From Hyphococcus luteus (GTDB taxonomy: Bacteria; Pseudomonadota; Alphaproteobacteria; Caulobacterales; Parvularculaceae), in contig NZ_PJCH01000015.1 of assembly GCF_002943565.1 (NCBI RefSeq), positions 620,001 through 684,000 on the forward strand: a DNA stretch of 64,000 bases, read 5' to 3'. This document shows positions 1 through 64,000 of this stretch, in pieces. The notes under the pieces were generated by a model. The model saw only the letters and a list, made by a program, of their open reading frames with translations, was not told the DNA's origin and made no database searches. Position 1 is the first letter of the stretch; each line of letters opens with the position of its first letter. The position numbers were made by a program, and so were the translations under genes.

Positions 1-894
1 GGCGTTGGTGAAAATGGAGCGCGCGGCGCCCGTAATCGCTTTATCGATGTCGGCGTCGGGCATGACGATCACCGGGGTCTTGCCGCCAAGCTCAAGCGTT
101 ACGCGTTTGAAATTCCCCGCCGACGCCTTGATGATTTCGCGCCCCACCTCCGTCGACCCCGTAAAGGTGACCTTGTCGACGCCGGGATGGGCCGTCAGCG
201 CCGCGCCGGCTTCAACGCCGTCGCCGGTCAGAAGGTTGAACGCGCCATCGGGGAACCCTGCTTCCTGAACGAGATGGGCGAGGCGCAACGCTGTCAGCGG
301 CGTTTGCTCGGCCGGTTTCAATATAACGGCGCAGCCCGCCGCCAGCGCGGGCGCCGCTTTCTGGACAGCCATGGCGAAAGGCGTGTTCCATGGAACGATC
401 TGCGCAACGACGCCGACCGGCTCGCGGACCGTGTAAGCGTGCCAGTCGCCGGGTCCTGAAAGGCTGATCGTCTCGCCAGTCAGCTTGGTGCACCAGCCGG
501 CGTTATAGCGAATCGACTCGACGGCGTACGGAATGTCGAAGTAACGTGACTCGTTTATAGGTTTTCCGTTGTCGAGCGTTTCGAGCGTCGCAATTTCATC
601 AATATTCGCTTCCACCAATTCCGCCAGACGAAGAAGCAGTCTCGCCCGCTCAGCCGGCTTCATCTCGAAGAGCGGGCCTTCCAGCGCCGCGCGCGCCGCC
701 TTCGATGCAAGATCAGCGTCTTCCTCGCCGCCTGCCGCGACAGTCGCCAGGACCTGTCTGGTCGCTGGATTGATGCTGTCAAAAGTCTTGCCGGACGCAG
801 CGTCGCGCCAGGCGCCGCCAATCAAGAGCTGGTGTTTCGAAGCCGCGAATGTCTGCGCTTTTTCGAGGGCGGCGGCGCGAGCGGTTTCGTCCAT
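1..894 (-). CDS. Aldehyde dehydrogenase (NAD(P)+), 3'-truncated by window edge
   Basis: The first 298 codons of a classical aldehyde dehydrogenase are visible; the gene runs off the left edge. The start ATG at 894 has a good GGGAG ribosome site six bases upstream. Seen in order: the Rossmann-fold entry PWNTPF carrying the catalytic Asn, the cofactor-site motif KPAEQTP, FTGSTEVG, and the catalytic-Glu motif ELGGK. The last visible residues are FTNA, so the catalytic Cys lies just outside the window. The family oxidises aldehydes to acids with NAD(P)+. It diverges from a GMC alcohol oxidase at 990, so the pair could take an alcohol through an aldehyde to an acid. Because the hydratase/lyase nearby would release vanillin or 4-hydroxybenzaldehyde, an aromatic aldehyde is also a fair substrate guess, but specificity cannot be read from the sequence. 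Confidence 0.9.
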   Translation of the reverse strand, partial: MDETARAAALEKAQTFAASKHQLLIGGAWRDAASGKTFDSINPATRQVLATVAAGGEEDADLASKAARAALEGPLFEMKPAERARLLLRLAELVEANIDEIATLETLDNGKPINESRYFDIPYAVESIRYNAGWCTKLTGETISLSGPGDWHAYTVREPVGVVAQIVPWNTPFAMAVQKAAPALAAGCAVILKPAEQTPLTALRLAHLVQEAGFPDGAFNLLTGDGVEAGAALTAHPGVDKVTFTGSTEVGREIIKASAGNFKRVTLELGGKTPVIVMPDADIDKAITGAARSIFTNA

Positions 895-917
895 GACAAT
901 CTCCCTGATGACAAATC

Positions 918-934
918 ATATAATTCGTTTATAT
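918..934. promoter_or_regulatory. Inverted repeat in divergent ALDH/GMC promoter region
   Basis: ATATAA-TTCGT-TTATAT is a perfect 6-bp inverted repeat in the AT-rich 95-bp gap between the two divergent genes. Its position suits an operator controlling both. It does not match the palindrome found at 3528 and 6526, so a different regulator would be expected. Inference from symmetry and position only. Confidence 0.4.
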
Positions 935-989
935 CAAATCACATGTGTAATTGTACAATTTTTTCTGATTAGCAAGCCCGGACAACGAT

Positions 990-2597
990 GTGAAGCAGTA
1001 TGACTATATAATTGTCGGCGCTGGCTCTGCGGGCTGCGTGCTGGCGAGCCGTCTCAGCGAGAACCCGAAAGTCGAGGTGCTTCTGCTCGAGGCTGGTGGC
1101 TCTGACGCCAATCCTCTTTTCGCGATGCCTCTGGGCTTCCTCACGGCTGCGCGGAATCCGGCCATCGACTGGGGGTATGCGACCGAGCCGGAGCCGCATA
1201 TGAACGGCCGCGTCCTGCCCCTTCCCCGCGGTAAAATCATGGGCGGCTGCTCAACCGTCAACGGCATGATCTACATGCGCGGCCATTCGCTGGATTACGA
1301 CGGCTGGCGTCAAATGGGCTGCGCCGGCTGGGGCGCCGATGACGTTCTTCCTTATTTCCGCAAAATGGAAAGCAGCTGGCGCGGCGGCGGAGAGCTGCAT
1401 GGCGGCGACGGACCTTTGAGCGTGCAGCGGGTCGACAGCGAACGGCTCGGCGGCGACCCGGTCTGGCGCGCGGCGAAAGCGGCGGGACACGATTATGCGC
1501 CCGACTTCAGCAACGGCGCGCTCGGCTATGGCGAGTGCGAGGTCACCGTCAACACGCGCGGGCGACGCGCAAGCGCCTCTCGCGCCTATCTTGGGCCCGC
1601 AGCCTCGCGCGCGAACCTAACCATCGCCAAAAACTCAATAGCAACGCGCATCCTCATCGAAAACGGTCGCGCGACAGGTCTTGTCTATCGGAGCAACGGC
1701 GCGGAGAAAAAAGCGCTCGCCGCACGTGAAGTGATCCTTTCCGGAGGCTCCTATAATTCGCCGCAACTTCTGATGCTGTCGGGCGTAGGTCCCGCCGGCC
1801 ACCTGCAAGAGATGGGCATTGAGGTTCGAAAAGACCTGCCCGGCGTCGGGCGCAATCTTTCCGAGCACCCCTGTCTTTATGCGGAATATGAAACCCATGA
1901 GTCGGTGACATTCCTCAATGCGTTGCGCCTTGACCGCCTGGCGCGCTCCGTCCTCGCCTGGGCGATTAGCGGCAAGGGACCGATGTCGACGCAGATCTGC
2001 AACTGCGCGATCATGCTCAAAACGAGGCCGGAACTGGAGCGGCCCGATATTCAGCTCATGATCCTGCCGGTGAGGCTCGACGCGCGCCCGTGGATTCCGG
2101 GCGTCGGCCAAAGGCAGGCCCATGTTTTCTCCATCATGATCATTCACCTGCATCCGGCAAGCCGCGGCAAGCTGACGCTTCGCTCCGTCGATCCCCTGGA
2201 GAAACCGAAAATCAGTCTCAACCTTCTTTCAACGCCGCAGGACTTCGCCGATGTGCGCGAAGGCGTCGCCGCTGTTCGCAAACTGTTTTCAACATCGCCT
2301 CTGGCCGAAATGATTTCCAAAGAACGAAAACCCGGCGCGTCAATCGCCGATGAGGGCGCGCTTGATGATTATATCCGGAACAATCTCGGCATTACGCAGC
2401 ATCCGGTCGGCACCTGTTCCATGGGCGTTTCAGAGGAGGCGGTCGTCTCCCCTCGTTTGTGCGTTCGCGGGATTGACGGCTTGCGCGTCGTCGACGCCTC
2501 CGTCATGCCCACGGTTCCCAGCGGCAACACCAACGCCGCCGTCATCATGATCGCCGAGAAGGCGGCAGACATGATCCGCGAGGATCACGCCTGCTGA
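990..2597 (+). CDS. GMC-family FAD-dependent oxidoreductase (choline/alcohol dehydrogenase-like)
   Basis: A 535-residue flavoprotein of normal family length, starting at a GTG. The N-terminus has the FAD dinucleotide-binding motif VGAGSAGCVLASRL. GMC signature 1 (GGCSTVNGMIYMRG) lies near residue 90 and signature 2 (SGGSYNSPQLL) near residue 250. The C-terminal domain carries HPVGTCSMG and PSGNTNAAV, which hold the active-site His and Asn pair. The family oxidises primary alcohols to aldehydes with FAD. No signal peptide is seen, so it is cytoplasmic or membrane-peripheral. The divergent aldehyde dehydrogenase could remove its product. It converges on the hydratase/lyase gene with a 15-bp gap. 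Choline dehydrogenase is the usual automatic name, but the catabolic context makes a different alcohol more likely. Confidence 0.88.
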   Translation: MKQYDYIIVGAGSAGCVLASRLSENPKVEVLLLEAGGSDANPLFAMPLGFLTAARNPAIDWGYATEPEPHMNGRVLPLPRGKIMGGCSTVNGMIYMRGHSLDYDGWRQMGCAGWGADDVLPYFRKMESSWRGGGELHGGDGPLSVQRVDSERLGGDPVWRAAKAAGHDYAPDFSNGALGYGECEVTVNTRGRRASASRAYLGPAASRANLTIAKNSIATRILIENGRATGLVYRSNGAEKKALAAREVILSGGSYNSPQLLMLSGVGPAGHLQEMGIEVRKDLPGVGRNLSEHPCLYAEYETHESVTFLNALRLDRLARSVLAWAISGKGPMSTQICNCAIMLKTRPELERPDIQLMILPVRLDARPWIPGVGQRQAHVFSIMIIHLHPASRGKLTLRSVDPLEKPKISLNLLSTPQDFADVREGVAAVRKLFSTSPLAEMISKERKPGASIADEGALDDYIRNNLGITQHPVGTCSMGVSEEAVVSPRLCVRGIDGLRVVDASVMPTVPSGNTNAAVIMIAEKAADMIREDHAC

Positions 2598-2612
2598 CGC
2601 GAGAAGCCCGAT

Positions 2613-3470
2613 CTATTCGCGGGTGTAATTGCCGTGACCAGGGCGGAAGGATTTCTCGTCGAGGAACTGCTTCAGTCCTTCCTGCTTGCCTTTTTCCGGA
2701 TCCACAAAAGCAAGCTGGTCCATTTTGGCGGTCAGATATTCCGCCGCCTGCTCCCAGTCCATGTAACGGGCGAATTTGTACGCCATGCGCGCCTGGCGCA
2801 AAACCGTGGGGTTCTTTTCCAGCAGGATTTTGGCAAGTTCGCGCGTTCTCTCCACCAGCTGCTCCGCGGGCACGGCCTCGTTCACAAGGCCCAGTTCTTT
2901 CGCCCGCGCGCCCGTGAACTTCTCGCCGGTCATCACATAATACATCGCTTCACGGTCGCCCATCAGCGTCGATATCGCCTTTGAGACAACGCCGCCCGGA
3001 ATGACGCCCCAGTTGATTTCCGACAATCCGAACACGGCCTTTTCGTCCGTAACCGCAAGATCGCAGCAGATGAGCGGCGTGAAGGCGCCGCCGAAACACC
3101 AGCCGTTCACCATGGCGATGGTGGGCTTCGCATAGTGCATGAGTGTGCGCCACTGCCAGGCGCGGGTGGAGCGATAGGCGCGATGGCGATGCACGTCCGA
3201 TAGACCGTCCGTTGCACGGAAGAAATCCTTAAGGTCCATGCCTGCGGACCAAGCGTCGCCAATGCCGGTGAGAACGATCACGCCGCACCGGTCATCGACT
3301 TCAAGCGCATCGAAAATCTCGTTCATTTCCTCGGCGAGGCCGACGCTCATTGCATTGCGCTTTTCCGGCCTGTTGAACCGGACCCATGCAATTCCGTCCT
3401 CGAAATCGACAATCACATTATCGCCGCCAGGAAGATTGTCGGCGTGCTTGTATTCAGTTTTTTCCGTCAT
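2613..3470 (-). CDS. ferB: p-Hydroxycinnamoyl-CoA (feruloyl-CoA) hydratase/lyase
   Basis: A crotonase-fold enzyme of 285 residues that resembles bacterial hydroxycinnamoyl-CoA hydratase-lyase along its full length. Shared blocks include NRPEKRNAMS, AGMDLKDFF, YAKPTIAMVNGWCFGG (oxyanion region) and FGLSEINWG, whose Glu151 matches the catalytic Glu of the family. Known family reaction: hydration of feruloyl-, caffeoyl- or p-coumaroyl-CoA, then retro-aldol cleavage to vanillin, protocatechualdehyde or 4-hydroxybenzaldehyde plus acetyl-CoA. The ATG at 3470 is chosen because GGAAAGGG lies just upstream; a start at 3491 would translate that ribosome site. It is transcribed alone from a promoter overlapped by the palindrome at 3528. 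The ferA-like ligase lies directly upstream on the same strand. Confidence 0.88.
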   Translation of the reverse strand: MTEKTEYKHADNLPGGDNVIVDFEDGIAWVRFNRPEKRNAMSVGLAEEMNEIFDALEVDDRCGVIVLTGIGDAWSAGMDLKDFFRATDGLSDVHRHRAYRSTRAWQWRTLMHYAKPTIAMVNGWCFGGAFTPLICCDLAVTDEKAVFGLSEINWGVIPGGVVSKAISTLMGDREAMYYVMTGEKFTGARAKELGLVNEAVPAEQLVERTRELAKILLEKNPTVLRQARMAYKFARYMDWEQAAEYLTAKMDQLAFVDPEKGKQEGLKQFLDEKSFRPGHGNYTRE

Positions 3471-3525
3471 GATCTTTTCCCTTTCCTTCATCCGGCTAAT
3501 GCGGGTCCTCTCTTAGCGAGCGGCC

Positions 3526-3554
3526 TTTATCAGCCAGACTGATATTGAAATTAA
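3526..3554 (-). promoter_or_regulatory. Promoter with MarR-type operator, copy 1
   Basis: On the minus strand a -35-like TTAATT (3554-3549) and a -10-like GATAAA (3531-3526) are spaced by 17 bp. A perfect palindrome, TATCAG-CCAGA-CTGATA (3528-3544), covers the spacer and part of the -10. The same 18-bp core recurs at 6527-6544 with the same geometry. A repressor bound here would block RNA polymerase. The MarR protein encoded at 8058-8513 is the obvious candidate (inference). Confidence 0.65.
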
Positions 3555-3580
3555 AATTACGCCTGCATTTGGCACCTCTG

Positions 3581-5704
3581 TTATTTCCCTTTCACGATGA
3601 GCGCATCGAGAGCCATGGCGCCTTCGCCGTCAGCGAAAAGCATCACCGGATTAATGTCGACTTCCGTTATCGACGGATCGGCGCGCATCGCGTCTCCCAA
3701 CAGCACAACGATTTCCGCGAGAGCGTTAACGTCACGCGCCGGCTGTCCGCGGAATGCTTTTAAAAGACTTGCGCCCTGCATCGCGCAGATGCGCTCTACA
3801 GCCTGCTTATGGGTTATGTCGGGCGGCATGATCTCAACGGCTTTCAACGCCTCGATCCAGACGCCCCCAAGCCCCGCGAGAACGACCGGCCCCCATTCCG
3901 GATCCCGTTTCGCGCCGACGACCATTTCAAGACCCGGCTTTGACATTTGCTCAAGAAGCACGCCCTCAAGCTCGGCGGTTTTCGACGCCTCGGCGATATT
4001 CGCATGAAGCCTGTCCCAGGCGGCTTTCAACTCAGCCTCATCCTTGACGCCGACGATGACGCCGCCGATGTCGCTCTTGTGCATCAGCGTGGAGCCATGC
4101 GCCTTGATGACGATCGGATAACCAATCTCCGACGCCTTGGCGCAAGCATCGTTCACGGAACTGACAAGGCCGCCCTTCGGAACCGGAACGCCGAGCTTTT
4201 TCAGCCACGCCTTGCCGTCATATTCCGAAACGGCGCCCGCGCCTTTGAGCAACGGCAGGCCTTCAGGCGCCGCCCTCCGGCCTTCCGCCGCCTCGCGCGC
4301 CTTGGCGAAGCCATGCACCGCCGCCATGGCGCGGATCGAACGGTCCAGCGAGCGGAACAGCGGAATCTCATTGTCCCGCACGATGGTCTTGAACTCGTCA
4401 TCGAGGGCGGACTGATCGCCGGTAATGGTCAGAACCACCGGCTTGTCGGTCCCCTTCATAACCGGCGCCAGAGCTTCCGCTTTCGCCCGCTGCTGGTGCG
4501 GTCCGCCGCCGATCATGGCGTACAAGATGGAAGCGGCGTTGTCGTCCGCCAGCAGCGCGGCCGCCGTATCGGTATAGACGCCGGCGTTCGAGTAGCCGGC
4601 GGTGCCAAGATCGAGCGGAAGGTCGATTTCCATTCCAGCCGGAACCAGAGACTTGAAAAGCTCCAGCGTCGCCGCCGACGGGGTCGCCAACGGCAATCCG
4701 ACATCTTCGATCATGTCGAGAGAAAGACCTCTTATGGCGCCTGAATTGGTGACGATGGCGGCGTCTCCAAAAGGCGATTTCGGAAAACGCTGCAGGATCA
4801 CCGTCGCGTCGAGAAGCTCGTCCATGGTTTCAACAAGGACGACCGCCTCCTTCTCGACTGCCGTCTTCATCATGGCGTAATCGCCCGTCAGGGCGCCCGT
4901 ATGGGATTGCGCAGCCTCTCTGGCGCGCGCGCTGCGGCCCGGATGCAGCATGATGATGGGCACGCCCTTTTCACGGGCGCGCCGCGCCGCGGCGAGAAAG
5001 GCTTGAGGATCGCGGATCTGTTCGATGTAAAGCGCGACCGCGGCAACGCCCTCCTCGATCACATAGGAAACGAAATCCGCCGCATGCAGGACCGCCTCGT
5101 TGCCCGTGGTGATCATGTGTGAAATGGAAAGGCCGCGCGCGCGGAAAGCATCCCGCACGCTTGTCGCGGTCGCCCCGCTCTGAGCGATCACTGCAACGCG
5201 CCTTGCGCCTTTCGCGCTCATCGTGTCGAAGCTTTGCCCTTCGAACGTCGCAGAAAATCCGTCGGCGTAATTGATGAAACCAAGGCAGTTCGGCCCGATG
5301 AGCGCCAATCCGTTTTCACGGCAAAGGGCGGAGATCGCCTCCTGTTCCGCACGGCCTGCTTCGCCTGTTTCGCCGAAACCGGAAGCGAACACGACAGCCC
5401 CGCCGACCTTGCGCGCGGCGCAATCCTCCAGCGCCTGACGGATTGCGGCGTGCGGAATGTTCAAGATGACTGCGTCGGTTCCCTCAGGAATGTCGCGCAG
5501 CGACTTCACGCAAGGACGGCCGTTGATTTCATCGCGGCGGGGACTGACAAGGGTCAGCGCCCCGTCAAAACCCGAAGCCTGAACATTCCCCAGGACCGCG
5601 CCGCCGATGGACTTCGGGTCCGGCGAGGCGCCGGCGATGGCGACGGAGGATGGGTTAAGAAGCCGGCGCAAATCAAAACGCGGTGCGGAACCGGAAACGC
5701 TCAT
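3581..5704 (-). CDS. ferA: NDP-forming acyl-CoA synthetase, probable feruloyl-CoA synthetase
   Basis: A 707-residue fused acyl-CoA ligase of the ADP-forming superfamily. Order: CoA-binding Rossmann domain (about 10-140), succinyl-CoA-ligase-like domain with the phosphohistidine motif QSHTGAL (His268), and a C-terminal ATP-grasp domain from about 490 (IKAHGSTLMHKSDIGG, then EVDINPVML near the end). Family chemistry: acid + CoA + ATP gives acyl-CoA + ADP + Pi through a phosphohistidine. The sphingomonad ferulate ligase FerA belongs to this superfamily, unlike the AMP-forming Fcs of pseudomonads. With the hydratase/lyase next door, hydroxycinnamate activation is the best call. The ATG at 5704 begins two bases after the aldolase stop; an upstream start at 5791 would run into that gene. 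It is co-transcribed with the aldolase. Confidence 0.8.
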   Translation of the reverse strand: MSVSGSAPRFDLRRLLNPSSVAIAGASPDPKSIGGAVLGNVQASGFDGALTLVSPRRDEINGRPCVKSLRDIPEGTDAVILNIPHAAIRQALEDCAARKVGGAVVFASGFGETGEAGRAEQEAISALCRENGLALIGPNCLGFINYADGFSATFEGQSFDTMSAKGARRVAVIAQSGATATSVRDAFRARGLSISHMITTGNEAVLHAADFVSYVIEEGVAAVALYIEQIRDPQAFLAAARRAREKGVPIIMLHPGRSARAREAAQSHTGALTGDYAMMKTAVEKEAVVLVETMDELLDATVILQRFPKSPFGDAAIVTNSGAIRGLSLDMIEDVGLPLATPSAATLELFKSLVPAGMEIDLPLDLGTAGYSNAGVYTDTAAALLADDNAASILYAMIGGGPHQQRAKAEALAPVMKGTDKPVVLTITGDQSALDDEFKTIVRDNEIPLFRSLDRSIRAMAAVHGFAKAREAAEGRRAAPEGLPLLKGAGAVSEYDGKAWLKKLGVPVPKGGLVSSVNDACAKASEIGYPIVIKAHGSTLMHKSDIGGVIVGVKDEAELKAAWDRLHANIAEASKTAELEGVLLEQMSKPGLEMVVGAKRDPEWGPVVLAGLGGVWIEALKAVEIMPPDITHKQAVERICAMQGASLLKAFRGQPARDVNALAEIVVLLGDAMRADPSITEVDINPVMLFADGEGAMALDALIVKGK

Positions 5705-5706
5705 GG

Positions 5707-6489
5707 TCAATCTTCTTTCTGACGATAAGGACTGAAATTGGCCGCCGCCGCTTTCAGCGCATTTTTGTACATGGTGAGATCCGATTGCCATGCGATATAT
5801 TTGACGCCGCGCTCCACATAGGATTTCAGCTGATCGGGATTGCCGACCACAGCGCCGAGATGTTTGCCGTGACGGACCCCGGCTTCGATCACCTTGTCGA
5901 CAGCCGCCTGCACGTCAGGATGGCCCGCCTTTCCGGGATGGCCGAGCGACTGGCTTAAATCGCCTGTCCCAATAAACAGGACGTCGAGATGATCGATCTC
6001 GCAAAGCGCCTCGATCTCATCGACCATCTCTTTATTTTCGACATGCACCGAGACCACGGTTTCGCGATTGGCGCGCTCCACATATTCGTCGACATTAAAA
6101 AAGGCGTAGCCGGCGGCGCGGCATCCCGGCGCCCACCCTCTTCCGCCGATGGGATGATATTTGGATTTGTGGACAACCTCCCGGACCTGATCGGGATGTC
6201 GCAGCGAGGGCACCTGAACGCCGCTGGCGCCGCTGTCGAGCGCATGAAGGATGTTCGCCTCGCTGGCGTCCTGCGTGCGGATGATTGAGCTCATGCCCGC
6301 CCGCTCGCAGGCGCGGATCATGGTTTCGACGTCCGCATGACCGAAGGTTGAGTGTTCGCAGTCGATAATCAGAAAATCGAACCCGGCGAATCCGAAAAGC
6401 TCCACCAGATTTGGAGAGTTGAACTTAAAGAATGAACCAAAAACCGTCTCTCCGCGGTCGAGCTTTTTTTTGATGCAGCTGTTAAACAT
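5707..6489 (-). CDS. HpcH/HpaI family aldolase
   Basis: A 260-residue class II TIM-barrel aldolase of the HpcH/HpaI (citrate lyase beta-like) family. Visible family marks are the DCEHSTFG motif with catalytic His46, the IIRTQD loop with its Arg, the substrate loop GVQVPSL, a VENKE segment with a metal-binding Glu, and FIGTGDLS with the metal-binding Asp. The family performs reversible retro-aldol cleavage to pyruvate, oxaloacetate or glyoxylate plus an aldehyde. It is the first gene of a two-gene operon with the ferA-like ligase (2-bp gap), preceded by the operator at 6526. A role for such an aldolase in CoA-dependent hydroxycinnamate breakdown is not canonical. It may serve lower aromatic-ring catabolism (4-hydroxy-2-oxo acid cleavage) or an aldehyde-consuming side route. 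Confidence 0.85.
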   Translation of the reverse strand: MFNSCIKKKLDRGETVFGSFFKFNSPNLVELFGFAGFDFLIIDCEHSTFGHADVETMIRACERAGMSSIIRTQDASEANILHALDSGASGVQVPSLRHPDQVREVVHKSKYHPIGGRGWAPGCRAAGYAFFNVDEYVERANRETVVSVHVENKEMVDEIEALCEIDHLDVLFIGTGDLSQSLGHPGKAGHPDVQAAVDKVIEAGVRHGKHLGAVVGNPDQLKSYVERGVKYIAWQSDLTMYKNALKAAAANFSPYRQKED

Positions 6490-6524
6490 GATGGGGTTCC
6501 ACGTAATTGCGTTGCGCGATATTC

Positions 6525-6553
6525 AATATCAGCCAGACTGATATAGGAAACAA
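6525..6553 (-). promoter_or_regulatory. Promoter with MarR-type operator, copy 2
   Basis: The minus strand carries TTGTTT (6553-6548), a 17-bp spacer and GATATT (6530-6525), a recognisable sigma-70-like promoter about 35 bp upstream of the aldolase ATG. The spacer is filled by ATATCAGCCAGACTGATAT (6526-6544), a 7-bp perfect inverted repeat around a 5-bp centre. Its core matches the palindrome at 3528. Repression by the local MarR protein is inferred. Confidence 0.68.
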
Positions 6554-6596
6554 TGTCAGCCTCGCCTTACCTTCATTATTGCACATCTCCGGTGAA

Positions 6597-7949
6597 TCAG
6601 GCGGTCGCTTGTTCGGCTTCTTCGTCAGCCGTCAGCCGCCCGCCCCCGGCCAGCAGCATGGTAAGCGCGGGAATGACGGAAATGACCGCAAATACAGCGA
6701 AGACGGACATCCGGCCAAGCCCGGCGCCGACAAGCAATCCGCCCAGCATCGGCCCGAGGATCGATCCGACTCGTCCCCAGCCGACAATATAACCGACACC
6801 CGTATTGCGCATTTCCACCGTGTAGATGTTGATCGCTACGAGGAAGACGCCGGTATAAGCGCCGACCGTGAACATGGTCATGACGCCTGCGGTCGTCAGC
6901 AGCAGCCAAGGCGCCGGCGGCGCCATGCCGAAAAAGATCAGCGCCACGGTGAGCAACGCAAAATAGGCCGCCGTCAGCTTCACATTGTCGAACCATTTGG
7001 TCAGAATGGCGATGGAGATGTGACCGACAACGCCGAAAACGCCGTTGAGCACGCCCACATAGCTCGCCATAACCGGTGTCAGTCCCGCATTCACCAGCAC
7101 CTGCGGCTTCCAGTTCATCAGGAAGTAGCCGACAATGGCGTAAGCAAAGGACGCCACCCAGATCAGGATCGTCTGGGTCCGCATTCCCTCCGACAGAAGC
7201 AGCGCAAAACTCGGCTTTCCTTTTGTCTTGACCTTTTTCGGCGGCAGCGCGTCCAGCTGCGTGAAATTCAGCTTTCCAAGCACCTTGTTGATCCGCTGAA
7301 GCGCGTTGCGCGGCTGCTGGCTCGTAAGATATTCCGGCGATTCCAGCAGGAAAAAATATCCAAGTATCAGGACCACGCAATTAAGGACCCCGCCGGCCAC
7401 AAAGATGTAGCGCCAGCCCAGCGTATCCAGCACGTTCGCCGCGACGAGGCCGCTGAGCGCCATCCCGATCGAAAATCCGGTGTGCAGACTAGCAATGAGC
7501 AGATTGCGCCAGCGTTCATTGCTGAACTCGGACACCATCACATTGAGGCTCACAACAAGCGTCCCAAGCCCCAGCCCCATCACGAAACGCAGGGCAAGGA
7601 TTACCCAGATGCTGCCGGCAATTGCAGAAAGCCAGTGCACCACCGTTATAATAGCGACCGCCGCCAGGATGACAGTGCGACGGCCAACGCGGTCGGCCAC
7701 GGGCGCGACAAAAAACGCGCCAAGCGCCAGACCGACCGATGTTGCGCTGAACGCCAGCCCCAGAATTTCCGGAGACACCGACCATTCCTTCGTCAGCTCA
7801 GGCGCCGCGAGTCCGAGCGAAAGAACGTCATAGCCCTCCGACATGTTGATCAGACAGCACAAGCCTACGACCAAGAATTGCAGCAAGCTCATGGGCGATT
7901 GCGCAATGACTTCGCGCGCGGGGTTATCGCTCGCCTGATCATCTCTCAT
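6597..7949 (-). CDS. MFS transporter, aromatic acid:H+ symporter type (PcaK/BenK-like)
   Basis: A 450-residue, 12-helix major facilitator protein. The loop between helices 2 and 3 has the MFS motif (PVADRVGRRTVILA), and helix 1 has the EGYDVLSLG segment typical of the aromatic-acid symporter group, whose acidic residue is needed for transport. A charged central loop (about residues 200-245) separates the two six-helix halves. Family role: proton-driven uptake of benzoate-type acids across the inner membrane. The ATG at 7949 is preferred because GGAG lies six bases upstream; a TTG 12 bases earlier lacks a site. It follows marR by 108 bp and precedes the aldolase-ligase operon, so import of the hydroxycinnamate or a product is the likely role. 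Confidence 0.85.
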   Translation of the reverse strand: MRDDQASDNPAREVIAQSPMSLLQFLVVGLCCLINMSEGYDVLSLGLAAPELTKEWSVSPEILGLAFSATSVGLALGAFFVAPVADRVGRRTVILAAVAIITVVHWLSAIAGSIWVILALRFVMGLGLGTLVVSLNVMVSEFSNERWRNLLIASLHTGFSIGMALSGLVAANVLDTLGWRYIFVAGGVLNCVVLILGYFFLLESPEYLTSQQPRNALQRINKVLGKLNFTQLDALPPKKVKTKGKPSFALLLSEGMRTQTILIWVASFAYAIVGYFLMNWKPQVLVNAGLTPVMASYVGVLNGVFGVVGHISIAILTKWFDNVKLTAAYFALLTVALIFFGMAPPAPWLLLTTAGVMTMFTVGAYTGVFLVAINIYTVEMRNTGVGYIVGWGRVGSILGPMLGGLLVGAGLGRMSVFAVFAVISVIPALTMLLAGGGRLTADEEAEQATA

Positions 7950-8057
7950 AAGGCGCTCCAATATTGCGGCCGCAGAGAACGAACTGCAGCGGACTTAAGG
8001 GAAAAATACGAAAACATGGTGCGGCACAGCCCTGCGGCGCGTCTGCAACGCCGGGCG

Positions 8058-8513
8058 TCAGTCCATATTCCGCAAAAGCCGGAACAGGCTTGCGCGAAAT
8101 TCGTCGCGCTGCTGCTTTGAGAACGACCGAAACAGCAGTTTCTCGAGTTTCAACGCCTCTTCCGAACAGTCGCGCAACGTGCGGCGGCCGGCGCGCGTCA
8201 ACGACATCTCGAGGACGCGCCGGTTTTCCGGAGACACGATCCTCTTGATGAGGCCGAGCCCCTCGAGCTGGGCGATCTGCTTGTTCATGGTCTGCGGGCG
8301 CACATCGAAAAGCCGTGAAAGCTCCGCCGAAGACAGATGGCTGTGATGATCTATTTCCGCCAGCACGCGAAATTGCACCGCAGTGACGCCATAGGGTTCG
8401 AGCGCCGCGCCGAGACGCATCGACGACTTCAGCTGTACGTGTTTGATCAGATAAAGAAGCAGCGGTCCCTCGGAAAATTTCGGGTCCGCCGTCTTTTTCG
8501 CAGCGCCGCTCAT
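8058..8513 (-). CDS. MarR-family transcriptional regulator (FerC-like candidate)
   Basis: A 151-residue winged-helix protein. The recognition region reads LSRLFDVRPQTMNKQIAQLE, followed by a wing with SPENRRVLEMSLT, as in MarR dimers. The ATG at 8513 has an AGAGG ribosome site; the ATG at 8549 has none. MarR proteins bind short palindromes and release DNA on binding aromatic ligands or their CoA thioesters. In sphingomonads a MarR protein (FerC) represses ferulate genes and responds to feruloyl-CoA. The two matching palindromes at 3528 and 6526 are its probable sites. It sits between the MetE-like gene (64 bp) and the importer (108 bp); no copy of the palindrome is seen in front of marR itself. 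Confidence 0.85.
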   Translation of the reverse strand: MSGAAKKTADPKFSEGPLLLYLIKHVQLKSSMRLGAALEPYGVTAVQFRVLAEIDHHSHLSSAELSRLFDVRPQTMNKQIAQLEGLGLIKRIVSPENRRVLEMSLTRAGRRTLRDCSEEALKLEKLLFRSFSKQQRDEFRASLFRLLRNMD

Positions 8514-8577
8514 GTCGCCTCTTTGGCTCAAATCGAGGCGAGTGTCCATAGAAACAATGAGAGCCGAACCGCATCAT

Positions 8578-9603
8578 TCAGGCCAGCTCCGCCCGAACGA
8601 TCTTCGCCCCTTCAGCCATCGCCTTCATTTTCCCGAAGGCGGTTTCATGCGGGAGATATTTCAGGCCGCAGTCAGGCGCGACGATCACATTGGCTGCGGG
8701 GACGACTTCAAGCCCCGCGCGGATGCGTTCGGCCACCGTTTCCGGACTCTCAATCTCCGGATCGCTGAGATCGAGCACGCCCAGAATAACTTTTTTGTCT
8801 TTCAGCGGCGCTAGCTCTTTCGGATTGAGATGGCTTTGCGCCGTCTCCACCGAAACCTGATCGATCCCGGTTTCCGCCAGTTCGCCGAGAAAATGATACC
8901 CTGTAGCTCGTTCGTCATGAATGATCGCCGCATAGCCGAAACAGATATGGAGCGCCGTTTCGCCTTTAACGCCGTCCAGAGCGCGCTGCAGCGCCTTCAC
9001 CCCGTATTCGCGCGCCTTTTCGGGCCGGGCCTGCATATAGGGTTCGTCAAGCTGAACGATGTCAGCCCCGGCCTCGAACAGATCCTTGATTTCTTCATTG
9101 AGCGCCGCCGCATAATCGAGAGCGAGCGCCGCCTCATCTTCATAATGATCATTTTGCGCCTGCTGGCTCATAGTGAAGGGCCCGGGCACGGTAATCTTTA
9201 TTTTTCTGTCCGTATGGGCGCGAAGAAATTTTACGTCCTCGACCTGCACCGGATATTTGCGCCTGATCTTGCCGGTAATGCGCGGCACCGGATTGGGATG
9301 GCCGCTGCGGTCAAGCGCGGTCCCGTGATTTTCCATATCGACGCCCTCAAGCGCCGTTGCAAATCTATTTGAATAACTTTCCCGGCGCATCTCCCCATCG
9401 GTGATGATGTCGAGGCCGGCCTGCTCTTGATCGTGAATCGCCATGATGGTGGCGTCGTTTTGCGCCTCTTCCAGCCATTGCGGATCAACCCTCCACAATT
9501 CCTTGGCGCGCACCCGGGGCGGGAAACGGTCCTGCAGCCGTTTCCGGTCAATCAGCCACTCCGGCATCGCATAAGAACCAACCAAGGATGTGGGCAAAAG
9601 CAT
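8578..9603 (-). CDS. MetE C-terminal-like (cobalamin-independent methionine synthase type) methyltransferase core
   Basis: A 341-residue single barrel that matches only the catalytic C-terminal half of MetE (full MetE is about 750 residues). The complete zinc site is visible: His219 and Cys221 in LHICFGY, Glu253 in VSVETAQ and Cys312 in APDCGLK. A folate-side DEPYM segment lies near 186-190. MetE moves a methyl group from methyl-tetrahydrofolate to a zinc-bound thiol; stand-alone cores are known, but their donors and acceptors are often undefined. The ATG at 9603 is preferred over a TTG at 9612, which lies only two bases after AGGGAG. Set in an aromatic-catabolic cluster, it could handle methyl groups from methoxylated aromatics or act on a thiol substrate of its own; this is inference. 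True methionine synthesis is less likely here. Confidence 0.75.
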   Translation of the reverse strand: MLLPTSLVGSYAMPEWLIDRKRLQDRFPPRVRAKELWRVDPQWLEEAQNDATIMAIHDQEQAGLDIITDGEMRRESYSNRFATALEGVDMENHGTALDRSGHPNPVPRITGKIRRKYPVQVEDVKFLRAHTDRKIKITVPGPFTMSQQAQNDHYEDEAALALDYAAALNEEIKDLFEAGADIVQLDEPYMQARPEKAREYGVKALQRALDGVKGETALHICFGYAAIIHDERATGYHFLGELAETGIDQVSVETAQSHLNPKELAPLKDKKVILGVLDLSDPEIESPETVAERIRAGLEVVPAANVIVAPDCGLKYLPHETAFGKMKAMAEGAKIVRAELA

Positions 9604-9665
9604 TAAATTCAACTCCCTTTAAGTTTTGTCTTGAGCGCGCGCAGCATGCTCCCGGCTCGATCCGA

Positions 9666-10562
9666 TCAGGCTCCCTCAAGCCCCATCAGCCGCGCGGCGT
9701 TGCCGCCGGTCATTTTGCGCACTTCTTCTTCGCTATGGCCGAGATCGAGGCACATATTGATGACGTAACGCAGGCCTTCGACGGGCGTCGGATTACCCTC
9801 CTGCCCCAGGTCCGAGCCGATGATCGTGTGGTCGACGCCGCCGGCCTCGATCAATTCGCCAAGACCTTCGAGCGTGTATTTGCCGCTCTTGTTTTGAACG
9901 CCCGCCCACATGCAGCAGGAATGCTCAAGCATGGCCCCCATGGCGGCGAGCTCGCTGATGTCCGAAAGGCTGCAGCCAATAAGAAAAGTCGGGTGGTTTA
10001 CCAGAAGGCGCGTCACGCCGCGCGCCTTGGCTTCATCGAACAACGGCCAGATTTCGGATATGTGCAGATGGCCCGCCGAAAGCACGCCGTCATATTTGGC
10101 GATGATGTCGAGGATCGTCTTGACCTCGTCGACAAGTTCGCCCGTATCCGTGACGATCGTCAGCGCTTTCGGCTTCAACATTTCCTCTTTGGTCGCAAGG
10201 TAATTCTTGCGATGCGAATGACGAATGTGATTGGCCGCTGAAAAAGTCGGCATCCAGACAAGCCGGGCGTTCAGCTTGAAGCCGTGGTCTACGGCATAAG
10301 GATTGAGCCCGCCGACCGTATTGTTGAGCGGAACGCCCGACAGGAGCTCCACCTTGAGCGGCATTGTCTCTTTCAAGAGCTCGACGACAGGCGTGACGGA
10401 ATAATAATGATCCTTGAAGAGAATGGCGCGCAGCCCCGCTTCTTCCGCCTGTTTGATCGCTTCGACATGATTGAGCCCGCGCGGCATCACGGACGGGCCG
10501 CTGTGACAGTGCAAATCGATGGCGCCGGTCATCAGGCGGTCAATCTGTTCTTCACGATTCAT
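9666..10562 (-). CDS. DUF6282 family protein (amidohydrolase-like TIM barrel)
   Basis: A 298-residue soluble protein. The N-terminal IDLHCHSGP motif is the His-x-His metal signature of amidohydrolase/PHP-like barrels. Further His residues occur in FKDHYYS, SAGHLHISE and LLVNHPTF, and IIGSDLGQ supplies a terminal Asp, consistent with a metal-dependent hydrolase or decarboxylase barrel. The ATG at 10562 is preceded by GGAG at a good distance; a GTG at 10574 would bury that site. I recognise the family as DUF6282, for which I know no defined substrate. Gaps of 41 bp to the cupin and 62 bp to the MetE-like gene, all on one strand, suggest one operon and one pathway. Confidence 0.72.
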   Translation of the reverse strand: MNREEQIDRLMTGAIDLHCHSGPSVMPRGLNHVEAIKQAEEAGLRAILFKDHYYSVTPVVELLKETMPLKVELLSGVPLNNTVGGLNPYAVDHGFKLNARLVWMPTFSAANHIRHSHRKNYLATKEEMLKPKALTIVTDTGELVDEVKTILDIIAKYDGVLSAGHLHISEIWPLFDEAKARGVTRLLVNHPTFLIGCSLSDISELAAMGAMLEHSCCMWAGVQNKSGKYTLEGLGELIEAGGVDHTIIGSDLGQEGNPTPVEGLRYVINMCLDLGHSEEEVRKMTGGNAARLMGLEGA

Positions 10563-10603
10563 TTGTTGCTCCACTCATTGAGGAATCGCCATTTGAAGAG
10601 CGA

Positions 10604-11512
10604 TCAATCGCCGAAGTCAGGCATCGGATAATCGTCCGCGTTCAGCACCCATCCTTCACGTTCGGAAAAATCCCGCCTCGGCGGGCAAAAGGCGTCGCAC
10701 AGCCGGTTAAGACCGTCCGTCATGCCTGCGGATGTGTGGGTGGCCGGCGGCGGGATGACGCAAACCGAAGGCGCATTGCAATAGGCATGCTCATCTTCGC
10801 GCCATGTGGTCATGTCATGCGTCCATGGCCAACGCAGGTGATGGGTGAACTCTCCGGCGAGCGCGATCGAATATTGCTCGAAGTCGTCATGATGATGCGG
10901 CGAAACGTTTTTCGGATCGCGTTTGCCGACCCGGCCGTCGCCGAAATTCACCATGACCGTCGAGCCGCGATAAAGACGGCCGAAACGCCCCTCTTCACGC
11001 GGCACGGTTCCGGAATAAGCGCGAATGCGATGCCCGCCGACCGGCTCGGGCCAGGCTTCAAACGGCGCCACGTTCGGGTCTGGCTCTTTATAATCGCCTT
11101 TGTTGGGACATTTTTCGACGAGATCGGCTGACTGCGTGGTGATGAGACGCCAAATGGCGCCGTCGTTTTTCGTTTCGATTTCGCTTTCGCCCGGCGGAAT
11201 GAAAACCACGGAAGGACCGGAAATTGTCTGTTCCTCTCCGTTGGCGGTGACTTTCACCGTCATTCCTTCAAAGGGAAGCAGAAGAGCATATTCGTCCGGC
11301 TGATTTTTGCGCGTAAAACGTCCGCCAGCCTTCGCCTCAATGTAATTTACGATGAGCGTTTGCCCGCGGCAGAGCCAGGAGGCGCCGTTTTCATCGCTTT
11401 CTACAGGCTTTTCATTATAGAAAAGCCCGTAAGACGCCGGCTGAAACGGCGTTCGCATTTCCGGCTGTTTATTGGAAACCAAAGACGCACGAAGGTCATT
11501 CTTACCATACAT
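10604..11512 (-). CDS. Bicupin-like protein with one intact metal site
   Basis: A 302-residue protein made of two beta-barrel cupin halves. The second half has a full cupin motif 1, HHHDDFE (H-x-H-x3-E) about residues 203-209, and motif 2, PPPATHTSAG, giving the fourth His. The first half has the matching strands (EYALLLPFEGM and VVFIPPGES) but lacks the His ligands, so it is a degenerate copy. Intact sites of this kind bind Fe or Mn in dioxygenases, isomerases and decarboxylases. No signal peptide is seen. It is the first gene of the run cupin, DUF6282, MetE-like, marR, importer. A ring-cleavage or quercetinase-like dioxygenase is conceivable, but a specific reaction cannot be assigned. Confidence 0.68.
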   Translation of the reverse strand: MYGKNDLRASLVSNKQPEMRTPFQPASYGLFYNEKPVESDENGASWLCRGQTLIVNYIEAKAGGRFTRKNQPDEYALLLPFEGMTVKVTANGEEQTISGPSVVFIPPGESEIETKNDGAIWRLITTQSADLVEKCPNKGDYKEPDPNVAPFEAWPEPVGGHRIRAYSGTVPREEGRFGRLYRGSTVMVNFGDGRVGKRDPKNVSPHHHDDFEQYSIALAGEFTHHLRWPWTHDMTTWREDEHAYCNAPSVCVIPPPATHTSAGMTDGLNRLCDAFCPPRRDFSEREGWVLNADDYPMPDFGD

Positions 11513-11696
11513 GGCGGTCTTAAATACTCCTCCCGGCCGACTGGCGGCGGCCTATGTTCTTTTCTTTGTGACGGCGGCAAAAACGCCATTCCGCATTTGT
11601 TGTTAGGGCGACCTTAGGTCCCCCGTCAGGGCGGGTCTAATTCTTTCTGGGAGCGCCACCCATAACCCGCAGGCATAAAAAAGCGACCGATCCAGC

Positions 11697-11708
11697 AATA
11701 ATATTATT
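11697..11708. promoter_or_regulatory. AT-rich palindrome between SDR and cupin genes
   Basis: AATAATATTATT is a perfect 12-bp palindrome in the 239-bp gap upstream of the cupin gene. It lies nearer the 3' end of the SDR gene, about 185 bp from the cupin start, so it could be an upstream binding site or chance AT-rich symmetry. The rest of the gap shows no convincing promoter hexamers. Confidence 0.25.
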
Positions 11709-11751
11709 ATTGACGAACGCCGGCAGGGAAGCGCCGCCAGTTGCGCCTCTC

Positions 11752-12483
11752 CTATCCGCGGCCCAGGAACGGGACCCGCACCGGCAAAATCACCGTATCA
11801 AGCAGCGTCATTTCCGGCGGCAGCCCACACAGATAAACGATCAGATCGCCGATATGCGCCGGCTCGAGGCGGTCGGGCGAAGGTTTGTCGCTGAACCCCG
11901 GCGCCAGCATCGATCGTGTGGCTCCCGGATGAATGGCTGCGGCCGTGATGAGATCGTCGCGGTAATCGAGCGCAATCTGCTTGGTCATTCCCTCAATTGC
12001 GAACTTGCTCGCCGTATAGGCCATGGAATGCCCCCGCGGAATTTTTGCGGACAAGGAGCCGATATTGATAATCCGCCCTCCTGTTCCGTTTTCTTTCATC
12101 AGGCGTATCGCCTCGCGCGAGAACAGGAAATAACTGGTCAGATTGGTGTCGATCACTTGCCGCCACCGCTCTGTGGTCAGCTCGTGGACCGGCGTTGCAT
12201 CGGCCATGCCCGCATTATTGACCAGTATATCGGGAGCGCCGAACGCTTTCAGGCAGGTTTCGAATACGCCGACGATTTCAGATTCCTTTGTTACATCTGC
12301 GGGCGCGGCAAGAGCGCGCTCGCCCTCTGCGGTTATTTCCTGTGCAAGGTCTTCAAGCTTGTCGGCGCTGCGCGCCGTGACGATGACCGACGCGCCGGCG
12401 CGGGCCAGTTGCTGCGCGATTCCGCGGCCGATGCCTGTGCTGGCGCCGGTGATGATGGCGGTTTTACCCGTCAGTTTTGACAT
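11752..12483 (-). CDS. Short-chain dehydrogenase/reductase
   Basis: A 243-residue classical SDR. The cofactor motif TGASTGIG is at residues 13-20, the NNAG motif near 88, a catalytic Ser in IGSLSAK and the Tyr-x3-Lys in YTASK near 155. Family role: NAD(P)-linked oxidation or reduction of alcohols and ketones in the cytoplasm. AGGAG lies just upstream of the ATG. It follows the MFS gene by 67 bp on the same strand and may share its transcript; a 239-bp gap separates it from the cupin gene. The substrate is not predictable. Coenzyme choice is also unclear, although an Arg in TARS after the second strand would favour NADP. Confidence 0.85.
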   Translation of the reverse strand: MSKLTGKTAIITGASTGIGRGIAQQLARAGASVIVTARSADKLEDLAQEITAEGERALAAPADVTKESEIVGVFETCLKAFGAPDILVNNAGMADATPVHELTTERWRQVIDTNLTSYFLFSREAIRLMKENGTGGRIINIGSLSAKIPRGHSMAYTASKFAIEGMTKQIALDYRDDLITAAAIHPGATRSMLAPGFSDKPSPDRLEPAHIGDLIVYLCGLPPEMTLLDTVILPVRVPFLGRG

Positions 12484-12550
12484 AAATGCTCTCCTCCGCG
12501 AATTCGTTTTGCAAAATGTATAGCTGTCATGCGGCGTGAATGAGGATCAG

Positions 12551-14182
12551 CTAAGCGGACTCCATCGCCGGCCGCACAACGACGCTGATGAAAACCTGAA
12601 CGGAATCAGGCCCACGGTGAAGAGCATGGAGCGCTTCGATAATCTCGCGGTCGGCCACAGTCATCCGTGTACGATAGTTCAGATAATCCGCCCAGGTCTT
12701 CACCATAAACCGCATCCGCCATGCACTGGGGTTCTCGACGCTTCGCGTGAGAGTCCAATTGCGAAACCCTATTCTGGCATGGCTTTGCGCCAGCTTCGCC
12801 ATCTTTTCGAGGAAGAGCTCGCGATCCGCATCGTCAATGGAGAACTGTATCTCCACGACAATAGGCCCGTCTCTGGGTGCAAGCGCCTCGGCCGGCCAGC
12901 GGAGTGGCAACGGGTCGCCCGGCTGAACAGCATCGCCCGAGGGAAACGAAACCGGCGCTAGCAATGAAAGCCCGATCGCCAGACAGAAGACGCCCGTCGC
13001 GACCCCCATGACGGCTGAAGTGTCCATATGCGCGGCGAGAACGCCCCACAAGATGCTCGAGCCGGCAAGGCCGCCGGCGGAAAAAGAGAAGTAACTGCTG
13101 AAAACTCTCGCAGCGGCCCACTGAGCGCTATGGAGCTGGCCGATAATGTTCAACAGCGTGATGGAGCCCATATGAGCAAGACCGACCAGATAAAACCCAA
13201 ACATGGAAAGGCCCGCCACAGGCGAAACCGAAACGATCCCGCATCCTGCGGCCCCAATAGCAAGCAAACCGTGCAATAAAGCCTCTGCCCCAAAATTTTT
13301 TCGAATACGTTCAATCAAAAGCGCGCCGGTAATGGAGCCGAAACCGAATGCGGCGAGCAGTCCGCCGTAAGCGGAGGCGCCGGCCCCCAGAATGTCCGTA
13401 GCGATAAACGGCGCAAGCGCAGCCATAACACTCGTGCAACAGCTCACGATCAGCGCCCGGAACTGACAATTTAGAATAACCGGCGAATTGATTATATAAC
13501 GGACTCCCGATCCGACGGCGTCTCCAAGCCGTTCCCTGTAGGACCGGTCCGTTTTTTCAGGCGGACTGAACAGTGAAACGCCGATAATGGGAAGCATGGC
13601 GAAAAACGGCGCTACGAATCCCGCCGCCGTGCCCGCCGCAGCGATGAGCGCGCCGCCGATCGCGGGCCCGACGCTGCGCCCTATATTGAAACTGATCGAG
13701 TTCAGCGAAATCGCCTGGGGCAATTGTTCGTGCGGCAGATATTGACGGATCGACGTCTGCAACGCGGGAATGAAGAACGCTTGGCCGCTTCCAAGTGCAA
13801 AACACAAAAACAAGATCGCGAGCGGCTGCAGCAAAGCCCCTCTGTCTCCCATCCATGCGGCGAAACTGGCCAGCGCCATGACTAATCCCGCAATAAACAT
13901 GATGCGCCGCTTCTCAAAGGTGTCGGCGACAGGCCCTGACAGAAAGCCAAAAAGCAACACCGGCAGAAGAAACGCCGTCTGGACCATGGCGACCCGTTCA
14001 GGATCGTCCGTCATGATTTTCATTAACCAGGCGGCGGTCGCCACCATGATGTGAATGCCGAGATTTGAAGAAAGCGATGCAAGCCAGGTTCGACGGAACG
14101 ACGCATTGCACAAAACATGGGCCGGCGCTTCGCTAGCGCCCGGGGGAAAGTCCGACCCGGAATTGTTCACAATAGCCGCCAT
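12551..14182 (-). CDS. MFS_3/EntS-type transporter with C-terminal soluble domain
   Basis: A 543-residue protein. Residues 25-420 form about 12 transmembrane helices of the EntS-like MFS_3 family, with the loop motif SGPVADTFEKRR after helix 2. Residues 430-543 form a soluble domain with a ferredoxin-like alternation (VVEIQFSID, then WRMRFMVKTW). This length and C-terminal extension are normal for the MFS_3 family. Members are drug or siderophore exporters, and many are annotated only by homology. GGAG is only one base from the ATG at 14182, so the start is uncertain. It heads the minus-strand run that ends with the importer gene, close to the tRNA-Asn fragment. Confidence 0.78.
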   Translation of the reverse strand: MAAIVNNSGSDFPPGASEAPAHVLCNASFRRTWLASLSSNLGIHIMVATAAWLMKIMTDDPERVAMVQTAFLLPVLLFGFLSGPVADTFEKRRIMFIAGLVMALASFAAWMGDRGALLQPLAILFLCFALGSGQAFFIPALQTSIRQYLPHEQLPQAISLNSISFNIGRSVGPAIGGALIAAAGTAAGFVAPFFAMLPIIGVSLFSPPEKTDRSYRERLGDAVGSGVRYIINSPVILNCQFRALIVSCCTSVMAALAPFIATDILGAGASAYGGLLAAFGFGSITGALLIERIRKNFGAEALLHGLLAIGAAGCGIVSVSPVAGLSMFGFYLVGLAHMGSITLLNIIGQLHSAQWAAARVFSSYFSFSAGGLAGSSILWGVLAAHMDTSAVMGVATGVFCLAIGLSLLAPVSFPSGDAVQPGDPLPLRWPAEALAPRDGPIVVEIQFSIDDADRELFLEKMAKLAQSHARIGFRNWTLTRSVENPSAWRMRFMVKTWADYLNYRTRMTVADREIIEALHALHRGPDSVQVFISVVVRPAMESA

Positions 14183-14518
14183 TCTCCGAAATGTTTTTGC
14201 GCGCGGCCGTAACGCGCCCCGCCTTACGCCAGCCGTATAGCGCCGGCACTTTACGACTAAGCTTTTGCTTCATGAGAAGAACAGGTGACAAGAGACCAAT
14301 TAATTCAGAATTGCTATCAATAGACTTGAAAAACGGTATCAAACGTTTTCTGACGGCAGATATTAAATGAAAATGCGAATTACCGGCGGACGGTTTGCAG
14401 AAATGCACAATTATAATCAGTGTCTGCTTGCTATCACGCTTCTAACGAGAGAATGCGGGCAACATTCATTTCAAAACGCCGCCCGACATTCCGGGCATCC
14501 GGCCTTACGGATCAAAAG

Positions 14519-14596
14519 GGCCCGACGAATCAGTCAGAACCGCACGGCAATCTGTTAATCAGCGGGCCACTGGTTCGAGTCCAGTTCGGGGGGCCA
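14519..14596 (+). pseudogene. tRNA-Asn(GTT) remnant: intact 3' half, degenerate 5' half
   Basis: From 14552 to 14596 the sequence reads as the 3' half of tRNA-Asn. It has the anticodon loop CTGTTAA (anticodon GTT), 3' anticodon stem TCAGC, a 5-nt variable loop, a perfect T arm (ACTGG-TTCGAGT-CCAGT, 14569-14585) and TCGGGGG-G-CCA. Upstream, GGCCCGA (14519) pairs with only five of seven acceptor bases. The 5' anticodon-stem bases do not pair, and the D arm is short. A functional tRNA is unlikely. An intact 3' half is what an integrase leaves at the far end of an element inserted in a tRNA gene. The rest of the 574-bp gap 14183-14756 holds AT-rich sequence and the terminator at 14724, and no other gene that I can see. 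Confidence 0.65.
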
Positions 14597-14723
14597 TTTC
14601 ATCAAAACGTAAATTCACCGCAAAATATAAATTTAAACGTCCGGCGCTAGCCAAGCTCCCAGCTCTGGTCGTCGCGGTGCTGCTGCGCCAAAAGCAACAG
14701 CAAACGTGACCGCCGCCGGCCTG

Positions 14724-14746
14724 AAAAAAAAGCCTACGCGCTAAGC
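14724..14746 (-). terminator. Rho-independent terminator of the lipoprotein operon
   Basis: On the minus strand GCTTA-GCGCG-TAGGC forms a 5-bp stem (one G-T pair) followed directly by eight T residues. It begins 11 bp past the lipoprotein stop codon at 14757. The stem is short but the T-run is strong. Confidence 0.55.
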
Positions 14747-14756
14747 ATTGAAATGT

Positions 14757-15542
14757 TCACCGCCATTTCTCTGGAAGGGCGCCGACGCGCTCCATGCGGT
14801 CGTAATTCATGTAGCGGGACGAGATGGACATTGAGACGGCCTGTCCATCGGCGCCGGTCTGAAACTCAACGCGCACCGGCTGACCGCCGGAGTTGACCCA
14901 TTGCTGTTCGAACCGCATGTCGGCGAGAGATTTCATGTACCAGGGGGCGACGTCGCCCCACATGGCGCCGACCATCAGATAGCCGTCCGGAATCGGGCGA
15001 TCCGGATTGCCGTTGTCCGCCGGCGCAACGAAGAGTTTGCGGTTGTCGCTGTCCGGAAGGGCGTAGAGACCGTAGAAACGGTCGAGATCGCCGCGCGGCT
15101 CGCCAAGGGCGTAGTCTTCAGGCGGCGCATTGTTGTCGGCCGCCTGCGCCGCTTTCTCCTTGTCGACTTTGTTTATCGTGGCCTGGTCTTCGGCCCGATC
15201 CAAAAGGCCGGCGAGAAGCTGTTGGGCCATGGCCTCGTTGCCCTGGTCGCAGAGCTCCGCAGCCATGTCGCGCGCCCTCCGAAAGGCCGTCTTTTCCGCT
15301 TCCGTCAGATCGCTATCGCTGGCGAGACGCGCGTCGAGCGCCTCAATCTGTTCGGCGCAGCCGGCATCCGCCGCCGCCAGGCGCAGGGGCTGGGCTTCTT
15401 CCCGGGGCTCCTGCGGCGGCGCCTGTTCGGCGGCTTCCCCGCTGTCGTTCTCTGAACCTTGTGCGCGCTCGCCGCAGGCCGGCAGCGCCAGACAGGTCGC
15501 CGTCAGGAACGCCGCTATTCCAATCGATCTCGCAATGCGCAT
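14757..15542 (-). CDS. Putative outer-membrane lipoprotein of unknown function
   Basis: A 261-residue protein. The N-terminus MRIARSIGIAAF, a hydrophobic stretch and the lipobox LPAC (Cys23) mark a lipoprotein. An acidic, Glu/Gln-rich linker (about 24-55) is followed by a helical region with Cys residues (about 60-125). The C-terminal domain contains DLDRFYGLYALPD and YLMVGAMWGDVAPWY, which I do not recognise. The ATG at 15542 is chosen since AAAGGAG lies at normal spacing; an adjacent ATG at 15545 is too close and longer versions read through the ribosome site. It is the last gene of a three-gene exported operon, 19 bp after the LamG gene. The Trp/Tyr-rich C-terminus suggests binding rather than catalysis, but that is speculative. 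Confidence 0.7.
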   Translation of the reverse strand: MRIARSIGIAAFLTATCLALPACGERAQGSENDSGEAAEQAPPQEPREEAQPLRLAAADAGCAEQIEALDARLASDSDLTEAEKTAFRRARDMAAELCDQGNEAMAQQLLAGLLDRAEDQATINKVDKEKAAQAADNNAPPEDYALGEPRGDLDRFYGLYALPDSDNRKLFVAPADNGNPDRPIPDGYLMVGAMWGDVAPWYMKSLADMRFEQQWVNSGGQPVRVEFQTGADGQAVSMSISSRYMNYDRMERVGALPEKWR

Positions 15543-15561
15543 CATTTTCTCCTTTGACTGA

Positions 15562-17088
15562 TTACTTCTCTTCATAGACGCCTTCCACCTTGCGGCAGAC
15601 AAGTTCGAGGCCGGTAACGGACGCCTTTCCAAGATTATTGACCGTGTCGTACCGGATGCGCACGCCGGAGGCGACTTCCACACCTTTGTCGCAGCTCACT
15701 AGCTCTTTCCATTCGCTGCATCGTGGCAAGATCGTTTCCTGCGTATCCACATCCTTGAATGCAATAACGTTCGCATCTTGATCGACAACAACGCGCACGG
15801 CGCTGGATTGAAATCCTTTGACGCGGTTGTTCTGCCGGCCGTTCTGGCACACGCGCAGGGATTGAAGATAATAGCCCGTCTCATAGTCCGCCAAAAGACG
15901 CGCGCCCTGTGCTCCAGGCGCGTCAACGGTGATGCCGGATGTTAAGCATTTCGAAAACTCCTGCCGCTTCTTCTTTCCCGCGTTCGGAGTGAAATCGAAA
16001 TTTCCAGGCGGTTCGGAACTGATCGCAACTTCGCAAGGCGCTTTCGCCACGCTGTTGTCTTGTTGAATTCGCAGCGCACGCACCGGAACCGATTGAAGAT
16101 CCAGCATCTCTGTCTGTTCTGCTGAATCCCCGGAAAGCTTGGAAATACTATACTCGTCCGACAGGCGCAGACCAGCGAGCTTGCGGTTGTCGTCGTTTTG
16201 CCGATCGTCAGAGGACGATGCTTTACTGGTCTCTTCGCCTTCTCCTGCTTCGGCGCTGTCGCCGGAGTCTGCGGTTTTCTGTTCTTCAGTTTCCACCGGC
16301 GGCGCAGTGTCGCCCAGCGGGGCCGGGCTTTCGGCGGTGCGCAGCGACTCCACCTGTCCCGGCGTCAGCTTGCCCTCATAAATCCGCAGATCGTCGATCG
16401 CCGCGTCTTCGGCGACCTGATAGCCTTCGAGCGTCAGAGCGCCGATGACGAGATACCGCTTGTCTTCCTTCTCGTTGTCTGTGGGATGTTCCAGAAGCGG
16501 CTGGTTGCGGCCGTTGGCCGCGAGGTCCGCCGGGTCCATATCCTGGTCCGGAAAGTCTTGAGGTTCTCCATCAACATAAATGCGCACAGATTGTTCATCA
16601 TAGTCCCAGACGGCGGCGACATGGGTCCAGACGCCGACTTTCAGCTTCTTGCTGTGGCGCGGTTTGGAACGCCCGGCGTTGGTGCGAATGTCTTCATTAT
16701 ACAGCCCCATCCGCGGCGCGCCGGACTTGCTGCTTCCGGAAGAAAAAATATAGCCGCCCGAAGCCGCGCGATCGAAACCAAGCTTGACCCAGGCGCTGGC
16801 GCTGAGCTGGCGGTAGGTGTTGAAGTCGATGTCGAGTTCGGCGGCGATCACCGCGGATTCGAACCGCTCACCGAATTCATAAGCCTCGCCATATTTGCCC
16901 TCGACCGATGTGAGCTCGCCGCCGCTGACATTTATCACTTCGGTGGGAATGCCGCGCGCCGCCTCGTCCGGCGCGCCGTCGAATGGAAAATAGGCCAGCA
17001 GTTCGGTTTCGGCATGCGCCGGACCGGCGATAACGAAGGCCGCGGCGGCGGCCAGCGGCAAGCGTGTGTTCGGAAGCCATGCAGACAT
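15562..17088 (-). CDS. Secreted LamG/concanavalin-like domain protein
   Basis: A 508-residue exported protein. The signal peptide ends at about AGPAHA (residue 26). Residues 28-245 form a LamG/concanavalin-A-like jelly roll: LLAYFPFDG at the start, SASAWVKLGF, WTHVAAVWDYDEQSVRIYVDG, and AIDDLRIYEGKLT at the end, as in LamG_3 domains. A low-complexity linker rich in Glu, Ser, Asp and Thr (about 250-315) follows. The C-terminal 190 residues contain at least six Cys (VAISSEPPG, SLRVCQNG, ILPRCSEW, LELVCRKVE) and are likely disulphide-bonded outside the cytoplasm. Start chosen at 17088, behind GGAAAGG. LamG domains bind glycans or surface proteins. Co-export with a lipoprotein suggests a periplasmic or surface complex, but no enzyme signature is seen. 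Confidence 0.75.
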   Translation of the reverse strand: MSAWLPNTRLPLAAAAAFVIAGPAHAETELLAYFPFDGAPDEAARGIPTEVINVSGGELTSVEGKYGEAYEFGERFESAVIAAELDIDFNTYRQLSASAWVKLGFDRAASGGYIFSSGSSKSGAPRMGLYNEDIRTNAGRSKPRHSKKLKVGVWTHVAAVWDYDEQSVRIYVDGEPQDFPDQDMDPADLAANGRNQPLLEHPTDNEKEDKRYLVIGALTLEGYQVAEDAAIDDLRIYEGKLTPGQVESLRTAESPAPLGDTAPPVETEEQKTADSGDSAEAGEGEETSKASSSDDRQNDDNRKLAGLRLSDEYSISKLSGDSAEQTEMLDLQSVPVRALRIQQDNSVAKAPCEVAISSEPPGNFDFTPNAGKKKRQEFSKCLTSGITVDAPGAQGARLLADYETGYYLQSLRVCQNGRQNNRVKGFQSSAVRVVVDQDANVIAFKDVDTQETILPRCSEWKELVSCDKGVEVASGVRIRYDTVNNLGKASVTGLELVCRKVEGVYEEK

Positions 17089-17118
17089 ATCAACTGCCTT
17101 TCCGCCCGGCATGGAGCG

Positions 17119-17577
17119 TTAATTCCGAGCGATGTTTTCGAGCGAGTCCTGCGCGGAAACGGCGATGTCTTCCGCAATCCTTCTCATCTTCGATGCATCG
17201 CCATAACCGCCGGCCGACGCCGCAAGAAGCACTTCATTGCCAAGGTCGTCTGAAACCGGACTCGACGGCGCTATCAGCCGCAGATTCATCCAGATTGTGA
17301 CCTTGTCTTCGGCTTTGAACGCATAGGCGCCGGCGTTCATATCCATACGGCCGTCATATGTCGCGTCTTGCGCGCCGAACGTCGGCACGATCGCTGCGGC
17401 GAAAGCGTTTTCGGAAAGCGTCGATGCCGCTTGCGCCGGCGATAGTCGAGTTTGCCTCTGCCCGGCCTCTCTGGTTTGCGCAGAGTCAACGGGCGCCCAT
17501 GCGCCAATTACAGCTGCGCAAGCAACGCCCAATATTTGCTGAACACTTTCAACTAATCTTGAGCGCTGCCTGCGCAT
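17119..17577 (-). CDS. Small secreted protein of unknown function
   Basis: A 152-residue protein whose N-terminus (Arg-rich, then LGVACAAVIGAWAPVDSAQ) reads as a signal peptide cleaved near residue 33. The mature part contains YAFKAEDKVTIWMNLRLIA and a C-terminal helix. No family is recognised. The ATG at 17577 follows a strong GGGGGAG site; a start at 17610 would translate that site. It is the first gene of the operon with the LamG protein (30-bp gap) and lipoprotein. It diverges from the LuxR-type regulator at 17844 across a 266-bp gap in which I see no clear promoter. Confidence 0.6.
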   Translation of the reverse strand: MRRQRSRLVESVQQILGVACAAVIGAWAPVDSAQTREAGQRQTRLSPAQAASTLSENAFAAAIVPTFGAQDATYDGRMDMNAGAYAFKAEDKVTIWMNLRLIAPSSPVSDDLGNEVLLAASAGGYGDASKMRRIAEDIAVSAQDSLENIARN

Positions 17578-17843
17578 TTGCGACTCCCCCTGTACGGATA
17601 ACTTCAACAATCACCGTGCTTCGTGTCGCAGTCTTCGTTCCGATAGTGAAACTAGCAATCGCCGCCAGTCTGCGCTTCCGTAGAAATACCTATTTTTTCG
17701 GAGCTTTACCTAATTTTGGCAAACAAGCGCCGCATTTCGCCTCGTTTGGCGCACAAAACCGGCAAAAGGGTTGCTGTTCTTTCCTCGCGAAATATACGTA
17801 GGATGCCTCTCGAAACAGCCCTCGATGCCACAGAGAATCCGTA

Positions 17844-20492
17844 TTGCTCCTTGAACGCGAAGACTCCCTGGAAAGGTTTGGCTCTCTGCTCGCCAGCGCC
17901 GACAAAGGCCGCGGAGGGATCGCGCTTGTCGACGGCGAGGCCGGCATCGGCAAAACGTCGATGCTCGATGCGCTGCGCCGCCGCATCAATGACGACCATC
18001 CGGTGATCTGGGGCGGCTGCGATGCGCTTTTCACGCCGCGCCCGCTGGGACCGATCCAGGATATGGCGCGCTCGCTCGGCCCGCAGGTTCAAAAGCTGTT
18101 GTCGCAAGGCGCCAATTCGGCCGAACTCTTTTCAGCCGTTCTTTCGCATCTGGAAGCCTCGCCCAAAGCCGCCCTCCTCATTTTCGAAGACGTGCACTGG
18201 GCCGACCATGCAACGCTCGATTTCCTAAAATTTCTCGGGCGCCGCATCAGCATGCTCCCCGTCGTTCTGGTGATGAGCTATCGCGGCGATGAAGTGGACA
18301 TTGATCATCCGTTCACGCAGGTTCTTGGCGATTTGCCGCCTGCCTATACAAACCGCATCGCGCTTAAACCCTTGAGCCTCGACGGCGTCAGGCGCATGGG
18401 CGTAGAGTTCGGCTCGCAATATACGCCTGACGAACTTTATGAGAGCACAGGCGGCAATCCTTTCTTTGTGCGCGAAATTCTGTCCTCTCATGACGGCGGC
18501 GCCGATGACATTCCCTCTTCCATCAAGGACGCCGTCAATACGCGCCTAAACCGGCTCGCCGATTTGGAAAGGGAGTTCCTGGAAACCATCAGCATCATTC
18601 CCGGCCCCGTCGACCCGCGGCTGTTGAAATCCCTGTTCGGCACGGAAGGAGAAATGCTGGCCATGGCGGCGCTGGGCCGCAATCTTCTCATCAAGGATAT
18701 TAACGACGAACTGCGTTTTCGCCATGAACTGGCGCGGCTGGCGACTCTTGCGCGCCTTTCCGTCTCGAAACAAAAAAATATCCACGCCCGGGTGCTTGAA
18801 GCCATTCTCGATGCGGAGCCGGAGACGGCTTACGATCAGCTTGTGCATCACGCCGCCGGTGCCATCGACGCCAAGCGCGTGCTCGAATTCGCGCCGAAAG
18901 CGGCGGCGCGCGCCGCGACGGTCGGCGCCCACAGGGAGGCGGCGGCGCATCTCCTGACGGCGCTGCGTTTCATTGACGAAGCCGAGCCGGCGCAGGCGGC
19001 CGATCTTTACGAAAAGTGGGCCTATGAAGCCGGTCTTTCCCTGCAAATCGACGATGACGTGCTGGAGGCGCGACGGCACGCCATCACCCTCTGGCGCGCC
19101 CTTGGACGAACCGACAAGGTCGGCGAAAATTTACGCTGGCTGTCGCGCCTGCACTGGTATCGCGGCGAAGCGGCGAAGGCCGCGCATTTCGCCGATGAAG
19201 CCGTGCGCACGCTCGAAAGCGCCCCCGCCTCGGCGGAACGCGCCATGGCCTACAGCCTGCGCTCGCAGCTTCACATGCTGAACGATGAAATGGACGAAGC
19301 GATTGAATGGGGCAAGCGCGCCTTGGAGCTGGCTGAAAAGTTCAACGATGTGGAGGTCAAAATTCACGCCTTGAACAATGTCGGCACGGCCCGCATTTTC
19401 AGAGACGACAGTGAAGGCGTCAAACAGCTTGAAGAGAGCCAGGGGCTGGCGAATGAACACGCGTTTCATGAACATGCGGCGCGCGTCTACACCAATCTCG
19501 CCGAATACGGAGTCGAATTCAGAAATTTCGATCTCGCCGAGCGGACCATCGCTGACGGCATCGCTTTCGACACGCAGCATGACCTTGATGCATGGACGCA
19601 CTACCTGGTCGGACGCCAGGCGCAACTGCGCATGGAGCAGGGCCGCCTGCAGGATGCGGAAACCATTGCGGCGGGCGTTCTGAAACTGGAGCGCCTGACC
19701 TTGTTGATGCGCTTGCCGGCGCTGATCGTGCTCGCCAAAACGCGCCTGCGCCTCGGAAAAGACGACGCCGAAGCCTTGCTGTCACAGGCCTTGCAGGACG
19801 CCATGGCGACAGAAGAGCCGCAATATATCATCCCCATACGCCTCGCCTTGATTGAATCGTCCTGGCTTCATGACAAACCTGCGCAGGCCCGCGAACATTT
19901 TGAAGCGCTTTACGCCATAGGCGGGGAAACCATGCATCCCTGGAGCGCCGGCGAGCTGATGTGCTGGGCGCGCCGTTTTGACGAGGAAACGCGTTCCGAC
20001 GAATTTCCGTATCAGATCCCCTCGCCTTATAAGCGCGAACTTCACGGCGATTTTGAAAAGGCCGGCGATGAATGGATGAATCTGAAGGCGCCCTACGCGG
20101 CGGCGGTGGCCCTGGCGCATAGCAAAGGCGACGACGCGCCCGAAAGGCTTGCCCGCGCGATGAAGCTTCTCATCAAAATGAGCGCCGACGGCGCTATCGG
20201 CAAAGTTCAACGCCTGGCTGACGCCATCGGCGCTTCAAACAAAATGCCCCGGCCGCGGCGCGGCCCTTATAAGGCGGCGCGCAATCATCCTTTGGGACTG
20301 ACCCGGCGCGAGCAGGAGATCCTCGCTTTGATCGCGAAAGGCGTGACCAATCGGGAAATCTCAGAAACCTTGTCGCGCTCGCAACGAACCGTGGAGCACC
20401 ACGTCTCGTCGATTCTGACTAAGTTGAATGTGGAAAACCGCATGGAGGCGATGCTGCGCGTCCAGAACGAACCCTGGCTGATCGACGCCTGA
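17844..20492 (+). CDS. Large ATPase-LuxR (LAL/MalT-like) transcriptional regulator
   Basis: An 882-residue regulator. Walker A GEAGIGKT is at residues 31-38 and Walker B LLIFEDVHWAD near 112-122, an AAA/STAND-type ATPase module. Residues 330-780 are helical with Ala-rich pairs typical of TPR-like repeats. The C-terminal LuxR helix-turn-helix (LTRREQEILALIAKG, then SRSQRTVEHHVSSIL) occupies about 812-870. The TTG at 17844 is the only start that keeps the whole ATPase module; the next ATG falls inside it. Family behaviour: ligand and ATP drive oligomerisation and activation. It diverges from the three-gene LamG operon, which is its most likely target. The inducer is unknown. Confidence 0.82.
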   Translation: MLLEREDSLERFGSLLASADKGRGGIALVDGEAGIGKTSMLDALRRRINDDHPVIWGGCDALFTPRPLGPIQDMARSLGPQVQKLLSQGANSAELFSAVLSHLEASPKAALLIFEDVHWADHATLDFLKFLGRRISMLPVVLVMSYRGDEVDIDHPFTQVLGDLPPAYTNRIALKPLSLDGVRRMGVEFGSQYTPDELYESTGGNPFFVREILSSHDGGADDIPSSIKDAVNTRLNRLADLEREFLETISIIPGPVDPRLLKSLFGTEGEMLAMAALGRNLLIKDINDELRFRHELARLATLARLSVSKQKNIHARVLEAILDAEPETAYDQLVHHAAGAIDAKRVLEFAPKAAARAATVGAHREAAAHLLTALRFIDEAEPAQAADLYEKWAYEAGLSLQIDDDVLEARRHAITLWRALGRTDKVGENLRWLSRLHWYRGEAAKAAHFADEAVRTLESAPASAERAMAYSLRSQLHMLNDEMDEAIEWGKRALELAEKFNDVEVKIHALNNVGTARIFRDDSEGVKQLEESQGLANEHAFHEHAARVYTNLAEYGVEFRNFDLAERTIADGIAFDTQHDLDAWTHYLVGRQAQLRMEQGRLQDAETIAAGVLKLERLTLLMRLPALIVLAKTRLRLGKDDAEALLSQALQDAMATEEPQYIIPIRLALIESSWLHDKPAQAREHFEALYAIGGETMHPWSAGELMCWARRFDEETRSDEFPYQIPSPYKRELHGDFEKAGDEWMNLKAPYAAAVALAHSKGDDAPERLARAMKLLIKMSADGAIGKVQRLADAIGASNKMPRPRRGPYKAARNHPLGLTRREQEILALIAKGVTNREISETLSRSQRTVEHHVSSILTKLNVENRMEAMLRVQNEPWLIDA

Positions 20493-20699
20493 ATTCAGCG
20501 CCAGCGCGCCCCTCGCCGCCCATCCCTGGGCCGCCCCCAAAGCCGCCATTCCTCTAAATCCCGTCTTCGGGAGCCAGAATTCTATGCCCGTCTTTATGAT
20601 TTTTCTTAATTTTTTCAGCATCTTAAAGATAATACTGTACTTCGCGCCGCCCCGCTTGCGCTGACCTGCAAGAAATGCTGGCGCCGGCAATCTATTTTT

Positions 20700-20722
20700 C
20701 ATACTACTCAGTCCAGTATGAT
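20700..20722 (+). promoter_or_regulatory. Probable TetR operator overlapping the emrAB -10
   Basis: CATACT-ACTCAGTCC-AGTATG is a perfect 6-bp inverted repeat with a 9-bp centre (20700-20720). TATGAT at 20717-20722 is a good -10 hexamer overlapping its right arm, 30 bp before the emrA ATG. The -35 region is AT-rich and weak. The TetR gene at the end of this operon is the natural ligand, giving autoregulated efflux. Otherwise the 260-bp gap 20493-20752 shows only a weak hairpin (20559-20572). Confidence 0.55.
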
Positions 20723-20752
20723 ATTGAAAATCCGGTTTGCAGCGTAGCTCCC

Positions 20753-21865
20753 ATGCGAAAAATCATCCTTGCCGCCTTTCTCGCCTTGTTCAGCGCCGCC
20801 GCGCTTTTCGCCGGCGCGCGCTGGGCGTTTCACGGGCGTTTCTTTCAGGAAACCGACAACGCCTATGTGAAAGCGGACGCCGTCACGGTGTCGGCGAAAA
20901 TCGCCAACCGCATCGCCCGCGTCGCGGTCGAAGAGAACGCTTATGTGAACCAGGGCGATCCCCTCGTTCTTCTCGAAAACGAAGACTACGCCGCGGCGCG
21001 TCGTCAGGCGGAAGCGGAAGTCGCGGCGCGCAAAGCGGCGCTCGAGTCCATCCGGCAACAGATCACGCTCGCCGACGCAAAAATAGCCGACGCCGCCGCC
21101 GCCATAAAATCCGCCAAAGCGCAGCTGACCCTTAAACAGCTTGACCGCAAGCGCACGGCCGACCTTGCTGACCGCAACGTCGCCGCCCGCCAGAGCCTCG
21201 ACCAGGCGAACGCCGGCGTTGAAAACTGGAGCGGAAAACTGGAAAGCGCCGAGGCGGCGCTGGACGCTGCAAAAGCCGCCGCGCTTGTCGCCCGCGCCCA
21301 GAAAGACGAGGCGCAAGCCGCTCTTAAAAAAGCCGACGCGCTCTATGAGACAGCCCTTCTGAACGAAGAAAATACTGTCGTGCGCGCCCCGCGCGACGGC
21401 GTCGTCGGCAACCTTGCGGCGCGCGACGGACAATTCGTCAGTCCCGGTCAGCGCCTTATGTCGCTCGTTCCCCTGAACGATGTTTACGTCGTTGCGAATT
21501 TCAAGGAAACGCAGATCGAAGGCATCTACCCCGGCGCAAAGGCGACGCTCGAACTCGACGCCTTTCCGGGCGAGGAAATCATCGGCGAGGTTGAAAACTT
21601 CTCCCCGGCGAGCGGCTCGGAATTCAGCCTCCTGCCCCCTGAAAACGCCACCGGCAATTTCGTCAAGATCGTACAGCGCGTGCCGATCCGCATTCGCATC
21701 ACCGAGGCGCCGGAAAACGTGACGATCCTCCCCGGCCTTTCCGTCACCGCCTCGGTGGACACGCGCACGGGCGACCGCGAAGCGCCGGTGTTCTCGCCGC
21801 GGCGGCATATTGAGGAAAGTCCGCCGATCTCCGTCGCGCCGCAGGAAATGAATACGGCGGGATGA
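20753..21865 (+). CDS. emrA: HlyD/EmrA-type membrane fusion protein
   Basis: A 370-residue periplasmic adaptor. An N-terminal anchor (about residues 4-22) is followed by QETDNAYVKAD, the classic EmrA/HlyD opening beta strand, and the biotinyl-lipoyl half-motif near LVLLENEDY. A long Ala-rich coiled coil (about 80-205) precedes the second half-motif APRDGVVGNLAARDGQFVSPG and beta-barrel strands. It links an inner-membrane DHA2 pump to an outer-membrane channel. The ATG at 20753 fits the signal-anchor start; the frame extends upstream into the operator. Its last four bases overlap emrB. The TolC at 57255 is far away and need not be its partner. Confidence 0.85.
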   Translation: MRKIILAAFLALFSAAALFAGARWAFHGRFFQETDNAYVKADAVTVSAKIANRIARVAVEENAYVNQGDPLVLLENEDYAAARRQAEAEVAARKAALESIRQQITLADAKIADAAAAIKSAKAQLTLKQLDRKRTADLADRNVAARQSLDQANAGVENWSGKLESAEAALDAAKAAALVARAQKDEAQAALKKADALYETALLNEENTVVRAPRDGVVGNLAARDGQFVSPGQRLMSLVPLNDVYVVANFKETQIEGIYPGAKATLELDAFPGEEIIGEVENFSPASGSEFSLLPPENATGNFVKIVQRVPIRIRITEAPENVTILPGLSVTASVDTRTGDREAPVFSPRRHIEESPPISVAPQEMNTAG

Positions 21866-23460
21866 GCGCGGTCGGCGTCATGCAAGGGAGCGGCGGCGGA
21901 ACATCGTCTTTCGCCGACCCGAATTATGTGAGCCTCGGCAAGCTCGCCGTCTTCGCCGTGATGGCGGCCGGCATGTTCATGGCGATCCTCGACATTCAGA
22001 TCGTCGCCGCGTCGCTTTCCGAAATTCAGGCGGGTCTCGCCGCCAGCCCCGAAGAAGTGAGCTGGATCCAGACCTCTTACCTCATTGCCGAAGTGATCAT
22101 GATCCCGATCTCCGGCTATCTCTCCCGGGCGCTTTCCACACGGATCATTTTCGTCGTCTCCGCAGGCGGCTTCACGCTGGCGAGCTTCGGCTGCGGCCTG
22201 TCCTGGAATATGGAGTCCCTGATCGTCATGCGCGCGATCCAGGGCTTTCTCGGCGGCGCCATGATTCCGACCGTGTTCGCCCTCTCCTTTTCGTCGTTTC
22301 CGCGCCATTACGCCGGACCGCTCTCCGCGACCATCGGCCTTATCGTCACCCTCGCCCCGACCATTGGCCCAACGGTCGGCGGCTATATCTCGGAACATCT
22401 TTCCTGGCACTGGCTTTTCTTTGTCAATCTCGTGCCGGGAACGATCATCACTTTCGTCACCTGGCTTTACGCTGATTTCGACGAGCCGGACTTATCGCTC
22501 TTGAAACGGTTCGATTTCAGCGCCTTCGCCCTGATGGCCGTCTCCCTCGCTCTCATCGAATATATTCTCGAAGAGGCGCCGGGCGAAGACTGGTTCGAAA
22601 GCCGGACCATCCTGTACCTGACGATCATCGCGGTCATCGCCGGCCTCGCCTTTTTCCGGCGCTCGCTGAAAAGCGCCAATCCGATTGTCGATCTGACGGC
22701 CTATGGCAATACGAATTTCAGCGCCGGCAGCCTTATCGCCTTTGTCATGGGGATCGCGCTTTTCGGCCTCGTTTATCTTCTGCCGCTCTTCCTTGCGCGG
22801 GTTCGCGGCTTCAGCGCGCTTCAGATCGGCGAGACGCTGTTCGTTACGGGAGCGGCGATGTTTATCGCAGCGCCGATCGCCGGCATGCTGTCGCGTAAAA
22901 TGGACCCGCGCCTGATCGCGGGAACCGGCCTCGCCATCCTGACCGTCAGCACCTACGCCATGTCGAAAGTGACGTCGGAATGGGGCTTCTGGCAACTCTT
23001 CCTGCCGCAAATCGGCCGCGGCTTCGGCATCATGTGGGTCATGTCCGCCGTCAATGTCATTGCGCTCGGCACCTTGCCGCAGGACAAGTTGAAAGGCGCC
23101 AGCGGTCTTTACAATCTCATGCGCAATCTCGGCGGCGCGCTCGGTCTTGCGATCATCAACACCATTCTCACCGACCGCACGGTCTTTCATTTCCAGCGCC
23201 TCGCCGACTCGCTCGATCCAAGCCGTCCCATCGTCGCCGAAAGGCTCGCGGGAATTACGGCGCTGATGCATGAACAGGGCATGGCGGATCCTGAAAATTC
23301 CGCGCTGGCGCTCATGCAGCAACTGGTCCAGCGCGAAGCGGCGACGCTCGCTTTCGCGGACACCATCCGCCTGATCATGTTCGCCTGCGCGCTCACCATG
23401 CTGACGCTGCTCCTGGCGCGGGCGCCGAAACAGCCGCCGCCGGCGGCGGGAGGACATTGA
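21862..23460 (+). CDS. emrB: DHA2-family MFS multidrug efflux pump
   Basis: A 532-residue, 14-helix DHA2 transporter. Motif A-like and DHA2 marks are visible: LDIQIVAASLSEIQAGL in helix 1, SGYLSRALSTR after helix 2, and the antiporter motif C region LAPTIGPTVGGYI in helix 5. It exports toxic compounds by proton antiport. The ATG overlaps the emrA stop (ATGA), indicating translational coupling, and its stop overlaps the tetR start. With EmrA it forms an inner-membrane and periplasmic pump. The substrate is not predictable. Confidence 0.88.
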   Translation: MSAVGVMQGSGGGTSSFADPNYVSLGKLAVFAVMAAGMFMAILDIQIVAASLSEIQAGLAASPEEVSWIQTSYLIAEVIMIPISGYLSRALSTRIIFVVSAGGFTLASFGCGLSWNMESLIVMRAIQGFLGGAMIPTVFALSFSSFPRHYAGPLSATIGLIVTLAPTIGPTVGGYISEHLSWHWLFFVNLVPGTIITFVTWLYADFDEPDLSLLKRFDFSAFALMAVSLALIEYILEEAPGEDWFESRTILYLTIIAVIAGLAFFRRSLKSANPIVDLTAYGNTNFSAGSLIAFVMGIALFGLVYLLPLFLARVRGFSALQIGETLFVTGAAMFIAAPIAGMLSRKMDPRLIAGTGLAILTVSTYAMSKVTSEWGFWQLFLPQIGRGFGIMWVMSAVNVIALGTLPQDKLKGASGLYNLMRNLGGALGLAIINTILTDRTVFHFQRLADSLDPSRPIVAERLAGITALMHEQGMADPENSALALMQQLVQREAATLAFADTIRLIMFACALTMLTLLLARAPKQPPPAAGGH

Positions 23461-24077
23461 TGACCGCAGCGGTAAAACGCGGGCGCCGGCCCGATCCGGC
23501 GAAAAACGCCGCCATTCTCGACGCGGCGCATGCGCTGTTTCTTGAGCACGGTTATTCGGTATCGATCGACGATATCGCCGCGACGGCGGGCGTTTCAAAA
23601 CAGACCGTTTATGCGCGCTTCGCCAGTAAAGAGGAATTGTTCGAAGCGGCTGTGCGCTCCGGCGCGGACGAGTTGATGGGCGCGATGTTTAAAGCCAGTC
23701 AGCATGCAAGCCTCGCCGAGGCGCTTACGGAACTTGGGCTGCGCTATCAGGACATCATTCTCGATCCCCGCCGGGTTTCGATGCAGCGCCTGCTGATCGC
23801 TCAGGCGCAGCAGTTTCCGGACCTTGCGCGCCGGTTTTTCGAAAACGGCCCAGGCTATGTGCATCAGCGCCTCGCCGAATATCTTGAGACCGAGTGCAAA
23901 AAAGGCCGTCTCGAAATCGACGACCCCGCCGAGGCCGCACAACAGTTTCTAGGGCTCGTCAAAGGCGCCGACCAGCTTGCCGCGCTCCTTGCTGCTGACG
24001 ACGGCGGCAAAGCCAGAGGGCGCAAGGAAAAGATCAAACGCGCCGTCGACGCCTTTTTAAAAATTTATCGAACCTGA
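23460..24077 (+). CDS. TetR/AcrR-family repressor of the efflux operon
   Basis: A 205-residue TetR regulator. The N-terminal helix-turn-helix is clear: ILDAAHALFLEHGYSVSI, then IAATAGVSKQTVYARFASKE with the recognition helix. The C-terminal ligand domain (about 80-205) follows the TetR_C pattern often linked to efflux genes. The ATG at 23460 overlaps the emrB stop (TGATG). Co-transcription with the pump and the palindrome at 20700 suggest self-repression relieved by a pump substrate. Confidence 0.85.
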   Translation: MTAAVKRGRRPDPAKNAAILDAAHALFLEHGYSVSIDDIAATAGVSKQTVYARFASKEELFEAAVRSGADELMGAMFKASQHASLAEALTELGLRYQDIILDPRRVSMQRLLIAQAQQFPDLARRFFENGPGYVHQRLAEYLETECKKGRLEIDDPAEAAQQFLGLVKGADQLAALLAADDGGKARGRKEKIKRAVDAFLKIYRT

Positions 24078-24191
24078 ACACATGAGCCCCCGCGCGATTG
24101 CGCCGGTTTTAAGCAAATCCCACCCTTTTGTTTCACGGCTCGTTTGACGGTTGCAGGCTAGCTATGCAGCGTTTCCATAAGGAACGCCGCC

Positions 24192-25847
24192 TTGAGCATA
24201 CGCGCCGATATAGACCCGCAGGACATCGCCAATCTTCAGCGCGACGTGAGAAAACGCATCACGCGGGCAAGCATGAGCCTTGCCGGAACCGCTGCTTTAC
24301 TCGCCGCGCTTTTTTTCAGCGCCGGCTTCGCCGCCTGGCGCGCCTTCACTGAAATCGCCGAAAGCAGCGCGGCGCCGCTCGCCGCAAGCTTCGCGCAGCT
24401 TTTGCGCGCGCCGACGCCGGACTTCATCACGTTCGTTATTTCCATCGCAGTCATGGCGTTTTCAATCATCGCCGCTGTCGGCGTTTACAAGGCGCGGCGC
24501 GCGCTCGACAAAGCGAAACGCCAGGCGCGCCTGAAAAACGGCCTCACCATCGGACGCTTCGACTATCAGTTCACCGAAAATTTTCTCGTTATCAAAAGCC
24601 CCATGGCGCTTAAGAAAGTCGCCTGGTCGGCGATCGACCGCATCGAAAATGCGAAAACGAATCTTATCTTCTGGAAATATGACGGATCTTTCGAATTCCT
24701 GCCGAAAAACGTCATCAAGCAAAAAGACCTTCTGGAAACGCTGTTGAAGAACCATGGCGCGGCGATCAAAAGCAATCTGTCATTCGACGAAGCGGTGCAC
24801 GCCAAGCCGCTCAGCGTCAGCTTTGAATGCTTTCCGGAAGATCTCGCCGAATATCGCGCCCATTATCACCGCCAGCGCGAAGGCGTCACGAGCCTCTTGC
24901 GCGGCTTCGCGCAGTGGCGTCCGTGGCCCGCCTTTTTGTTTCTCGTTTTCGCCGGTCTGGCCGCAGCAGCGCTTTATACGGCCTTCCGCGCGTTCGACCT
25001 TGCGGCCGCCGCGATCGGTTTCGCCGCCGCCTTCGCAGCCGCCGGCGTCTTCATCGCCAATGCGCGGTTTTTCCGCGGGCCCGCTCATCCTTTGCGCAAA
25101 GACAAAAAATGGCCTTTCGCGCAAACGGAAATAACGGTCGTCACCCTTTCCAAAAGCGGGCTCTTTATCAGCCGCAACGGCGTCACCGAAGCGGTCGAAT
25201 GGCAGGGCGTCCAGCAATTTCTCGAATGCCGCCTTACGTCCTATCTCGTGATCATGGCGGATTACGCCGTGCCCCTGCCGAAGCGGATTTTCCTCAACGC
25301 CGAACATTACCGGGCGTTTTCAAGTTTTGCGAAGGCGCGTCTTTCAGAAGCCTCGCGCGTGCGCGCCGAGCATAAACAACAACGGCTGATGAGCAGCCTT
25401 CACGGCAATCAGGGAAGCAAACAGGCGCAGGCGAAAGCCGCGCCCGCCCCAAAAGCCGGCGCTGGGCGAAAACCTGTTGTGCAAAAACAGCCGGCTCAAC
25501 AACAACCGGTCAGGAAGCCGCAAACCCAAACTGCGCGCGTTCAAAAGCAGGCCGCACAAAAACAGATCGTTCAAAAACCGGGAGCAAAGCCCGGCCCGGC
25601 GGCGAATGCGCCAAAACCCCAGGCGAAAGCGCCTGCGCAACAGGCACAGCCGCAACCCAAACCGGCTGCGCCCGCAGCGAAAAAACAGCCCCCTCAAGCA
25701 CAGCAGACCCAAGCAAGACAGGCGCCGCCGAAAGCCATGAACGGACAGGCCGTAAATGAAAAAGTCGCGCCGTTAAACGCCGGGCAGGTGCAAACAAAGA
25801 CCAAACCGGCGGCGGTGAAAGCGCGGCAGCAGGCGGCGAACGGCTAA
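24192..25847 (+). CDS. Duplicated YcxB-like membrane protein with Gln/Pro/Ala tail
   Basis: A 551-residue protein with an internal duplication. Unit 1 is two transmembrane helices (29-50, 79-99) and a cytoplasmic YcxB-like domain (115-190; VAWSAIDRIENAKTNLIF then FLPKNVI). Unit 2 is two helices (245-264, 270-290) and a second copy (310-372; AVEWQGVQQFLEC then PLPKRIFLN). Residues 385-551 are a basic low-complexity tail rich in Gln, Pro, Ala and Lys, probably disordered. YcxB-like domains are uncharacterised. The TTG at 24192 has AAGGA eight bases upstream; the next ATG would cut into helix 1. The gene stands alone between the tetR gene and a small peptide gene on the other strand. Confidence 0.65.
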   Translation: MSIRADIDPQDIANLQRDVRKRITRASMSLAGTAALLAALFFSAGFAAWRAFTEIAESSAAPLAASFAQLLRAPTPDFITFVISIAVMAFSIIAAVGVYKARRALDKAKRQARLKNGLTIGRFDYQFTENFLVIKSPMALKKVAWSAIDRIENAKTNLIFWKYDGSFEFLPKNVIKQKDLLETLLKNHGAAIKSNLSFDEAVHAKPLSVSFECFPEDLAEYRAHYHRQREGVTSLLRGFAQWRPWPAFLFLVFAGLAAAALYTAFRAFDLAAAAIGFAAAFAAAGVFIANARFFRGPAHPLRKDKKWPFAQTEITVVTLSKSGLFISRNGVTEAVEWQGVQQFLECRLTSYLVIMADYAVPLPKRIFLNAEHYRAFSSFAKARLSEASRVRAEHKQQRLMSSLHGNQGSKQAQAKAAPAPKAGAGRKPVVQKQPAQQQPVRKPQTQTARVQKQAAQKQIVQKPGAKPGPAANAPKPQAKAPAQQAQPQPKPAAPAAKKQPPQAQQTQARQAPPKAMNGQAVNEKVAPLNAGQVQTKTKPAAVKARQQAANG

Positions 25848-25866
25848 GCCCGCCAGCGAGCCGAAA

Positions 25867-26007
25867 TTATTGCGCCGCGTCCGCCGGCGCGGGAGCAGCC
25901 GCATGACCGGGCGACGGGATGATGTGGTGCGCGATCGCATATTCGGTCATCACCATGCCGACGACCAGCGCGATGAGGATGGCGGCGCCAACTCGATTTC
26001 TCGTCAT
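25867..26007 (-). CDS. 46-residue single-span membrane or secreted peptide
   Basis: A short reading frame with strong translation signals. AAGGAG lies seven bases before the ATG at 26007. The protein has a basic N-terminus (MTRNRVG), a hydrophobic stretch of about 17 residues (AAILIALVVGMVMTEYA), then His-His and an Ala/Pro-rich tail (SPGHAAAPAPADAAQ). It could be a membrane micropeptide or a signal peptide with a tiny mature part. No family recognised. It lies between the YcxB-like gene and parC. The remaining sequence 26008-26185 shows no further gene or clear terminator. Confidence 0.6.
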   Translation of the reverse strand: MTRNRVGAAILIALVVGMVMTEYAIAHHIIPSPGHAAAPAPADAAQ

Positions 26008-26185
26008 TATTGTCTCCTTGAGGTGCAGCGGATGTTGACGCCGCTGCGCGATGCGGAATCAATTCCGCCGAGCCAAGCTTCATTGCGCCGCAGCAATTCT
26101 CCAAGAGGAATTTTGACGCACCCGAAGGTTCGACCGAAAACGCCAAGGCCTCGCAATAATCGTTTCCACCAAGACGATTTACTGC

Positions 26186-28459
26186 TTACGCCCCAAACTT
26201 CTTCGATGTGGGAAAGCCTTTCGGCGCGATGCGCCCGGCCTGAGCGCGCTTGCCGAGATAAGGCTTCCAGTCTTCGACGGTTTGCGTGCGGCCCGAGCGG
26301 TCGGTCCAGGTGAGCCCTTCCTTTTTCGAAAACAGCTTGGCGTCGGAAAGCCCGCCATCGTGATATTTCTGCAGGACGACGCCCTTGCCGCGGGTCATTT
26401 CCGGCAACTCGTCGGCGGGAAAGACGAGGAATTTCTTGTTGTCGCCGACGACGGCGACCATGTCGTCCTTCTTGATTTCATCCGGTGCGGGGCGGCAGAC
26501 CGCGGCTTCCGCGCCCGCCGGCACGTTCAAGACCTGTTTGCCCTTGCGCGTGTTCGAAAGACACTCGTCCTCCGGCGCGATGAAACCGTGGCCCGACGAC
26601 GAGGCGACGAGGAATTTCCGCCCGCCTTCGTAAAGAAAAGCCGAGACCACCGCGTCGTCATTGCCCATATCGACCATGAGGCGGATCGGCTCGCCATGGC
26701 CGCGCCCGCCGGGCAGACCCGCCACATCGAGGGAGTAGAATTTCCCATTGGTGGCGAAGAGCATCAGCTTGTCATTGGTCTGGGCATGCACGACGAAGCC
26801 TTCGCGGTCGCCTTCCTTGTATTTGATGGACTTGGCGTCCTCGACGTGCCCCTTCATCGTCCGCACCCAGCCTTTTTCGGAAACGACCACGGTGACCGGC
26901 TCTTTTTCAACGAGAACATCAAGGTCGATGTCTTCGATCTCCGGCGCGCCGGCGATGTCAGTGCGCCGCCGCCCGAGCGCCGATTTCGGATCGAACGTCT
27001 TTTTGACGTCTTTCAGCTCGTCGGCGATTTTCGCCCATTGCTTTTCGTCGGACTTCATCAGCGCCTTCAACGCCTTCTGTTCGGCCTTCAGATCCTTGTG
27101 CTCGGTCTTAATCTCCATTTCCTCAAGCTTGCGCAAAGACCGGAGGCGCATATTGAGGATCGCCTCGGTCTGCGTTTCCGAAAGCTTGAAGGTCTTCATC
27201 AATTCCGCTTTGGGGTCGTCCTCATAGCGGATGATGCGGATCACCTCGTCGAGATTGAGATAGGCGATGAGGAAGCCGTCGAGAATTTCGAGCCGCTTTT
27301 CGATCTTGTCGAGGCGGTATCTTGTGCGCCGCTGCAGGACTTCCTTGCGGTGATCGAGATAGGACTGCAACACTTCGCGCAGCCCCATGACGCGCGGGGC
27401 GCCGTCGGCGCCGAGGACGTTCATGTTGAGCGACATGCGCGATTCAAGGTCCGTCGCCTTAAACAGCGACTCCATCAGCGCCGCCGGTTCGATATTGCCG
27501 GATTTCGGCTCGAGGATGAGGCGGATGTCTTCGGCGCTTTCATCGCGAATATCGGCGAGCGCCGGGAGCTTTCTCGCCTGCATCATCTCGGCGATCTTTT
27601 CGATCAGCTTCGACTTTTGCACCTGGTAAGGGATTTCAGTGACGACGATCTGATATTTGCCGCGGCCGAGATCTTCCGTCTCCCAGCGCGCGCGCAAACG
27701 GAAGCCGCCGCGGCCCGTCGCATAGGCTTCCTCCATGGAGGCCGCATCCTCGATGCACACGCCGCCCGTCGGAAAGTCCGGGCCCTTCACATATTTGAGC
27801 AGCGTTTCGGTGCGCGCATTCGGCGTCTTGATGAGATGCAAGCTCGCGTCGATGAGCTCGGCCACATTGTGCGGCGGAATCGAGGTCGCCATGCCGACCG
27901 CAATGCCGTTGGCGCCGTTCGCCAAAAGATTCGGGAACGCCGCTGGCAGCACCGACGGCTCCTTGCCTTCGCCGTCATAGGTTTCGCGGAAATCGACCGT
28001 GTCTTCGTCGATGCCGTCGAGCAGCAATTGCGCGGCTTCGGTGAGACGGCTTTCAGTGTAGCGCATGGCCGCGGCGTTATCGCCGTCGATATTGCCGAAA
28101 TTCCCCTGCCCGTCGACCAGCGGCACGCGCACGGAGAAATCCTGAACGAGGCGCACCATGGCGTCATAGATCGCCTGGTCGCCATGAGGGTGGAAATTGC
28201 CCATCACCTCGCCGACGACCTTCGCCGATTTCTTGAAACCGCCCGCGGGGTTCAGCTTCATCTGGCGCATGGCGTAAAGAATGCGCCTGTGAACCGGCTT
28301 CAGCCCGTCGCGCACGTCGGGGAGCGCCCGCGAGGTGATGGTCGAGAGCGCATAGGCGAGATAACGCTGGGACAAGGCCTCGTCGAAGGGCTCGAGGAAA
28401 ATCTCCTCAGGCTTGGGCGGCTTTTGCGTTTTGGCGGTTTTGGTCTTGGACTTGCTCAT
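26186..28459 (-). CDS. parC: DNA topoisomerase IV subunit A
   Basis: A 757-residue type IIA topoisomerase A subunit. The breakage-reunion domain is clear: [19 protein letters not shown] near 43-61, the quinolone region [13 protein letters not shown] at 90-102 and catalytic Tyr134 in [10 protein letters not shown] long coiled-coil region (about 400-500) and C-terminal beta-pinwheel blades (from about 520) follow. Its weak blade motifs and the lack of a GyrA box support ParC over GyrA. ParC with ParE decatenates chromosomes by ATP-dependent strand passage. The ATG at 28459 is chosen because the upstream 28 codons look non-coding. The Ser of the enterobacterial quinolone hot spot is Gln95 here. 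The divergent membrane-protein gene begins 62 bp away. Confidence 0.93.
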
Positions 28460-28521
28460 AGCCCCGTCTCTAGCAGAGTCTGCGGCTCCCGCCAGCCTGT
28501 TGAGCCCCTCCGGCGCATTCC

Positions 28522-29241
28522 ATGGTTTTCCACAGCGGCGCATTCGGCTATCCCGCTTTCATGCTCGCCTTTCTCGCCGATCTTTTCGCCTTTCCGCTGC
28601 TGGTCCTCGAGCTGGCCGGGGGCGCGCTCGGCTTTTCGGCTGAGGCCTTCGCCCGGGCGGCCGCCTCCGGCGAGGCGCAGACGGCGGCGCTCGTTATCGC
28701 ATTTCTCGCCGGGGTGTCGGAAATGCTCGGCCAGTCGGTCATTCTCGTCATCAACCGCGTGGCGCTCTACCGGTTCCTTGCAAGCCTCGCCTTCACCGGC
28801 GCGTCTTATGTGCTGACGGCGCTCGCCTGGGCGCTTTTCGCCATCGCCGTTTCGCCGCTCACCCGGCTCGGCGTCCTCACGCCGAACGAAATCGCCGGGG
28901 TGGTCGGCGTCGTCTCGCTTGCTTTCGCGCCGCGGCTTTTCGGCGTTTTTTCCATCGCGCCCTATTTCGGCCTCGCCCTCGGCCATGTCCTCGAAGCCTG
29001 GGCCATGGTGCTCGCGGTCTTCGGCCTTCACGCCGGCTTCGGCCTGCCGCTCGCCGCCGCGCTTTTCTGCGGCGGCGCGGGCTGGGCGGTCTCTTATGTC
29101 GTGCGCGCCTATCTCGGTCATCTGCTCGCGAAACCTTTGGGCCGCGTGCGCGTGCTCGTCTCGGGCTCGCCCCTCGACAAGACGCCGCAACAGATCATCG
29201 ACGACATGACGCGCCGGCTGAAGCCCGGGAGCAAAGCATGA
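28522..29241 (+). CDS. Polytopic membrane protein (Yip1-like) of unknown function
   Basis: A 239-residue membrane protein with about five hydrophobic helices rich in Ala, Leu, Phe and Gly, ending in a short cytoplasmic tail ([18 protein letters not shown]). The helix pattern resembles Yip1-type proteins, but I cannot confirm the family. Its stop overlaps the next start by four bases, so it is translationally coupled to the alpha/beta-hydrolase-like gene. The pair diverges from parC. A membrane scaffold or lipid-related partner of the hydrolase-like protein is possible. Confidence 0.65.
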
Positions 29242-30194
29242 TCACCGACGTGCTTGTCTCGGGGCTCCTGCTCGGCCTCTTCGTTCTGACGCTGACGGCG
29301 GCGCTGTCGCCGCTCGAAACCCTCTCCTGGTGGGCGGGCTGGACCGAAGACGAGCTTGGCGACGAGGCGGGCCCGGCGGCGGACGCGCCGGATCGTCACA
29401 CGCATTACATTGTCTACCTTTCCGGCGTCGCCTCGATCTCCGGCAAGTTCCTCTTGCCGCGGGAAAAGGCGTTCATCCGCAAACTGCAAAAGCGGTTTCC
29501 GGACGCGGTCATTGTCAGCGACGTCTTTCCCTATTCCCCGAGCGGCCAGCCGCTGCTCGCCTCGCCGCGGCTTTTCGAACAGCTCTGGCGGCGGGTCCAG
29601 TTCCTGCGCATGCACGGGCGGGCGAAGTTTCTTTACCGGCTGATCAATTTCCGCAACATCTTCCAGGTCATGGTCTCCGCCGATCACCGCTACGGCCCCA
29701 TTTTCAACCAAGGCGCGGCGAACGTTATCGAAACAGCGCTTTTGAAAAACGACTATGCGCGGGGCGCCGGCGCGCCCATCACCGTCATCGCCTATTCCGG
29801 CGCGGCGCAGGTCGCGGTCGGGGCGGCGCCGTTCCTCGCCGCACGCCTCGGCGCGCCCGTCGACGTCATCTCCGTCGGCGGCGTGCTCGCCTCCGATCCG
29901 GGGCTGAAATATGTGCGCAAGCTGCACCACATCGTGGGAAGCCTCGATAATGTGGAGCGCTTCGGCGCGCTCATGTTTCCCGACCGCTGGACCGCCGCCG
30001 CCTATTCCGACTGGAATGCGGCCAGACGCGAAGGACGCATCGACATCCATCCCCTCGACGGCATGACGCATACGGGGATCAACGGCTATTTCGGCCGCCT
30101 GCACAAAAAGGGCGCCCCCTCCAACACCGAACGCACGCTCGACGAAATCGCGTCGCTGATCGACGACGACGGCGGCGTGAAACAATTTGCGTAA
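29238..30194 (+). CDS. Membrane-anchored alpha/beta-hydrolase-like protein
   Basis: A 318-residue protein with one N-terminal transmembrane helix (about 5-25). Residues 55-300 look like an alpha/beta fold: YIVYLSGVASISG, a central ITVIAYSGAAQVAVGAAPF with Ser187 in a nucleophile-elbow-like turn, VDVISVGGVLASDP, and a late THTGINGYF that could supply the catalytic His. The elbow is Y-S-G-A rather than G-x-S-x-G, so activity is uncertain. Its ATG overlaps the stop of the preceding membrane gene. Esterase, lipase-like or non-catalytic roles all remain open. Confidence 0.6.
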   Translation: MITDVLVSGLLLGLFVLTLTAALSPLETLSWWAGWTEDELGDEAGPAADAPDRHTHYIVYLSGVASISGKFLLPREKAFIRKLQKRFPDAVIVSDVFPYSPSGQPLLASPRLFEQLWRRVQFLRMHGRAKFLYRLINFRNIFQVMVSADHRYGPIFNQGAANVIETALLKNDYARGAGAPITVIAYSGAAQVAVGAAPFLAARLGAPVDVISVGGVLASDPGLKYVRKLHHIVGSLDNVERFGALMFPDRWTAAAYSDWNAARREGRIDIHPLDGMTHTGINGYFGRLHKKGAPSNTERTLDEIASLIDDDGGVKQFA

Positions 30195-30298
30195 ACCGCT
30201 TGCCGCGTTTCTTTTTTTCGGCGTCTTTGCTGGCTTTCGGGCCGATTTGGCGCCATTTGCGGTAAATTGTTCCACGCGATTTTCTGCTCCTTCCTCTC

Positions 30299-30423
30299 GC
30301 TGTCATCCCGGGGCGGCGGCGCCGGCAGGCGAACCCGGAAACCATGACGCGCCATCAACGCAAAAATCATGGATCGCGCATCAGCACAGCAACGCTTCGC
30401 GTTGCAGCGCGCGCGATGACAGC
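30299..30423. repeat. Intergenic inverted-repeat element
   Basis: The arms GCTGTCATC (30299-30307) and GATGACAGC (30415-30423) bound about 107 bp that include an inner hairpin CAACG-CTTCG-CGTTG (30390-30404). It lies in the 375-bp gap 30195-30569 between the hydrolase-like gene and the M28 peptidase, which converge. It may end transcription from either side or be a small dispersed repeat. The rest of the gap contains no gene I can support. Confidence 0.5.
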
Positions 30424-30569
30424 AAAGAGAACTATAAAGCCGTCTTGAAACCCGTGGATAACTACGCACCGAAAGCGGGTTTCAGCGAAGAATTCATCAT
30501 GGAAGATGTAAACCCCGCAGGCGCGATCAACCTGGCGTTGCGCGCCCGCGGGGAGAGATATGGCGGCGC

Positions 30570-32261
30570 TTATTCCGTCGCCATCTGCGCGTCGCGCAGA
30601 GCGCGGAACTCGTTCCCTTCATACCAGTTCGGCCAGATATCCGTATACGCCATATCGGCGCCGACTTCCGTAAGAATATTGAAGGTGTTGAGGATGCCTT
30701 CAAAGTTCCAGTCTTCGGAATATTCATCCGACGGCTTGTGATAGCGGTTGGTCACGTAATCTTCGGCGAGCGCGCGCCCCGCCTCCTCGCCGCCCTCGAC
30801 GAGATCGACGCCGCTGTCGGCGTAGAGCATCGGCACGCCTTTCTTGGCGAGCGAAATATGGTCGGAGCGGTAGAAATAGCCCTTCTCCGGCTCGGCGTCG
30901 GGTCTTAGATACATGCCGCGCTTGTCGGCCGCCTTCTTCAGGAGGTCTTCAAGCTCCGAGGCGCCGTACCCGATGACGATGATGTCTTTGGCCGCCGGCG
31001 ACGGCAAAAGCGCGTCGATATTGATCCCGCCGACGATCTCGGAATACGGCACGAGCGGATCTTCGCCGAAATAGGCCGAGCCCAGAAGCCCCGACTCTTC
31101 CGCCGTCACCGCGAGGAACATGATCGAGCGCTTCGGCTTCGGCGTCGAGTTCATGAAGGCCTCGGCGATGGACAAAATGCCCGCCGCGCCGGTGGCGTTG
31201 TCGACGGCGCCGTTCCAGATATTGTCGCCGTTTTCATCGGGCGCGCCGACGCCGTTATGGTCCCAATGGCCCATATAGAGGACATATTCTTCCGGATGTT
31301 CGGTTCCCGGAATGACGCCGGCGACATTCGCCGAATTCGAACGGCGGATCGTGTTTTTGAGCGTTCCCGAGGCCTTGAGCCCTTCCATGGGGATCGCTTC
31401 AAAACCGCTCTCATGGGCGGACGCCGCCGCCTCATCGAAATCGAGCCCGGCCTCAGCGAAAAGATCGCGCGCGGTTTGTTCCTGGATCCAGCCTTCGAGG
31501 GCGACGCGTCCGGCGCCGCCGTCGGGGCGCTCAAGATCGAGTTGCGGTCCGGCCCAGCTTCCCTCGACGACGCCCCAGCCGTAAGCGGCGGGCGCGGTCT
31601 GGTGGACGACCAGCGCGGCGGCCGCGCCCTGGCGCGCCGCCTCTTCATATTTATAAGTCCAGCGGCCGTAATAGGTCATGGCGCGGCCGTTGAAGAGTTC
31701 CGGGTCTTCGGTTGCGTAACCCGGATCGTTGACCAGAATGATCACGGTCTTGCCTTCGACATCGAGGCCTTCGTAATCGTTCCAGCCATATTCCGGCGCG
31801 ACGACGCCATAGCCGACAAAGACGACGTCGCTGTCTTCGAAGGAGACATCTTCTTTGACGCGCTTCGTCCAGTACATCGCCTCCGGCCCATATTCGAGCG
31901 TCTCGCCATTGATCGAAAGGCTTGAGGCTTCCGGGTCGACCGTCAGTTCGACGAGCGGCACTTCCTGTTCGTAAGAATCGCCATTGCCGGGCTCGAGGCC
32001 GATCTCTTTCATTTCCGAGATCAGATATTCCCGGGTCTTCATGCCGCCTTCGGTCGCCGGCGCGCGGCCTTCAAATTCGTCGGAGGCTAGCGTTGCAATG
32101 CGTTCGCGCAAATCCGCTTCGTCGATCGGCGCGATCTGCACGTCGCCGCTTTCGGCGGCGGGTTCTTCTTGGGACGGCGCCGGCGCCTCGCTCTTTTGCC
32201 CGCAGGCGGCGAGTGCAAAGACGGCGAGCGCCGCGCATGCGGCGGTAGGACGGAAAATCAT
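30570..32261 (-). CDS. M28-family zinc aminopeptidase lipoprotein with PA domain
   Basis: A 563-residue exported peptidase. The lipobox LAAC puts the modified Cys at residue 20. A Glu/Pro/Ala linker is followed by a protease-associated region (about 120-280) inserted before the catalytic domain. M28 zinc ligands are visible in order: His in GHWDHNG, Asp in AVDNATG, Glu-Glu in TAEESG (first Glu general base, second a ligand), Asp in NIDAL and His in NRYHKPSDE. It would remove N-terminal residues from peptides in the periplasm or at the outer membrane. Single gene with its own upstream region; length is normal for PA-containing M28 peptidases. Confidence 0.9.
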   Translation of the reverse strand: MIFRPTAACAALAVFALAACGQKSEAPAPSQEEPAAESGDVQIAPIDEADLRERIATLASDEFEGRAPATEGGMKTREYLISEMKEIGLEPGNGDSYEQEVPLVELTVDPEASSLSINGETLEYGPEAMYWTKRVKEDVSFEDSDVVFVGYGVVAPEYGWNDYEGLDVEGKTVIILVNDPGYATEDPELFNGRAMTYYGRWTYKYEEAARQGAAAALVVHQTAPAAYGWGVVEGSWAGPQLDLERPDGGAGRVALEGWIQEQTARDLFAEAGLDFDEAAASAHESGFEAIPMEGLKASGTLKNTIRRSNSANVAGVIPGTEHPEEYVLYMGHWDHNGVGAPDENGDNIWNGAVDNATGAAGILSIAEAFMNSTPKPKRSIMFLAVTAEESGLLGSAYFGEDPLVPYSEIVGGINIDALLPSPAAKDIIVIGYGASELEDLLKKAADKRGMYLRPDAEPEKGYFYRSDHISLAKKGVPMLYADSGVDLVEGGEEAGRALAEDYVTNRYHKPSDEYSEDWNFEGILNTFNILTEVGADMAYTDIWPNWYEGNEFRALRDAQMATE

Positions 32262-32375
32262 GGAAAAACACCCTCTGACTGGAATCGTTGCGGAGGACTT
32301 TGCCCGGCCCCGCCGTGATCGTCAAACAGGAGTGTTTTCAAAGGCTTGAATGCACGCCCGGCGGAGAACGGACGG

Positions 32376-33272
32376 CTAATAGGCGATCGAGCCGATTTTC
32401 AGCGCACGCGCGCCGTCGCGATTGCCGAGCGCGCCGGCAAGTTCGAGCTTCGATTGCGTTTGCAGGACGGGCCGGACTTTCACGTCATCGATCGTCGCCA
32501 TGCCGAGATTGACGACCTGGCCGGGCTGCAAGTTCATCAACAGGCCGAGGGGAATGTCCTGCTCCGCCAGCGAAGTGCGCATCTCGACGGGCGACATCGC
32601 CGCAAGCTTCATGAGGTCGCGTTTCCACTTCTCTTCAGCGAGCGGAATGGTCTTTGCGTAATAATCGCGCATGGCGACGGTCAGCTTCTCCGCCGCGAAC
32701 ACCCGGATGCTTCCGAGCGCTTCTGCTTCCAGCGTCTCCACGTCATAGCGCGCGCAAACGACTTTCTGGTCGTCGCCGGCGAAGTCGAAACGGCGCGGAT
32801 CGTCGCCGCTGGCGATCAGCTCCACCCCGCCTTTGACGACGCCGGTCTTGTCGTCCTTTTCGAAAATCAGTTCCGCCGTGCGGATCGCGAGACGTTTGGC
32901 GAGGCGCCGGTCGATGGCGCTGACCGTTTCCGGTTTGGGATCGGGAAGCTCCCGCGTTTCCGACAAGGACCAGCCCGCCGCGCGCAGCGACGTGTCCGCG
33001 TCAAGGACGACGACGAAATCCCCGCCCGAGATATGCCGGAAATGATAAATCGCGGAGGCGGACGCATAAGGCGCGAGCGCTTCTCCCAAAGCCGCGAAAG
33101 ACGGCGCGTCGCCGCCGCCGAGCTGGCATTTCTCGCCGAAATATTCCGTAAAGGCGCCGACGCCGGCCCCGCCCATGCGCTCCGACAGATCGGCGACCAG
33201 ATGCAGCGGGCCCGGATCGCGTCCGGCCGCGGCCATTTTGCGTTTGATGATGGTGTTCTTTTCGTCGCTCAT
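32376..33272 (-). CDS. FliM-like flagellar motor-switch protein (SpoA domain)
   Basis: A 298-residue protein. The C-terminal about 75 residues match a FliM/FliN SpoA domain: MRTSLAEQDIPLGLLMNLQPG, then VNLGMATIDDVKVRPVLQTQ and NRDGARALKIGSI. The middle (40-200) is plausibly the CheC-like FliM core, though it is divergent. The usual FliM N-terminal CheY-binding motif is not visible. In the motor, FliM and FliN form the C-ring and set rotation direction. It diverges from motB and the flg genes, which supports a flagellar role. It could be a diverged FliM or a lineage-specific SpoA protein. Confidence 0.7.
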   Translation of the reverse strand: MSDEKNTIIKRKMAAAGRDPGPLHLVADLSERMGGAGVGAFTEYFGEKCQLGGGDAPSFAALGEALAPYASASAIYHFRHISGGDFVVVLDADTSLRAAGWSLSETRELPDPKPETVSAIDRRLAKRLAIRTAELIFEKDDKTGVVKGGVELIASGDDPRRFDFAGDDQKVVCARYDVETLEAEALGSIRVFAAEKLTVAMRDYYAKTIPLAEEKWKRDLMKLAAMSPVEMRTSLAEQDIPLGLLMNLQPGQVVNLGMATIDDVKVRPVLQTQSKLELAGALGNRDGARALKIGSIAY

Positions 33273-33413
33273 GCGCGCCCGGTTTCACGAAGTGTGGTCT
33301 GCAATCATTAGGGCCATCTCAACCATGAATAGCTATAAATTGCGTAAACGCGTAAAACCCGCGGAAAGGTGTTTCGGTTAACCAACTGATATCGATGCAA
33401 GCGGGCGGGATAA

Positions 33414-34349
33414 ATGGCTGGCCGGGGCAAAGGCGAAGCGCCGATCATCATCAAGAAAAAGAAGGTGATCGCAGGCGGCGGCCATCATGGCGGCGCCTGG
33501 AAAGTCGCCTATGCCGACTTCGTCACCGCAATGATGGCCTTCTTCCTGTTGATGTGGCTGTTGAACGCCACCACGGAAGACCAGCGCAAGGGCCTTGCCG
33601 ACTATTTCAACCCGTCGATCCCGATCAGCCGGATTTCCGGCGGCGGCAACGGGGCGCTTAACGGCGAGTCGGTCTTTTCCGAAGACAGCGCCGTGTCGAA
33701 CCGGGCGGGATCCGATAACGAGTTTCCCAAAAGCAAAGTCCTCGAAAAGGACGGCGACAGCGACGAATTCGACCTCAACGGCGCCCATGAAGGCCGCGGC
33801 ATGGATGACGAACTCGGCGCTGGCGACGGCGCGGACGAACGCGCGCGCTTTGCGAAAATGATCGCGGAGGAAGCCGGCGGCGGCCCCGCCGATCTTGCGG
33901 ACGTCCAAAACCGGATCGACGCCGAAACGGTCGGCGCGCTCGAGGACAAACTGGCCGAGCACATCCACACCCGCATGACGCCCGACGGCCTTGTCATCGA
34001 ACTTGTGGATGCGGACGGCGAGCCGCTTTACAATCTCGGCTCGTCAACCCCCTCGCAGCTGCTGCACGATCTGATCGAAGTCGTCGGACCGGTCCTCGCC
34101 ACCGTCTCGAACGACATGGCGATTGTCGGCCACACGGACGCCAAGCCCTTCTCCGCCAGCGCCGATTACACGAACTGGGAATTGTCCACGGACCGCGCGC
34201 TCGCCGCGCGCCGCCTTCTCATCGCCAACGGCATTACAGGTAAACAAATCGTTCAGGTCACCGGCAAGGCGGCGACCGAACCGTTCGCCGACGATCCGCT
34301 CGCGCCGCAGAACCGGCGCATCGCCATAACGCTGCTGACGCGAAAATAA
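33414..34349 (+). CDS. motB: Flagellar stator protein MotB
   Basis: A 311-residue protein. The cytoplasmic basic N-terminus (IIIKKKKV) precedes one transmembrane helix, VAYADFVTAMMAFFLLMWLL, with Asp35 as the proton-carrying residue. After an acidic Gly/Asp-rich linker (about 75-160) comes an OmpA-like peptidoglycan-binding domain (IVGHTDAKPF, then QNRRIAITLL) near the C-terminus. MotB with MotA forms the proton-driven stator; motA is not in this window. It is followed by flgE after a 92-bp gap containing a weak terminator. Confidence 0.93.
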   Translation: MAGRGKGEAPIIIKKKKVIAGGGHHGGAWKVAYADFVTAMMAFFLLMWLLNATTEDQRKGLADYFNPSIPISRISGGGNGALNGESVFSEDSAVSNRAGSDNEFPKSKVLEKDGDSDEFDLNGAHEGRGMDDELGAGDGADERARFAKMIAEEAGGGPADLADVQNRIDAETVGALEDKLAEHIHTRMTPDGLVIELVDADGEPLYNLGSSTPSQLLHDLIEVVGPVLATVSNDMAIVGHTDAKPFSASADYTNWELSTDRALAARRLLIANGITGKQIVQVTGKAATEPFADDPLAPQNRRIAITLLTRK

Positions 34350-34355
34350 CTTTAA

Positions 34356-34382
34356 AAGCCTCTGTTCTATTAGGGCTTCTTT
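34356..34382 (+). terminator. Weak terminator after motB
   Basis: AAGCC (34356-34360) and GGCTT (34374-34378) form a 5-bp stem around a 13-base loop, followed by CTTT. It lies just past the motB stop and before the flgE promoter region. The stem is short and the T-run is poor. Confidence 0.35.
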
Positions 34383-34441
34383 AAACGGCTTGGCGATAAA
34401 ATCGACAATAGTAATAAAATTTTTTCCGACTGGAGATCGAC

Positions 34442-35746
34442 ATGGGGATTTCGTCATCGCTTAACGCCGGGGTTATGGGGCTCGCCGTCAACGCCGTTAA
34501 GCTCGGCACCATTTCCGACAATATCGCGAACTCGCAAACCAACGGCTACAAGCGCGCCGAAACGCAATTCGCGGACATGGTTCTCGCCCAGACGAATGGC
34601 GATTATTCCGCAGGCGGCGTGCGCGCGCTGACTTATCGCGACGCAGGCGCGAAAAGCTCTCTGATCTCAACGAGCAGCTCTACGGATATTTCCGTAGACG
34701 GCCAGGGCATGCTTCCGGTTACGGATGTCGGAAGCATCGGCGCCGGCGCCGGCGACCGTTCGCTCATGCTCACCTCCACCGGGTCTTTCTATACGGACGA
34801 GCAAGGCTATCTGCGCACGAAAAGCGGCCTTTACCTGATGGGCTGGCCGGCGGATGTGAACGGCAATGTGCAATCGCCGCCGCGCGATTCATCAACCGGG
34901 CTCGAGCCTGTGCGCGTCAATCTCAATCAGAACGCAGCCTCGCCGACCCAGAACATCACGCTGGGCGTCAACCTGCCCGCGACGGAAACCGAAGCGGGCG
35001 CGGCGGGCACGCCTTACGATCTGCCGATTGAATATTACGACACGCTCGGCCGCTCGCAGACGCTCAATCTGGAATTCACCCCGACCGTGCCGGCAAGCGG
35101 CGCGTCGAACGAATGGAGCGTGGATGTCTATGACGACGCCACGGACCCGCTGACGCCGATTGCAACTTTCACCGTCACCTTTGACGATACGGCCGGATCG
35201 GGCGGCTCCATCGCTTCGGTCACCGCCGGCGCCGGCGCGACATACGACGCCGGGACCGGCAACCTCACCGTCGCGGCGGCGACGCAGGACATCAATCTCT
35301 TCGTCGGCAACAACACCGAGCCCTCGCCGCTGACCCAGCTTTCCAACAGCTTCTCGCCGCTTTCGGTCAGCAAGGACGGCGCGCCGATCGGCAAGCTCAA
35401 CTCAATCGAGATCAACGATCGCGGTTTTCTGGAGTCTGTTTACGACACCGGCTTCCGCCGCACGATCTATCAGATCCCGGTCGCGGACGTGCCGAACTAT
35501 TCCGGCCTCGCCGCCAAGGGCAACGCCGCCTTCTCGATCACGCAAGAGTCCGGCGATGTTTATTTCTGGGACGCCGGCGACGGCCCTGTGGGAACAACCT
35601 CGGGCTATTCGCTTGCGGAATCGACCACCGATATCGCGTCGGAATTGACGGACCTCATCCAGACGCAGCGCGCCTATTCATCGAACGCCAAGATCATCCA
35701 GACGGTCGATGAAATGCTTCAGGAAACCACGGACATCATCAGGTAA
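34442..35746 (+). CDS. flgE: Flagellar hook protein FlgE
   Basis: A 434-residue axial flagellar protein. The N-terminal rod/hook signature is clear: VNAVKLGTISDNIANSQTNGYKRAE near residues 15-40. The matching C-terminal helix includes ELTDLIQTQRAYSSNAKIIQT and ends with MLQETTDIIR. The middle is Thr/Ala/Gly-rich hook domain. FlgE polymerises into the hook outside the cell and is exported by the flagellar type III apparatus without a signal peptide. The ATG follows GGAG at good spacing. It starts flgE-flgK-flgL-flgI. Confidence 0.94.
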   Translation: MGISSSLNAGVMGLAVNAVKLGTISDNIANSQTNGYKRAETQFADMVLAQTNGDYSAGGVRALTYRDAGAKSSLISTSSSTDISVDGQGMLPVTDVGSIGAGAGDRSLMLTSTGSFYTDEQGYLRTKSGLYLMGWPADVNGNVQSPPRDSSTGLEPVRVNLNQNAASPTQNITLGVNLPATETEAGAAGTPYDLPIEYYDTLGRSQTLNLEFTPTVPASGASNEWSVDVYDDATDPLTPIATFTVTFDDTAGSGGSIASVTAGAGATYDAGTGNLTVAAATQDINLFVGNNTEPSPLTQLSNSFSPLSVSKDGAPIGKLNSIEINDRGFLESVYDTGFRRTIYQIPVADVPNYSGLAAKGNAAFSITQESGDVYFWDAGDGPVGTTSGYSLAESTTDIASELTDLIQTQRAYSSNAKIIQTVDEMLQETTDIIR

Positions 35747-35783
35747 GCGCGCCGGCGAGGCGTAGGCACGAGGGGCCGTCTTT

Positions 35784-37253
35784 ATGACAATCTCCCAGGC
35801 GCTTTCGAATGCGACCTCCGGCCTCACTGCGACGTCGCGGCGGGCCGGCGTCACGTCGAACAACATCGCCAATGCGCTGACCGAAGGCTACAGCCGCCGC
35901 GAAATCTCGTTAGCCGAACGCGTCGTCAGCGGTCAGGGCGCCGGCGTCACCGTCGCCGGGGTTACGCGCGCGAGCGATCCCGCCATCGCTTATGAACGCC
36001 GGATCGCAGACGCCGACCTCGCTTATAGCGGCGCCAACGCCGACGCCATGACGCGCATATCGAACCTTCTGGGCGGACCGGAAGACGCCTCGTCGCTGTT
36101 CCAGAAATACGCCAGCCTCGAATCCTCCCTGCGCGCGCTTGCCGAAACCCCGGATTCGGCGCCGCTGCAGCAGCAAGTCGTCTCTTCGGCGAACGATCTC
36201 GCCAACGCGTTCAACAAGATTTCTTCGAGCTATCAGAAAATCCGCGCTGACGCCGACAAGGAAATCGGCGAACGCGTCGCGGGCGTCAATGACGCGCTTC
36301 AGAAAATCGAAGACCTCAACAATTCGATCAGCCGCGGCTACGCCTCCGGCGCCGATGTCGCGGCGCTTGAGGACCAGCGCCAGCTGCTGATCAACAAGGT
36401 CAATGAATCGATCCCGGTGCGCGAGCTTCAGCGCGACCACGGCAAGGTCGACCTGATGACGCCGGAAGGCGTTTTCCTGCTCGCCGGCACGGCGCGCACA
36501 GTGGAGTTCACGAGCGTCGCCAATGTCAGCGACGGCATGCAATATAACGGCGGCGCCGGCGCGCTTTCCGGTCTTTCCGTCGAAGGCAAGGACATCACGC
36601 CCGGCGGTCCCGGCGGTCAGAATCTTTCCAGCGGCGCCATCGCCGGTCTTTTCAATGTGCGCGACACCGCCGTGCCGGAGATGTCCGGCGCGCTCGACGC
36701 GCTTGCTTTCGACCTTGTCGGCCGCTTCGCCGACCCGGCCGTCGACGCGACGCTCGCTCCCGGCGATCCCGGGGTCTTCACCGACAACGGCGCGGCGGCC
36801 GATGTGTTGACCATCACCGGCCTTGCCAGTCGCCTTGAACTCAACGCCGCGGTCGATCCCGCACAAGGGGGCGCCGCCTGGCGCATGCGCGACGGCGTCA
36901 ACGCCGCAACGCCGGCGGCCGCAGGCTCCGACATCACCTTGCGCGCCATGATCGACGCGATGACGCAGACGCGCCCGGGCGAAGCCGGGCTGCAATCCTC
37001 CCGCGATCTGAACGCCTCGGAAGGCGCGGCGCATCTCGCTTCTCTCGCCGGCGCCGCGCGCAGCCACGCCGCCGATCAGGAAATCGCCGCCACGGCGCTG
37101 TCGCAAAGCCTTTATGAGGCCGAAAAAATGCAGACCGGCGTCGATACGGACGCCGAACTGCAAAACCTCCTGGTCATCGAACAGGCTTACTCGGCCAATG
37201 CGCGGGTCATTCAAACCGTGGAGCAGATGATCAGCCGGTTGATGGAGCTCTAA
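35784..37253 (+). CDS. flgK: Flagellar hook-associated protein 1 (FlgK)
   Basis: A 489-residue hook-filament junction protein. The N-terminus has ALSNATSGLTATSRRAGVTSNNIAN, and the C-terminus has NLLVIEQAYSANARVIQTVEQMIS, the paired helices shared by axial proteins. It caps the hook and joins FlgL and flagellin. The gene follows flgE by 37 bp and precedes flgL by 3 bp, so it is probably co-transcribed. Length is at the short end for FlgK, as is common in alphaproteobacteria. Confidence 0.92.
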   Translation: MTISQALSNATSGLTATSRRAGVTSNNIANALTEGYSRREISLAERVVSGQGAGVTVAGVTRASDPAIAYERRIADADLAYSGANADAMTRISNLLGGPEDASSLFQKYASLESSLRALAETPDSAPLQQQVVSSANDLANAFNKISSSYQKIRADADKEIGERVAGVNDALQKIEDLNNSISRGYASGADVAALEDQRQLLINKVNESIPVRELQRDHGKVDLMTPEGVFLLAGTARTVEFTSVANVSDGMQYNGGAGALSGLSVEGKDITPGGPGGQNLSSGAIAGLFNVRDTAVPEMSGALDALAFDLVGRFADPAVDATLAPGDPGVFTDNGAAADVLTITGLASRLELNAAVDPAQGGAAWRMRDGVNAATPAAAGSDITLRAMIDAMTQTRPGEAGLQSSRDLNASEGAAHLASLAGAARSHAADQEIAATALSQSLYEAEKMQTGVDTDAELQNLLVIEQAYSANARVIQTVEQMISRLMEL

Positions 37254-37256
37254 CCC

Positions 37257-38258
37257 ATGTCCTCTTACGGTTTTCCCACGCTTCTCCAATACAGCCGGCT
37301 GACCGGCGCGGCCGCGGACCTGAAATCCAAGGCGGCCCAGGCGCGCACGGAAACCGTGACCTGGCGCATCGCCGACATGAAAGGCGAACTCGGCGCCAGG
37401 ATCGGCGACGTTCATCTTCTCGACAAAGCCATCGGCGACGTGCGCGCCCGCCAGGACGCCGCGGCGCGCGTTCTCGGCCGGACGCAAACCATGCAGCTCG
37501 CCCTGACCAATGCAACGGAAGGCCTCGAATCCATCGGCGCCGGCCTTCTCGACGCCATCGGCCAGAACAACGAACCCAGCATCGCCATCAACGCGGAAAA
37601 AGCTGAGCTGCAGCTTGAAGCGGCGATATCCGCCTTCAACAGCCGTTACGAAGGCAGGGGCCTTTTCTCCGGCGACGCCACGAACCAGCCGGCGCTGGCG
37701 GACGCCGAAACGCTGCTCAACGACGTCCGCGCGATCTTTACCGGCGCGGCCGACAACGCCCAGCTCCAGACCGATCTCGACGCCTATTTCAACGCCCCGG
37801 GCGGCGGTTTTGAAACGAACATCTATACCGGCGGCGCGGGCAATGCGGCGCGCACGGAAATCGCCGACGGCGAGCTTGTGGATTACAGCGCCAAGGCCGA
37901 CGAACAACCCGTACGCGACCTGTTGCGCAATCTCGCGGCTGCCGTGGTCGCCAATGAACAGACCGGTTTCGCCGGACGCGAAGAAGCGCTCTCAACCGCC
38001 GCCGGCGGGCTGATCCAGTCGGCGAACGATATTGTCGGCGTTCGCGCGCGCATCGGCGCCGCGGAAGAACGCATCGCCGCCGCCGACGAACGCCTTGAAG
38101 CCGAAGCGACGGCGCTCAGCGCCACGTACAACGAACACACGGCGCGCGATCCGGAAGAAGCCGCCACGCGCCTGAAACAATACGAAGCGCAGCTTGACGC
38201 GGCCTACCTCATGACGTCGCGCATCTCCCTCCTCTCGCTCTCCAATTATTTGAGATAA
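37257..38258 (+). CDS. flgL: Flagellar hook-filament junction protein FlgL
   Basis: A 333-residue protein of the flagellin/FlgL superfamily. N-terminal and C-terminal alpha-helical regions (ARTETVTWRIADMKGELG and LSATYNEHTARDPEEAATRLKQYEAQ) flank a variable middle with RGLFSGDATNQPAL, a FlgL-type segment. Its position directly between flgK and flgI favours FlgL over a flagellin. It forms the ring joining FlgK to the filament. Gaps of three bases on each side indicate tight co-translation. Confidence 0.88.
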   Translation: MSSYGFPTLLQYSRLTGAAADLKSKAAQARTETVTWRIADMKGELGARIGDVHLLDKAIGDVRARQDAAARVLGRTQTMQLALTNATEGLESIGAGLLDAIGQNNEPSIAINAEKAELQLEAAISAFNSRYEGRGLFSGDATNQPALADAETLLNDVRAIFTGAADNAQLQTDLDAYFNAPGGGFETNIYTGGAGNAARTEIADGELVDYSAKADEQPVRDLLRNLAAAVVANEQTGFAGREEALSTAAGGLIQSANDIVGVRARIGAAEERIAAADERLEAEATALSATYNEHTARDPEEAATRLKQYEAQLDAAYLMTSRISLLSLSNYLR

Positions 38259-38261
38259 AAA

Positions 38262-39365
38262 ATGTTTGAGCATCTGAAAATATTCCTCGCCGCCCTTCTC
38301 GCCGGCTTTGTCTTCTGCGCCGACGCGGCCGCGGATGTGCGCCTGAAAGACATCGTCAATATCGAAGGCGTCAGAGGCAACGATCTCGTCGGCTACGGGC
38401 TTGTCGTGGGCCTTGACGGCACGGGCGACGGCGTCCGCAATTCTCCCTATACGGAAGAAGCGCTGTCGAGCCTGCTCGAACGGCTCGGCGTCAACGTCCA
38501 GGGCGAGGATTTCCGTCCGCGCAATGTCGCCGCCGTGGTCGTCACTGCGACCCTGCCGCCTTTCGCGCGCGCCGGCTCGCAGATCGACATCACGGTTTCG
38601 GCCATCGGCGACGCCAGCAATCTTCTTGGCGGCACGCTGATCATGACGCCGCTCCACGCCGGCGACGGCCAGATCTACGCGGTCGCGCAAGGCCCGGTCC
38701 TCGCCAGCGGGTTCTCCGCGGAAGGCGACGGCGCCTCGGTGACCTTCGGCGCGCCGACCACCGGCTCGATTCCGCAAGGCGCGCGCGTCGAACGCGAGAT
38801 CGATTTCAATTTCGAAGAAATGGAGACGCTGCGCCTTGCCTTGCGCTCACCGGATTTCACCACGGCGACGCGCGTCGAAGCCGCGATCAACAACGCCTTC
38901 GGCAAGCCGGTGGCGAAACTGCTCGATCCCGGCACCATCGAAATCGCCATGGTCGACAGCCCGGTGCACATGATCGGGCGCATCGAAAATATTCGCGTAA
39001 GGCCCGAACAGAAGGCCCGCATCGTCATCGACCAGAAATCGGGAACCGTGGTGCTCGGCGCCGACGTCAAGATTTCGACCTTCGCGGTGACGCAAGGCAA
39101 TCTCACCATCACGGTCAAGGAAACGCCCTTCGTCTCCCAGCCCAACCCGTTTTCGCGCAAGGGCGAGACCATCGTCCTGCCGGACACGACGATCGAGGTG
39201 GACACCAATTCCGAACGGCGCATCGCCGAAGTCGACGAAAACGTCTCGCTTTCCGACTTGATCGAGGGCCTCAACGCGCTCGGCGTCGGCCCGCGCGAGC
39301 TCATCGACATCCTGAAATCGGTGAAAGCCGCCGGCGCGCTCCATGCCGAGCTGGTGTTGATGTAA
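38262..39365 (+). CDS. flgI: Flagellar P-ring protein FlgI
   Basis: A 367-residue exported protein. The signal peptide (residues 1-23, ending DAAA) precedes the highly conserved opening DVRLKDIVNIEGVRGN and LVGYGLVVGLDGTGDG. Other family blocks include PPFARAGSQIDITVSAIGDA and QGPVLASGFS. FlgI assembles the P ring around the rod in the periplasm, after Sec export. It ends the flagellar run and converges on recO across hairpins at 39377-39466. flgH and flgA are not in view. Confidence 0.95.
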   Translation: MFEHLKIFLAALLAGFVFCADAAADVRLKDIVNIEGVRGNDLVGYGLVVGLDGTGDGVRNSPYTEEALSSLLERLGVNVQGEDFRPRNVAAVVVTATLPPFARAGSQIDITVSAIGDASNLLGGTLIMTPLHAGDGQIYAVAQGPVLASGFSAEGDGASVTFGAPTTGSIPQGARVEREIDFNFEEMETLRLALRSPDFTTATRVEAAINNAFGKPVAKLLDPGTIEIAMVDSPVHMIGRIENIRVRPEQKARIVIDQKSGTVVLGADVKISTFAVTQGNLTITVKETPFVSQPNPFSRKGETIVLPDTTIEVDTNSERRIAEVDENVSLSDLIEGLNALGVGPRELIDILKSVKAAGALHAELVLM

Positions 39366-39376
39366 ATCTTCTTTTG

Positions 39377-39466
39377 CGCATGGGCCTTACGCCCATGCGA
39401 TCCTCGCTTCGCTGCGGGCGCGCGGTCGCGCTTGCCTCTCTCGCAATGAGAATTGCTCATTGCGAG
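39377..39466. repeat. Two strong hairpins between convergent flgI and recO
   Basis: CGCATGGGC-CTTAC-GCCCATGCG (39377-39399) is a 9-bp stem. CTCGCAATGAG and CTCATTGCGAG (39440-39466) form an 11-bp stem with a 5-base loop. Neither has a T-run, so they are intergenic palindromes that may limit read-through in both directions. Confidence 0.6.
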
Positions 39467-39473
39467 GTCGGTT

Positions 39474-40199
39474 TCACAACCTTCCCTTCAATAATTCGAC
39501 AATCCTCATCCGCGCTTCGGGCAGTTGTTTGTCCGATAAATGCAGAATGCGGGTTTCGATGAAATGCCCTGTGGTGGCGAGCGCGTCGATGGCTTCTTTC
39601 GGGCTCGCTTCACTCGAGGCGCCCCGTAAAAACGCCGGCAGGGGCAAGAGCTTATCCTTATAAGGCTCGCCCGCCTCCGCCGACACGGCGCAGGCCGAGC
39701 GCGGCGAGACATAGACAAGGTTCTCCCGCGCGCCCGTCGCCGCGCAGCGGTCGAGGGTCAGTCCAAAGCCGAGCTCGGCCAGCAATCCCAGCTCCCAACG
39801 CGCCATCAGCGCCGGCCAGACCTCGATGTCGTCGAGATTGGCGAGCAGCACCGCCATCGCCGTGTAAGCGCGGGCGTGCGCCTCGCGTTCGGGCAGGGTC
39901 GCGAGCGCCACGGCGCAGGCGGCGGAGAGCGCGGCGAGCGACAGGCGCTCGCCCATGGCCTCGCCCGCGCGCGCATGGGACATTTCCAGGGAAAAATGGC
40001 CGAGCGAATCTTCGCCGCGGCCTTTCCATTCGAGCGTCACTTCGTTTCCCGCCTGCAAGAGCGGGCGCATGCGCTTGCCCTGCCCGCCATAAACGAGCCC
40101 CGCCCAGCGGCCATGGCTTTGCGTAAAGACGTCCACCACCGCATGGGTCTCCCCATGGGCGCGCGCGTCGAGAACGATGCCGACATCAGTGAAGTTCAT
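39474..40199 (-). CDS. recO: DNA repair protein RecO
   Basis: A 241-residue protein. The N-terminal OB-fold region (MNFTDVGIVLDARAHGETHAVVDVFT) and the helical C-terminal domain with LTLDRCAATGARENLVYVSPRSACAVS, the usual Cys-containing segment, are typical of RecO. RecO loads RecA onto SSB-coated single-stranded DNA in the RecFOR pathway. Position downstream of era is a standard alphaproteobacterial arrangement. A 172-bp palindrome-bearing gap separates it from era. Confidence 0.9.
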   Translation of the reverse strand: MNFTDVGIVLDARAHGETHAVVDVFTQSHGRWAGLVYGGQGKRMRPLLQAGNEVTLEWKGRGEDSLGHFSLEMSHARAGEAMGERLSLAALSAACAVALATLPEREAHARAYTAMAVLLANLDDIEVWPALMARWELGLLAELGFGLTLDRCAATGARENLVYVSPRSACAVSAEAGEPYKDKLLPLPAFLRGASSEASPKEAIDALATTGHFIETRILHLSDKQLPEARMRIVELLKGRL

Positions 40200-40240
40200 T
40201 TCTTGCTCATTATGACGCGCTCACCATCCACAGTCGCCTT

Positions 40241-40349
40241 CCCACGCTTTAAGCGTGGGATCCATTTCCCGTCACGCACAATGCGCGAAATCGAAAGCAT
40301 AACGCATAGAGCTGGAACAGGTAATGGACTCCACGGGCAAGCCGTGGAG
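40241..40349. repeat. Paired palindromes in the recO-era gap
   Basis: CCCACGCTTTAAGCGTGGG (40241-40259) folds on itself. CTCCACGG-GCAAG-CCGTGGAG (40329-40349) is an 8-bp stem. Together they look like the ends of a short dispersed intergenic element about 110 bp long, with no coding content. Confidence 0.5.
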
Positions 40350-40371
40350 AGTCGCAGATGGAAAGCTTCCG

Positions 40372-41307
40372 CTACTCCACGCTATCGAGCCCAATACTCC
40401 TCAGCCGCGCCCCCTCCTCGTCCCAGCCTTCGCGGACTTTGACGTGGAGGAACAGATGCACGGGGATCCCGAGAATGTCGGTCAGTTCCTCGCGCGCGGC
40501 CTGGCCGATGGCTTTGAGGGTCTGGCCGTTCTTACCAAGAACGATGGGCTTCTGGCTGTCGCGCGCCACATAAATCGTCTGGTCGACGCGCACGCCCGAC
40601 TTGGTTTCTTTCCAACTGTCGGTTTCGACGGTGGAGTCATAGGGCAGTTCCTGATGCAGGCGCAGGAACAGCTTTTCGCGCGTCACCTCCGCCGCCATCA
40701 GCCGGTCGGAAATGTCAGAGAGCTGATCTTCCGGATAGAGCCACGGGCCCGCCGGCGCTTTTTCTAGGAGGAACGTTCTCAAATCGCCGAGCCCGTCGCC
40801 ATTCTTTGCGGAAATCATGAAGACGTCCGTGAATATGCCGGCCTCGTTCAGATCTTGCGCCAGCGCCAGCAGTTTCGGGCGGGCGATATCGTCGATCTTG
40901 TTGAGGACCAGCGCCGCCTTGCGGTTCGCGGCCTTCAGCCCCTCGATGATGCGCTCGGCGTCGGCGCGGGACTTGCCCGCCGCGCCTTTCTCGGTCTCGC
41001 CCGCAAGATAACCCGGCGCGTCGATCATCATCAGCGTGATGTCGGACCCCTCAAGCCCTTCCCAGGCGGCGGCGACCATGGCGCGGTCGAGCTTGCGCTT
41101 CGGCGCGAAAATGCCCGGCGTGTCGATAAAGACGAGCTGTGTTGCGCCGTCGGTGAGGATGCCGCGCACGCGCGCGCGCGTCGTCTGCACCTTCTGCGTA
41201 ACGATGGAAATCTTCGCGCCGACAAGCGCATTAACGAGCGTCGACTTGCCCGCGTTCGGCGCGCCGATCACGGCGACAACGGCGCATTTGGTGTTTTCAT
41301 CGGACAT
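40372..41307 (-). CDS. era: GTPase Era
   Basis: A 311-residue GTPase. The G motifs are clear: G1 GAPNAGKST near residue 16, G3 DTPG near 62 and G4 NKID near 140. A C-terminal KH domain (from about 210) contains ETDSWKETKSG and IVLGKNGQTLKAIGQAARE with its RNA-binding loop. Era binds 16S rRNA and helps mature the small ribosomal subunit at the inner membrane. It lies downstream of rnc, as in most proteobacteria, here across a 163-bp gap filled by the repeat at 41332. Confidence 0.96.
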   Translation of the reverse strand: MSDENTKCAVVAVIGAPNAGKSTLVNALVGAKISIVTQKVQTTRARVRGILTDGATQLVFIDTPGIFAPKRKLDRAMVAAAWEGLEGSDITLMMIDAPGYLAGETEKGAAGKSRADAERIIEGLKAANRKAALVLNKIDDIARPKLLALAQDLNEAGIFTDVFMISAKNGDGLGDLRTFLLEKAPAGPWLYPEDQLSDISDRLMAAEVTREKLFLRLHQELPYDSTVETDSWKETKSGVRVDQTIYVARDSQKPIVLGKNGQTLKAIGQAAREELTDILGIPVHLFLHVKVREGWDEEGARLRSIGLDSVE

Positions 41308-41331
41308 ATGCGCCGCCTATGAGCGTTCATT

Positions 41332-41453
41332 CCCTCTCCCCTTTGGGGAGAGGGTTAGGGTGAGGGGGAAAGTCAGCATGCAAATAACAACCATATCTCC
41401 CCCTCACCCGGAATTCGACGACGAATTCCGACCTCTCCCCGCAGGGGAGAGGT
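41332..41453. repeat. Nested inverted-repeat element between rnc and era
   Basis: Several palindromes are nested: CCCTCTCCCC-TTT-GGGGAGAGGG at 41332-41354, GGGTGAGGGGG paired with CCCCCTCACCC, GGAATTCG-ACGA-CGAATTCC, and CCTCTCCCC-GCA-GGGGAGAGG at the right end. This CT/GA-rich design resembles intergenic elements common in alphaproteobacterial genomes. It would be transcribed within the rnc-era transcript and could act as a processing site. Confidence 0.6.
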
Positions 41454-41470
41454 GAAAAGCCGCCCACAAC

Positions 41471-42172
41471 TCACTCATCGTCTTCCGACCATACGCCTTC
41501 GCGCACCAGCAAGGCACGCGCGGCCTCCATCTGCGCTTCGCGTTTCGAGCGGCCCTCGCCATGCGCCGGCTTTAGCCCCTTGACGCGCACCGCGACCTTG
41601 AAGTCCGGCGCATGGGCGGGGCCGGCCGCGTCGACGACATCGTAATCGGGCGTGCCGAGCTTTCTGTTCTGGCTCCATTCCTGCAGCGCGGTCTTCGGGT
41701 CCTTGTGCACTTTCGAGAGGTCTTCGAGATTCGGCGTCCAGAACTGATCGAATATGCCCCGCGCCGCATCGAGCCCGCCATCGATATAGATCGCGCCGAG
41801 CAGCGCCTCCATGACGTCGCCGAGGATCGCCTTTTTCTTGCGCCCGCCGGACTGCGCCTCCCATTCGGACATCATGATGAACCCGTCGAGTCCGAAATGG
41901 AGCGCCGCCTTGGCGCAGGTTTCTTTCCTGACCAGCGCGTTGAGGCGCGGCGCCATCTCCCCCTCTTCATAATGGGGATAGCGCCGCCAGAGTTCCTCCG
42001 CCGTTAAGAGCCCGAGGACGCGGTCGCCGAGAAACTCCAGCCTTTCGAGATCGCGCACCGTGCGCTCGCCGCCCGACAGGCTCGAATGGGTGAGCGCGCG
42101 GGTCAACAAACTCTTGTCCTTGAAGGCGTGGCCGATGCGCTTTTCAAGCTCGGCGAAGTTCGGCTTTGTCAT
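41471..42172 (-). CDS. rnc: Ribonuclease III
   Basis: A 233-residue enzyme. The signature RLEFLGDRVLGL near residue 45 holds catalytic acids, and GDVMEALLGAIYIDGG near 118 holds the second Glu site. The C-terminal double-stranded RNA-binding domain (about 155-228) ends with KREAQMEAARALL. It cuts double-stranded RNA in rRNA and mRNA processing. The ATG at 42172 overlaps the lepB stop (ATGA); a start at 42430 would overlap most of lepB's 3' end. Confidence 0.95.
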   Translation of the reverse strand: MTKPNFAELEKRIGHAFKDKSLLTRALTHSSLSGGERTVRDLERLEFLGDRVLGLLTAEELWRRYPHYEEGEMAPRLNALVRKETCAKAALHFGLDGFIMMSEWEAQSGGRKKKAILGDVMEALLGAIYIDGGLDAARGIFDQFWTPNLEDLSKVHKDPKTALQEWSQNRKLGTPDYDVVDAAGPAHAPDFKVAVRVKGLKPAHGEGRSKREAQMEAARALLVREGVWSEDDE

Positions 42173-42981
42173 TTCACCGGATCGAAAATGCGGCCGTAGC
42201 GGACGGCGAACGGCCATTTCCAGGGCGTCCAGAGTCTGGTTTCCTGTCCGTCCACGGAGAAAAACAGACGTTCGGCGCGACCCACAAGCGCGTCTTGGGG
42301 AACATAGCCGACCTGGCTGATGACGCGGCTGTCCTGGGATTGATCGCGATTGTCGCCCATCATGAAATAATGGCCCGCCGGCACATGATAGGCGGACGTG
42401 TTGTCGAGCGGCCCGTCGTCGCCCGCGCATTCCTGCACGATATAGGAAACGCCGTTGTCGAGGGTTTCGCGATATTCCGGCGCGCCCCAGCCCGGCCCGC
42501 AGACATCGGAAACCTCAGCCGCGACAAGTTCTTTCTTCACCGGCTTGTCGTTGATGTGAAGGCGCCCGCCGAGCACCTGGATTTTGTCGCCGGGAAGGCC
42601 GATGACGCGCTTGATGTAATCCTTGTTGCCGTCTTTGCGATTTTTGAAGACGACGACATCGCCGCGTTTCGGTTTGCCGAAAGCGAGAATGCGCCCGTCG
42701 ACCGGCAGGCGCGTCAGCGGATAGACGAGCGAGGCTTTCGAATAGCCGAAAGTCGGTTTCGAAACGACGAGAAAATCGCCCACGAGAAGCGTCGGCTTCA
42801 TGGAGCCCGACGGGATGTTGAAGGGCTGGAAAATGATAATGCGCAGGACAAGCGCGATAGCGACGGCGAAGAGCACGGTCTTGGCGAGGTCCCAGGCCTC
42901 TTCCGCCGCGGTCATCGGCGTTTCGGCCGGCTTGGCCGAAGTCTTCTCGGCGATGGGGCCGCTCTCTTCGCTTGTCGACAT
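42169..42981 (-). CDS. lepB: Signal peptidase I
   Basis: A 270-residue membrane protease. One transmembrane helix (about 34-52, VLFAVAIALVLRIIIF) is followed by NIPSGSMKPTLL with catalytic Ser60, and by DYIKRVIGLPGD with the general base Lys124. Box E, GDNRDQSQDSR, appears near residue 190. It cleaves signal peptides of exported proteins on the periplasmic face. The ATG at 42981 is chosen behind AAAGGT; upstream residues look non-family. The stop overlaps the rnc start. Confidence 0.95.
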   Translation of the reverse strand: MSTSEESGPIAEKTSAKPAETPMTAAEEAWDLAKTVLFAVAIALVLRIIIFQPFNIPSGSMKPTLLVGDFLVVSKPTFGYSKASLVYPLTRLPVDGRILAFGKPKRGDVVVFKNRKDGNKDYIKRVIGLPGDKIQVLGGRLHINDKPVKKELVAAEVSDVCGPGWGAPEYRETLDNGVSYIVQECAGDDGPLDNTSAYHVPAGHYFMMGDNRDQSQDSRVISQVGYVPQDALVGRAERLFFSVDGQETRLWTPWKWPFAVRYGRIFDPVK

Positions 42982-43022
42982 GACGCTACCTTTTTGCTGC
43001 CCGCCCCAAAAGACCAAAGACC

Positions 43023-43421
43023 TTATTTAGCCTGCGCATAGATAATGACAATGGCCTGAGCCAGGGGAAAATCGTCGGTGATGGTGAGGTGAATGTCCGG
43101 AATATGGCCTTCCGGCGTGATTTCCTTCAATCTTTCCGCCGCCCCGCCGGTGAGATTAAGGGTCGGTTTGCCGCCGGGGAGGTTAACAACGCCCATATCG
43201 CGCCAGAAAACGCCGCGCGACAGCCCGGTCCCCAGCGCCTTGGCGCAGGCCTCTTTCGCGGCGAATCGCTTGGCGTAGGACGCGGCCCGGTTGAGTCGTT
43301 TATCGGATTTCGCCCGCTCGATGTCGGTGAAGACGCGCATGGTGAAGCGCTCGCCGTGGCGTTCGAGCGTCTTTTCCACGCGCCGGATGTCGATGAGATC
43401 GTTGCCGATGCCGATAATCAT
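43023..43421 (-). CDS. acpS: Holo-[acyl-carrier-protein] synthase
   Basis: A 132-residue phosphopantetheinyl transferase. [13 protein letters not shown] near the start contains the Mg-binding Asp, and [15 protein letters not shown] near residue 57 contains the second acidic ligand. It attaches 4'-phosphopantetheine from CoA to acyl carrier protein. The ATG at 43421 has GAAGG upstream. It follows pdxJ on the same strand across an inverted-repeat element and precedes lepB by 41 bp. Confidence 0.93.
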
Positions 43422-43452
43422 GGAGCCTTCACCCAAGCCCGGCGCCCGGTCC

Positions 43453-43559
43453 GCAAACACTTCGTCCTTCGAGACGCAAAAAATCCTTCATCCTGAGGAG
43501 AGCCGAAGGCTCGTCTCGAAGGGCGAAGGGTTTTTTGCTCCTCAGGATGAAGTGTTTGC
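43453..43559. repeat. Nested inverted-repeat element between pdxJ and acpS
   Basis: The outer arms GCAAACACTTC (43453-43463) and GAAGTGTTTGC (43549-43559) are perfect. Inner arms CTTCATCCTGAGGAG (43486-43500) and CTCCTCAGGATGAAG (43538-43552) form a 15-bp match, with GAGACG/CGTCTC between. The same sequence blocks recur at 57041-57167 and in part at 44371-44464, so this is a repeat family. It reaches into the acpS leader, within 35 bp of the ATG. Confidence 0.7.
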
Positions 43560-43575
43560 TCGCAAATAAACATTC

Positions 43576-44337
43576 TTAATAAAGCCCGCCCGTGCGCGCG
43601 TCACTCATCAGGCGCTTCATTTCCTTCACCGCCTCGGCGAGGCCCATGAACACCGCCTCGCCCACGAGGAAATGGCCGATATTGAGCTCGACGATCTCGG
43701 GGATCGCGGCCACCGGCTGCACATTGAGGAAGGTGAGGCCATGGCCGGCGTGCACTTCCAGCCCGAGCTCGTCGGCGAGCTTGGCGCCGGCGCGGATCTT
43801 TTCAAGCTCCGCCTTGTAGAGCGCCGGTTCGGTTTTCAGGGTCGCTTCGTAATAAGCGCCGGTGTGGAGTTCGATGACCGGCGCGCCGGCGGATTTCGCC
43901 GCCTCGATCTGCGCCGGTTCGGGATCGACGAAAAGCGAGACGCGAATGCCCGCATCCGTCAGCTCACGGACGAAGGGCGCGATGAAATTATGCTGGCCCG
44001 CGACGTCGAGCCCGCCTTCGGTGGTGCGCTCATTGCGGTTTTCCGGCACGAGGCAGCAGGCGCGGGGCTGCACCTGCGTGCAAAGCTGCAGCATCTCCGC
44101 CGTCGCCGCCATTTCGAAATTCAGCGGCAGGCCGATTTCCGCCTTGAGCCGGCGCATGTCGTCATCGGTGATATGGCGCCGGTCTTCGCGCAGATGCGCC
44201 GTGATCCCGTCAGCGCCCGCCCCTTCGACGAGCAACGCCGCGCGCACCGGATCGGGATGCGGGCCGCCGCGCGCATTCCGGATCGTCGCCACATGGTCGA
44301 TATTGACCCCGAGGCGGATGGGTTTTTTGTCCGCCAT
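43576..44337 (-). CDS. pdxJ: Pyridoxine 5'-phosphate synthase
   Basis: A 253-residue TIM barrel. [18 protein letters not shown] at the start, [16 protein letters not shown] near residue 38, and LEVHAGHGL near 200 are strongly conserved PdxJ blocks. It joins 1-deoxyxylulose 5-phosphate with 3-amino-2-oxopropyl phosphate to make pyridoxine 5'-phosphate in vitamin B6 synthesis. Location between pyrE and acpS is typical for this class. It is separated from each neighbour by an inverted-repeat element. Confidence 0.95.
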
Positions 44338-44370
44338 TACACACTCACCTTTAGAAACACGGCGAAACCT

Positions 44371-44464
44371 TCATCCTTCGAGACGCCCTTTCCCTTCGTC
44401 CTTCGAGACGCGCGCATTTCATGCGCGCCCTCAGGGTGAAGGGAAAGGGCGTCTCGAAGGATGA
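44371..44464. repeat. Inverted repeat with 27-bp perfect arms between pyrE and pdxJ
   Basis: The arm at 44371-44397 and the arm at 44438-44464 are perfect reverse complements over 27 bp. They contain TCCTTCGAGACG and its complement. The loop holds a second palindrome around GCGCGCATTTCATGCGCGC. The TTCGAGACG block is shared with the elements at 43453 and 57041. No coding content. Confidence 0.75.
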
Positions 44465-44478
44465 GCTGCGAAGACCGC

Positions 44479-45081
44479 TCATTGGCTGACCCCGCGGCTG
44501 CCGGGCTTGACCGCGGGCGTGCCTTTGAGATGCGCGGGAAGATTGTCGGGCTCCCAGGCCTCGACCTTGATTTCGGCGAGCGGAATGATCGGCGCGCCCA
44601 CCTCCACCGCGCCCGCGGACCGGTCCACCAGACAGCCGAGCGCCAGCACTTCCCCGCCCGCTTTTTTCACCGCATGGATCGCCTCGCGCGCAGACAGCCC
44701 GGTCGAGACGATGTCTTCCACGACGACGACGCGCGCGCCCTTAGGGATCGAAAAGCCGCGGCGCAACTGGAACTCGCCCCCCTCACCTTCCTTATTTCTG
44801 ACGCGCTCGAGGAACATGAAAGGCGTTTTCAGATGCCGCGCGGTTTCATAGCCGTAAATGATCGCGCCCATGGCCGGCGAGACGACATAGTCGATGTCTT
44901 TGACTTCCCCTGCGATCTTTTCGGCGAGCGCGCGGCACAGCCGTTCGGCGCGGTCGGGATACATGGAGACGATGGACTTGTTCAGATAAGTGTCCGAATG
45001 CAGCCCCGAAGACAGGATGAAGTGTCCCTTCATCAGCGCGCCGGCGTCTTCGAATTCTTTCAGCGCGTCAAAGCTCGTCAT
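44479..45081 (-). CDS. pyrE: Orotate phosphoribosyltransferase
   Basis: A 200-residue PRTase. GHFILSSGLHSDTYLNKS near residue 18 and the PRPP-binding loop VVVVEDIVSTG near 115 are characteristic of PyrE. It converts orotate and PRPP to orotidine monophosphate in pyrimidine synthesis. The ATG at 45081 lies inside the last codons of rsh (overlap 14 bp), implying coupled translation. An in-frame ATG at 45111 would overlap more of rsh and add residues absent from the family. Confidence 0.92.
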   Translation of the reverse strand: MTSFDALKEFEDAGALMKGHFILSSGLHSDTYLNKSIVSMYPDRAERLCRALAEKIAGEVKDIDYVVSPAMGAIIYGYETARHLKTPFMFLERVRNKEGEGGEFQLRRGFSIPKGARVVVVEDIVSTGLSAREAIHAVKKAGGEVLALGCLVDRSAGAVEVGAPIIPLAEIKVEAWEPDNLPAHLKGTPAVKPGSRGVSQ

Positions 45082-47338
45082 GGTCGTCAGCTCCTGTCCG
45101 TTCGGCGTCAATCACATTCGGCGAGGCCCTCAAGCCCGCCAGCATATGCGCAAGCTGGCGCGCATCCTTCACTTCCACATCCATAATGAAATCCACAAAC
45201 TCGCGCGAGCGGTCCTGAATGCGGATATTGGCGATGGAGACGCCATAGCGCGCCACCGTTCCCGCAACTTCGGAGAGAACGCCGAGCCCGTTGCGCACCG
45301 TCGTGCGGATGCGCGCAAAGGCGGCGCCGGTTTCTTCCTGATCGCGCCATTTGAGATCGAGCCAGCGCTCCTGGGGCGGGTCTTCCTCTTCGAGGGTTTC
45401 GCAGGAAATCGCATGCACCATGATCGAGCCGTCATCCTGACGGATGCCGACAATGCGCTCGCCCGGCAGCGGCGTGCAGCAGCGGGCCATTTTCACCTGA
45501 ACGCCGGGCGTCAGGCCGGAAATGGCGAGGCGCGGGCGGAAAGCGCTCATGGAGGCGCCGCGGATTTCGCTTTCGCTTTCAATGGAGGCGCCGGGATAGA
45601 CCGCCTCCACGAGATCGCCCACTGGGAGTTCGCCGCGGCCAATGGCGGAGAGCACGTCATCCACCGACGACTTGCCGAGCCGTTTCAGCCCTTCGCGGAT
45701 GCCCTTGATGGAGAATTCCAGATTGGCGCCGGTAAAGACGCTTTCCGCAATAGAGCGGCCGAGCGCGACGGTTTCGTCATGCTGCATCTTCTTGATGCGG
45801 CGGCGGATGGCGCTCCTGGTGCGGCCCATGACGGCGATGCTTTCCCACTCCGTCGGCACGGGCGCATGATCGGAGCGCAAAACCTCAACCACGTCGCCAT
45901 TGTTGAGGGCCGTGCGCAAGGGCCGCTGCACGCCATTGATCTTCGCGCCGATACACTGGTCGCCCACATCGGTGTGAACGCCGTACGCAAAATCGAGCGG
46001 CGTCGCGCCCTTCGGCAGCGCGATGACGCGGCCCTTGGGCGTGAAACAGAAGACCTGGTCCTGAAACAGTTCGAGCTTGGCGTATTTCAGCGCCTCATCC
46101 GGATCCTCGCCGGACTGGAACATTTCAACGAGTCGACGCGGAGTTTCGTATGGATCGTATTGCCCGCGGGTGACGATCTCGACGCTCGTGTCGCCGGCGC
46201 CGGAATCCTTATATTGCCAGTGCGCGGCGACGCCGCGTTCAGCGGTTTCGTGCATCTCGTAAGTGCGGATCTGGATTTCGATGCGCTGGCGGCGCCCGTC
46301 TGCAGAAGGCGGGCCGATCACCGCCGTGTGGATGGAGCGGTAATTGTTCGGCTTGGGCGCGGAAATGTAATCGTCGAATTCCTCGGTGATCATCCGCCAG
46401 TTCGAGTGAATGACGCCGAGCGCCGCGTAACAGTCCTCCGGTTTGTCAACAAGCACGCGGAAGGCGTAAATATCCGCAAGCTCGTCGAAAGAAACGCTCT
46501 TTTGCGTCATCTTGCGCCAGATCGAATAAGGCCGCTTCTCCCGGCTCGTCACCTGCGCCTTGATCCCGGCCGCCGAAAGCCGTTCGCGCAGGACATTCGC
46601 CAGTTCGAGAACCGCGCTTAAGGAATTCTTCTGGAGATCGTCGAGCCGCGTCGCAATGGTCTCATACGCGTCGGCGCTCAATTCGCGAAAAGAGATGTCT
46701 TCGAGTTCTTCGCGGAAACGCTGCACGCCGATGCGCCCGGCGAGCGGCGCATAGATGTCCATGGTCTCGCGGGCGATGCGCTGACGCTTTTCCGGCTTGG
46801 AGATGTAGTGGAGCGTGCGCATATTGTGCAGCCGGTCGGCGAGCTTGACGAGGAGGACGCGCACGTCGTCCGCCATGGCGAGCACCAGCTTCCTGAAATT
46901 CTCCGCCTGTTTCGACGCCTCGCTTTTCAGCTCGATCTGGGAGAGCTTGGTGACGCCGTCGACGAGCCGCGCGATCTCCGGCCCGAACAGCTTGTCGATG
47001 TCGATGATCGACGCGTCGGTGTCTTCGACGACGTCATGCAAAAGCGCCGTCGCCACGGTCGCGGGATCGGCGCGCAAGCTGGTCAGGATCGCCGCCACCG
47101 CGAGGGGATGGGAAAAATAAGGATCGCCCGAGGCGCGCGTCTGACCGCCATGGGCTTTCATGGCGTAGACATAAGCCTTGTTCAGGAGATCTTCATCCGC
47201 CTCCGGATCATAAGATTTGACGCGATCGACAAGCTCGACCTGGCGGATGAAGCCGATGGGCTGGCGCGAGGGCGGGCGCGCCGCCGCTTCAGGGGGTGGT
47301 GCTGTCGCTTCTTCGCCGGCCGCTTGTTTCTCCGTCAT
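45068..47338 (-). CDS. rsh: Bifunctional (p)ppGpp synthetase/hydrolase
   Basis: A 756-residue RelA/SpoT homologue. The HD hydrolase domain shows PYFSHPLAVA and LLHDVVEDTD near 75-100. The synthetase domain contains FDDYISAPKPNNYRSIHT near 325. A TGS domain (FCFTPKGRVIALPKGATPLD) and a C-terminal ACT domain (about 680-750) complete the order. As the only such gene here, it would make and degrade the stringent-response alarmone, as in other alphaproteobacteria. It lies between rpoZ and pyrE. Confidence 0.95.
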   Translation of the reverse strand: MTEKQAAGEEATAPPPEAAARPPSRQPIGFIRQVELVDRVKSYDPEADEDLLNKAYVYAMKAHGGQTRASGDPYFSHPLAVAAILTSLRADPATVATALLHDVVEDTDASIIDIDKLFGPEIARLVDGVTKLSQIELKSEASKQAENFRKLVLAMADDVRVLLVKLADRLHNMRTLHYISKPEKRQRIARETMDIYAPLAGRIGVQRFREELEDISFRELSADAYETIATRLDDLQKNSLSAVLELANVLRERLSAAGIKAQVTSREKRPYSIWRKMTQKSVSFDELADIYAFRVLVDKPEDCYAALGVIHSNWRMITEEFDDYISAPKPNNYRSIHTAVIGPPSADGRRQRIEIQIRTYEMHETAERGVAAHWQYKDSGAGDTSVEIVTRGQYDPYETPRRLVEMFQSGEDPDEALKYAKLELFQDQVFCFTPKGRVIALPKGATPLDFAYGVHTDVGDQCIGAKINGVQRPLRTALNNGDVVEVLRSDHAPVPTEWESIAVMGRTRSAIRRRIKKMQHDETVALGRSIAESVFTGANLEFSIKGIREGLKRLGKSSVDDVLSAIGRGELPVGDLVEAVYPGASIESESEIRGASMSAFRPRLAISGLTPGVQVKMARCCTPLPGERIVGIRQDDGSIMVHAISCETLEEEDPPQERWLDLKWRDQEETGAAFARIRTTVRNGLGVLSEVAGTVARYGVSIANIRIQDRSREFVDFIMDVEVKDARQLAHMLAGLRASPNVIDAERTGADDHDEL

Positions 47339-47422
47339 ATCCCTTCGGCCATCACATCAAACTGCGGCCGGCAGGGATGCTCCGCGCTTACTCGGGCAGT
47401 CCGGAACCGCCGGCCAGAACTA

Positions 47423-47788
47423 TTAGCCCTTAGGCAAGGTCTGCGGCGTGGTCATGCCCGCCGCCTGAATGGCCTTGAGATAGTCTTCTTCGGTCATCTT
47501 ATCGAATTCCGGCGCATCGGCTTTTTCCGGCGCGGCTTCGGCGTCTTCGCTCTCTTCGACCTCGACCTGTTTTTGCAGGGAGGAAACGAGATCCTCCTCG
47601 ACCTGATCGGGCTCAAGCTCGCCGTCGGCAAGCTCGCGCAGGGCGACGACCGGGTTTTTGTCATTGTCGCGCTCAACGAGAAGCGGCGCGCCGGAAGACA
47701 GAACCCGCGCGCGGTGCGCGGCGAGCAGCACGAGTTCGAACCGGTTCGTGACTTTCTCGACGCAATCTTCAACGGTGACGCGGGCCAT
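47423..47788 (-). CDS. rpoZ: RNA polymerase omega subunit
   Basis: A 121-residue subunit starting [20 protein letters not shown], with the conserved AAHRAR motif near residue 24. An acidic, Ala-rich C-terminal extension (about 68-121) is longer than in enterobacteria but common in alphaproteobacteria. Omega helps fold and assemble the beta-prime subunit. It precedes rsh by 84 bp, the standard rpoZ-spoT order. Confidence 0.93.
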
Positions 47789-47910
47789 TCATGTCTCCAG
47801 AAATCATCGTAAAATATGGGGTCGCGCCGGCCAGAGGCCGGAGCGGGACTTATTGCCATATCGTCTGCGCGGGGCCGAGACAAGCACTGCGGCGCAAAAA
47901 AACGGCGAAA

Positions 47911-48411
47911 TCACGAGATTTTAACCACGTCCGCGGCCGCGCCCCGGTCAGTCAATCGGGCGGCGAGAGCGCCCGCCCTTTCGCCTGTGACCGGGTGGCG
48001 CCAGTCCGGGGCGATCTCGGCCAGGGGGATGAGGACAAAGGCCCTGTCAGCGAGCCGCGGATGGGGCAGCGCCGGGCCGCCATCGGCCCCTTCCCGCGCC
48101 ATATCGTGATAGGCGAGAAGGTCGAGATCGAGGGTCCGCGGGGCGTTTTTCTCCGAGCGCCGGCGCCCGAAGCCCGCCTCGACGGCGTGAAGCGCGGCGA
48201 GCAGCGCCTGCGGCCCCATATCGGTCTCGATTTCGGCGACCGCATTCACAAATGGCGGATCGGCGGGATCCGGCCAGGCCGGCGTGTTATAGAGGGACGA
48301 AACGCGCTTCAGGTGCGACATTCGGCCAATGGCGTTAAACGCCCTTAAAACAATATCTTGCGAATCAAGACCGCAAAAAGGCAAGTTGGAACCGGCGGCG
48401 ATTAAAATCAT
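47911..48411 (-). CDS. folK: 6-Hydroxymethyl-7,8-dihydropterin pyrophosphokinase
   Basis: A 166-residue kinase. IAAGSNLP at the start, YNTPAWPDPADPPFVNAVAEIET near 42-65 and the signature RTLDLDLLAY near 92-101 are typical of FolK. It transfers pyrophosphate from ATP to hydroxymethyl-dihydropterin in folate synthesis. It precedes rpoZ by 122 bp on the same strand and diverges from the NYN-domain gene at 48478. Confidence 0.93.
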   Translation of the reverse strand: MILIAAGSNLPFCGLDSQDIVLRAFNAIGRMSHLKRVSSLYNTPAWPDPADPPFVNAVAEIETDMGPQALLAALHAVEAGFGRRRSEKNAPRTLDLDLLAYHDMAREGADGGPALPHPRLADRAFVLIPLAEIAPDWRHPVTGERAGALAARLTDRGAAADVVKIS

Positions 48412-48477
48412 TATTGTTCAAATGGATGTCGCGCAGAAAGCGGACTTTATTTCAAAGCTAAACTTCACGAGGCGATT

Positions 48478-49110
48478 ATGACGAAATTCCTTGGCCTGCG
48501 CGAGCAGGAAAAGACGGCTTATTTTATCGACGGCGCCAATCTCTACAAGGCCGCCCGCAATCTCGGTTTCGATATTGATTACAAGAGCCTCCTGGCGAAA
48601 ACGCAGGAGGCGTGCCAGCTGATCCGCGCCTCTTATTACACCGCCATTCAAGAAGACCGGGACCAGGACTATTCCCCGCTGCGCCCCCTCGTCGACTGGC
48701 TCGACTATAATGGCTACACCATGGTCACCAAGACGACGCGCGAGTTCACCGACCCGCAAGGGCGCAAGCGCTTTAAGGGCTCGACCGACGTGGAGCTCGT
48801 GGTCGACATGATGCTCATGGCCGACCGCCTCGACCATCTCGTCCTGTTCTCCGGCAATGGCGATTTCCGCCGGGTGATCGAGGCGATCCAGGCGAAGGGC
48901 GTGCGCGTCAGCGTCGTCTCCACGGTGAAATCCTCCCCGCCCATGGCGTCGGACGAGCTGCGCCGTCAGGCCGACAGCTTCATCGATCTCGCCGATCTCG
49001 AAAACATCATCGGCCGGCGCGGCGGCCCGTCCCGCAAACCGAAGCCGGCGGTGGAGTATGAAGACGATTATGAGGACGATTACGAAGACGACTTCGAAGA
49101 CGTCGATTAA
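48478..49110 (+). CDS. NYN-domain (LabA/DUF88) ribonuclease-like protein
   Basis: A 210-residue protein with a PIN-like NYN fold. Catalytic-site acids are visible in YFIDGANLY (Asp19), GSTDVELVVDMM and FSGNGDFRRV. The C-terminal tail is a run of Asp/Glu/Tyr repeats encoded by near-repeated GAAGACGAT-type codons. NYN proteins of the LabA type are thought to be RNases or RNA-binding regulators. It diverges from folK and is followed by udgB after five bases, so the two may be co-transcribed. The RNA target is unknown. Confidence 0.85.
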   Translation: MTKFLGLREQEKTAYFIDGANLYKAARNLGFDIDYKSLLAKTQEACQLIRASYYTAIQEDRDQDYSPLRPLVDWLDYNGYTMVTKTTREFTDPQGRKRFKGSTDVELVVDMMLMADRLDHLVLFSGNGDFRRVIEAIQAKGVRVSVVSTVKSSPPMASDELRRQADSFIDLADLENIIGRRGGPSRKPKPAVEYEDDYEDDYEDDFEDVD

Positions 49111-49115
49111 TCCTC

Positions 49116-49805
49116 ATGCCCGCCGCCAAACGCGCAGCGCCGGCTGAAGCCGCACCCGCCGATCCTCCGCCGGAGCCGCCCGTCGATTGCGATTTATGCC
49201 CGCGGCTTGTGGAATTCCGCGAAGAAAATCAGGAAACCTACCCGGATTATTTCAACGGCGCGGCGCCGTCTTTCGGCGATGCGCAGGCCAAATTGCTGAT
49301 CGTCGGCCTGGCGCCGGGCCTGCACGGCGCGAACCGCACCGCCCGGCCCTTCACCGGCGATTATGCGGGCGACCTCCTCTACGCGACGCTGGCGAAATTC
49401 GGATTCTCCAAAGGGACTTATAAAGCGGACCCGAATGACGGGCTTGCGTTAAAGCGCGCGATGATCACCAATGCGGTGCGCTGCGTGCCGCCGCAGAACA
49501 AGCCGACCGCGGCGGAGATCAAAACCTGCCGGCCGTTTCTCGTCAGCCGGATCGAGGCCCTGCCGCGGCTCGAAGCGATCCTCTGCCTCGGACGGATCGC
49601 GCATGATTCAACGCTCGCCGCCTTAGGGCTTAAACAAAAAGACGCTCCTTTCGCCCATGGCGCGGCCCATGCGGTCAAGGATCGCGGCCTCGTCCTGTTC
49701 GACAGCTATCACTGCTCGCGCTACAATACGAACACGCGCAGGCTGACGCCTGAGATGTTCGAGTCGGTGTTCGCCGCGATCATTGAGAGGATCGGCAAAG
49801 GCTGA
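49116..49805 (+). CDS. Type 5 uracil-DNA glycosylase (UdgB-like), 4Fe-4S
   Basis: A 229-residue DNA repair enzyme. Motif A is VGLAPGLHGANRT followed by ARPFTGDYAGD, and motif B is SYHCSRYNTNTRRLT, the pattern of family 5 UDGs. Cys residues in CDLCPRL and in RCVPP and KTCRPF supply four ligands for an iron-sulfur cluster. It removes uracil and some deaminated or oxidised bases; this family lacks the usual catalytic Asp of motif A. The N-terminal Ala/Pro-rich stretch is probably disordered. It follows the NYN gene by five bases. Confidence 0.88.
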   Translation: MPAAKRAAPAEAAPADPPPEPPVDCDLCPRLVEFREENQETYPDYFNGAAPSFGDAQAKLLIVGLAPGLHGANRTARPFTGDYAGDLLYATLAKFGFSKGTYKADPNDGLALKRAMITNAVRCVPPQNKPTAAEIKTCRPFLVSRIEALPRLEAILCLGRIAHDSTLAALGLKQKDAPFAHGAAHAVKDRGLVLFDSYHCSRYNTNTRRLTPEMFESVFAAIIERIGKG

Positions 49806-49911
49806 CGGCAAGATCGGCCGAAAACGGGAAGGAAACGGAAACAGCCGGGCCGCCGAGGCGCGCGCCCGGACAAGAGCGCAGCAGCGGACCAGCAGCGGGA
49901 ACGAAGACGCC

Positions 49912-50388
49912 ATGAACAGAAACTGGGGCCTGCCCCCGAAAAGCGACCGGGACGCGTTCCGCAACGCCAAGGAGGCCAAGCCCGGCATGACGCTGTTCGT
50001 GAGCGCCGTTTTCGGCGTCATCGGCGCCGCCGTCGCCGCCATCAGCTTCGCCGAGGCGCGCGATGCGGCGGTCAGCCTGTTTCACGGCGTCAGCATTATT
50101 CCGGCGATCGTCGCGGCGGGCTTCGGCTGCTGGACCTATATCTGGCTCGCCCGCCCGCGCTTTGCGGCGCAGCTTTCCGCCAAGGGGGATCCGTTTTCGA
50201 AGCTGGTGCGGTTTTACGCCAAAGCCGCGCTCGGCCTCGGCGTCATCCTGCTTCTGGCGAAACTGACGGGCGCCCTCGATCCGAAATTTATCAGCATACT
50301 GCTCTTGTGCATTTCCGGCGGCGCCGGCGCGGCGGCGGCGTTCCAGACCGTGCTCGCCTTCGTTCCTTATTATGAGGAAGAGGCCTAG
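49912..50388 (+). CDS. Small four-helix membrane protein of unknown function
   Basis: A 158-residue protein. A soluble N-terminus ([16 protein letters not shown]) precedes about four hydrophobic helices (from [17 protein letters not shown], through [16 protein letters not shown], to the C-terminus). No family recognised. The ATG at 49912 is chosen: an upstream start at 49783 would overlap udgB and add a basic, low-complexity stretch. The stop overlaps the convergent smpB stop by four bases. Confidence 0.55.
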
Positions 50389-50858
50389 CCGCGTTCGCGC
50401 AATAATCGCTGCTTCTGGCGGTTCCAGTCGCGCTCTTTCGAGGTGTCGCGCTTGTCATGCACTTTCTTGCCCTGGCCGAGCCCGAGCTCGAGCTTGGCGA
50501 TGCCGCGTTCGTTGAAATAGAGCTTTAACGGCGTCAGCGTGTAGCCCCGGCGCTCCACCGCCTGCGACAGGCGCGCCATCTCGCGCTTGTTGAGCAAGAG
50601 CTTGCGCTTGCGTTTCGGCTCGTGGTTCTGGCGATTGCCGGCGGAATATTCCGGGATGTTGGCGTTGATCAGCCAGATCTCGCCGCCTTCGGGCGAGGCG
50701 TAGCTTTCCGCGATATTCGCCTTGCCTTCGCGCAGGGCCTTCACCTCGGTGCCCGTCAGGACGAGCCCCGCCTCCACCGAATCCTCGATGAAATACTCGT
50801 GGCGCGCGCGGCGGTTCTCCGCAACGATCTTGCGGCCCTCTTTGTCTTTGGCGGCCAT
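50385..50858 (-). CDS. smpB: tmRNA-binding protein SmpB
   Basis: A 157-residue protein. Family blocks [33 protein letters not shown] and [12 protein letters not shown] are clear, and the basic C-terminal tail [16 protein letters not shown] enters the ribosome mRNA channel. With tmRNA it rescues stalled ribosomes. Its ATG overlaps the dapA stop by one base (TGATG). The C-terminal codons overlap the convergent membrane-protein gene by four bases. Confidence 0.95.
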
Positions 50859-51739
50859 CAGCCGAGAAGGCCGATCTCTTCGAGCGCGGCCTTGACCTTT
50901 GCTTTGGCGGCGTCGTTCGGCGCGACCATAGGCAGGCGCAGCTCGTCCGACATCAGCCCGAGGAGCGACATGGCGTATTTCACCGGTCCCGGCGAAGCGT
51001 CGGAAAAGAGCGCGTCATGCAGCGGCGCCAGCCGGTCCTGAAGCGCCCGCGCCGTAACGTAATCGTCGCCGAGGCAGGCGTTCTGCATATGCGCGCAAAG
51101 CTCCGGCGCCACATTCGAGGTCACGGAAATGCACCCCGTCCCGCCCATGGCGTTGAAGCCCACCGCCGTCATGTCCTCGCCGGAAAGCTGGATGAAATCC
51201 TCGCCGCATTCGCGCCGCTGCAGGGCGACGCGCGCGAGATCGGCGGTCGCGTCCTTGACGCCGATAATGCGCGGCAGCTTCGACAGGGTCGCCATGGTCT
51301 CGCGCGACAACCCGACAACCGTGCGCGCAGGGATATTGTAGATGATGATCGGCACGTCCGTCGCGTCATGGAGCGCGGTGTAATGAGCGACAAGCCCCGC
51401 CTGGCTCGGCCGGTTATAGTAGCCGGTGACGGACAGGATTGCGTCGACGCCGATTTTCTGGATGCGCTTCGCCATGGAAATCGAATAAGCGGTCTCGTTC
51501 GACCCGGCGCCGCCGATCACCGGCGCGCGGCCGGCGGCGGCCTCGACGCACAACGTAATGACCCGCTCATGCTCCTCATCGGTGAGCGTCGCGGATTCGC
51601 CGGTCGTCCCAACGGGCACGAGCCCATGCGTGCCGGCGGCGATCTGGCGCTCGACGAGCTCCTGGAAAGCGCGTTCATCGACGGCGCCGTTTTTGAACGG
51701 CGTGACGAGAGCGGTGATTGAGCCTTTAAAGTGTGTCAT
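50858..51739 (-). CDS. dapA: 4-Hydroxy-tetrahydrodipicolinate synthase
   Basis: A 293-residue class I aldolase barrel. [14 protein letters not shown] near residue 44, Tyr134 in YNIPART and the Schiff-base Lys162 in IIGVKDAT match DapA. It condenses pyruvate with aspartate semialdehyde at the start of lysine and meso-diaminopimelate synthesis. It heads the dapA-smpB operon and diverges from the lytic transglycosylase gene across 134 bp. Confidence 0.94.
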
Positions 51740-51873
51740 AAGCTTAATTTTCTCAAATTTTAGGCCTCGATAACGCCAAGGCCCGCTTTCAGCAAGCGCC
51801 GCCTGTTTGGATGGAGCCCCGATTAGGCTATTGTATGGCGAACCGGTGAGTTTGAGGCGGGAGTTTTCTCGGT

Positions 51874-54825
51874 ATGACGCGTAAGGCGCCCACGGATCAC
51901 AATCGGCGCAGGCAGGCGGGGGCGAGGCGGAGTTTCAAGGCGGGGCGGCCGAGGCGCGTCCCGTTTTTGCACGCCGCCGCGGCAGCGCTGGCGGCCGCCT
52001 TGTTTTCGGCCGGCGCGAGCGCCGCTCCCCTGACCGCCCCCGCCCCGCAGATCAAGCCGCCCGCGCCCGGCCCCGCTTATATGACCCGGGCCGACAAGAA
52101 CCGCCTTCTCGCAGTCTCCAAGGCGCTGAAGGCCCGCCAGTTTTCCACAGCGAAATCCCTGACCGAGCTCGTCGAAGATCCGATCGCCCAGAGCCTCGGC
52201 GAGTGGATGTATCTGATGGCGCAGGACCCGAACGTGGATTTCAACGAGGCCGACCGCTTCCTCGATTCCCATCTGCAATGGCCCGCGGTCTCGCGCATCA
52301 GCAGCTATGTGGAAAAACGCATTCCCAATGACGCGCCCGCCGGCGAGGTGCTCGCCTTTTTCGATTCGCGCGCGCCGGTCACCGGGGACGGCAAGATTCA
52401 GCTCGCCCGGGCCCTGTTTTCCGTCGGCGACCAGGAAGGCGGCGAACGTTATCTGCGCGACGCCTGGATCAACAATAATTTCACCATCGCCGAAGAGCGC
52501 CGCATTCTCTCCGTCTATGGCCGGCGGCTGACGCGTGAAGATCATGCGGCGCGGGTCGACCGCCTCCTCTGGGGACGTCAGGTCACGAATGCGCGGCGCG
52601 TCTTCCCTTATCTCTCCTCGCATGAGCGCAAAAAGGCCGAAGCGCGCGCCGCTCTCCTCCTTCAGGCCTCCTCGGGGCAACGGCTTTACGACCGGCTGCC
52701 GGAGAAGGACCGGCTCGACAGCGGCATGCTGCACGCCGCCGTGCGCCATAACCGCCGGCGCGGGCAGGAAGAACGCGCCATCGCGCTCGCGGCGCTGGCG
52801 CCCGACAATCCGGAAGACTTGCGCAATGGCGCGCGCTGGTGGGACGAGCGCGGCATCCTGATGCGCTGGGCCCTGAAGAACGGACGCTTCGCCGACGCCT
52901 ACAAGCTCGCCGCCGAAAACGGCATGGACGAAGGCACGGATTACGCCGAAGCGGAATTCTACGCCGGCTGGATTGCGCTGCGCTTCCTGAAAGAACCGGA
53001 ACGGGCGGAAACGCATTTTCTCGCGCTCGCCTCGGCGGTCGGCTCGCCGATCTCCGTCTCGCGCGCCTATTACTGGCTCGGCCGCGCCGCCGCGGCCCAG
53101 GGGGATGCGCAAGGCGCAAAAATCTATTACGCCAACGCCGCCGAGCATTATTATTCCTATTACGGACAATTGGCGGCGGAAGAAGCCGGCATCGATCTCA
53201 CCGACGCGACCTTTTCCGCGCCGACAGAGGCGAGCCCCGCCGACCGCGCGCTCTTCGCCTCGCGCCCCGCCGTTGCGGCCTTGCGCATGCTCACCGATCT
53301 CAATCTCGACTACGAGTTCATGGTCTTCGCCTATCATGTGGATGACGAGCTCGAACGGCCGGGCGAATATCTCGAGCTCGCCAAGATCACCGAAGGCGAA
53401 GGCGCGCCGCATCTCACCGTGCGCGCCGGCAAGGTCGGCATCCAGCGCGGCGCCTTCGCGCCGGAAGTCGCCTACCCCCTCGTTTTCGTGCCGGACGAGG
53501 CGGCGCGGTTCGTTTCGCCGGAAATCGTTCTCGGCCTGTCGCGCCAGGAGAGCGAGTTCAATCCGCGCGCCTATTCGCGCGCCGGCGCCCGCGGCATGAT
53601 GCAGCTCATCCCCTCGACGGCGCAGATCACCGCCCGCAAAGAAGGGCTGCGCTATTCGCGCTCGGCGCTGCTCGACGATCCGGTCTACAACATGACCATC
53701 GGCGCGGCGCATCTTTCGCATCTCGTCGACCGTTTCGACGGCTCGCTGATCATGACGCTGGCCTCCTACAACGCCGGGGCGAACAGGGTGAACCGCTGGA
53801 TCGAGGAATATGGCGACCCGAGAAGCGATGCGGTCGATCCGCTCGACTGGGTCGAGCTCATTCCTTTCTCGGAAACCCGCAATTATGTGCAGCGCGTGCT
53901 TGAGAACACGCAGGTTTATCGCGGGCGCCTCAACAACAAGCCGATCCCCGGGCGCCTCGCCGGCGACATCGAGCGCGGCGGCGCGCGCGGGCGCATCGCC
54001 AACAAGACGGCCCCGTCCGTGGTGCTGGCGAGCGCCGCAGCGCCGTTCAGCGCCGCGCCCATTCCGCCCGTTCCCGAGCGCACGGTGGAGCGCGCCCGGC
54101 GCTACGCCATGGAAAACCCGCCGGCGCTTCCCGGCGCAAACGTAGAGACCGGCCCCGAAGGCGCCGCGCCCATCGCCTATGAGGAAGGCAAAGCGTCCGC
54201 CAAAGACAAGAAAGGAAGGCGGAAGTCAGGAAAACGCGGCGCCAAGCCCGCCAAGACTGACGCGCCCGCGCCCGTCCTGACGCCGGTTGCGCAAAACTCA
54301 GACGCGCAGGAAAGCGCGCCCGCCGAAGCCCTCGCGCTGAACGAGACGCAGGAGCCGCATGCGCCGGCGCCCGCCGAAAGAACGCAGGCGGACGCAACGC
54401 AAGCGGCGGCTGATGAAGAGCCGCCCGCCGCGGACATCGCCGACAAGATTTCACAGGCGGAGGGCGGCGATGCGGATGGCGTGAATGCAGAACAAGCCGC
54501 GCTGGAAACAGCAGCGCCCGCCGAAGGCTTCGCCGCAGAAACGGAAATGTCCGGGTCGGACGAAAAATTTCTCGATAAAGCGAAAGCCGCCGGACCCGCA
54601 GACGGCGTTCTCAATGATGAAATGGAGGCGGACGCGCCGCCCATGGCCGAGGCGGTCGAAGACGCGACCGACGATCTCAGCCTCACCGGCATGAGCGAAA
54701 GCGAATATTGCCGCGCCTATCGCGAATTCCTGACCCGCAACGGCCTTGCCGAAGAAGCGGGCGCCGCAGACCTCAACGCCGCCGCCCTCGAAGAACTCCA
54801 GGGCGAGGATGGGGCGTGTAAGTAA
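51874..54825 (+). CDS. slt: Slt-type soluble lytic murein transglycosylase with long C-terminal tail
   Basis: A 983-residue periplasmic enzyme. The basic N-terminus and hydrophobic segment to about GASAAP (residue 51) form a long signal peptide. Residues 60-480 are a helical U-domain rich in Arg, Glu and Ala. The SLT domain spans about 545-690: LGLSRQESEFNP with catalytic Glu559, GARGMMQLIPSTA, ASYNAGANRVNRW and ETRNYVQRVL. It cuts peptidoglycan glycan strands to 1,6-anhydro products. Residues 720-983 are low-complexity Ala, Pro, Glu and Lys, about 260 residues more than a usual Slt. The ATG follows GGGAG. Diverges from dapA. Confidence 0.9.
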   Translation: MTRKAPTDHNRRRQAGARRSFKAGRPRRVPFLHAAAAALAAALFSAGASAAPLTAPAPQIKPPAPGPAYMTRADKNRLLAVSKALKARQFSTAKSLTELVEDPIAQSLGEWMYLMAQDPNVDFNEADRFLDSHLQWPAVSRISSYVEKRIPNDAPAGEVLAFFDSRAPVTGDGKIQLARALFSVGDQEGGERYLRDAWINNNFTIAEERRILSVYGRRLTREDHAARVDRLLWGRQVTNARRVFPYLSSHERKKAEARAALLLQASSGQRLYDRLPEKDRLDSGMLHAAVRHNRRRGQEERAIALAALAPDNPEDLRNGARWWDERGILMRWALKNGRFADAYKLAAENGMDEGTDYAEAEFYAGWIALRFLKEPERAETHFLALASAVGSPISVSRAYYWLGRAAAAQGDAQGAKIYYANAAEHYYSYYGQLAAEEAGIDLTDATFSAPTEASPADRALFASRPAVAALRMLTDLNLDYEFMVFAYHVDDELERPGEYLELAKITEGEGAPHLTVRAGKVGIQRGAFAPEVAYPLVFVPDEAARFVSPEIVLGLSRQESEFNPRAYSRAGARGMMQLIPSTAQITARKEGLRYSRSALLDDPVYNMTIGAAHLSHLVDRFDGSLIMTLASYNAGANRVNRWIEEYGDPRSDAVDPLDWVELIPFSETRNYVQRVLENTQVYRGRLNNKPIPGRLAGDIERGGARGRIANKTAPSVVLASAAAPFSAAPIPPVPERTVERARRYAMENPPALPGANVETGPEGAAPIAYEEGKASAKDKKGRRKSGKRGAKPAKTDAPAPVLTPVAQNSDAQESAPAEALALNETQEPHAPAPAERTQADATQAAADEEPPAADIADKISQAEGGDADGVNAEQAALETAAPAEGFAAETEMSGSDEKFLDKAKAAGPADGVLNDEMEADAPPMAEAVEDATDDLSLTGMSESEYCRAYREFLTRNGLAEEAGAADLNAAALEELQGEDGACK

Positions 54826-54847
54826 AGCAGAGAAAAAATCTCTGTAA

Positions 54848-55075
54848 AATGAAGCCGATAAACAACACCGGACGAAGCCGAAGAGCCGCCTCCGGGCCGA
54901 ACTGGCGCGCCAAAACTTGCGTTATGAGAACTTAGCAGAGAAGCTGAAAAGCATTGGGATAGAAGAGAGCCCCCGGAACCTGTCAAACAAGGTCGGGAGG
55001 GGCTTCTTTACGGCGGGGTTTTTTCTCCAATGCTTAGATTCTTTAGGCGTGAAAACCTTGTCCCTATCGGAGTAA
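54848..55075 (+). pseudogene. DUF6471-like reading frame without a recognisable start codon
   Basis: The frame is open from a TAA at 54845 to the TAA at 55073-55075. Its last 50 residues (RAELARQNLRYENLAEKL, then RNLSNKVGRGFFTAGFFLQC and LDSLGVKTL) match the DUF6471 pattern of a helix-turn-helix-like small domain. No in-frame ATG precedes the domain; the one nearby ATG (54849) is in another frame, and TTG or CTG would clip the domain. It is therefore either a frame-damaged gene or uses an unusual start. A hairpin CAGAGA-AAAAA-TCTCTG (54828-54844) lies just before it. The next gene's ATG at 55030 falls within this frame. Confidence 0.55.
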
Positions 55076-56118
55076 GCGCCATTGTTTTGATAGCGCTTAC
55101 GATTGGCGTCATTACTCAACCTCCAAGACAATCAGCCCTCGCCTCAGGAGTTGGCGAGAACGAAAAAGGTCAGGCTGAAAAAGACGCCTCCGATTCCAAT
55201 AGCGTAACATGCCACAGAGATTGCCAAGTTACGTTTCGCGCTCCGGCTGGTGAGGAAGAGGTAAATGCCGATCAGACCGGCAAACGACGCGATGGCAAAC
55301 CCGGCTCCATAGACGGTCTTGCGCTGATCGAGCAACGCCGTTCCACGCGCTGGAATGCGTACATTGCGTGGTTCACAGGCTTGGCGTTTGTCACGCTGAT
55401 TTGGACTCTTATCGCCACTTTCCGAACCGAAAAATTGGCTTGGAATACGTTGAAATCGACGCAAACCGGCACAGCAGCGGCCATCAGTACAACTCGCGTC
55501 ACTCGCGAAATTGGCATGGCCCAAACCCAAGCTTATCTTGGAGGAAATGAGGGGCTTCTTAGCTGTATAGTCGAGGGCTCAAGCAATAAATTTATTGGCT
55601 TCCAATGCGCCATACGAATAAAAAATTTTGGGAATAGCCCAGCCAAAAACGTGCGCGCTACAGTGGTTGGTAATATCTCTGTACCCGGCATACCGCCACC
55701 CGCAATTCAAAAACTGATCAAAACTTTCGGGGGCGGTCTTGTTAGGCCGGGAATGTCGGCTTGGGAAAATATCTATGAAATTGAGATGGAGACTTTTTGC
55801 CCGGATATAGCCCCGTCTGCGACCGAAAGCGCTTTTGTGAGGCTCCATCCAGGCACGGGGGCCAAAGGACGAATTGACAACAAAACCCCATTTTTTATCA
55901 GCCTGAAAGCCACCGTTAGCTGGGATACTGTTTTTGAAGAAATACCTAGACAGGCCGTTGATCTCTATCTTGAAAGCAATATCACCAGCCTTGAGGCGTT
56001 TCTCGGAAAGAACGGATTGGATAAAACGATTTTCCAACCGCTCATTAGCTTGGGCCTTGGAGAGGAGGGAACCGTCAAAATTATAAGTGAGCGCGGCGGC
56101 CACCCCAAAAACGGCTGA
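55030..56118 (+). CDS. Membrane protein of unknown function, AT-richer than neighbours
   Basis: A 362-residue protein with an N-terminal transmembrane helix (VPIGVSAIVLIALTIGVIT, about 11-29), an extracytoplasmic acidic loop, and a second helix (YIAWFTGLAFVTLIWTLIA, about 110-128). It continues with a helical stretch (TRVTREIGMAQTQAYLGG) and a beta-rich C-terminus (IRIKNFGNSPAKNVRATVVG). This layout recurs in uncharacterised accessory-genome proteins. Codon use is visibly more AT-rich than in adjacent genes. No good ribosome site precedes the ATG at 55030, so the start may lie downstream. It sits beside tRNA-Ser, with the DUF6471-like frame, as a probable horizontally acquired patch. Confidence 0.6.
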   Translation: MLRFFRRENLVPIGVSAIVLIALTIGVITQPPRQSALASGVGENEKGQAEKDASDSNSVTCHRDCQVTFRAPAGEEEVNADQTGKRRDGKPGSIDGLALIEQRRSTRWNAYIAWFTGLAFVTLIWTLIATFRTEKLAWNTLKSTQTGTAAAISTTRVTREIGMAQTQAYLGGNEGLLSCIVEGSSNKFIGFQCAIRIKNFGNSPAKNVRATVVGNISVPGIPPPAIQKLIKTFGGGLVRPGMSAWENIYEIEMETFCPDIAPSATESAFVRLHPGTGAKGRIDNKTPFFISLKATVSWDTVFEEIPRQAVDLYLESNITSLEAFLGKNGLDKTIFQPLISLGLGEEGTVKIISERGGHPKNG

Positions 56119-56217
56119 AATTATCAAATTCATCTAACCGGCCCTCCGGTTCGATGTGGGGTTTGACCGGTGGAATCGCTCCCTGCTTTTGCTACCGAAT
56201 GCCGAAGTCTGGCCATC

Positions 56218-56309
56218 TGGCGGAGACGAAGGGATTCGAACCCTCGAAGCGGGACAAACCGCTTACTCCCTTAGCAGGGGAGCGCCTTCGACCACTCGGC
56301 CACGTCTCC
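56218..56309 (-). tRNA. tRNA-Ser(GCT)
   Basis: The 5' acceptor GGAGACG pairs with CGTCTCC at the 3' end, with discriminator G and encoded CCA (56218-56220). The anticodon loop CTGCTAA gives anticodon GCT. A long variable arm (about 18 nt) and the T arm GAGGG-TTCGAAT-CCCTT are typical of serine tRNA. Total 92 nt. Its 3' end faces the AT-richer patch 54840-56118. Confidence 0.95.
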
Positions 56310-56475
56310 GCCGCCGGTAATGCCCGGAAATGACTGGCTTTGCAAGGCGCGCGGACGGACGGGTCCGGCTGCGCGCTCAAGCTTTTTTCCCATGGCCGCG
56401 AGGGGTAAAAAGGCGGAGAGAAGCGCGAAAATGCGCCCTGCCCCGAAAGCCCGCCCCCCAGAGGAGAAACGCCCC

Positions 56476-57015
56476 ATGACCCAGTTCGATTTCGGCCAGC
56501 CCGACGACGGCATCATCCAGATGGCCTATGTGGTCGAGGATATTCACGCGGCCATGGCGCTGTGGACGAAGCGCCTCAAGGCCGGCCCGTGGTTCCTGCT
56601 CGATCATTTCACCGGCGACGAGGCGACCTATCGCGGCGGGCCGTCGAAGGCCGATGTGGCGATCGCCATGGGCTTTGCGGGCCATATGCAGATCGAACTG
56701 ATCCAGCCGAATGACGATCATCCTTCCGTCTATAAGGAAACAATCGACGCGCGCGGCCATGGCTTTCACCATTTCGGCAAGGCCTCGCCCGACTATGACG
56801 CCGACCTCAAACGCTATGAGGCGGAGGGCTATGAGCTCGCCTTTCAGGCGCTGGTCCCCACCGGCGGGCGCGTCGGCTATCTCGACGCCAAGGGCGAACT
56901 CCCGGGCTTTCTGGAGCTGATCGAATCGGGGCCCGGCCTCGACGACGCGTTCAGCCGGTTCTACGCCGCCTCGATCAAATGGGACGGCTCGGACCCGGTG
57001 CGCCCCATGGCTTGA
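56476..57015 (+). CDS. VOC/glyoxalase-like superfamily protein
   Basis: A 179-residue protein. AYVVEDIHAAMALWTKRLKAGPW near the start and GHGFHHFGKASPDYD near 97 are typical of glyoxalase/VOC (Glyoxalase_4-like) folds, with His and Glu residues (ELIQPND; FLELIESG) placed for a metal site. Members include epimerases, dioxygenases and lyases; the substrate is unknown. The ATG at 56476 follows GAGGAG; a frame extending to 56320 would include poor-quality sequence near the tRNA. The inverted repeat at 57041 follows the stop. Confidence 0.75.
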   Translation: MTQFDFGQPDDGIIQMAYVVEDIHAAMALWTKRLKAGPWFLLDHFTGDEATYRGGPSKADVAIAMGFAGHMQIELIQPNDDHPSVYKETIDARGHGFHHFGKASPDYDADLKRYEAEGYELAFQALVPTGGRVGYLDAKGELPGFLELIESGPGLDDAFSRFYAASIKWDGSDPVRPMA

Positions 57016-57040
57016 GGACAAGGGGCTAAACGCGCCTTCT

Positions 57041-57167
57041 GTCGTGTCTCAGTTTGCCTTCGCCCTTCGAGACAGCCCCCCTTCATCCTGAGGAGCAAGC
57101 CGTAGGCTTGCATCTCGAAGGACGAAGGAGCGGGGCCCCTCAGGATGAAGGCAAACTGAGACACGAC
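57041..57167. repeat. Inverted repeat with 21-bp perfect arms after the VOC gene
   Basis: GTCGTGTCTCAGTTTGCCTTC at 57041-57061 (given here as its 21 bp extent) pairs perfectly with 57147-57167. Inside are CTTCATCCTGAGGAG and a matching CCTCAGGATGAAG, plus TTCGAGAC/TCTCGAAGGACGAAG, the same blocks as at 43453. The full gap 57016-57254 is otherwise free of genes. Confidence 0.75.
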
Positions 57168-57254
57168 GCCCCCCCCTAAAACCTTGCAAATATTAACGAT
57201 TCACGTCTCGTTAACCCTATCTGCGGTAATCCCCGTGGACAGGTGCTTAAGATC

Positions 57255-58667
57255 ATGGCGCGACCGCCCCTTCTTTCGGCTCTTTTATGCTGCGCCTTTT
57301 CAGGCCTTGGGGCCGCCGCATGGGCCGAAGACGAAGACGACCTCTCGGTTAGAGGCAGCGTCTACGCCGCTTTCGAGGAAGCGCCCGCCAACCCCGACGG
57401 CGGCGCTGTGGAGGTCGAGACCGTCAAGGGCGCGATCCGCGCCGCCCTCTCCCACGATCCGCAGATCAGCGCTGCCGCCGCCCAGAAAGACGCCGCCAAG
57501 GCCGAACGCTTTCGCGCGCTCGGCGGCTTCCTGCCGAATATCGAAGCGAGCGCCACTTACGCCGACGACAGCCTGCGCAGCGACAGCCTGCAAACCCTGA
57601 CCGACCGCGACGGCACGACCTTAGGGATCACCGCCGTGCAGCCGGTGTTTCAGGGCCTTGCCGCCATCAACCGGTTCCGCGCCGCGCGCGCGCGCGTCAG
57701 CCAGTCGGACCTGTCCCTCCTCGCCGCGCAGCAGGAGACCGCGCTTGCGGCGGCCCGCGCCCATGCGGGCGTCATCCTGGCGCGCGCCATCGTCGAACAC
57801 CGCATCGACAACATGGCGCTCGTCAAAGAACAGCTCAACATCGCGCAAAAACGCCAGGAGGCCGGCGCCCAGAGCCGCACCGGCGTCGAACAAGCGCGCA
57901 TGCGCCTCGCCCAGGCGCAGGTCGATCTCGGCGGGGCGCGCACCCGCCTCGCCGAACAGGAAGCCGCCTTCGAACGCATCACCGGGCGCGCGCCGACCGC
58001 CGATCTCACGCCCGATGGGCGCGATCTCGCCGGCGCCTTCGCATCCGTCGAAGACGCCATCGCCGCAGCCCATAACAACAATCCGGTGATCGCCGCCGCG
58101 GAAAAAGGCGTCGACGCCGCCGAACACGCCAAGAACGCCGCCAAAGGCGCGTTCGCGCCGCGGCTCACCCTCGAAGGCAGCTATCTGAAACGCTATGGCG
58201 AAAACCAGATCATGGCCGCGCAAACGCCGGACGAGGAATATCAGCTCGTCGCGCGCTTGCGCATGCCGATCTTCCGCCAGACCGAAGACATCGCGGGGCT
58301 ACGCAGCGCCGGCGCGAATGTGAGCCAGGAACAGGCGCGCATGATGACCGCGATCTATGCGATCGACGAGACGGTGACGCGCAGCTGGCGGCAATGGACT
58401 GAGGCCCTCTCGCGCGCCGCGGCGGCGAAAATCGGCATCGAAGCTGCGAAGCAATCCGTCCGTGGGCTGAAAATGGAGTATGAAGCAGGCCAGCGCAGCG
58501 TCATCGACGTGCTTGACGGCCAGCGCGATCTCGCCATCGCGCAGATCAACGCGTCGCAGGCCGAATATGAAGTGCGCGTCAGCCAGTACGAACTCATCGC
58601 CGCCACCGGCTTCATTCTCGAAGCCTTTTTCGGCGACGACGCCCGCGCCCGGCAAGACGCCGAGTAA
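57255..58667 (+). CDS. tolC: TolC-family outer-membrane secretion channel
   Basis: A 470-residue outer-membrane efflux protein. A signal peptide (to about GAAAWA, residue 24) precedes two OEP repeats of long helices. GAIRAALSHDPQISAAAAQKDAAKAE and TRTGVEQARMRLAQAQVDL are in the first, and EQARMMTAIYAIDETVTRSWRQW in the second. The AYERITGR-like segment FERITGRAP is a TolC mark. It forms the trimeric exit duct for type I secretion or efflux. It converges with the RTX gene (9-bp gap), suggesting it exports that protein. An in-frame GTG at 57243 is an alternative start. No ABC transporter or adaptor lies next to it here. Confidence 0.88.
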   Translation: MARPPLLSALLCCAFSGLGAAAWAEDEDDLSVRGSVYAAFEEAPANPDGGAVEVETVKGAIRAALSHDPQISAAAAQKDAAKAERFRALGGFLPNIEASATYADDSLRSDSLQTLTDRDGTTLGITAVQPVFQGLAAINRFRAARARVSQSDLSLLAAQQETALAAARAHAGVILARAIVEHRIDNMALVKEQLNIAQKRQEAGAQSRTGVEQARMRLAQAQVDLGGARTRLAEQEAAFERITGRAPTADLTPDGRDLAGAFASVEDAIAAAHNNNPVIAAAEKGVDAAEHAKNAAKGAFAPRLTLEGSYLKRYGENQIMAAQTPDEEYQLVARLRMPIFRQTEDIAGLRSAGANVSQEQARMMTAIYAIDETVTRSWRQWTEALSRAAAAKIGIEAAKQSVRGLKMEYEAGQRSVIDVLDGQRDLAIAQINASQAEYEVRVSQYELIAATGFILEAFFGDDARARQDAE

Positions 58668-58676
58668 ACAGCCTTC

Positions 58677-61600
58677 TTAGTACGTCACCTGTTCGACATC
58701 GGCGAAATCGATGGTCGAGCCGTCGGCGAGCGTGATGACGCCGTCTGCGTCTTCGCTGAAGATGAGGCCGTGTTCGTCGGAGGAAACGACCGAGCCCTGG
58801 CTCAGCTCCACGGTCCAGTCGGTTCCAAGCTCGCCGACCGGCGTCGCACCATCCTGAAGCTGGATCGTATCGGTCCAGCCCGCCCCGGCGCCGCCCTCGA
58901 TATGATCGTTGCCGTCACCCATTTCGTAAACGAAGACGTCGGAACCGTCGCCGCCGGACATGAAGTCATCCCCGGCGCCGCCCTGCAGCACGTCATCTCC
59001 GCCGCCGCCATAAAGGAAGTCGTCGCCCGCGCCGCCTTCGAGAACATCGTCCCCTGCGCCGCCGAACAGAAATTCGGAAGCAGACTGCACTTCCTGGACA
59101 TTGACGGTGACGGTTTCCTGATAGATCGCGCCCTGATCGTCCGTCGCCTCGATGACGATTTCATGGGAAGACTGGCTGTCATAATCGAGAGACACGCCGT
59201 CTTTGACTTTGAGCTGATCGCCGGCGACTTCGAAAAGGCCGGAGGGATCGTCCGCAATGGCGAAACTCGCCGCGCCAGACGCGTCGGCGTCATCCGCCGA
59301 CAGCGTGCCGACCACCGCGCCGTCGACGCCTTCGAGCGGCCCTTCAACCGCTTCGTCGTACTCCGCGAAGACCTCGACGCTGAGACCGTCCGGGCCGTCA
59401 TCGTTCGGATTCACGACGGTGACGGTGTTGTCGCCATCGAGGAAGCTCGGCGGCGTGAAGGCGCCGTTCACCAGCGTCATCGATTCATATTCGGTCGAGT
59501 CCGGCGTGCGCGTCGCCATGACGTCGACGCCGTTCTCCGTAACTTGCACAATGACGCGCGGCGATCCGTCGGCGCTCGCCGTCCAGGGGGTGGTCATCGC
59601 CGAGCCGTCCTCGAACTGGAGGAAGGCCTGGCTGCCGGAATCATAGACATTCGACTGCAGCTGCACCGTCCGCCCCGTAAGCGACTCGCCGTTGACGAGC
59701 AGTTCGAAGGAATTATCGACAGCGGCGAAAGCCAGCGTCACCATGCCGGTCCCGGCGACAGCGCCGCCGAAATTCACGCCCGCGACGCCGGACCCGCCGC
59801 CATCCGCGGTGGCGATATTGCCGTTGGAAACCTCCGCGCCGACGGCGCGCGTCGACAAGGCCGGCTCCAGGGAGATGTCCGTGGGCGGTTCGTTCAGAAT
59901 GTTTCCCGCGTCGATCGTCTGATCGGCGAATTCGAAATGCTCGACGTCATAGACCCGGTCGGTTCCGTCCGGCGTTCCGTCGCGGTTGTCGATGACCCGA
60001 TAGGCCGTGTCATTGAGTTGTTCGATGGTGTAATCGGCGCGATTGCCGGAGAACACCGCCATGTCTTCGCCGTCCCCGCCATAGATCCGGTCGTCGCCTT
60101 CGCCGCCCGTCAGAACGTCATCGCCCGCATCGCCGCGGACGACATCGTCGCCAGCGCCGCCGGAGACGACATCATTCCCTTCGCCGCCACGCTGGACGTC
60201 ATCGCCTGTCCCGCCGGTCAGCACATCGTCGCCATCGCGGCCATATTGACGGACGCTTTCGGTGGCGCCGCTTGCATCGATGGCGTCGGAGCCCGCCCCG
60301 CCATGCACCTGTTCGACATTGGACGCAGCCATGTCGATGGAAAAATCCTCATCGCCCTGAACGATGACGCGGTCATAGCCTTCGCCGCCGTCAATCGCCG
60401 TGTCGGCGCCGTCGGCGTAGATGCGGTCGTCGCCCGCGCCGCCGGAAAGCTCGTCCGCGCCTGCATCGCCGCGGATGACGTCGTCGCCAGCGCCGCCGGC
60501 GATCACGTCGTCGCCCGCGCCGCCACGCTGAACATCGTCGCCGGCCCCGCCGGTCAGCGCATCGTCCCCGTCCCGGCCATATTGACGGACGCCTTCTGTC
60601 GCGCCGCTGGCGTCAATCGCATCCGATCCGGCGCCGCCATGAACCTGTTCCACATTGGACGCAGCCATATCGATGGAAAAGTCTTCATCGCCCTGAACGA
60701 TGACCCGGTCATAGCCTTCGCCGCCGTCAATCGCCGTGTCGGCGCCATCGGCGTAAATCCGATCATCACCCGCGCCGCCGGAAAGCTCGTCCGCGCCTGC
60801 ATCGCCGCGAATGACGTCGTTGCCATCGCCCCCCGCGATCACGTCGTCGCCGGCGCCGCCGCGCTGCACGTCGTCGCCGGCCCCGCCGGTCAGCGCATCG
60901 TCCCCGTCCCGGCCATATTGACGGACGCCTTCTGTCGCGCCGCTGGCGTCAATCGCATCCGATCCGGCGCCGCCGTGCACCTGCTCCACATTGGACGCAG
61001 CCATATCGATGGCGAAGTCTTCATCGCCCTGAACGATGACGCGGTCGTACCCCTCGCCGCCGTCGATGCTTGTATCCGCGCCGTCGGCATAGATGCGGTC
61101 GTCTCCGGCCCCGCCGGAGAGGGCATCCGCGCCTGCGTCGCCGCGAAGGACGTCATTGCCGGCCCCGCCTGCGATCACGTCGTCGCCAGCCCCGCCGCGC
61201 TGGACGTCATCGCCCGCTCCGCCGGTCAGCACGTCATCCCCGTCCCGGCCATATTGACGGACGCTTTCGGTCGCGCTGCTGGCGTCAATCGCATCCGACC
61301 CGGCCCCGCCATGGACCTGCTCGACATTCGAGGCCGCCATGTTGATAGCGAAGTCTTCATCGCCCTGCACGACGACGCGGTCATAGCCTTCGCCGCCGTC
61401 GATGCTTGTATCCGCGCCGTCAGCGTAAATGCGGTCGTCCCCGGCGCCGCCGGAGAGTTCGTCCGCGCCTGCATCGCCGCGAATGACATCGTTCCCGTCG
61501 CCGCCAGCGATGACGTCGTCGCCGGCATTGCCGCGAATATTGTCATTGCCTTCATCGCCGGAGAGAATGTCGTCGCCGTTACGGCCGCGGATCACATCGT

Positions 61601-64000
61601 CGCCCGCGCCGCCGGCGATCATGTCGTTTTGGGCGGTTCCGCGCAGCGTATCCGCGCCGGCCGCGCCCTCGATGACATTGTAATCCTCGACATCGGCCAC
61701 ATCGATGGTGAAGGTCATGAGCGTCGTCTCGCCCCCGGCGCCGACCGCGTTGACCGTCACCTGATGGGAAGACTGGGTCTCATAGTCGAGCGCGGCGCCG
61801 TCTTTCAGCTTGAGCTGGTCGCCGACGATTTCAAAGGCGCCCGAGGGGTCGTCGGCGATGACGAACTGCGTCACCGCGCCGCCGGTTTCCGGATCGGCCG
61901 CGGCGAGCGTCCCGATGACAGCGCCCGCGTCGTTTTCGACCACCATGGGCGCATCGGAAAGCGCGCTCATGGTCACGTCCGCGCCGTTCACAAGCTGCAG
62001 ATTATCCGCGCCGGCAAGATCCTCGATCTCGCCGCCCGGCGCGCTCGTCATCACCCAGTTGTTGACAAGACCCGGCTCGGTGTCCGGATTGGCGAGCGGC
62101 CTGCCTGCATGGTCGGCGATTTCTTCCGGGCTGCGCGCATAATCGAAAATGCGCGCTTCATAAATTTCGCCCTCGAAAACCTGGCCCGTATCGAAGCTTC
62201 CGCCTTCGGAATCCTGCTCCTGGCCGAAGGCGAGCGAGCCGCCGGATTTCAGATCGCGGATATTCACCGACGTCTCGAACGCCGTTTCGCCGTCCACAAA
62301 GAGTTTCAGCTCATTCGACGCCTGGTCCCAGGTGAACGAGACCTGATGGCGGTCGCCGTCGAGCAGCGAGGCGTTCGTCACGCCGGTGTTGATGCTTTGA
62401 CCGGCAATATAAATGTTGAGATCGCCGCTGCCGCCATCGAGGAAGAGCAGCGCTTCATTGTTGGAGCCGTCGCTCGCCGCATAGGAAAAGAGCGGCGTTC
62501 CGGCGCCCACATCGGTCTGATCGGAGGCGAAAGCCACTTCGACCGTCAGCGCGTCGGTGGGGAAGCCTTCGAGATTCATGGCGAGCGCGCCGTCGTCGAC
62601 GCCGCCGTCCGTGTTGAGCGCCAGCGCGTTGGGCCGGTTTGCAGGCGCCAGATAGAAATCAACCGGCGCTTCGTCGATATCGCCGACAGCCACGGTAAAG
62701 GTCGACTGGACCGTATCCCCGGAGGCGCTGATCGCCTCCACGGTGATGTCGTGAGAGTCCTGCGTTTCGTGGTTGAGAGAAACGCCGTCTTTCAGTCTGA
62801 TTTCATTCCCGACGATTTCGAACGCGCCGGAGGGATCGTCGACGATGGCGAACTCCGTCACCGGCCCGCCATTGTCCGGATCCGTTGCGGAAAGAACGCC
62901 CGCAACCGCGCCCGGCTGGTTTTCGACGACCGTCGGAACGTCGAACGCCTCGCCGCCTTCCACATAGGCGCCGTTCTGCAAGGAGAGATCGTCCGCGCCC
63001 ACAAGGTCTTCAATGACGCCGCCGGTCTCGGCATTCATCACCCAGTTGTTGACGAGGCCCGGCTCGGTGTCCGGGCTGGCGATGGGCGCGCCTTTGTTTG
63101 CGGCGATCTCCTCGCCGCTGCGCGCATAATCGAAGATCCGGACTTCCGCGATCTCGCCTTCAAAGACCTGGCCGCTGTTAAAGCCGCCGCCTTCCGAATC
63201 CTGCTCCTGGCCGAAAACCAGCGAGCCGCCGGATTTGAGGTCGCGGATATTGACCGAGGTCTCAAACGCCGTTTCGCCGTCCACATAGACTTTCAGCTCG
63301 TTCGAGGCCTGGTCCCAGGTGAAGGAGACCTGATGCTGCTCGCCGTCGAGCAGCGAAGCGTTGTCGACGCCGGTGTTGATCTTCTGGCTGGCGAGGAAAA
63401 CATGCAGCTTGCCGCTGGAGCCTTCCATCCACAACAAGGCTTCGTTATCCGAACCGTCGCTCGCCGCATAAGAAAAGAGCGGCGCGCCATTGCCCACATC
63501 GGTCTGATCGGATGCAAACGCGACTTCGACCGTCAGCGCGTCGGTCGGGAACCCCGCCATGTCCGACGCGATGGCCGCATCGTCGCCGCCGCCGTCCCTA
63601 TTGAGCGACAACACGCCCGGTGAGGCGGCCGGCGACAGGGCGAAATCCGTCGGCGTTTCCGTCAGGTCGGCGACGGGAATGTCGAAGCTTTCGCTGGCGC
63701 TTTCGCCATGGGCGTCCGTCGCGGTGACGGTGACATTAATTTCCGAGCCTTCTTCGTAATTGACGTCAGCGTCGTCTTTGAGCTTCAGCACATAACCGCT
63801 GTCGTCTTCGACCACTTCGAACCGGTCGTCGCTGACCGCGATGGAAACAGCGTCGCCGTCCGGGTCCGCGATGGACAGGAGCGCGGCGTGATCGCCGGGG
63901 GTGTTCTCCGTAACGCCGAGCCGGTCTTCGTCGGTGACGCCCGGCAGGCGGTAGCTGTCGCCGCCGATGACTTCCGTGACGCCGCCCGTATCGGGGCCGG
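58677..64000 (-). CDS. Giant RTX surface/secreted protein with LamG and cadherin-like repeats, 5'-truncated
   Basis: The last 1773 residues are visible; the frame is open through the right edge, so the start is outside the window. From the N-terminal side: a cadherin-like segment; LamG domain 1 (about 63610-63050); cadherin-like block; LamG domain 2 (about 62620-62080), nearly the same as the first; another cadherin-like block; glycine-rich RTX nonapeptides (GGAGDDVIRG type); four 112-residue repeats (60117-61460); more RTX repeats; an Ig/VCBS-like module; and a final RTX array and C-terminal tail (IDFADVEQVTY) typical of type I secretion signals. Calcium would fold the RTX parts after export. 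Likely a cell-surface adhesin or secreted binding protein. Convergent with the tolC gene. Confidence 0.9.
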   Translation of the reverse strand, partial: GPDTGGVTEVIGGDSYRLPGVTDEDRLGVTENTPGDHAALLSIADPDGDAVSIAVSDDRFEVVEDDSGYVLKLKDDADVNYEEGSEINVTVTATDAHGESASESFDIPVADLTETPTDFALSPAASPGVLSLNRDGGGDDAAIASDMAGFPTDALTVEVAFASDQTDVGNGAPLFSYAASDGSDNEALLWMEGSSGKLHVFLASQKINTGVDNASLLDGEQHQVSFTWDQASNELKVYVDGETAFETSVNIRDLKSGGSLVFGQEQDSEGGGFNSGQVFEGEIAEVRIFDYARSGEEIAANKGAPIASPDTEPGLVNNWVMNAETGGVIEDLVGADDLSLQNGAYVEGGEAFDVPTVVENQPGAVAGVLSATDPDNGGPVTEFAIVDDPSGAFEIVGNEIRLKDGVSLNHETQDSHDITVEAISASGDTVQSTFTVAVGDIDEAPVDFYLAPANRPNALALNTDGGVDDGALAMNLEGFPTDALTVEVAFASDQTDVGAGTPLFSYAASDGSNNEALLFLDGGSGDLNIYIAGQSINTGVTNASLLDGDRHQVSFTWDQASNELKLFVDGETAFETSVNIRDLKSGGSLAFGQEQDSEGGSFDTGQVFEGEIYEARIFDYARSPEEIADHAGRPLANPDTEPGLVNNWVMTSAPGGEIEDLAGADNLQLVNGADVTMSALSDAPMVVENDAGAVIGTLAAADPETGGAVTQFVIADDPSGAFEIVGDQLKLKDGAALDYETQSSHQVTVNAVGAGGETTLMTFTIDVADVEDYNVIEGAAGADTLRGTAQNDMIAGGAGDDVIRGRNGDDILSGDEGNDNIRGNAGDDVIAGGDGNDVIRGDAGADELSGGAGDDRIYADGADTSIDGGEGYDRVVVQGDEDFAINMAASNVEQVHGGAGSDAIDASSATESVRQYGRDGDDVLTGGAGDDVQRGGAGDDVIAGGAGNDVLRGDAGADALSGGAGDDRIYADGADTSIDGGEGYDRVIVQGDEDFAIDMAASNVEQVHGGAGSDAIDASGATEGVRQYGRDGDDALTGGAGDDVQRGGAGDDVIAGGDGNDVIRGDAGADELSGGAGDDRIYADGADTAIDGGEGYDRVIVQGDEDFSIDMAASNVEQVHGGAGSDAIDASGATEGVRQYGRDGDDALTGGAGDDVQRGGAGDDVIAGGAGDDVIRGDAGADELSGGAGDDRIYADGADTAIDGGEGYDRVIVQGDEDFSIDMAASNVEQVHGGAGSDAIDASGATESVRQYGRDGDDVLTGGTGDDVQRGGEGNDVVSGGAGDDVVRGDAGDDVLTGGEGDDRIYGGDGEDMAVFSGNRADYTIEQLNDTAYRVIDNRDGTPDGTDRVYDVEHFEFADQTIDAGNILNEPPTDISLEPALSTRAVGAEVSNGNIATADGGGSGVAGVNFGGAVAGTGMVTLAFAAVDNSFELLVNGESLTGRTVQLQSNVYDSGSQAFLQFEDGSAMTTPWTASADGSPRVIVQVTENGVDVMATRTPDSTEYESMTLVNGAFTPPSFLDGDNTVTVVNPNDDGPDGLSVEVFAEYDEAVEGPLEGVDGAVVGTLSADDADASGAASFAIADDPSGLFEVAGDQLKVKDGVSLDYDSQSSHEIVIEATDDQGAIYQETVTVNVQEVQSASEFLFGGAGDDVLEGGAGDDFLYGGGGDDVLQGGAGDDFMSGGDGSDVFVYEMGDGNDHIEGGAGAGWTDTIQLQDGATPVGELGTDWTVELSQGSVVSSDEHGLIFSEDADGVITLADGSTIDFADVEQVTY
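60117..61460 (-). repeat. Four tandem 336-bp repeats in the RTX gene
   Basis: Each 336-bp unit encodes 112 residues and contains GGAGDDRIYADGADT, GGEGYDRVIVQGDEDF, ASNVEQVHGGAGSDAI and RQYGRDGDD. Marker positions recur at 60321, 60657, 60993 and 61329, exactly 336 bp apart. The two middle copies are almost identical in DNA, which points to recent duplication or homogenisation. Confidence 0.9.

Follow-up and report, generated by a model that had tools for sequence, protein, structure and literature searches.

The Locus and Its Twin Palindromes

The 18-mer TATCAGCCAGACTGATAT occurs twice, exactly and in the same orientation, in the window (the whole 64,000-nt stretch of Hyphococcus luteus DNA analysed here), at nt 3528–3545 and 6527–6544, as a sequence-only reading had reported, and the question is what these copies do. 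Both lie 36–37 bp ahead of a gene on the minus strand, counted to its first ATG; one gene encodes a hydratase/lyase and the other an aldolase (Table 1). Judging from comparison with related genomes, they are very probably docking sites of a nearby MarR-type protein.

Below, MarR loci are the loci of relatives of the window MarR, and module loci are ten loci from related genomes carrying the same hydratase/lyase-ligase module. The MarR gene previously placed at nt 8058 specifies a winged helix-turn-helix domain (Pfam MarR_2, 48.4 bits, cut-off 27; MarR, 46.0 bits, cut-off 24.6) and lies 2.4–4.6 kb from the ligase and HCHL genes. The hydratase/lyase matches the NCBIfam model for p-hydroxycinnamoyl CoA hydratase/lyase (404.9 bits, cut-off 276). 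The nearest matches of the MFS transporter are aromatic acid/H+ symporters, and its homologues (46–51%) occur in seven of the ten module loci, as do those of the aldehyde dehydrogenase (66–71%), a conserved neighbour of the module. MetE-like homologues (66–75%) are present in 4/21 MarR loci, and in two of these a site precedes the matched start. The cupin-like protein and two homologues gave no Pfam match; in relatives, its gene is divergent from the ligase gene.

Table 1. Putative operators and neighbouring genes in the window, in order of position.
Feature	Position (nt)	Strand	Remarks
Aldehyde dehydrogenase	1–891, cut by window edge	-	Pfam Aldedh, 332 bits
GMC oxidoreductase	990–2597	+	Conserved module neighbour, 7/10 module loci
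Hydratase/lyase, HCHL family	2613–3491 (start 3491 or 3470)	-	Phe at the Tyr75 position
Operator A (putative)	3527–3545	-	TTATCAGCCAGACTGATAT on + strand; ligase-hydratase gap; 35 bp ahead of ATG 3491, hydratase/lyase
ADP-forming-type acyl-CoA ligase	3581–5704	-	CoA-binding, Succ_CoA_lig and ATP-grasp_5 domains; orthologues 52–57%
HpcH/HpaI-family aldolase	5707–6489	-	Pfam PF03328; orthologues 58–70% in 7/21 MarR loci
Operator B (putative)	6526–6544	-	ATATCAGCCAGACTGATAT; perfect 7-5-7 palindrome; 36 bp ahead of aldolase ATG 6489
MFS transporter	6597–7949	-	Best model TIGR00895, below its cut-off
MarR-family regulator	8058–8549 (start 8549 or 8513)	-	Pfam; clade and recognition helix; proposed binder of A and B
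MetE-like (cobalamin-independent methionine synthase family)	8578–9606	-	Directly upstream of MarR, same strand
DUF6282 protein	9666–10574	-	Homologues 70–76% in 7/10 module loci
Cupin-like protein (our label)	10604–11512	-	Homologues in 9/10 module loci, 56–60% where unbroken

Site B reads ATATCAG-CCAGA-CTGATAT over 19 bp, and the 19-bp palindrome at site A has one arm mismatch. Against the position weight matrix (PWM), sites A and B score 29.1 and 31.0 bits if the training set includes them, and 27.7 and 29.1 bits with the window sites excluded from it. Matches to the 18-mer with up to three mismatches are expected 0.01 times in a shuffled window. The genome-wide search for the core that had been proposed (4.92 Mb, 16 contigs, 99.17% complete) returned these two exact copies only; allowing up to three mismatches added two unlinked places and site B on the opposite strand, nothing more. 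The many unrelated copies that were to count against an operator were seen neither in this genome nor in 60 of its relatives, where sites with three mismatches also arise by chance, at about two per genome.

A third site in the window, at nt 11288 (17.8 bits, four mismatches), falls within the cupin-like gene and is probably a chance match. No site was found upstream of the window MarR gene (best 4.4 bits) or in the stretches scanned ahead of the cupin-like and MetE-like genes. A site at the regulator's own promoter is common in the MarR family but not obligatory, and such sites precede MarR in two of the MarR loci, L069 (17.8 bits) and L077 (15.7 bits).

Each copy of the core had also been described as filling the 17-bp spacer of a promoter. 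Hexamers with this spacing do exist at both sites (TTAATT/GATAAA and TTGTTT/GATATT), but each pair matches the consensus at only 3/6 and 4/6 positions (7/12 bases), a sigma-70 scan with a threshold of 9/12 gave no match at either site, and a strong promoter reading of both is unsupported.

Recurrence of the Site in Relatives

Relatives of the window MarR occur in Sphingomonadales and Terricaulis; 21 of their loci were analysed, and the recognition helix is common to these relatives and the window protein. In a tree of 34 rows, the window clade (31 rows, comprising the window protein, eight database proteins and 22 from MarR loci) was split 100/100 from three hca-locus MarRs. A strong site, with the consensus ATATCAGCC-N-GGCTGATAT, is present in 15 of the 21 MarR loci; six have no site of at least 18 bits, and three have none of at least 15 bits. 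Across 22 MarR loci (428.5 kb) there were 13 sites with up to three mismatches, against a mean of 0.07 and a maximum of 5 for 200 permuted palindromes, and a search of 11 whole MarR genomes (45.6 Mb) gave 46 sites, of which 11 fall within 10 kb of MarR (0.22 Mb; 0.2 expected); both counts are partly circular, as the 19-bp consensus was picked after viewing the MarR loci, and, the loci being related, they are not counts of independent events. By PWM score, the MarR loci (408 kb) hold 56 sites of at least 15 bits and 32 of at least 18 bits, training sites included, the module loci (180 kb) hold 15 and 11, and control loci (261.8 kb) two and none.

Ten of the 11 MarR genomes carry the hydratase/lyase-ligase module, in some cases away from MarR. 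A site of at least 15 bits lies directly upstream of the ligase or aldolase-ligase genes in 8/10 module loci, which were retrieved by hydratase and ligase homology and not by motif; one of these eight was in PWM training, and the held-out loci gave 7/9. These held-out loci are the cleaner test because the consensus was chosen after the MarR loci had been viewed. The two remaining module loci, L145 and L153, lack a site at the promoter of the ligase, and none of the ten related modules has an equivalent of site A, which lies inside the operon. Upstream of the aldolase, six regions all contain an invariant AGCTTGGCTTATA; several positions of the variant found there, TTATAAGCCAAGCTTTCAT, differ from the window site, which counts against the explanation given below, as do the loci lacking a site, the absence of one ahead of the window MarR gene and the weak promoters. 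A reading in which the hydratase/lyase and ligase stand outside the sphingomonad regulon, raised when a search within 10 kb of MarR gave no homologue, was dropped once homologues were located further off or on another contig.

The recurrence of the sites at orthologous genes, together with the common recognition helix, gives comparative support to the proposal that the palindrome is paired with the nearby MarR and marks both genes. The suggestion that the operator sequence could locate distant members also proved workable, in the symmetrised form of the consensus. The explanation we favour, with a probability of roughly 0.8, is that the two palindromes serve as operators for the MarR protein encoded at nt 8058–8549, which would repress both units and be released by a ligand. 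Sitting over or beside the promoters, a MarR dimer would most likely repress the aldolase-ligase genes via site B and the hydratase/lyase gene via site A; its binding, the repression and the number of transcripts are what we infer from the comparison. Release would be by an aromatic pathway metabolite, perhaps the acyl-CoA made by the ligase. In this view, the sites and their MarR would be the form taken in the window lineage by a regulon that Sphingomonadales and Terricaulis have retained, parallel to the canonical hydroxycinnamate locus of the FerC/CouR type.

Relation to Known Hydroxycinnamate Regulators

The genes controlled by FerC are an HCHL gene and a gene for an ADP-forming-type ligase. 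FerC of Sphingobium sp. SYK-6, a MarR regulator of ferulate catabolism that controls p-hydroxycinnamate genes, is a sphingomonad MarR like the relatives of the window regulator (PMC4737184). The window MarR might itself be a regulator of the FerC/CouR/HcaR type, released by feruloyl- or p-coumaroyl-CoA, with a module that simply degrades ferulate or p-coumarate. A ligase and an HCHL-family enzyme carry out the two steps of the CoA-dependent route from ferulate to vanillin (PMC5863372), MarR proteins that regulate p-hydroxycinnamate catabolism respond to hydroxycinnamoyl-CoA (PMC4737184), and in relatives the ligase and hydratase/lyase are kept together, usually with a site.

Several comparisons nevertheless make this unlikely. 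The best solved relative of the window MarR is Rv2887 (46.3 bits), ahead of HcaR (3k0l, 35.9 bits) and Rhodopseudomonas palustris CouR (6c28, 31.2 bits), whereas three canonical-locus MarRs, used as positive controls, match CouR first (51.4, 56.3 and 47.8 bits), and the window protein is not a near relative of either CouR or HcaR. The window genome also has, elsewhere, a canonical hydratase/lyase locus whose MarR is CouR-like and which lacks such sites; canonical loci are likewise found in several MarR genomes, and the canonical hydratase/lyase-ligase loci of seven of these (92 kb) contain no site. A MarR of the CouR-like type lies nearby instead in four of the seven canonical-type sphingomonad loci. 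The regulon therefore appears to be separate from the FerC/CouR kind, FerC being represented here by canonical-type loci.

The enzyme points the same way. The window hydratase/lyase has Phe where the Pseudomonas HCHL has Tyr75, which contacts the phenolic OH, and Phe occupies this position in 120 of 120 homologues among the matches listed and in all ten module orthologues, whereas all seven canonical-type loci read have Tyr. Glu143 of the Pseudomonas enzyme, a catalytic residue, is conserved as Glu (GLSEINWG, aligned to 2j5i). A literature search on HCHL residues gave nothing on Tyr75 among its best-ranked matches. Many of the listed subfamily members are annotated as, for instance, trans-feruloyl-CoA hydratase/vanillin synthase. 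None of the conserved partners (a luciferase-like monooxygenase, an extradiol dioxygenase-like protein, the aldolase, the MetE-like and the DUF6282 proteins) is, to our knowledge, required for ferulate.

CouR of Rhodococcus jostii RHA1, a MarR repressor of p-hydroxycinnamate genes, also has an inverted repeat, its arms 5 bp apart, at several of the promoters in a single catabolic gene set, but its box, cATTGA-N5-TCAATg, which overlaps the -35, is by eye unlike ATATCAG-N5-CTGATAT (PMC4737184). DesR of Sphingobium sp. SYK-6 is a MarR repressor that also has inverted repeats at several aromatic-catabolism promoters; its 15-bp repeats, GTTTGTGTCACATAC and GTTTGTGTAACATAC, differ from the window sites, and its targets are vanillate and syringate genes (PMC6888825).

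Other Readings of the Palindromes

Binding by a regulator other than this MarR is improbable. IclR and LysR genes do occur in many sphingomonad MarR loci (12/21 each, L069 included), and in L059 an IclR-type and a luciferase-like gene flank a site, but eight loci (L066, L067, L068, L071, L074, L075, L076 and L078) carry sites scoring roughly 15 bits or higher and have no IclR or LysR match within 10 kb; the L067 and L078 genomes carry IclR/LysR homologues further away (L147, L153). MarR alone among the compared genes is present in 21/21 loci, though these were retrieved by MarR and the regulators compared are a subset. It is very improbable that the palindromes are RNA hairpins (terminator or attenuator) or a duplicated stretch without regulatory role, for while inverted repeats do stand directly ahead of start codons and a weak terminator-like match falls in the ligase-hydratase gap (nt 3575–3559; the scan gave ten such matches in all, close to the 7.3 obtained with shuffled sequence), neither palindrome is followed by a run of T on the coding strand, the two sites share little similarity outside the core, and in relatives the sites occupy promoters of different genes in other gene orders.

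Implications

No description of the regulon or its operator was recognised among the best-ranked matches in the open-licence literature. We tentatively propose, at somewhat less than even odds, an undescribed and widely kept aromatic-catabolism regulon in which one MarR clade, through the operator ATATCAGCC-N-GGCTGATAT, would control a supercluster in Sphingomonadales, Terricaulis and the window lineage (luciferase-like monooxygenase, extradiol-dioxygenase-like protein, aldolase, MetE-like and DUF6282 proteins, TonB receptors, and the Tyr75-to-Phe hydratase/lyase with its ligase). It might degrade a larger phenylpropanoid such as a flavonoid or a lignan, the cinnamate-like half of which would pass to the ligase and hydratase/lyase.

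Relatives of this MarR and the palindrome appear to mark a common set of genes for the breakdown of aromatic compounds in distant bacteria. The observation of two sites thereby becomes a testable regulator-operator pair marking one conserved gene set in several alphaproteobacterial lineages, and a second HCHL-type system would be set apart from the known FerC/CouR kind, often within the same genomes. The substrate of this HCHL subfamily may differ, and annotations of the vanillin-synthase type may need a second look.

Two candidate operators in the hydratase/lyase gene series

Two operator-like palindromes, sites A and B, stand in a minus-strand series that runs cupin-like, DUF6282, MetE-like, MarR and MFS genes, site B, aldolase, ADP-forming-type ligase, site A and hydratase/lyase. 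The sequence-only reading had reported one 18-bp core at both sites in the same orientation, with a MarR gene nearby at 8058. The two copies are indeed exact and the gene lies where it was placed; a search of the whole genome (4.92 Mb) returned these two exact matches in total, and no crowd of unrelated copies. Site B ends 36 bp before the first ATG of its gene (6489) and site A 35 bp before that of its own (3491). As the bases flanking the core differ between the sites, they do not represent a copied stretch of DNA. The promoters predicted there fared less well: hexamer pairs with a 17-bp spacer exist, but they are weak, with 7/12 agreement with the consensus, and a promoter scan at sites A and B found none. 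Given site A, it is plausible that the genes are transcribed as two separate units.

Features of the window
Feature	Position	Strand	Remark
Site A	3527-3545		19-bp palindrome, one mismatch
Site B	6526-6544		19-bp palindrome ATATCAG-CCAGA-CTGATAT, perfect
MarR gene	8058-8549	minus	
Cupin-like gene	10604-11512	minus	
Third site-like palindrome	11288-11306		weaker (17.8 bits), within cupin-like coding region
LuxR-type regulator with AAA and MalT-like regions (882 aa), then HlyD-type gene, MFS gene, YcxB-like-domain protein	17844-25847		
GMC gene			convergent with hydratase/lyase gene
Aldehyde dehydrogenase gene			truncated by window edge

The MarR clade and conservation of the sites

A protein search returned eight homologues of the window MarR (44-92% identity), and their alignment was the query in a scan of 84,980 species genomes. 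It matched 22 loci, mostly of Sphingomonadales, with one Terricaulis MAG. Locus L079 (MarR 26% identical, no match to any window protein at E 1e-8) was dropped, leaving 21; it is still counted in the first gene comparison of the loci and in the permuted-palindrome test.

The sites and their placement are conserved in these relatives. Allowing up to 3 mismatches, the 22 loci (428.5 kb) contain 13 matches to the symmetrised consensus, ATATCAGCC-N-GGCTGATAT, against a mean of 0.07 and a maximum of 5 for 200 permuted palindromes in the same DNA. A shorter 15-bp core gave 19 matches at up to 2 mismatches in the 21 loci (control mean 1.65; 4 of 300 controls reached 19). Both tests are partly circular, since the consensus was picked after some loci had been seen. 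When 11 MarR genomes were searched whole (45.6 Mb), 11 of 46 matches at up to 3 mismatches (counted by hand) fell near MarR, in a combined 0.22 Mb for which the expectation is 0.22. Sixty relatives of the window genome average about 2 background matches each at this threshold. With a weight matrix, 15 of the 21 loci have a site of at least 18 bits and 18 one of at least 15 bits, training sites included.

The genes behind these sites vary. A luciferase-like monooxygenase has an upstream site of at least 20 bits in 5/7 orthologues (L058, L059, L067, L069, L077) and one of 12.8 bits in L075; L071 has the gene in fragments, with a site upstream of the first piece. Six loci have, ahead of the aldolase orthologue (58-70% to the window's), the variant form TTATAAGCCAAGCTTTCAT or a near match (15-18.5 bits); the 13-base part AGCTTGGCTTATA of this variant is invariant in the alignment of the six. 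Sites also precede MFS-a (at least 15 bits in 8/18 orthologues), MetE-like genes (L059, and L071 upstream of the matched start), extradiol-dioxygenase-like genes adjoining MarR (L059, L061, L062, L073), the cupin-like and divergent ligase genes of L067, which share one site, and a large ORF in each of L064, L065 and L070; that of L064, the one submitted to a domain scan, is a TonB receptor. IclR has an upstream site in L059 only, shared with the divergent luciferase-like gene. LLM-b, LysR, the alpha/beta hydrolase and the glyoxalase-type protein have no upstream site of at least 10 bits, and the amidohydrolase has none above 9.4 bits. L069 (2966-19349) carries a conserved sphingomonad cluster of a TonB receptor, two luciferase-like monooxygenases, a RibAB-like enzyme, alpha/beta hydrolase, amidohydrolase, IclR and LysR. 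In L077 the cluster also includes a flavin reductase and an NMT1/THI5-like protein.

The hydratase-ligase module and control loci

Ten of the 11 MarR genomes carry a module of ligase (52-57% to the window's) followed by hydratase/lyase (76-83%), while G061 has a canonical-type pair only. The ten module loci were retrieved by homology, without use of the motif. Their neighbours include a cupin-like homologue (9/10) and DUF6282, GMC, aldehyde dehydrogenase and MFS genes (7/10 each). The module ligase of the Terricaulis MAG is in pieces; in its locus L149 (9818-14749) and in L071 (13700-14463) the ligase, the cupin-like gene and one aldolase gene each match as several pieces, which points to frameshifts or assembly errors.

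Eight of the ten module loci have a site of at least 15 bits directly upstream of the ligase (in Terricaulis, of the aldolase-ligase series); L145 and L153 have none there. The held-out count is 7/9, because the L147 site, which is the L067 site itself, was in matrix training. Several module-locus genomes contributed other sites to that training. None of the ten has a site scoring 15 bits or higher in the gap between ligase and hydratase/lyase; site A was therefore either gained in the window lineage or lost elsewhere.

The MarR loci (408 kb) hold 66, 56 and 32 sites of at least 13, 15 and 18 bits, and the module loci (180 kb) 18, 15 and 11, the two totals not being fully separate because L147/L067, L148/L069 and L151/L075 overlap a little. 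The corresponding numbers for 25 other loci of relatives (91.0 kb) are 3, 2 and 0. Canonical-type loci (hydratase/lyase 44-59% and ligase 38-41% identical to the window's) had no site of at least 13 bits in seven of the 11 genomes (92.0 kb), nor did those of the window's own genus (78.9 kb). A third canonical-type copy, in G068, is outside this set, and that of the Terricaulis MAG falls within L149, with about 6 kb between it and the module. In four of the seven (L155-L158) the pair has a MarR resembling that of the own-genome canonical locus no more than 2 kb away, and CouR is the best solved relative of the two such MarRs tested. Control locus L160 gives a weak match to the window-like MarR type (33.7%, E 4e-6) and has no sites. 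In the own genome, an 823-bp stretch with the canonical p-hydroxycinnamoyl-CoA hydratase/lyase (HCHL) gene is 100% identical at the ends of four contigs (L110-L113; C3 end, C7 start, C12 end, C13 end); orientation and the C3/C7 synteny with L115 point to a pair of identical canonical copies at which the assembly broke.

The hydratase/lyase scores 404.9 against the HCHL model (cut-off 276). Aligned to the Pseudomonas enzyme (numbering counted by hand), it keeps Glu143 and has Phe in place of Tyr75, which we take to be the contact to the phenolic OH. Phe is also found in all ten module orthologues and in all 120 homologues listed (the best 120 of 7905 matches), and Tyr in four canonical-type genes from MarR genomes and three from the window's genus. 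Given this replacement, the enzyme may act on another substrate than canonical HCHL. Members of the Phe-type subfamily (P0009-P0128; L116-L125) are named from Nitrospirillum, Pararhodobacter, Niveispirillum and Neorhizobium, none of them represented among the MarR loci of the genome scan.

Regulator and proposed mechanism

In a 34-row tree, with long branches flagged, the window MarR, its eight homologues and 22 MarRs from the 21 loci form one side of a 100/100 branch, and the canonical-locus MarRs of the own genome and two same-genus genomes the other. The recognition helix reads SSAEL-RL-DV-PQTM-KQI in most rows of the window clade and is very different in the three canonical-locus MarRs. 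The best solved relative of the window MarR is Rv2887 (46.3 bits; HcaR 35.9, R. palustris CouR 31.2), and that of the own-genome canonical-locus MarR (111 residues used) is CouR (51.4 bits). The RHA1 CouR box, as it appears in an excerpt of PMC4737184, is cATTGA-N5-TCAATg, unlike the window palindromes. From this comparison with CouR and HcaR, the window MarR, which would work like the FerC/CouR kind, is not assigned to it.

The window MarR likely binds sites A and B, and by analogy with its family, repression would be lifted by a pathway metabolite. From the conserved neighbours one may speculate that the substrate of the pathway is a larger aromatic compound, of which a cinnamate-like part would reach the ligase and the hydratase/lyase.
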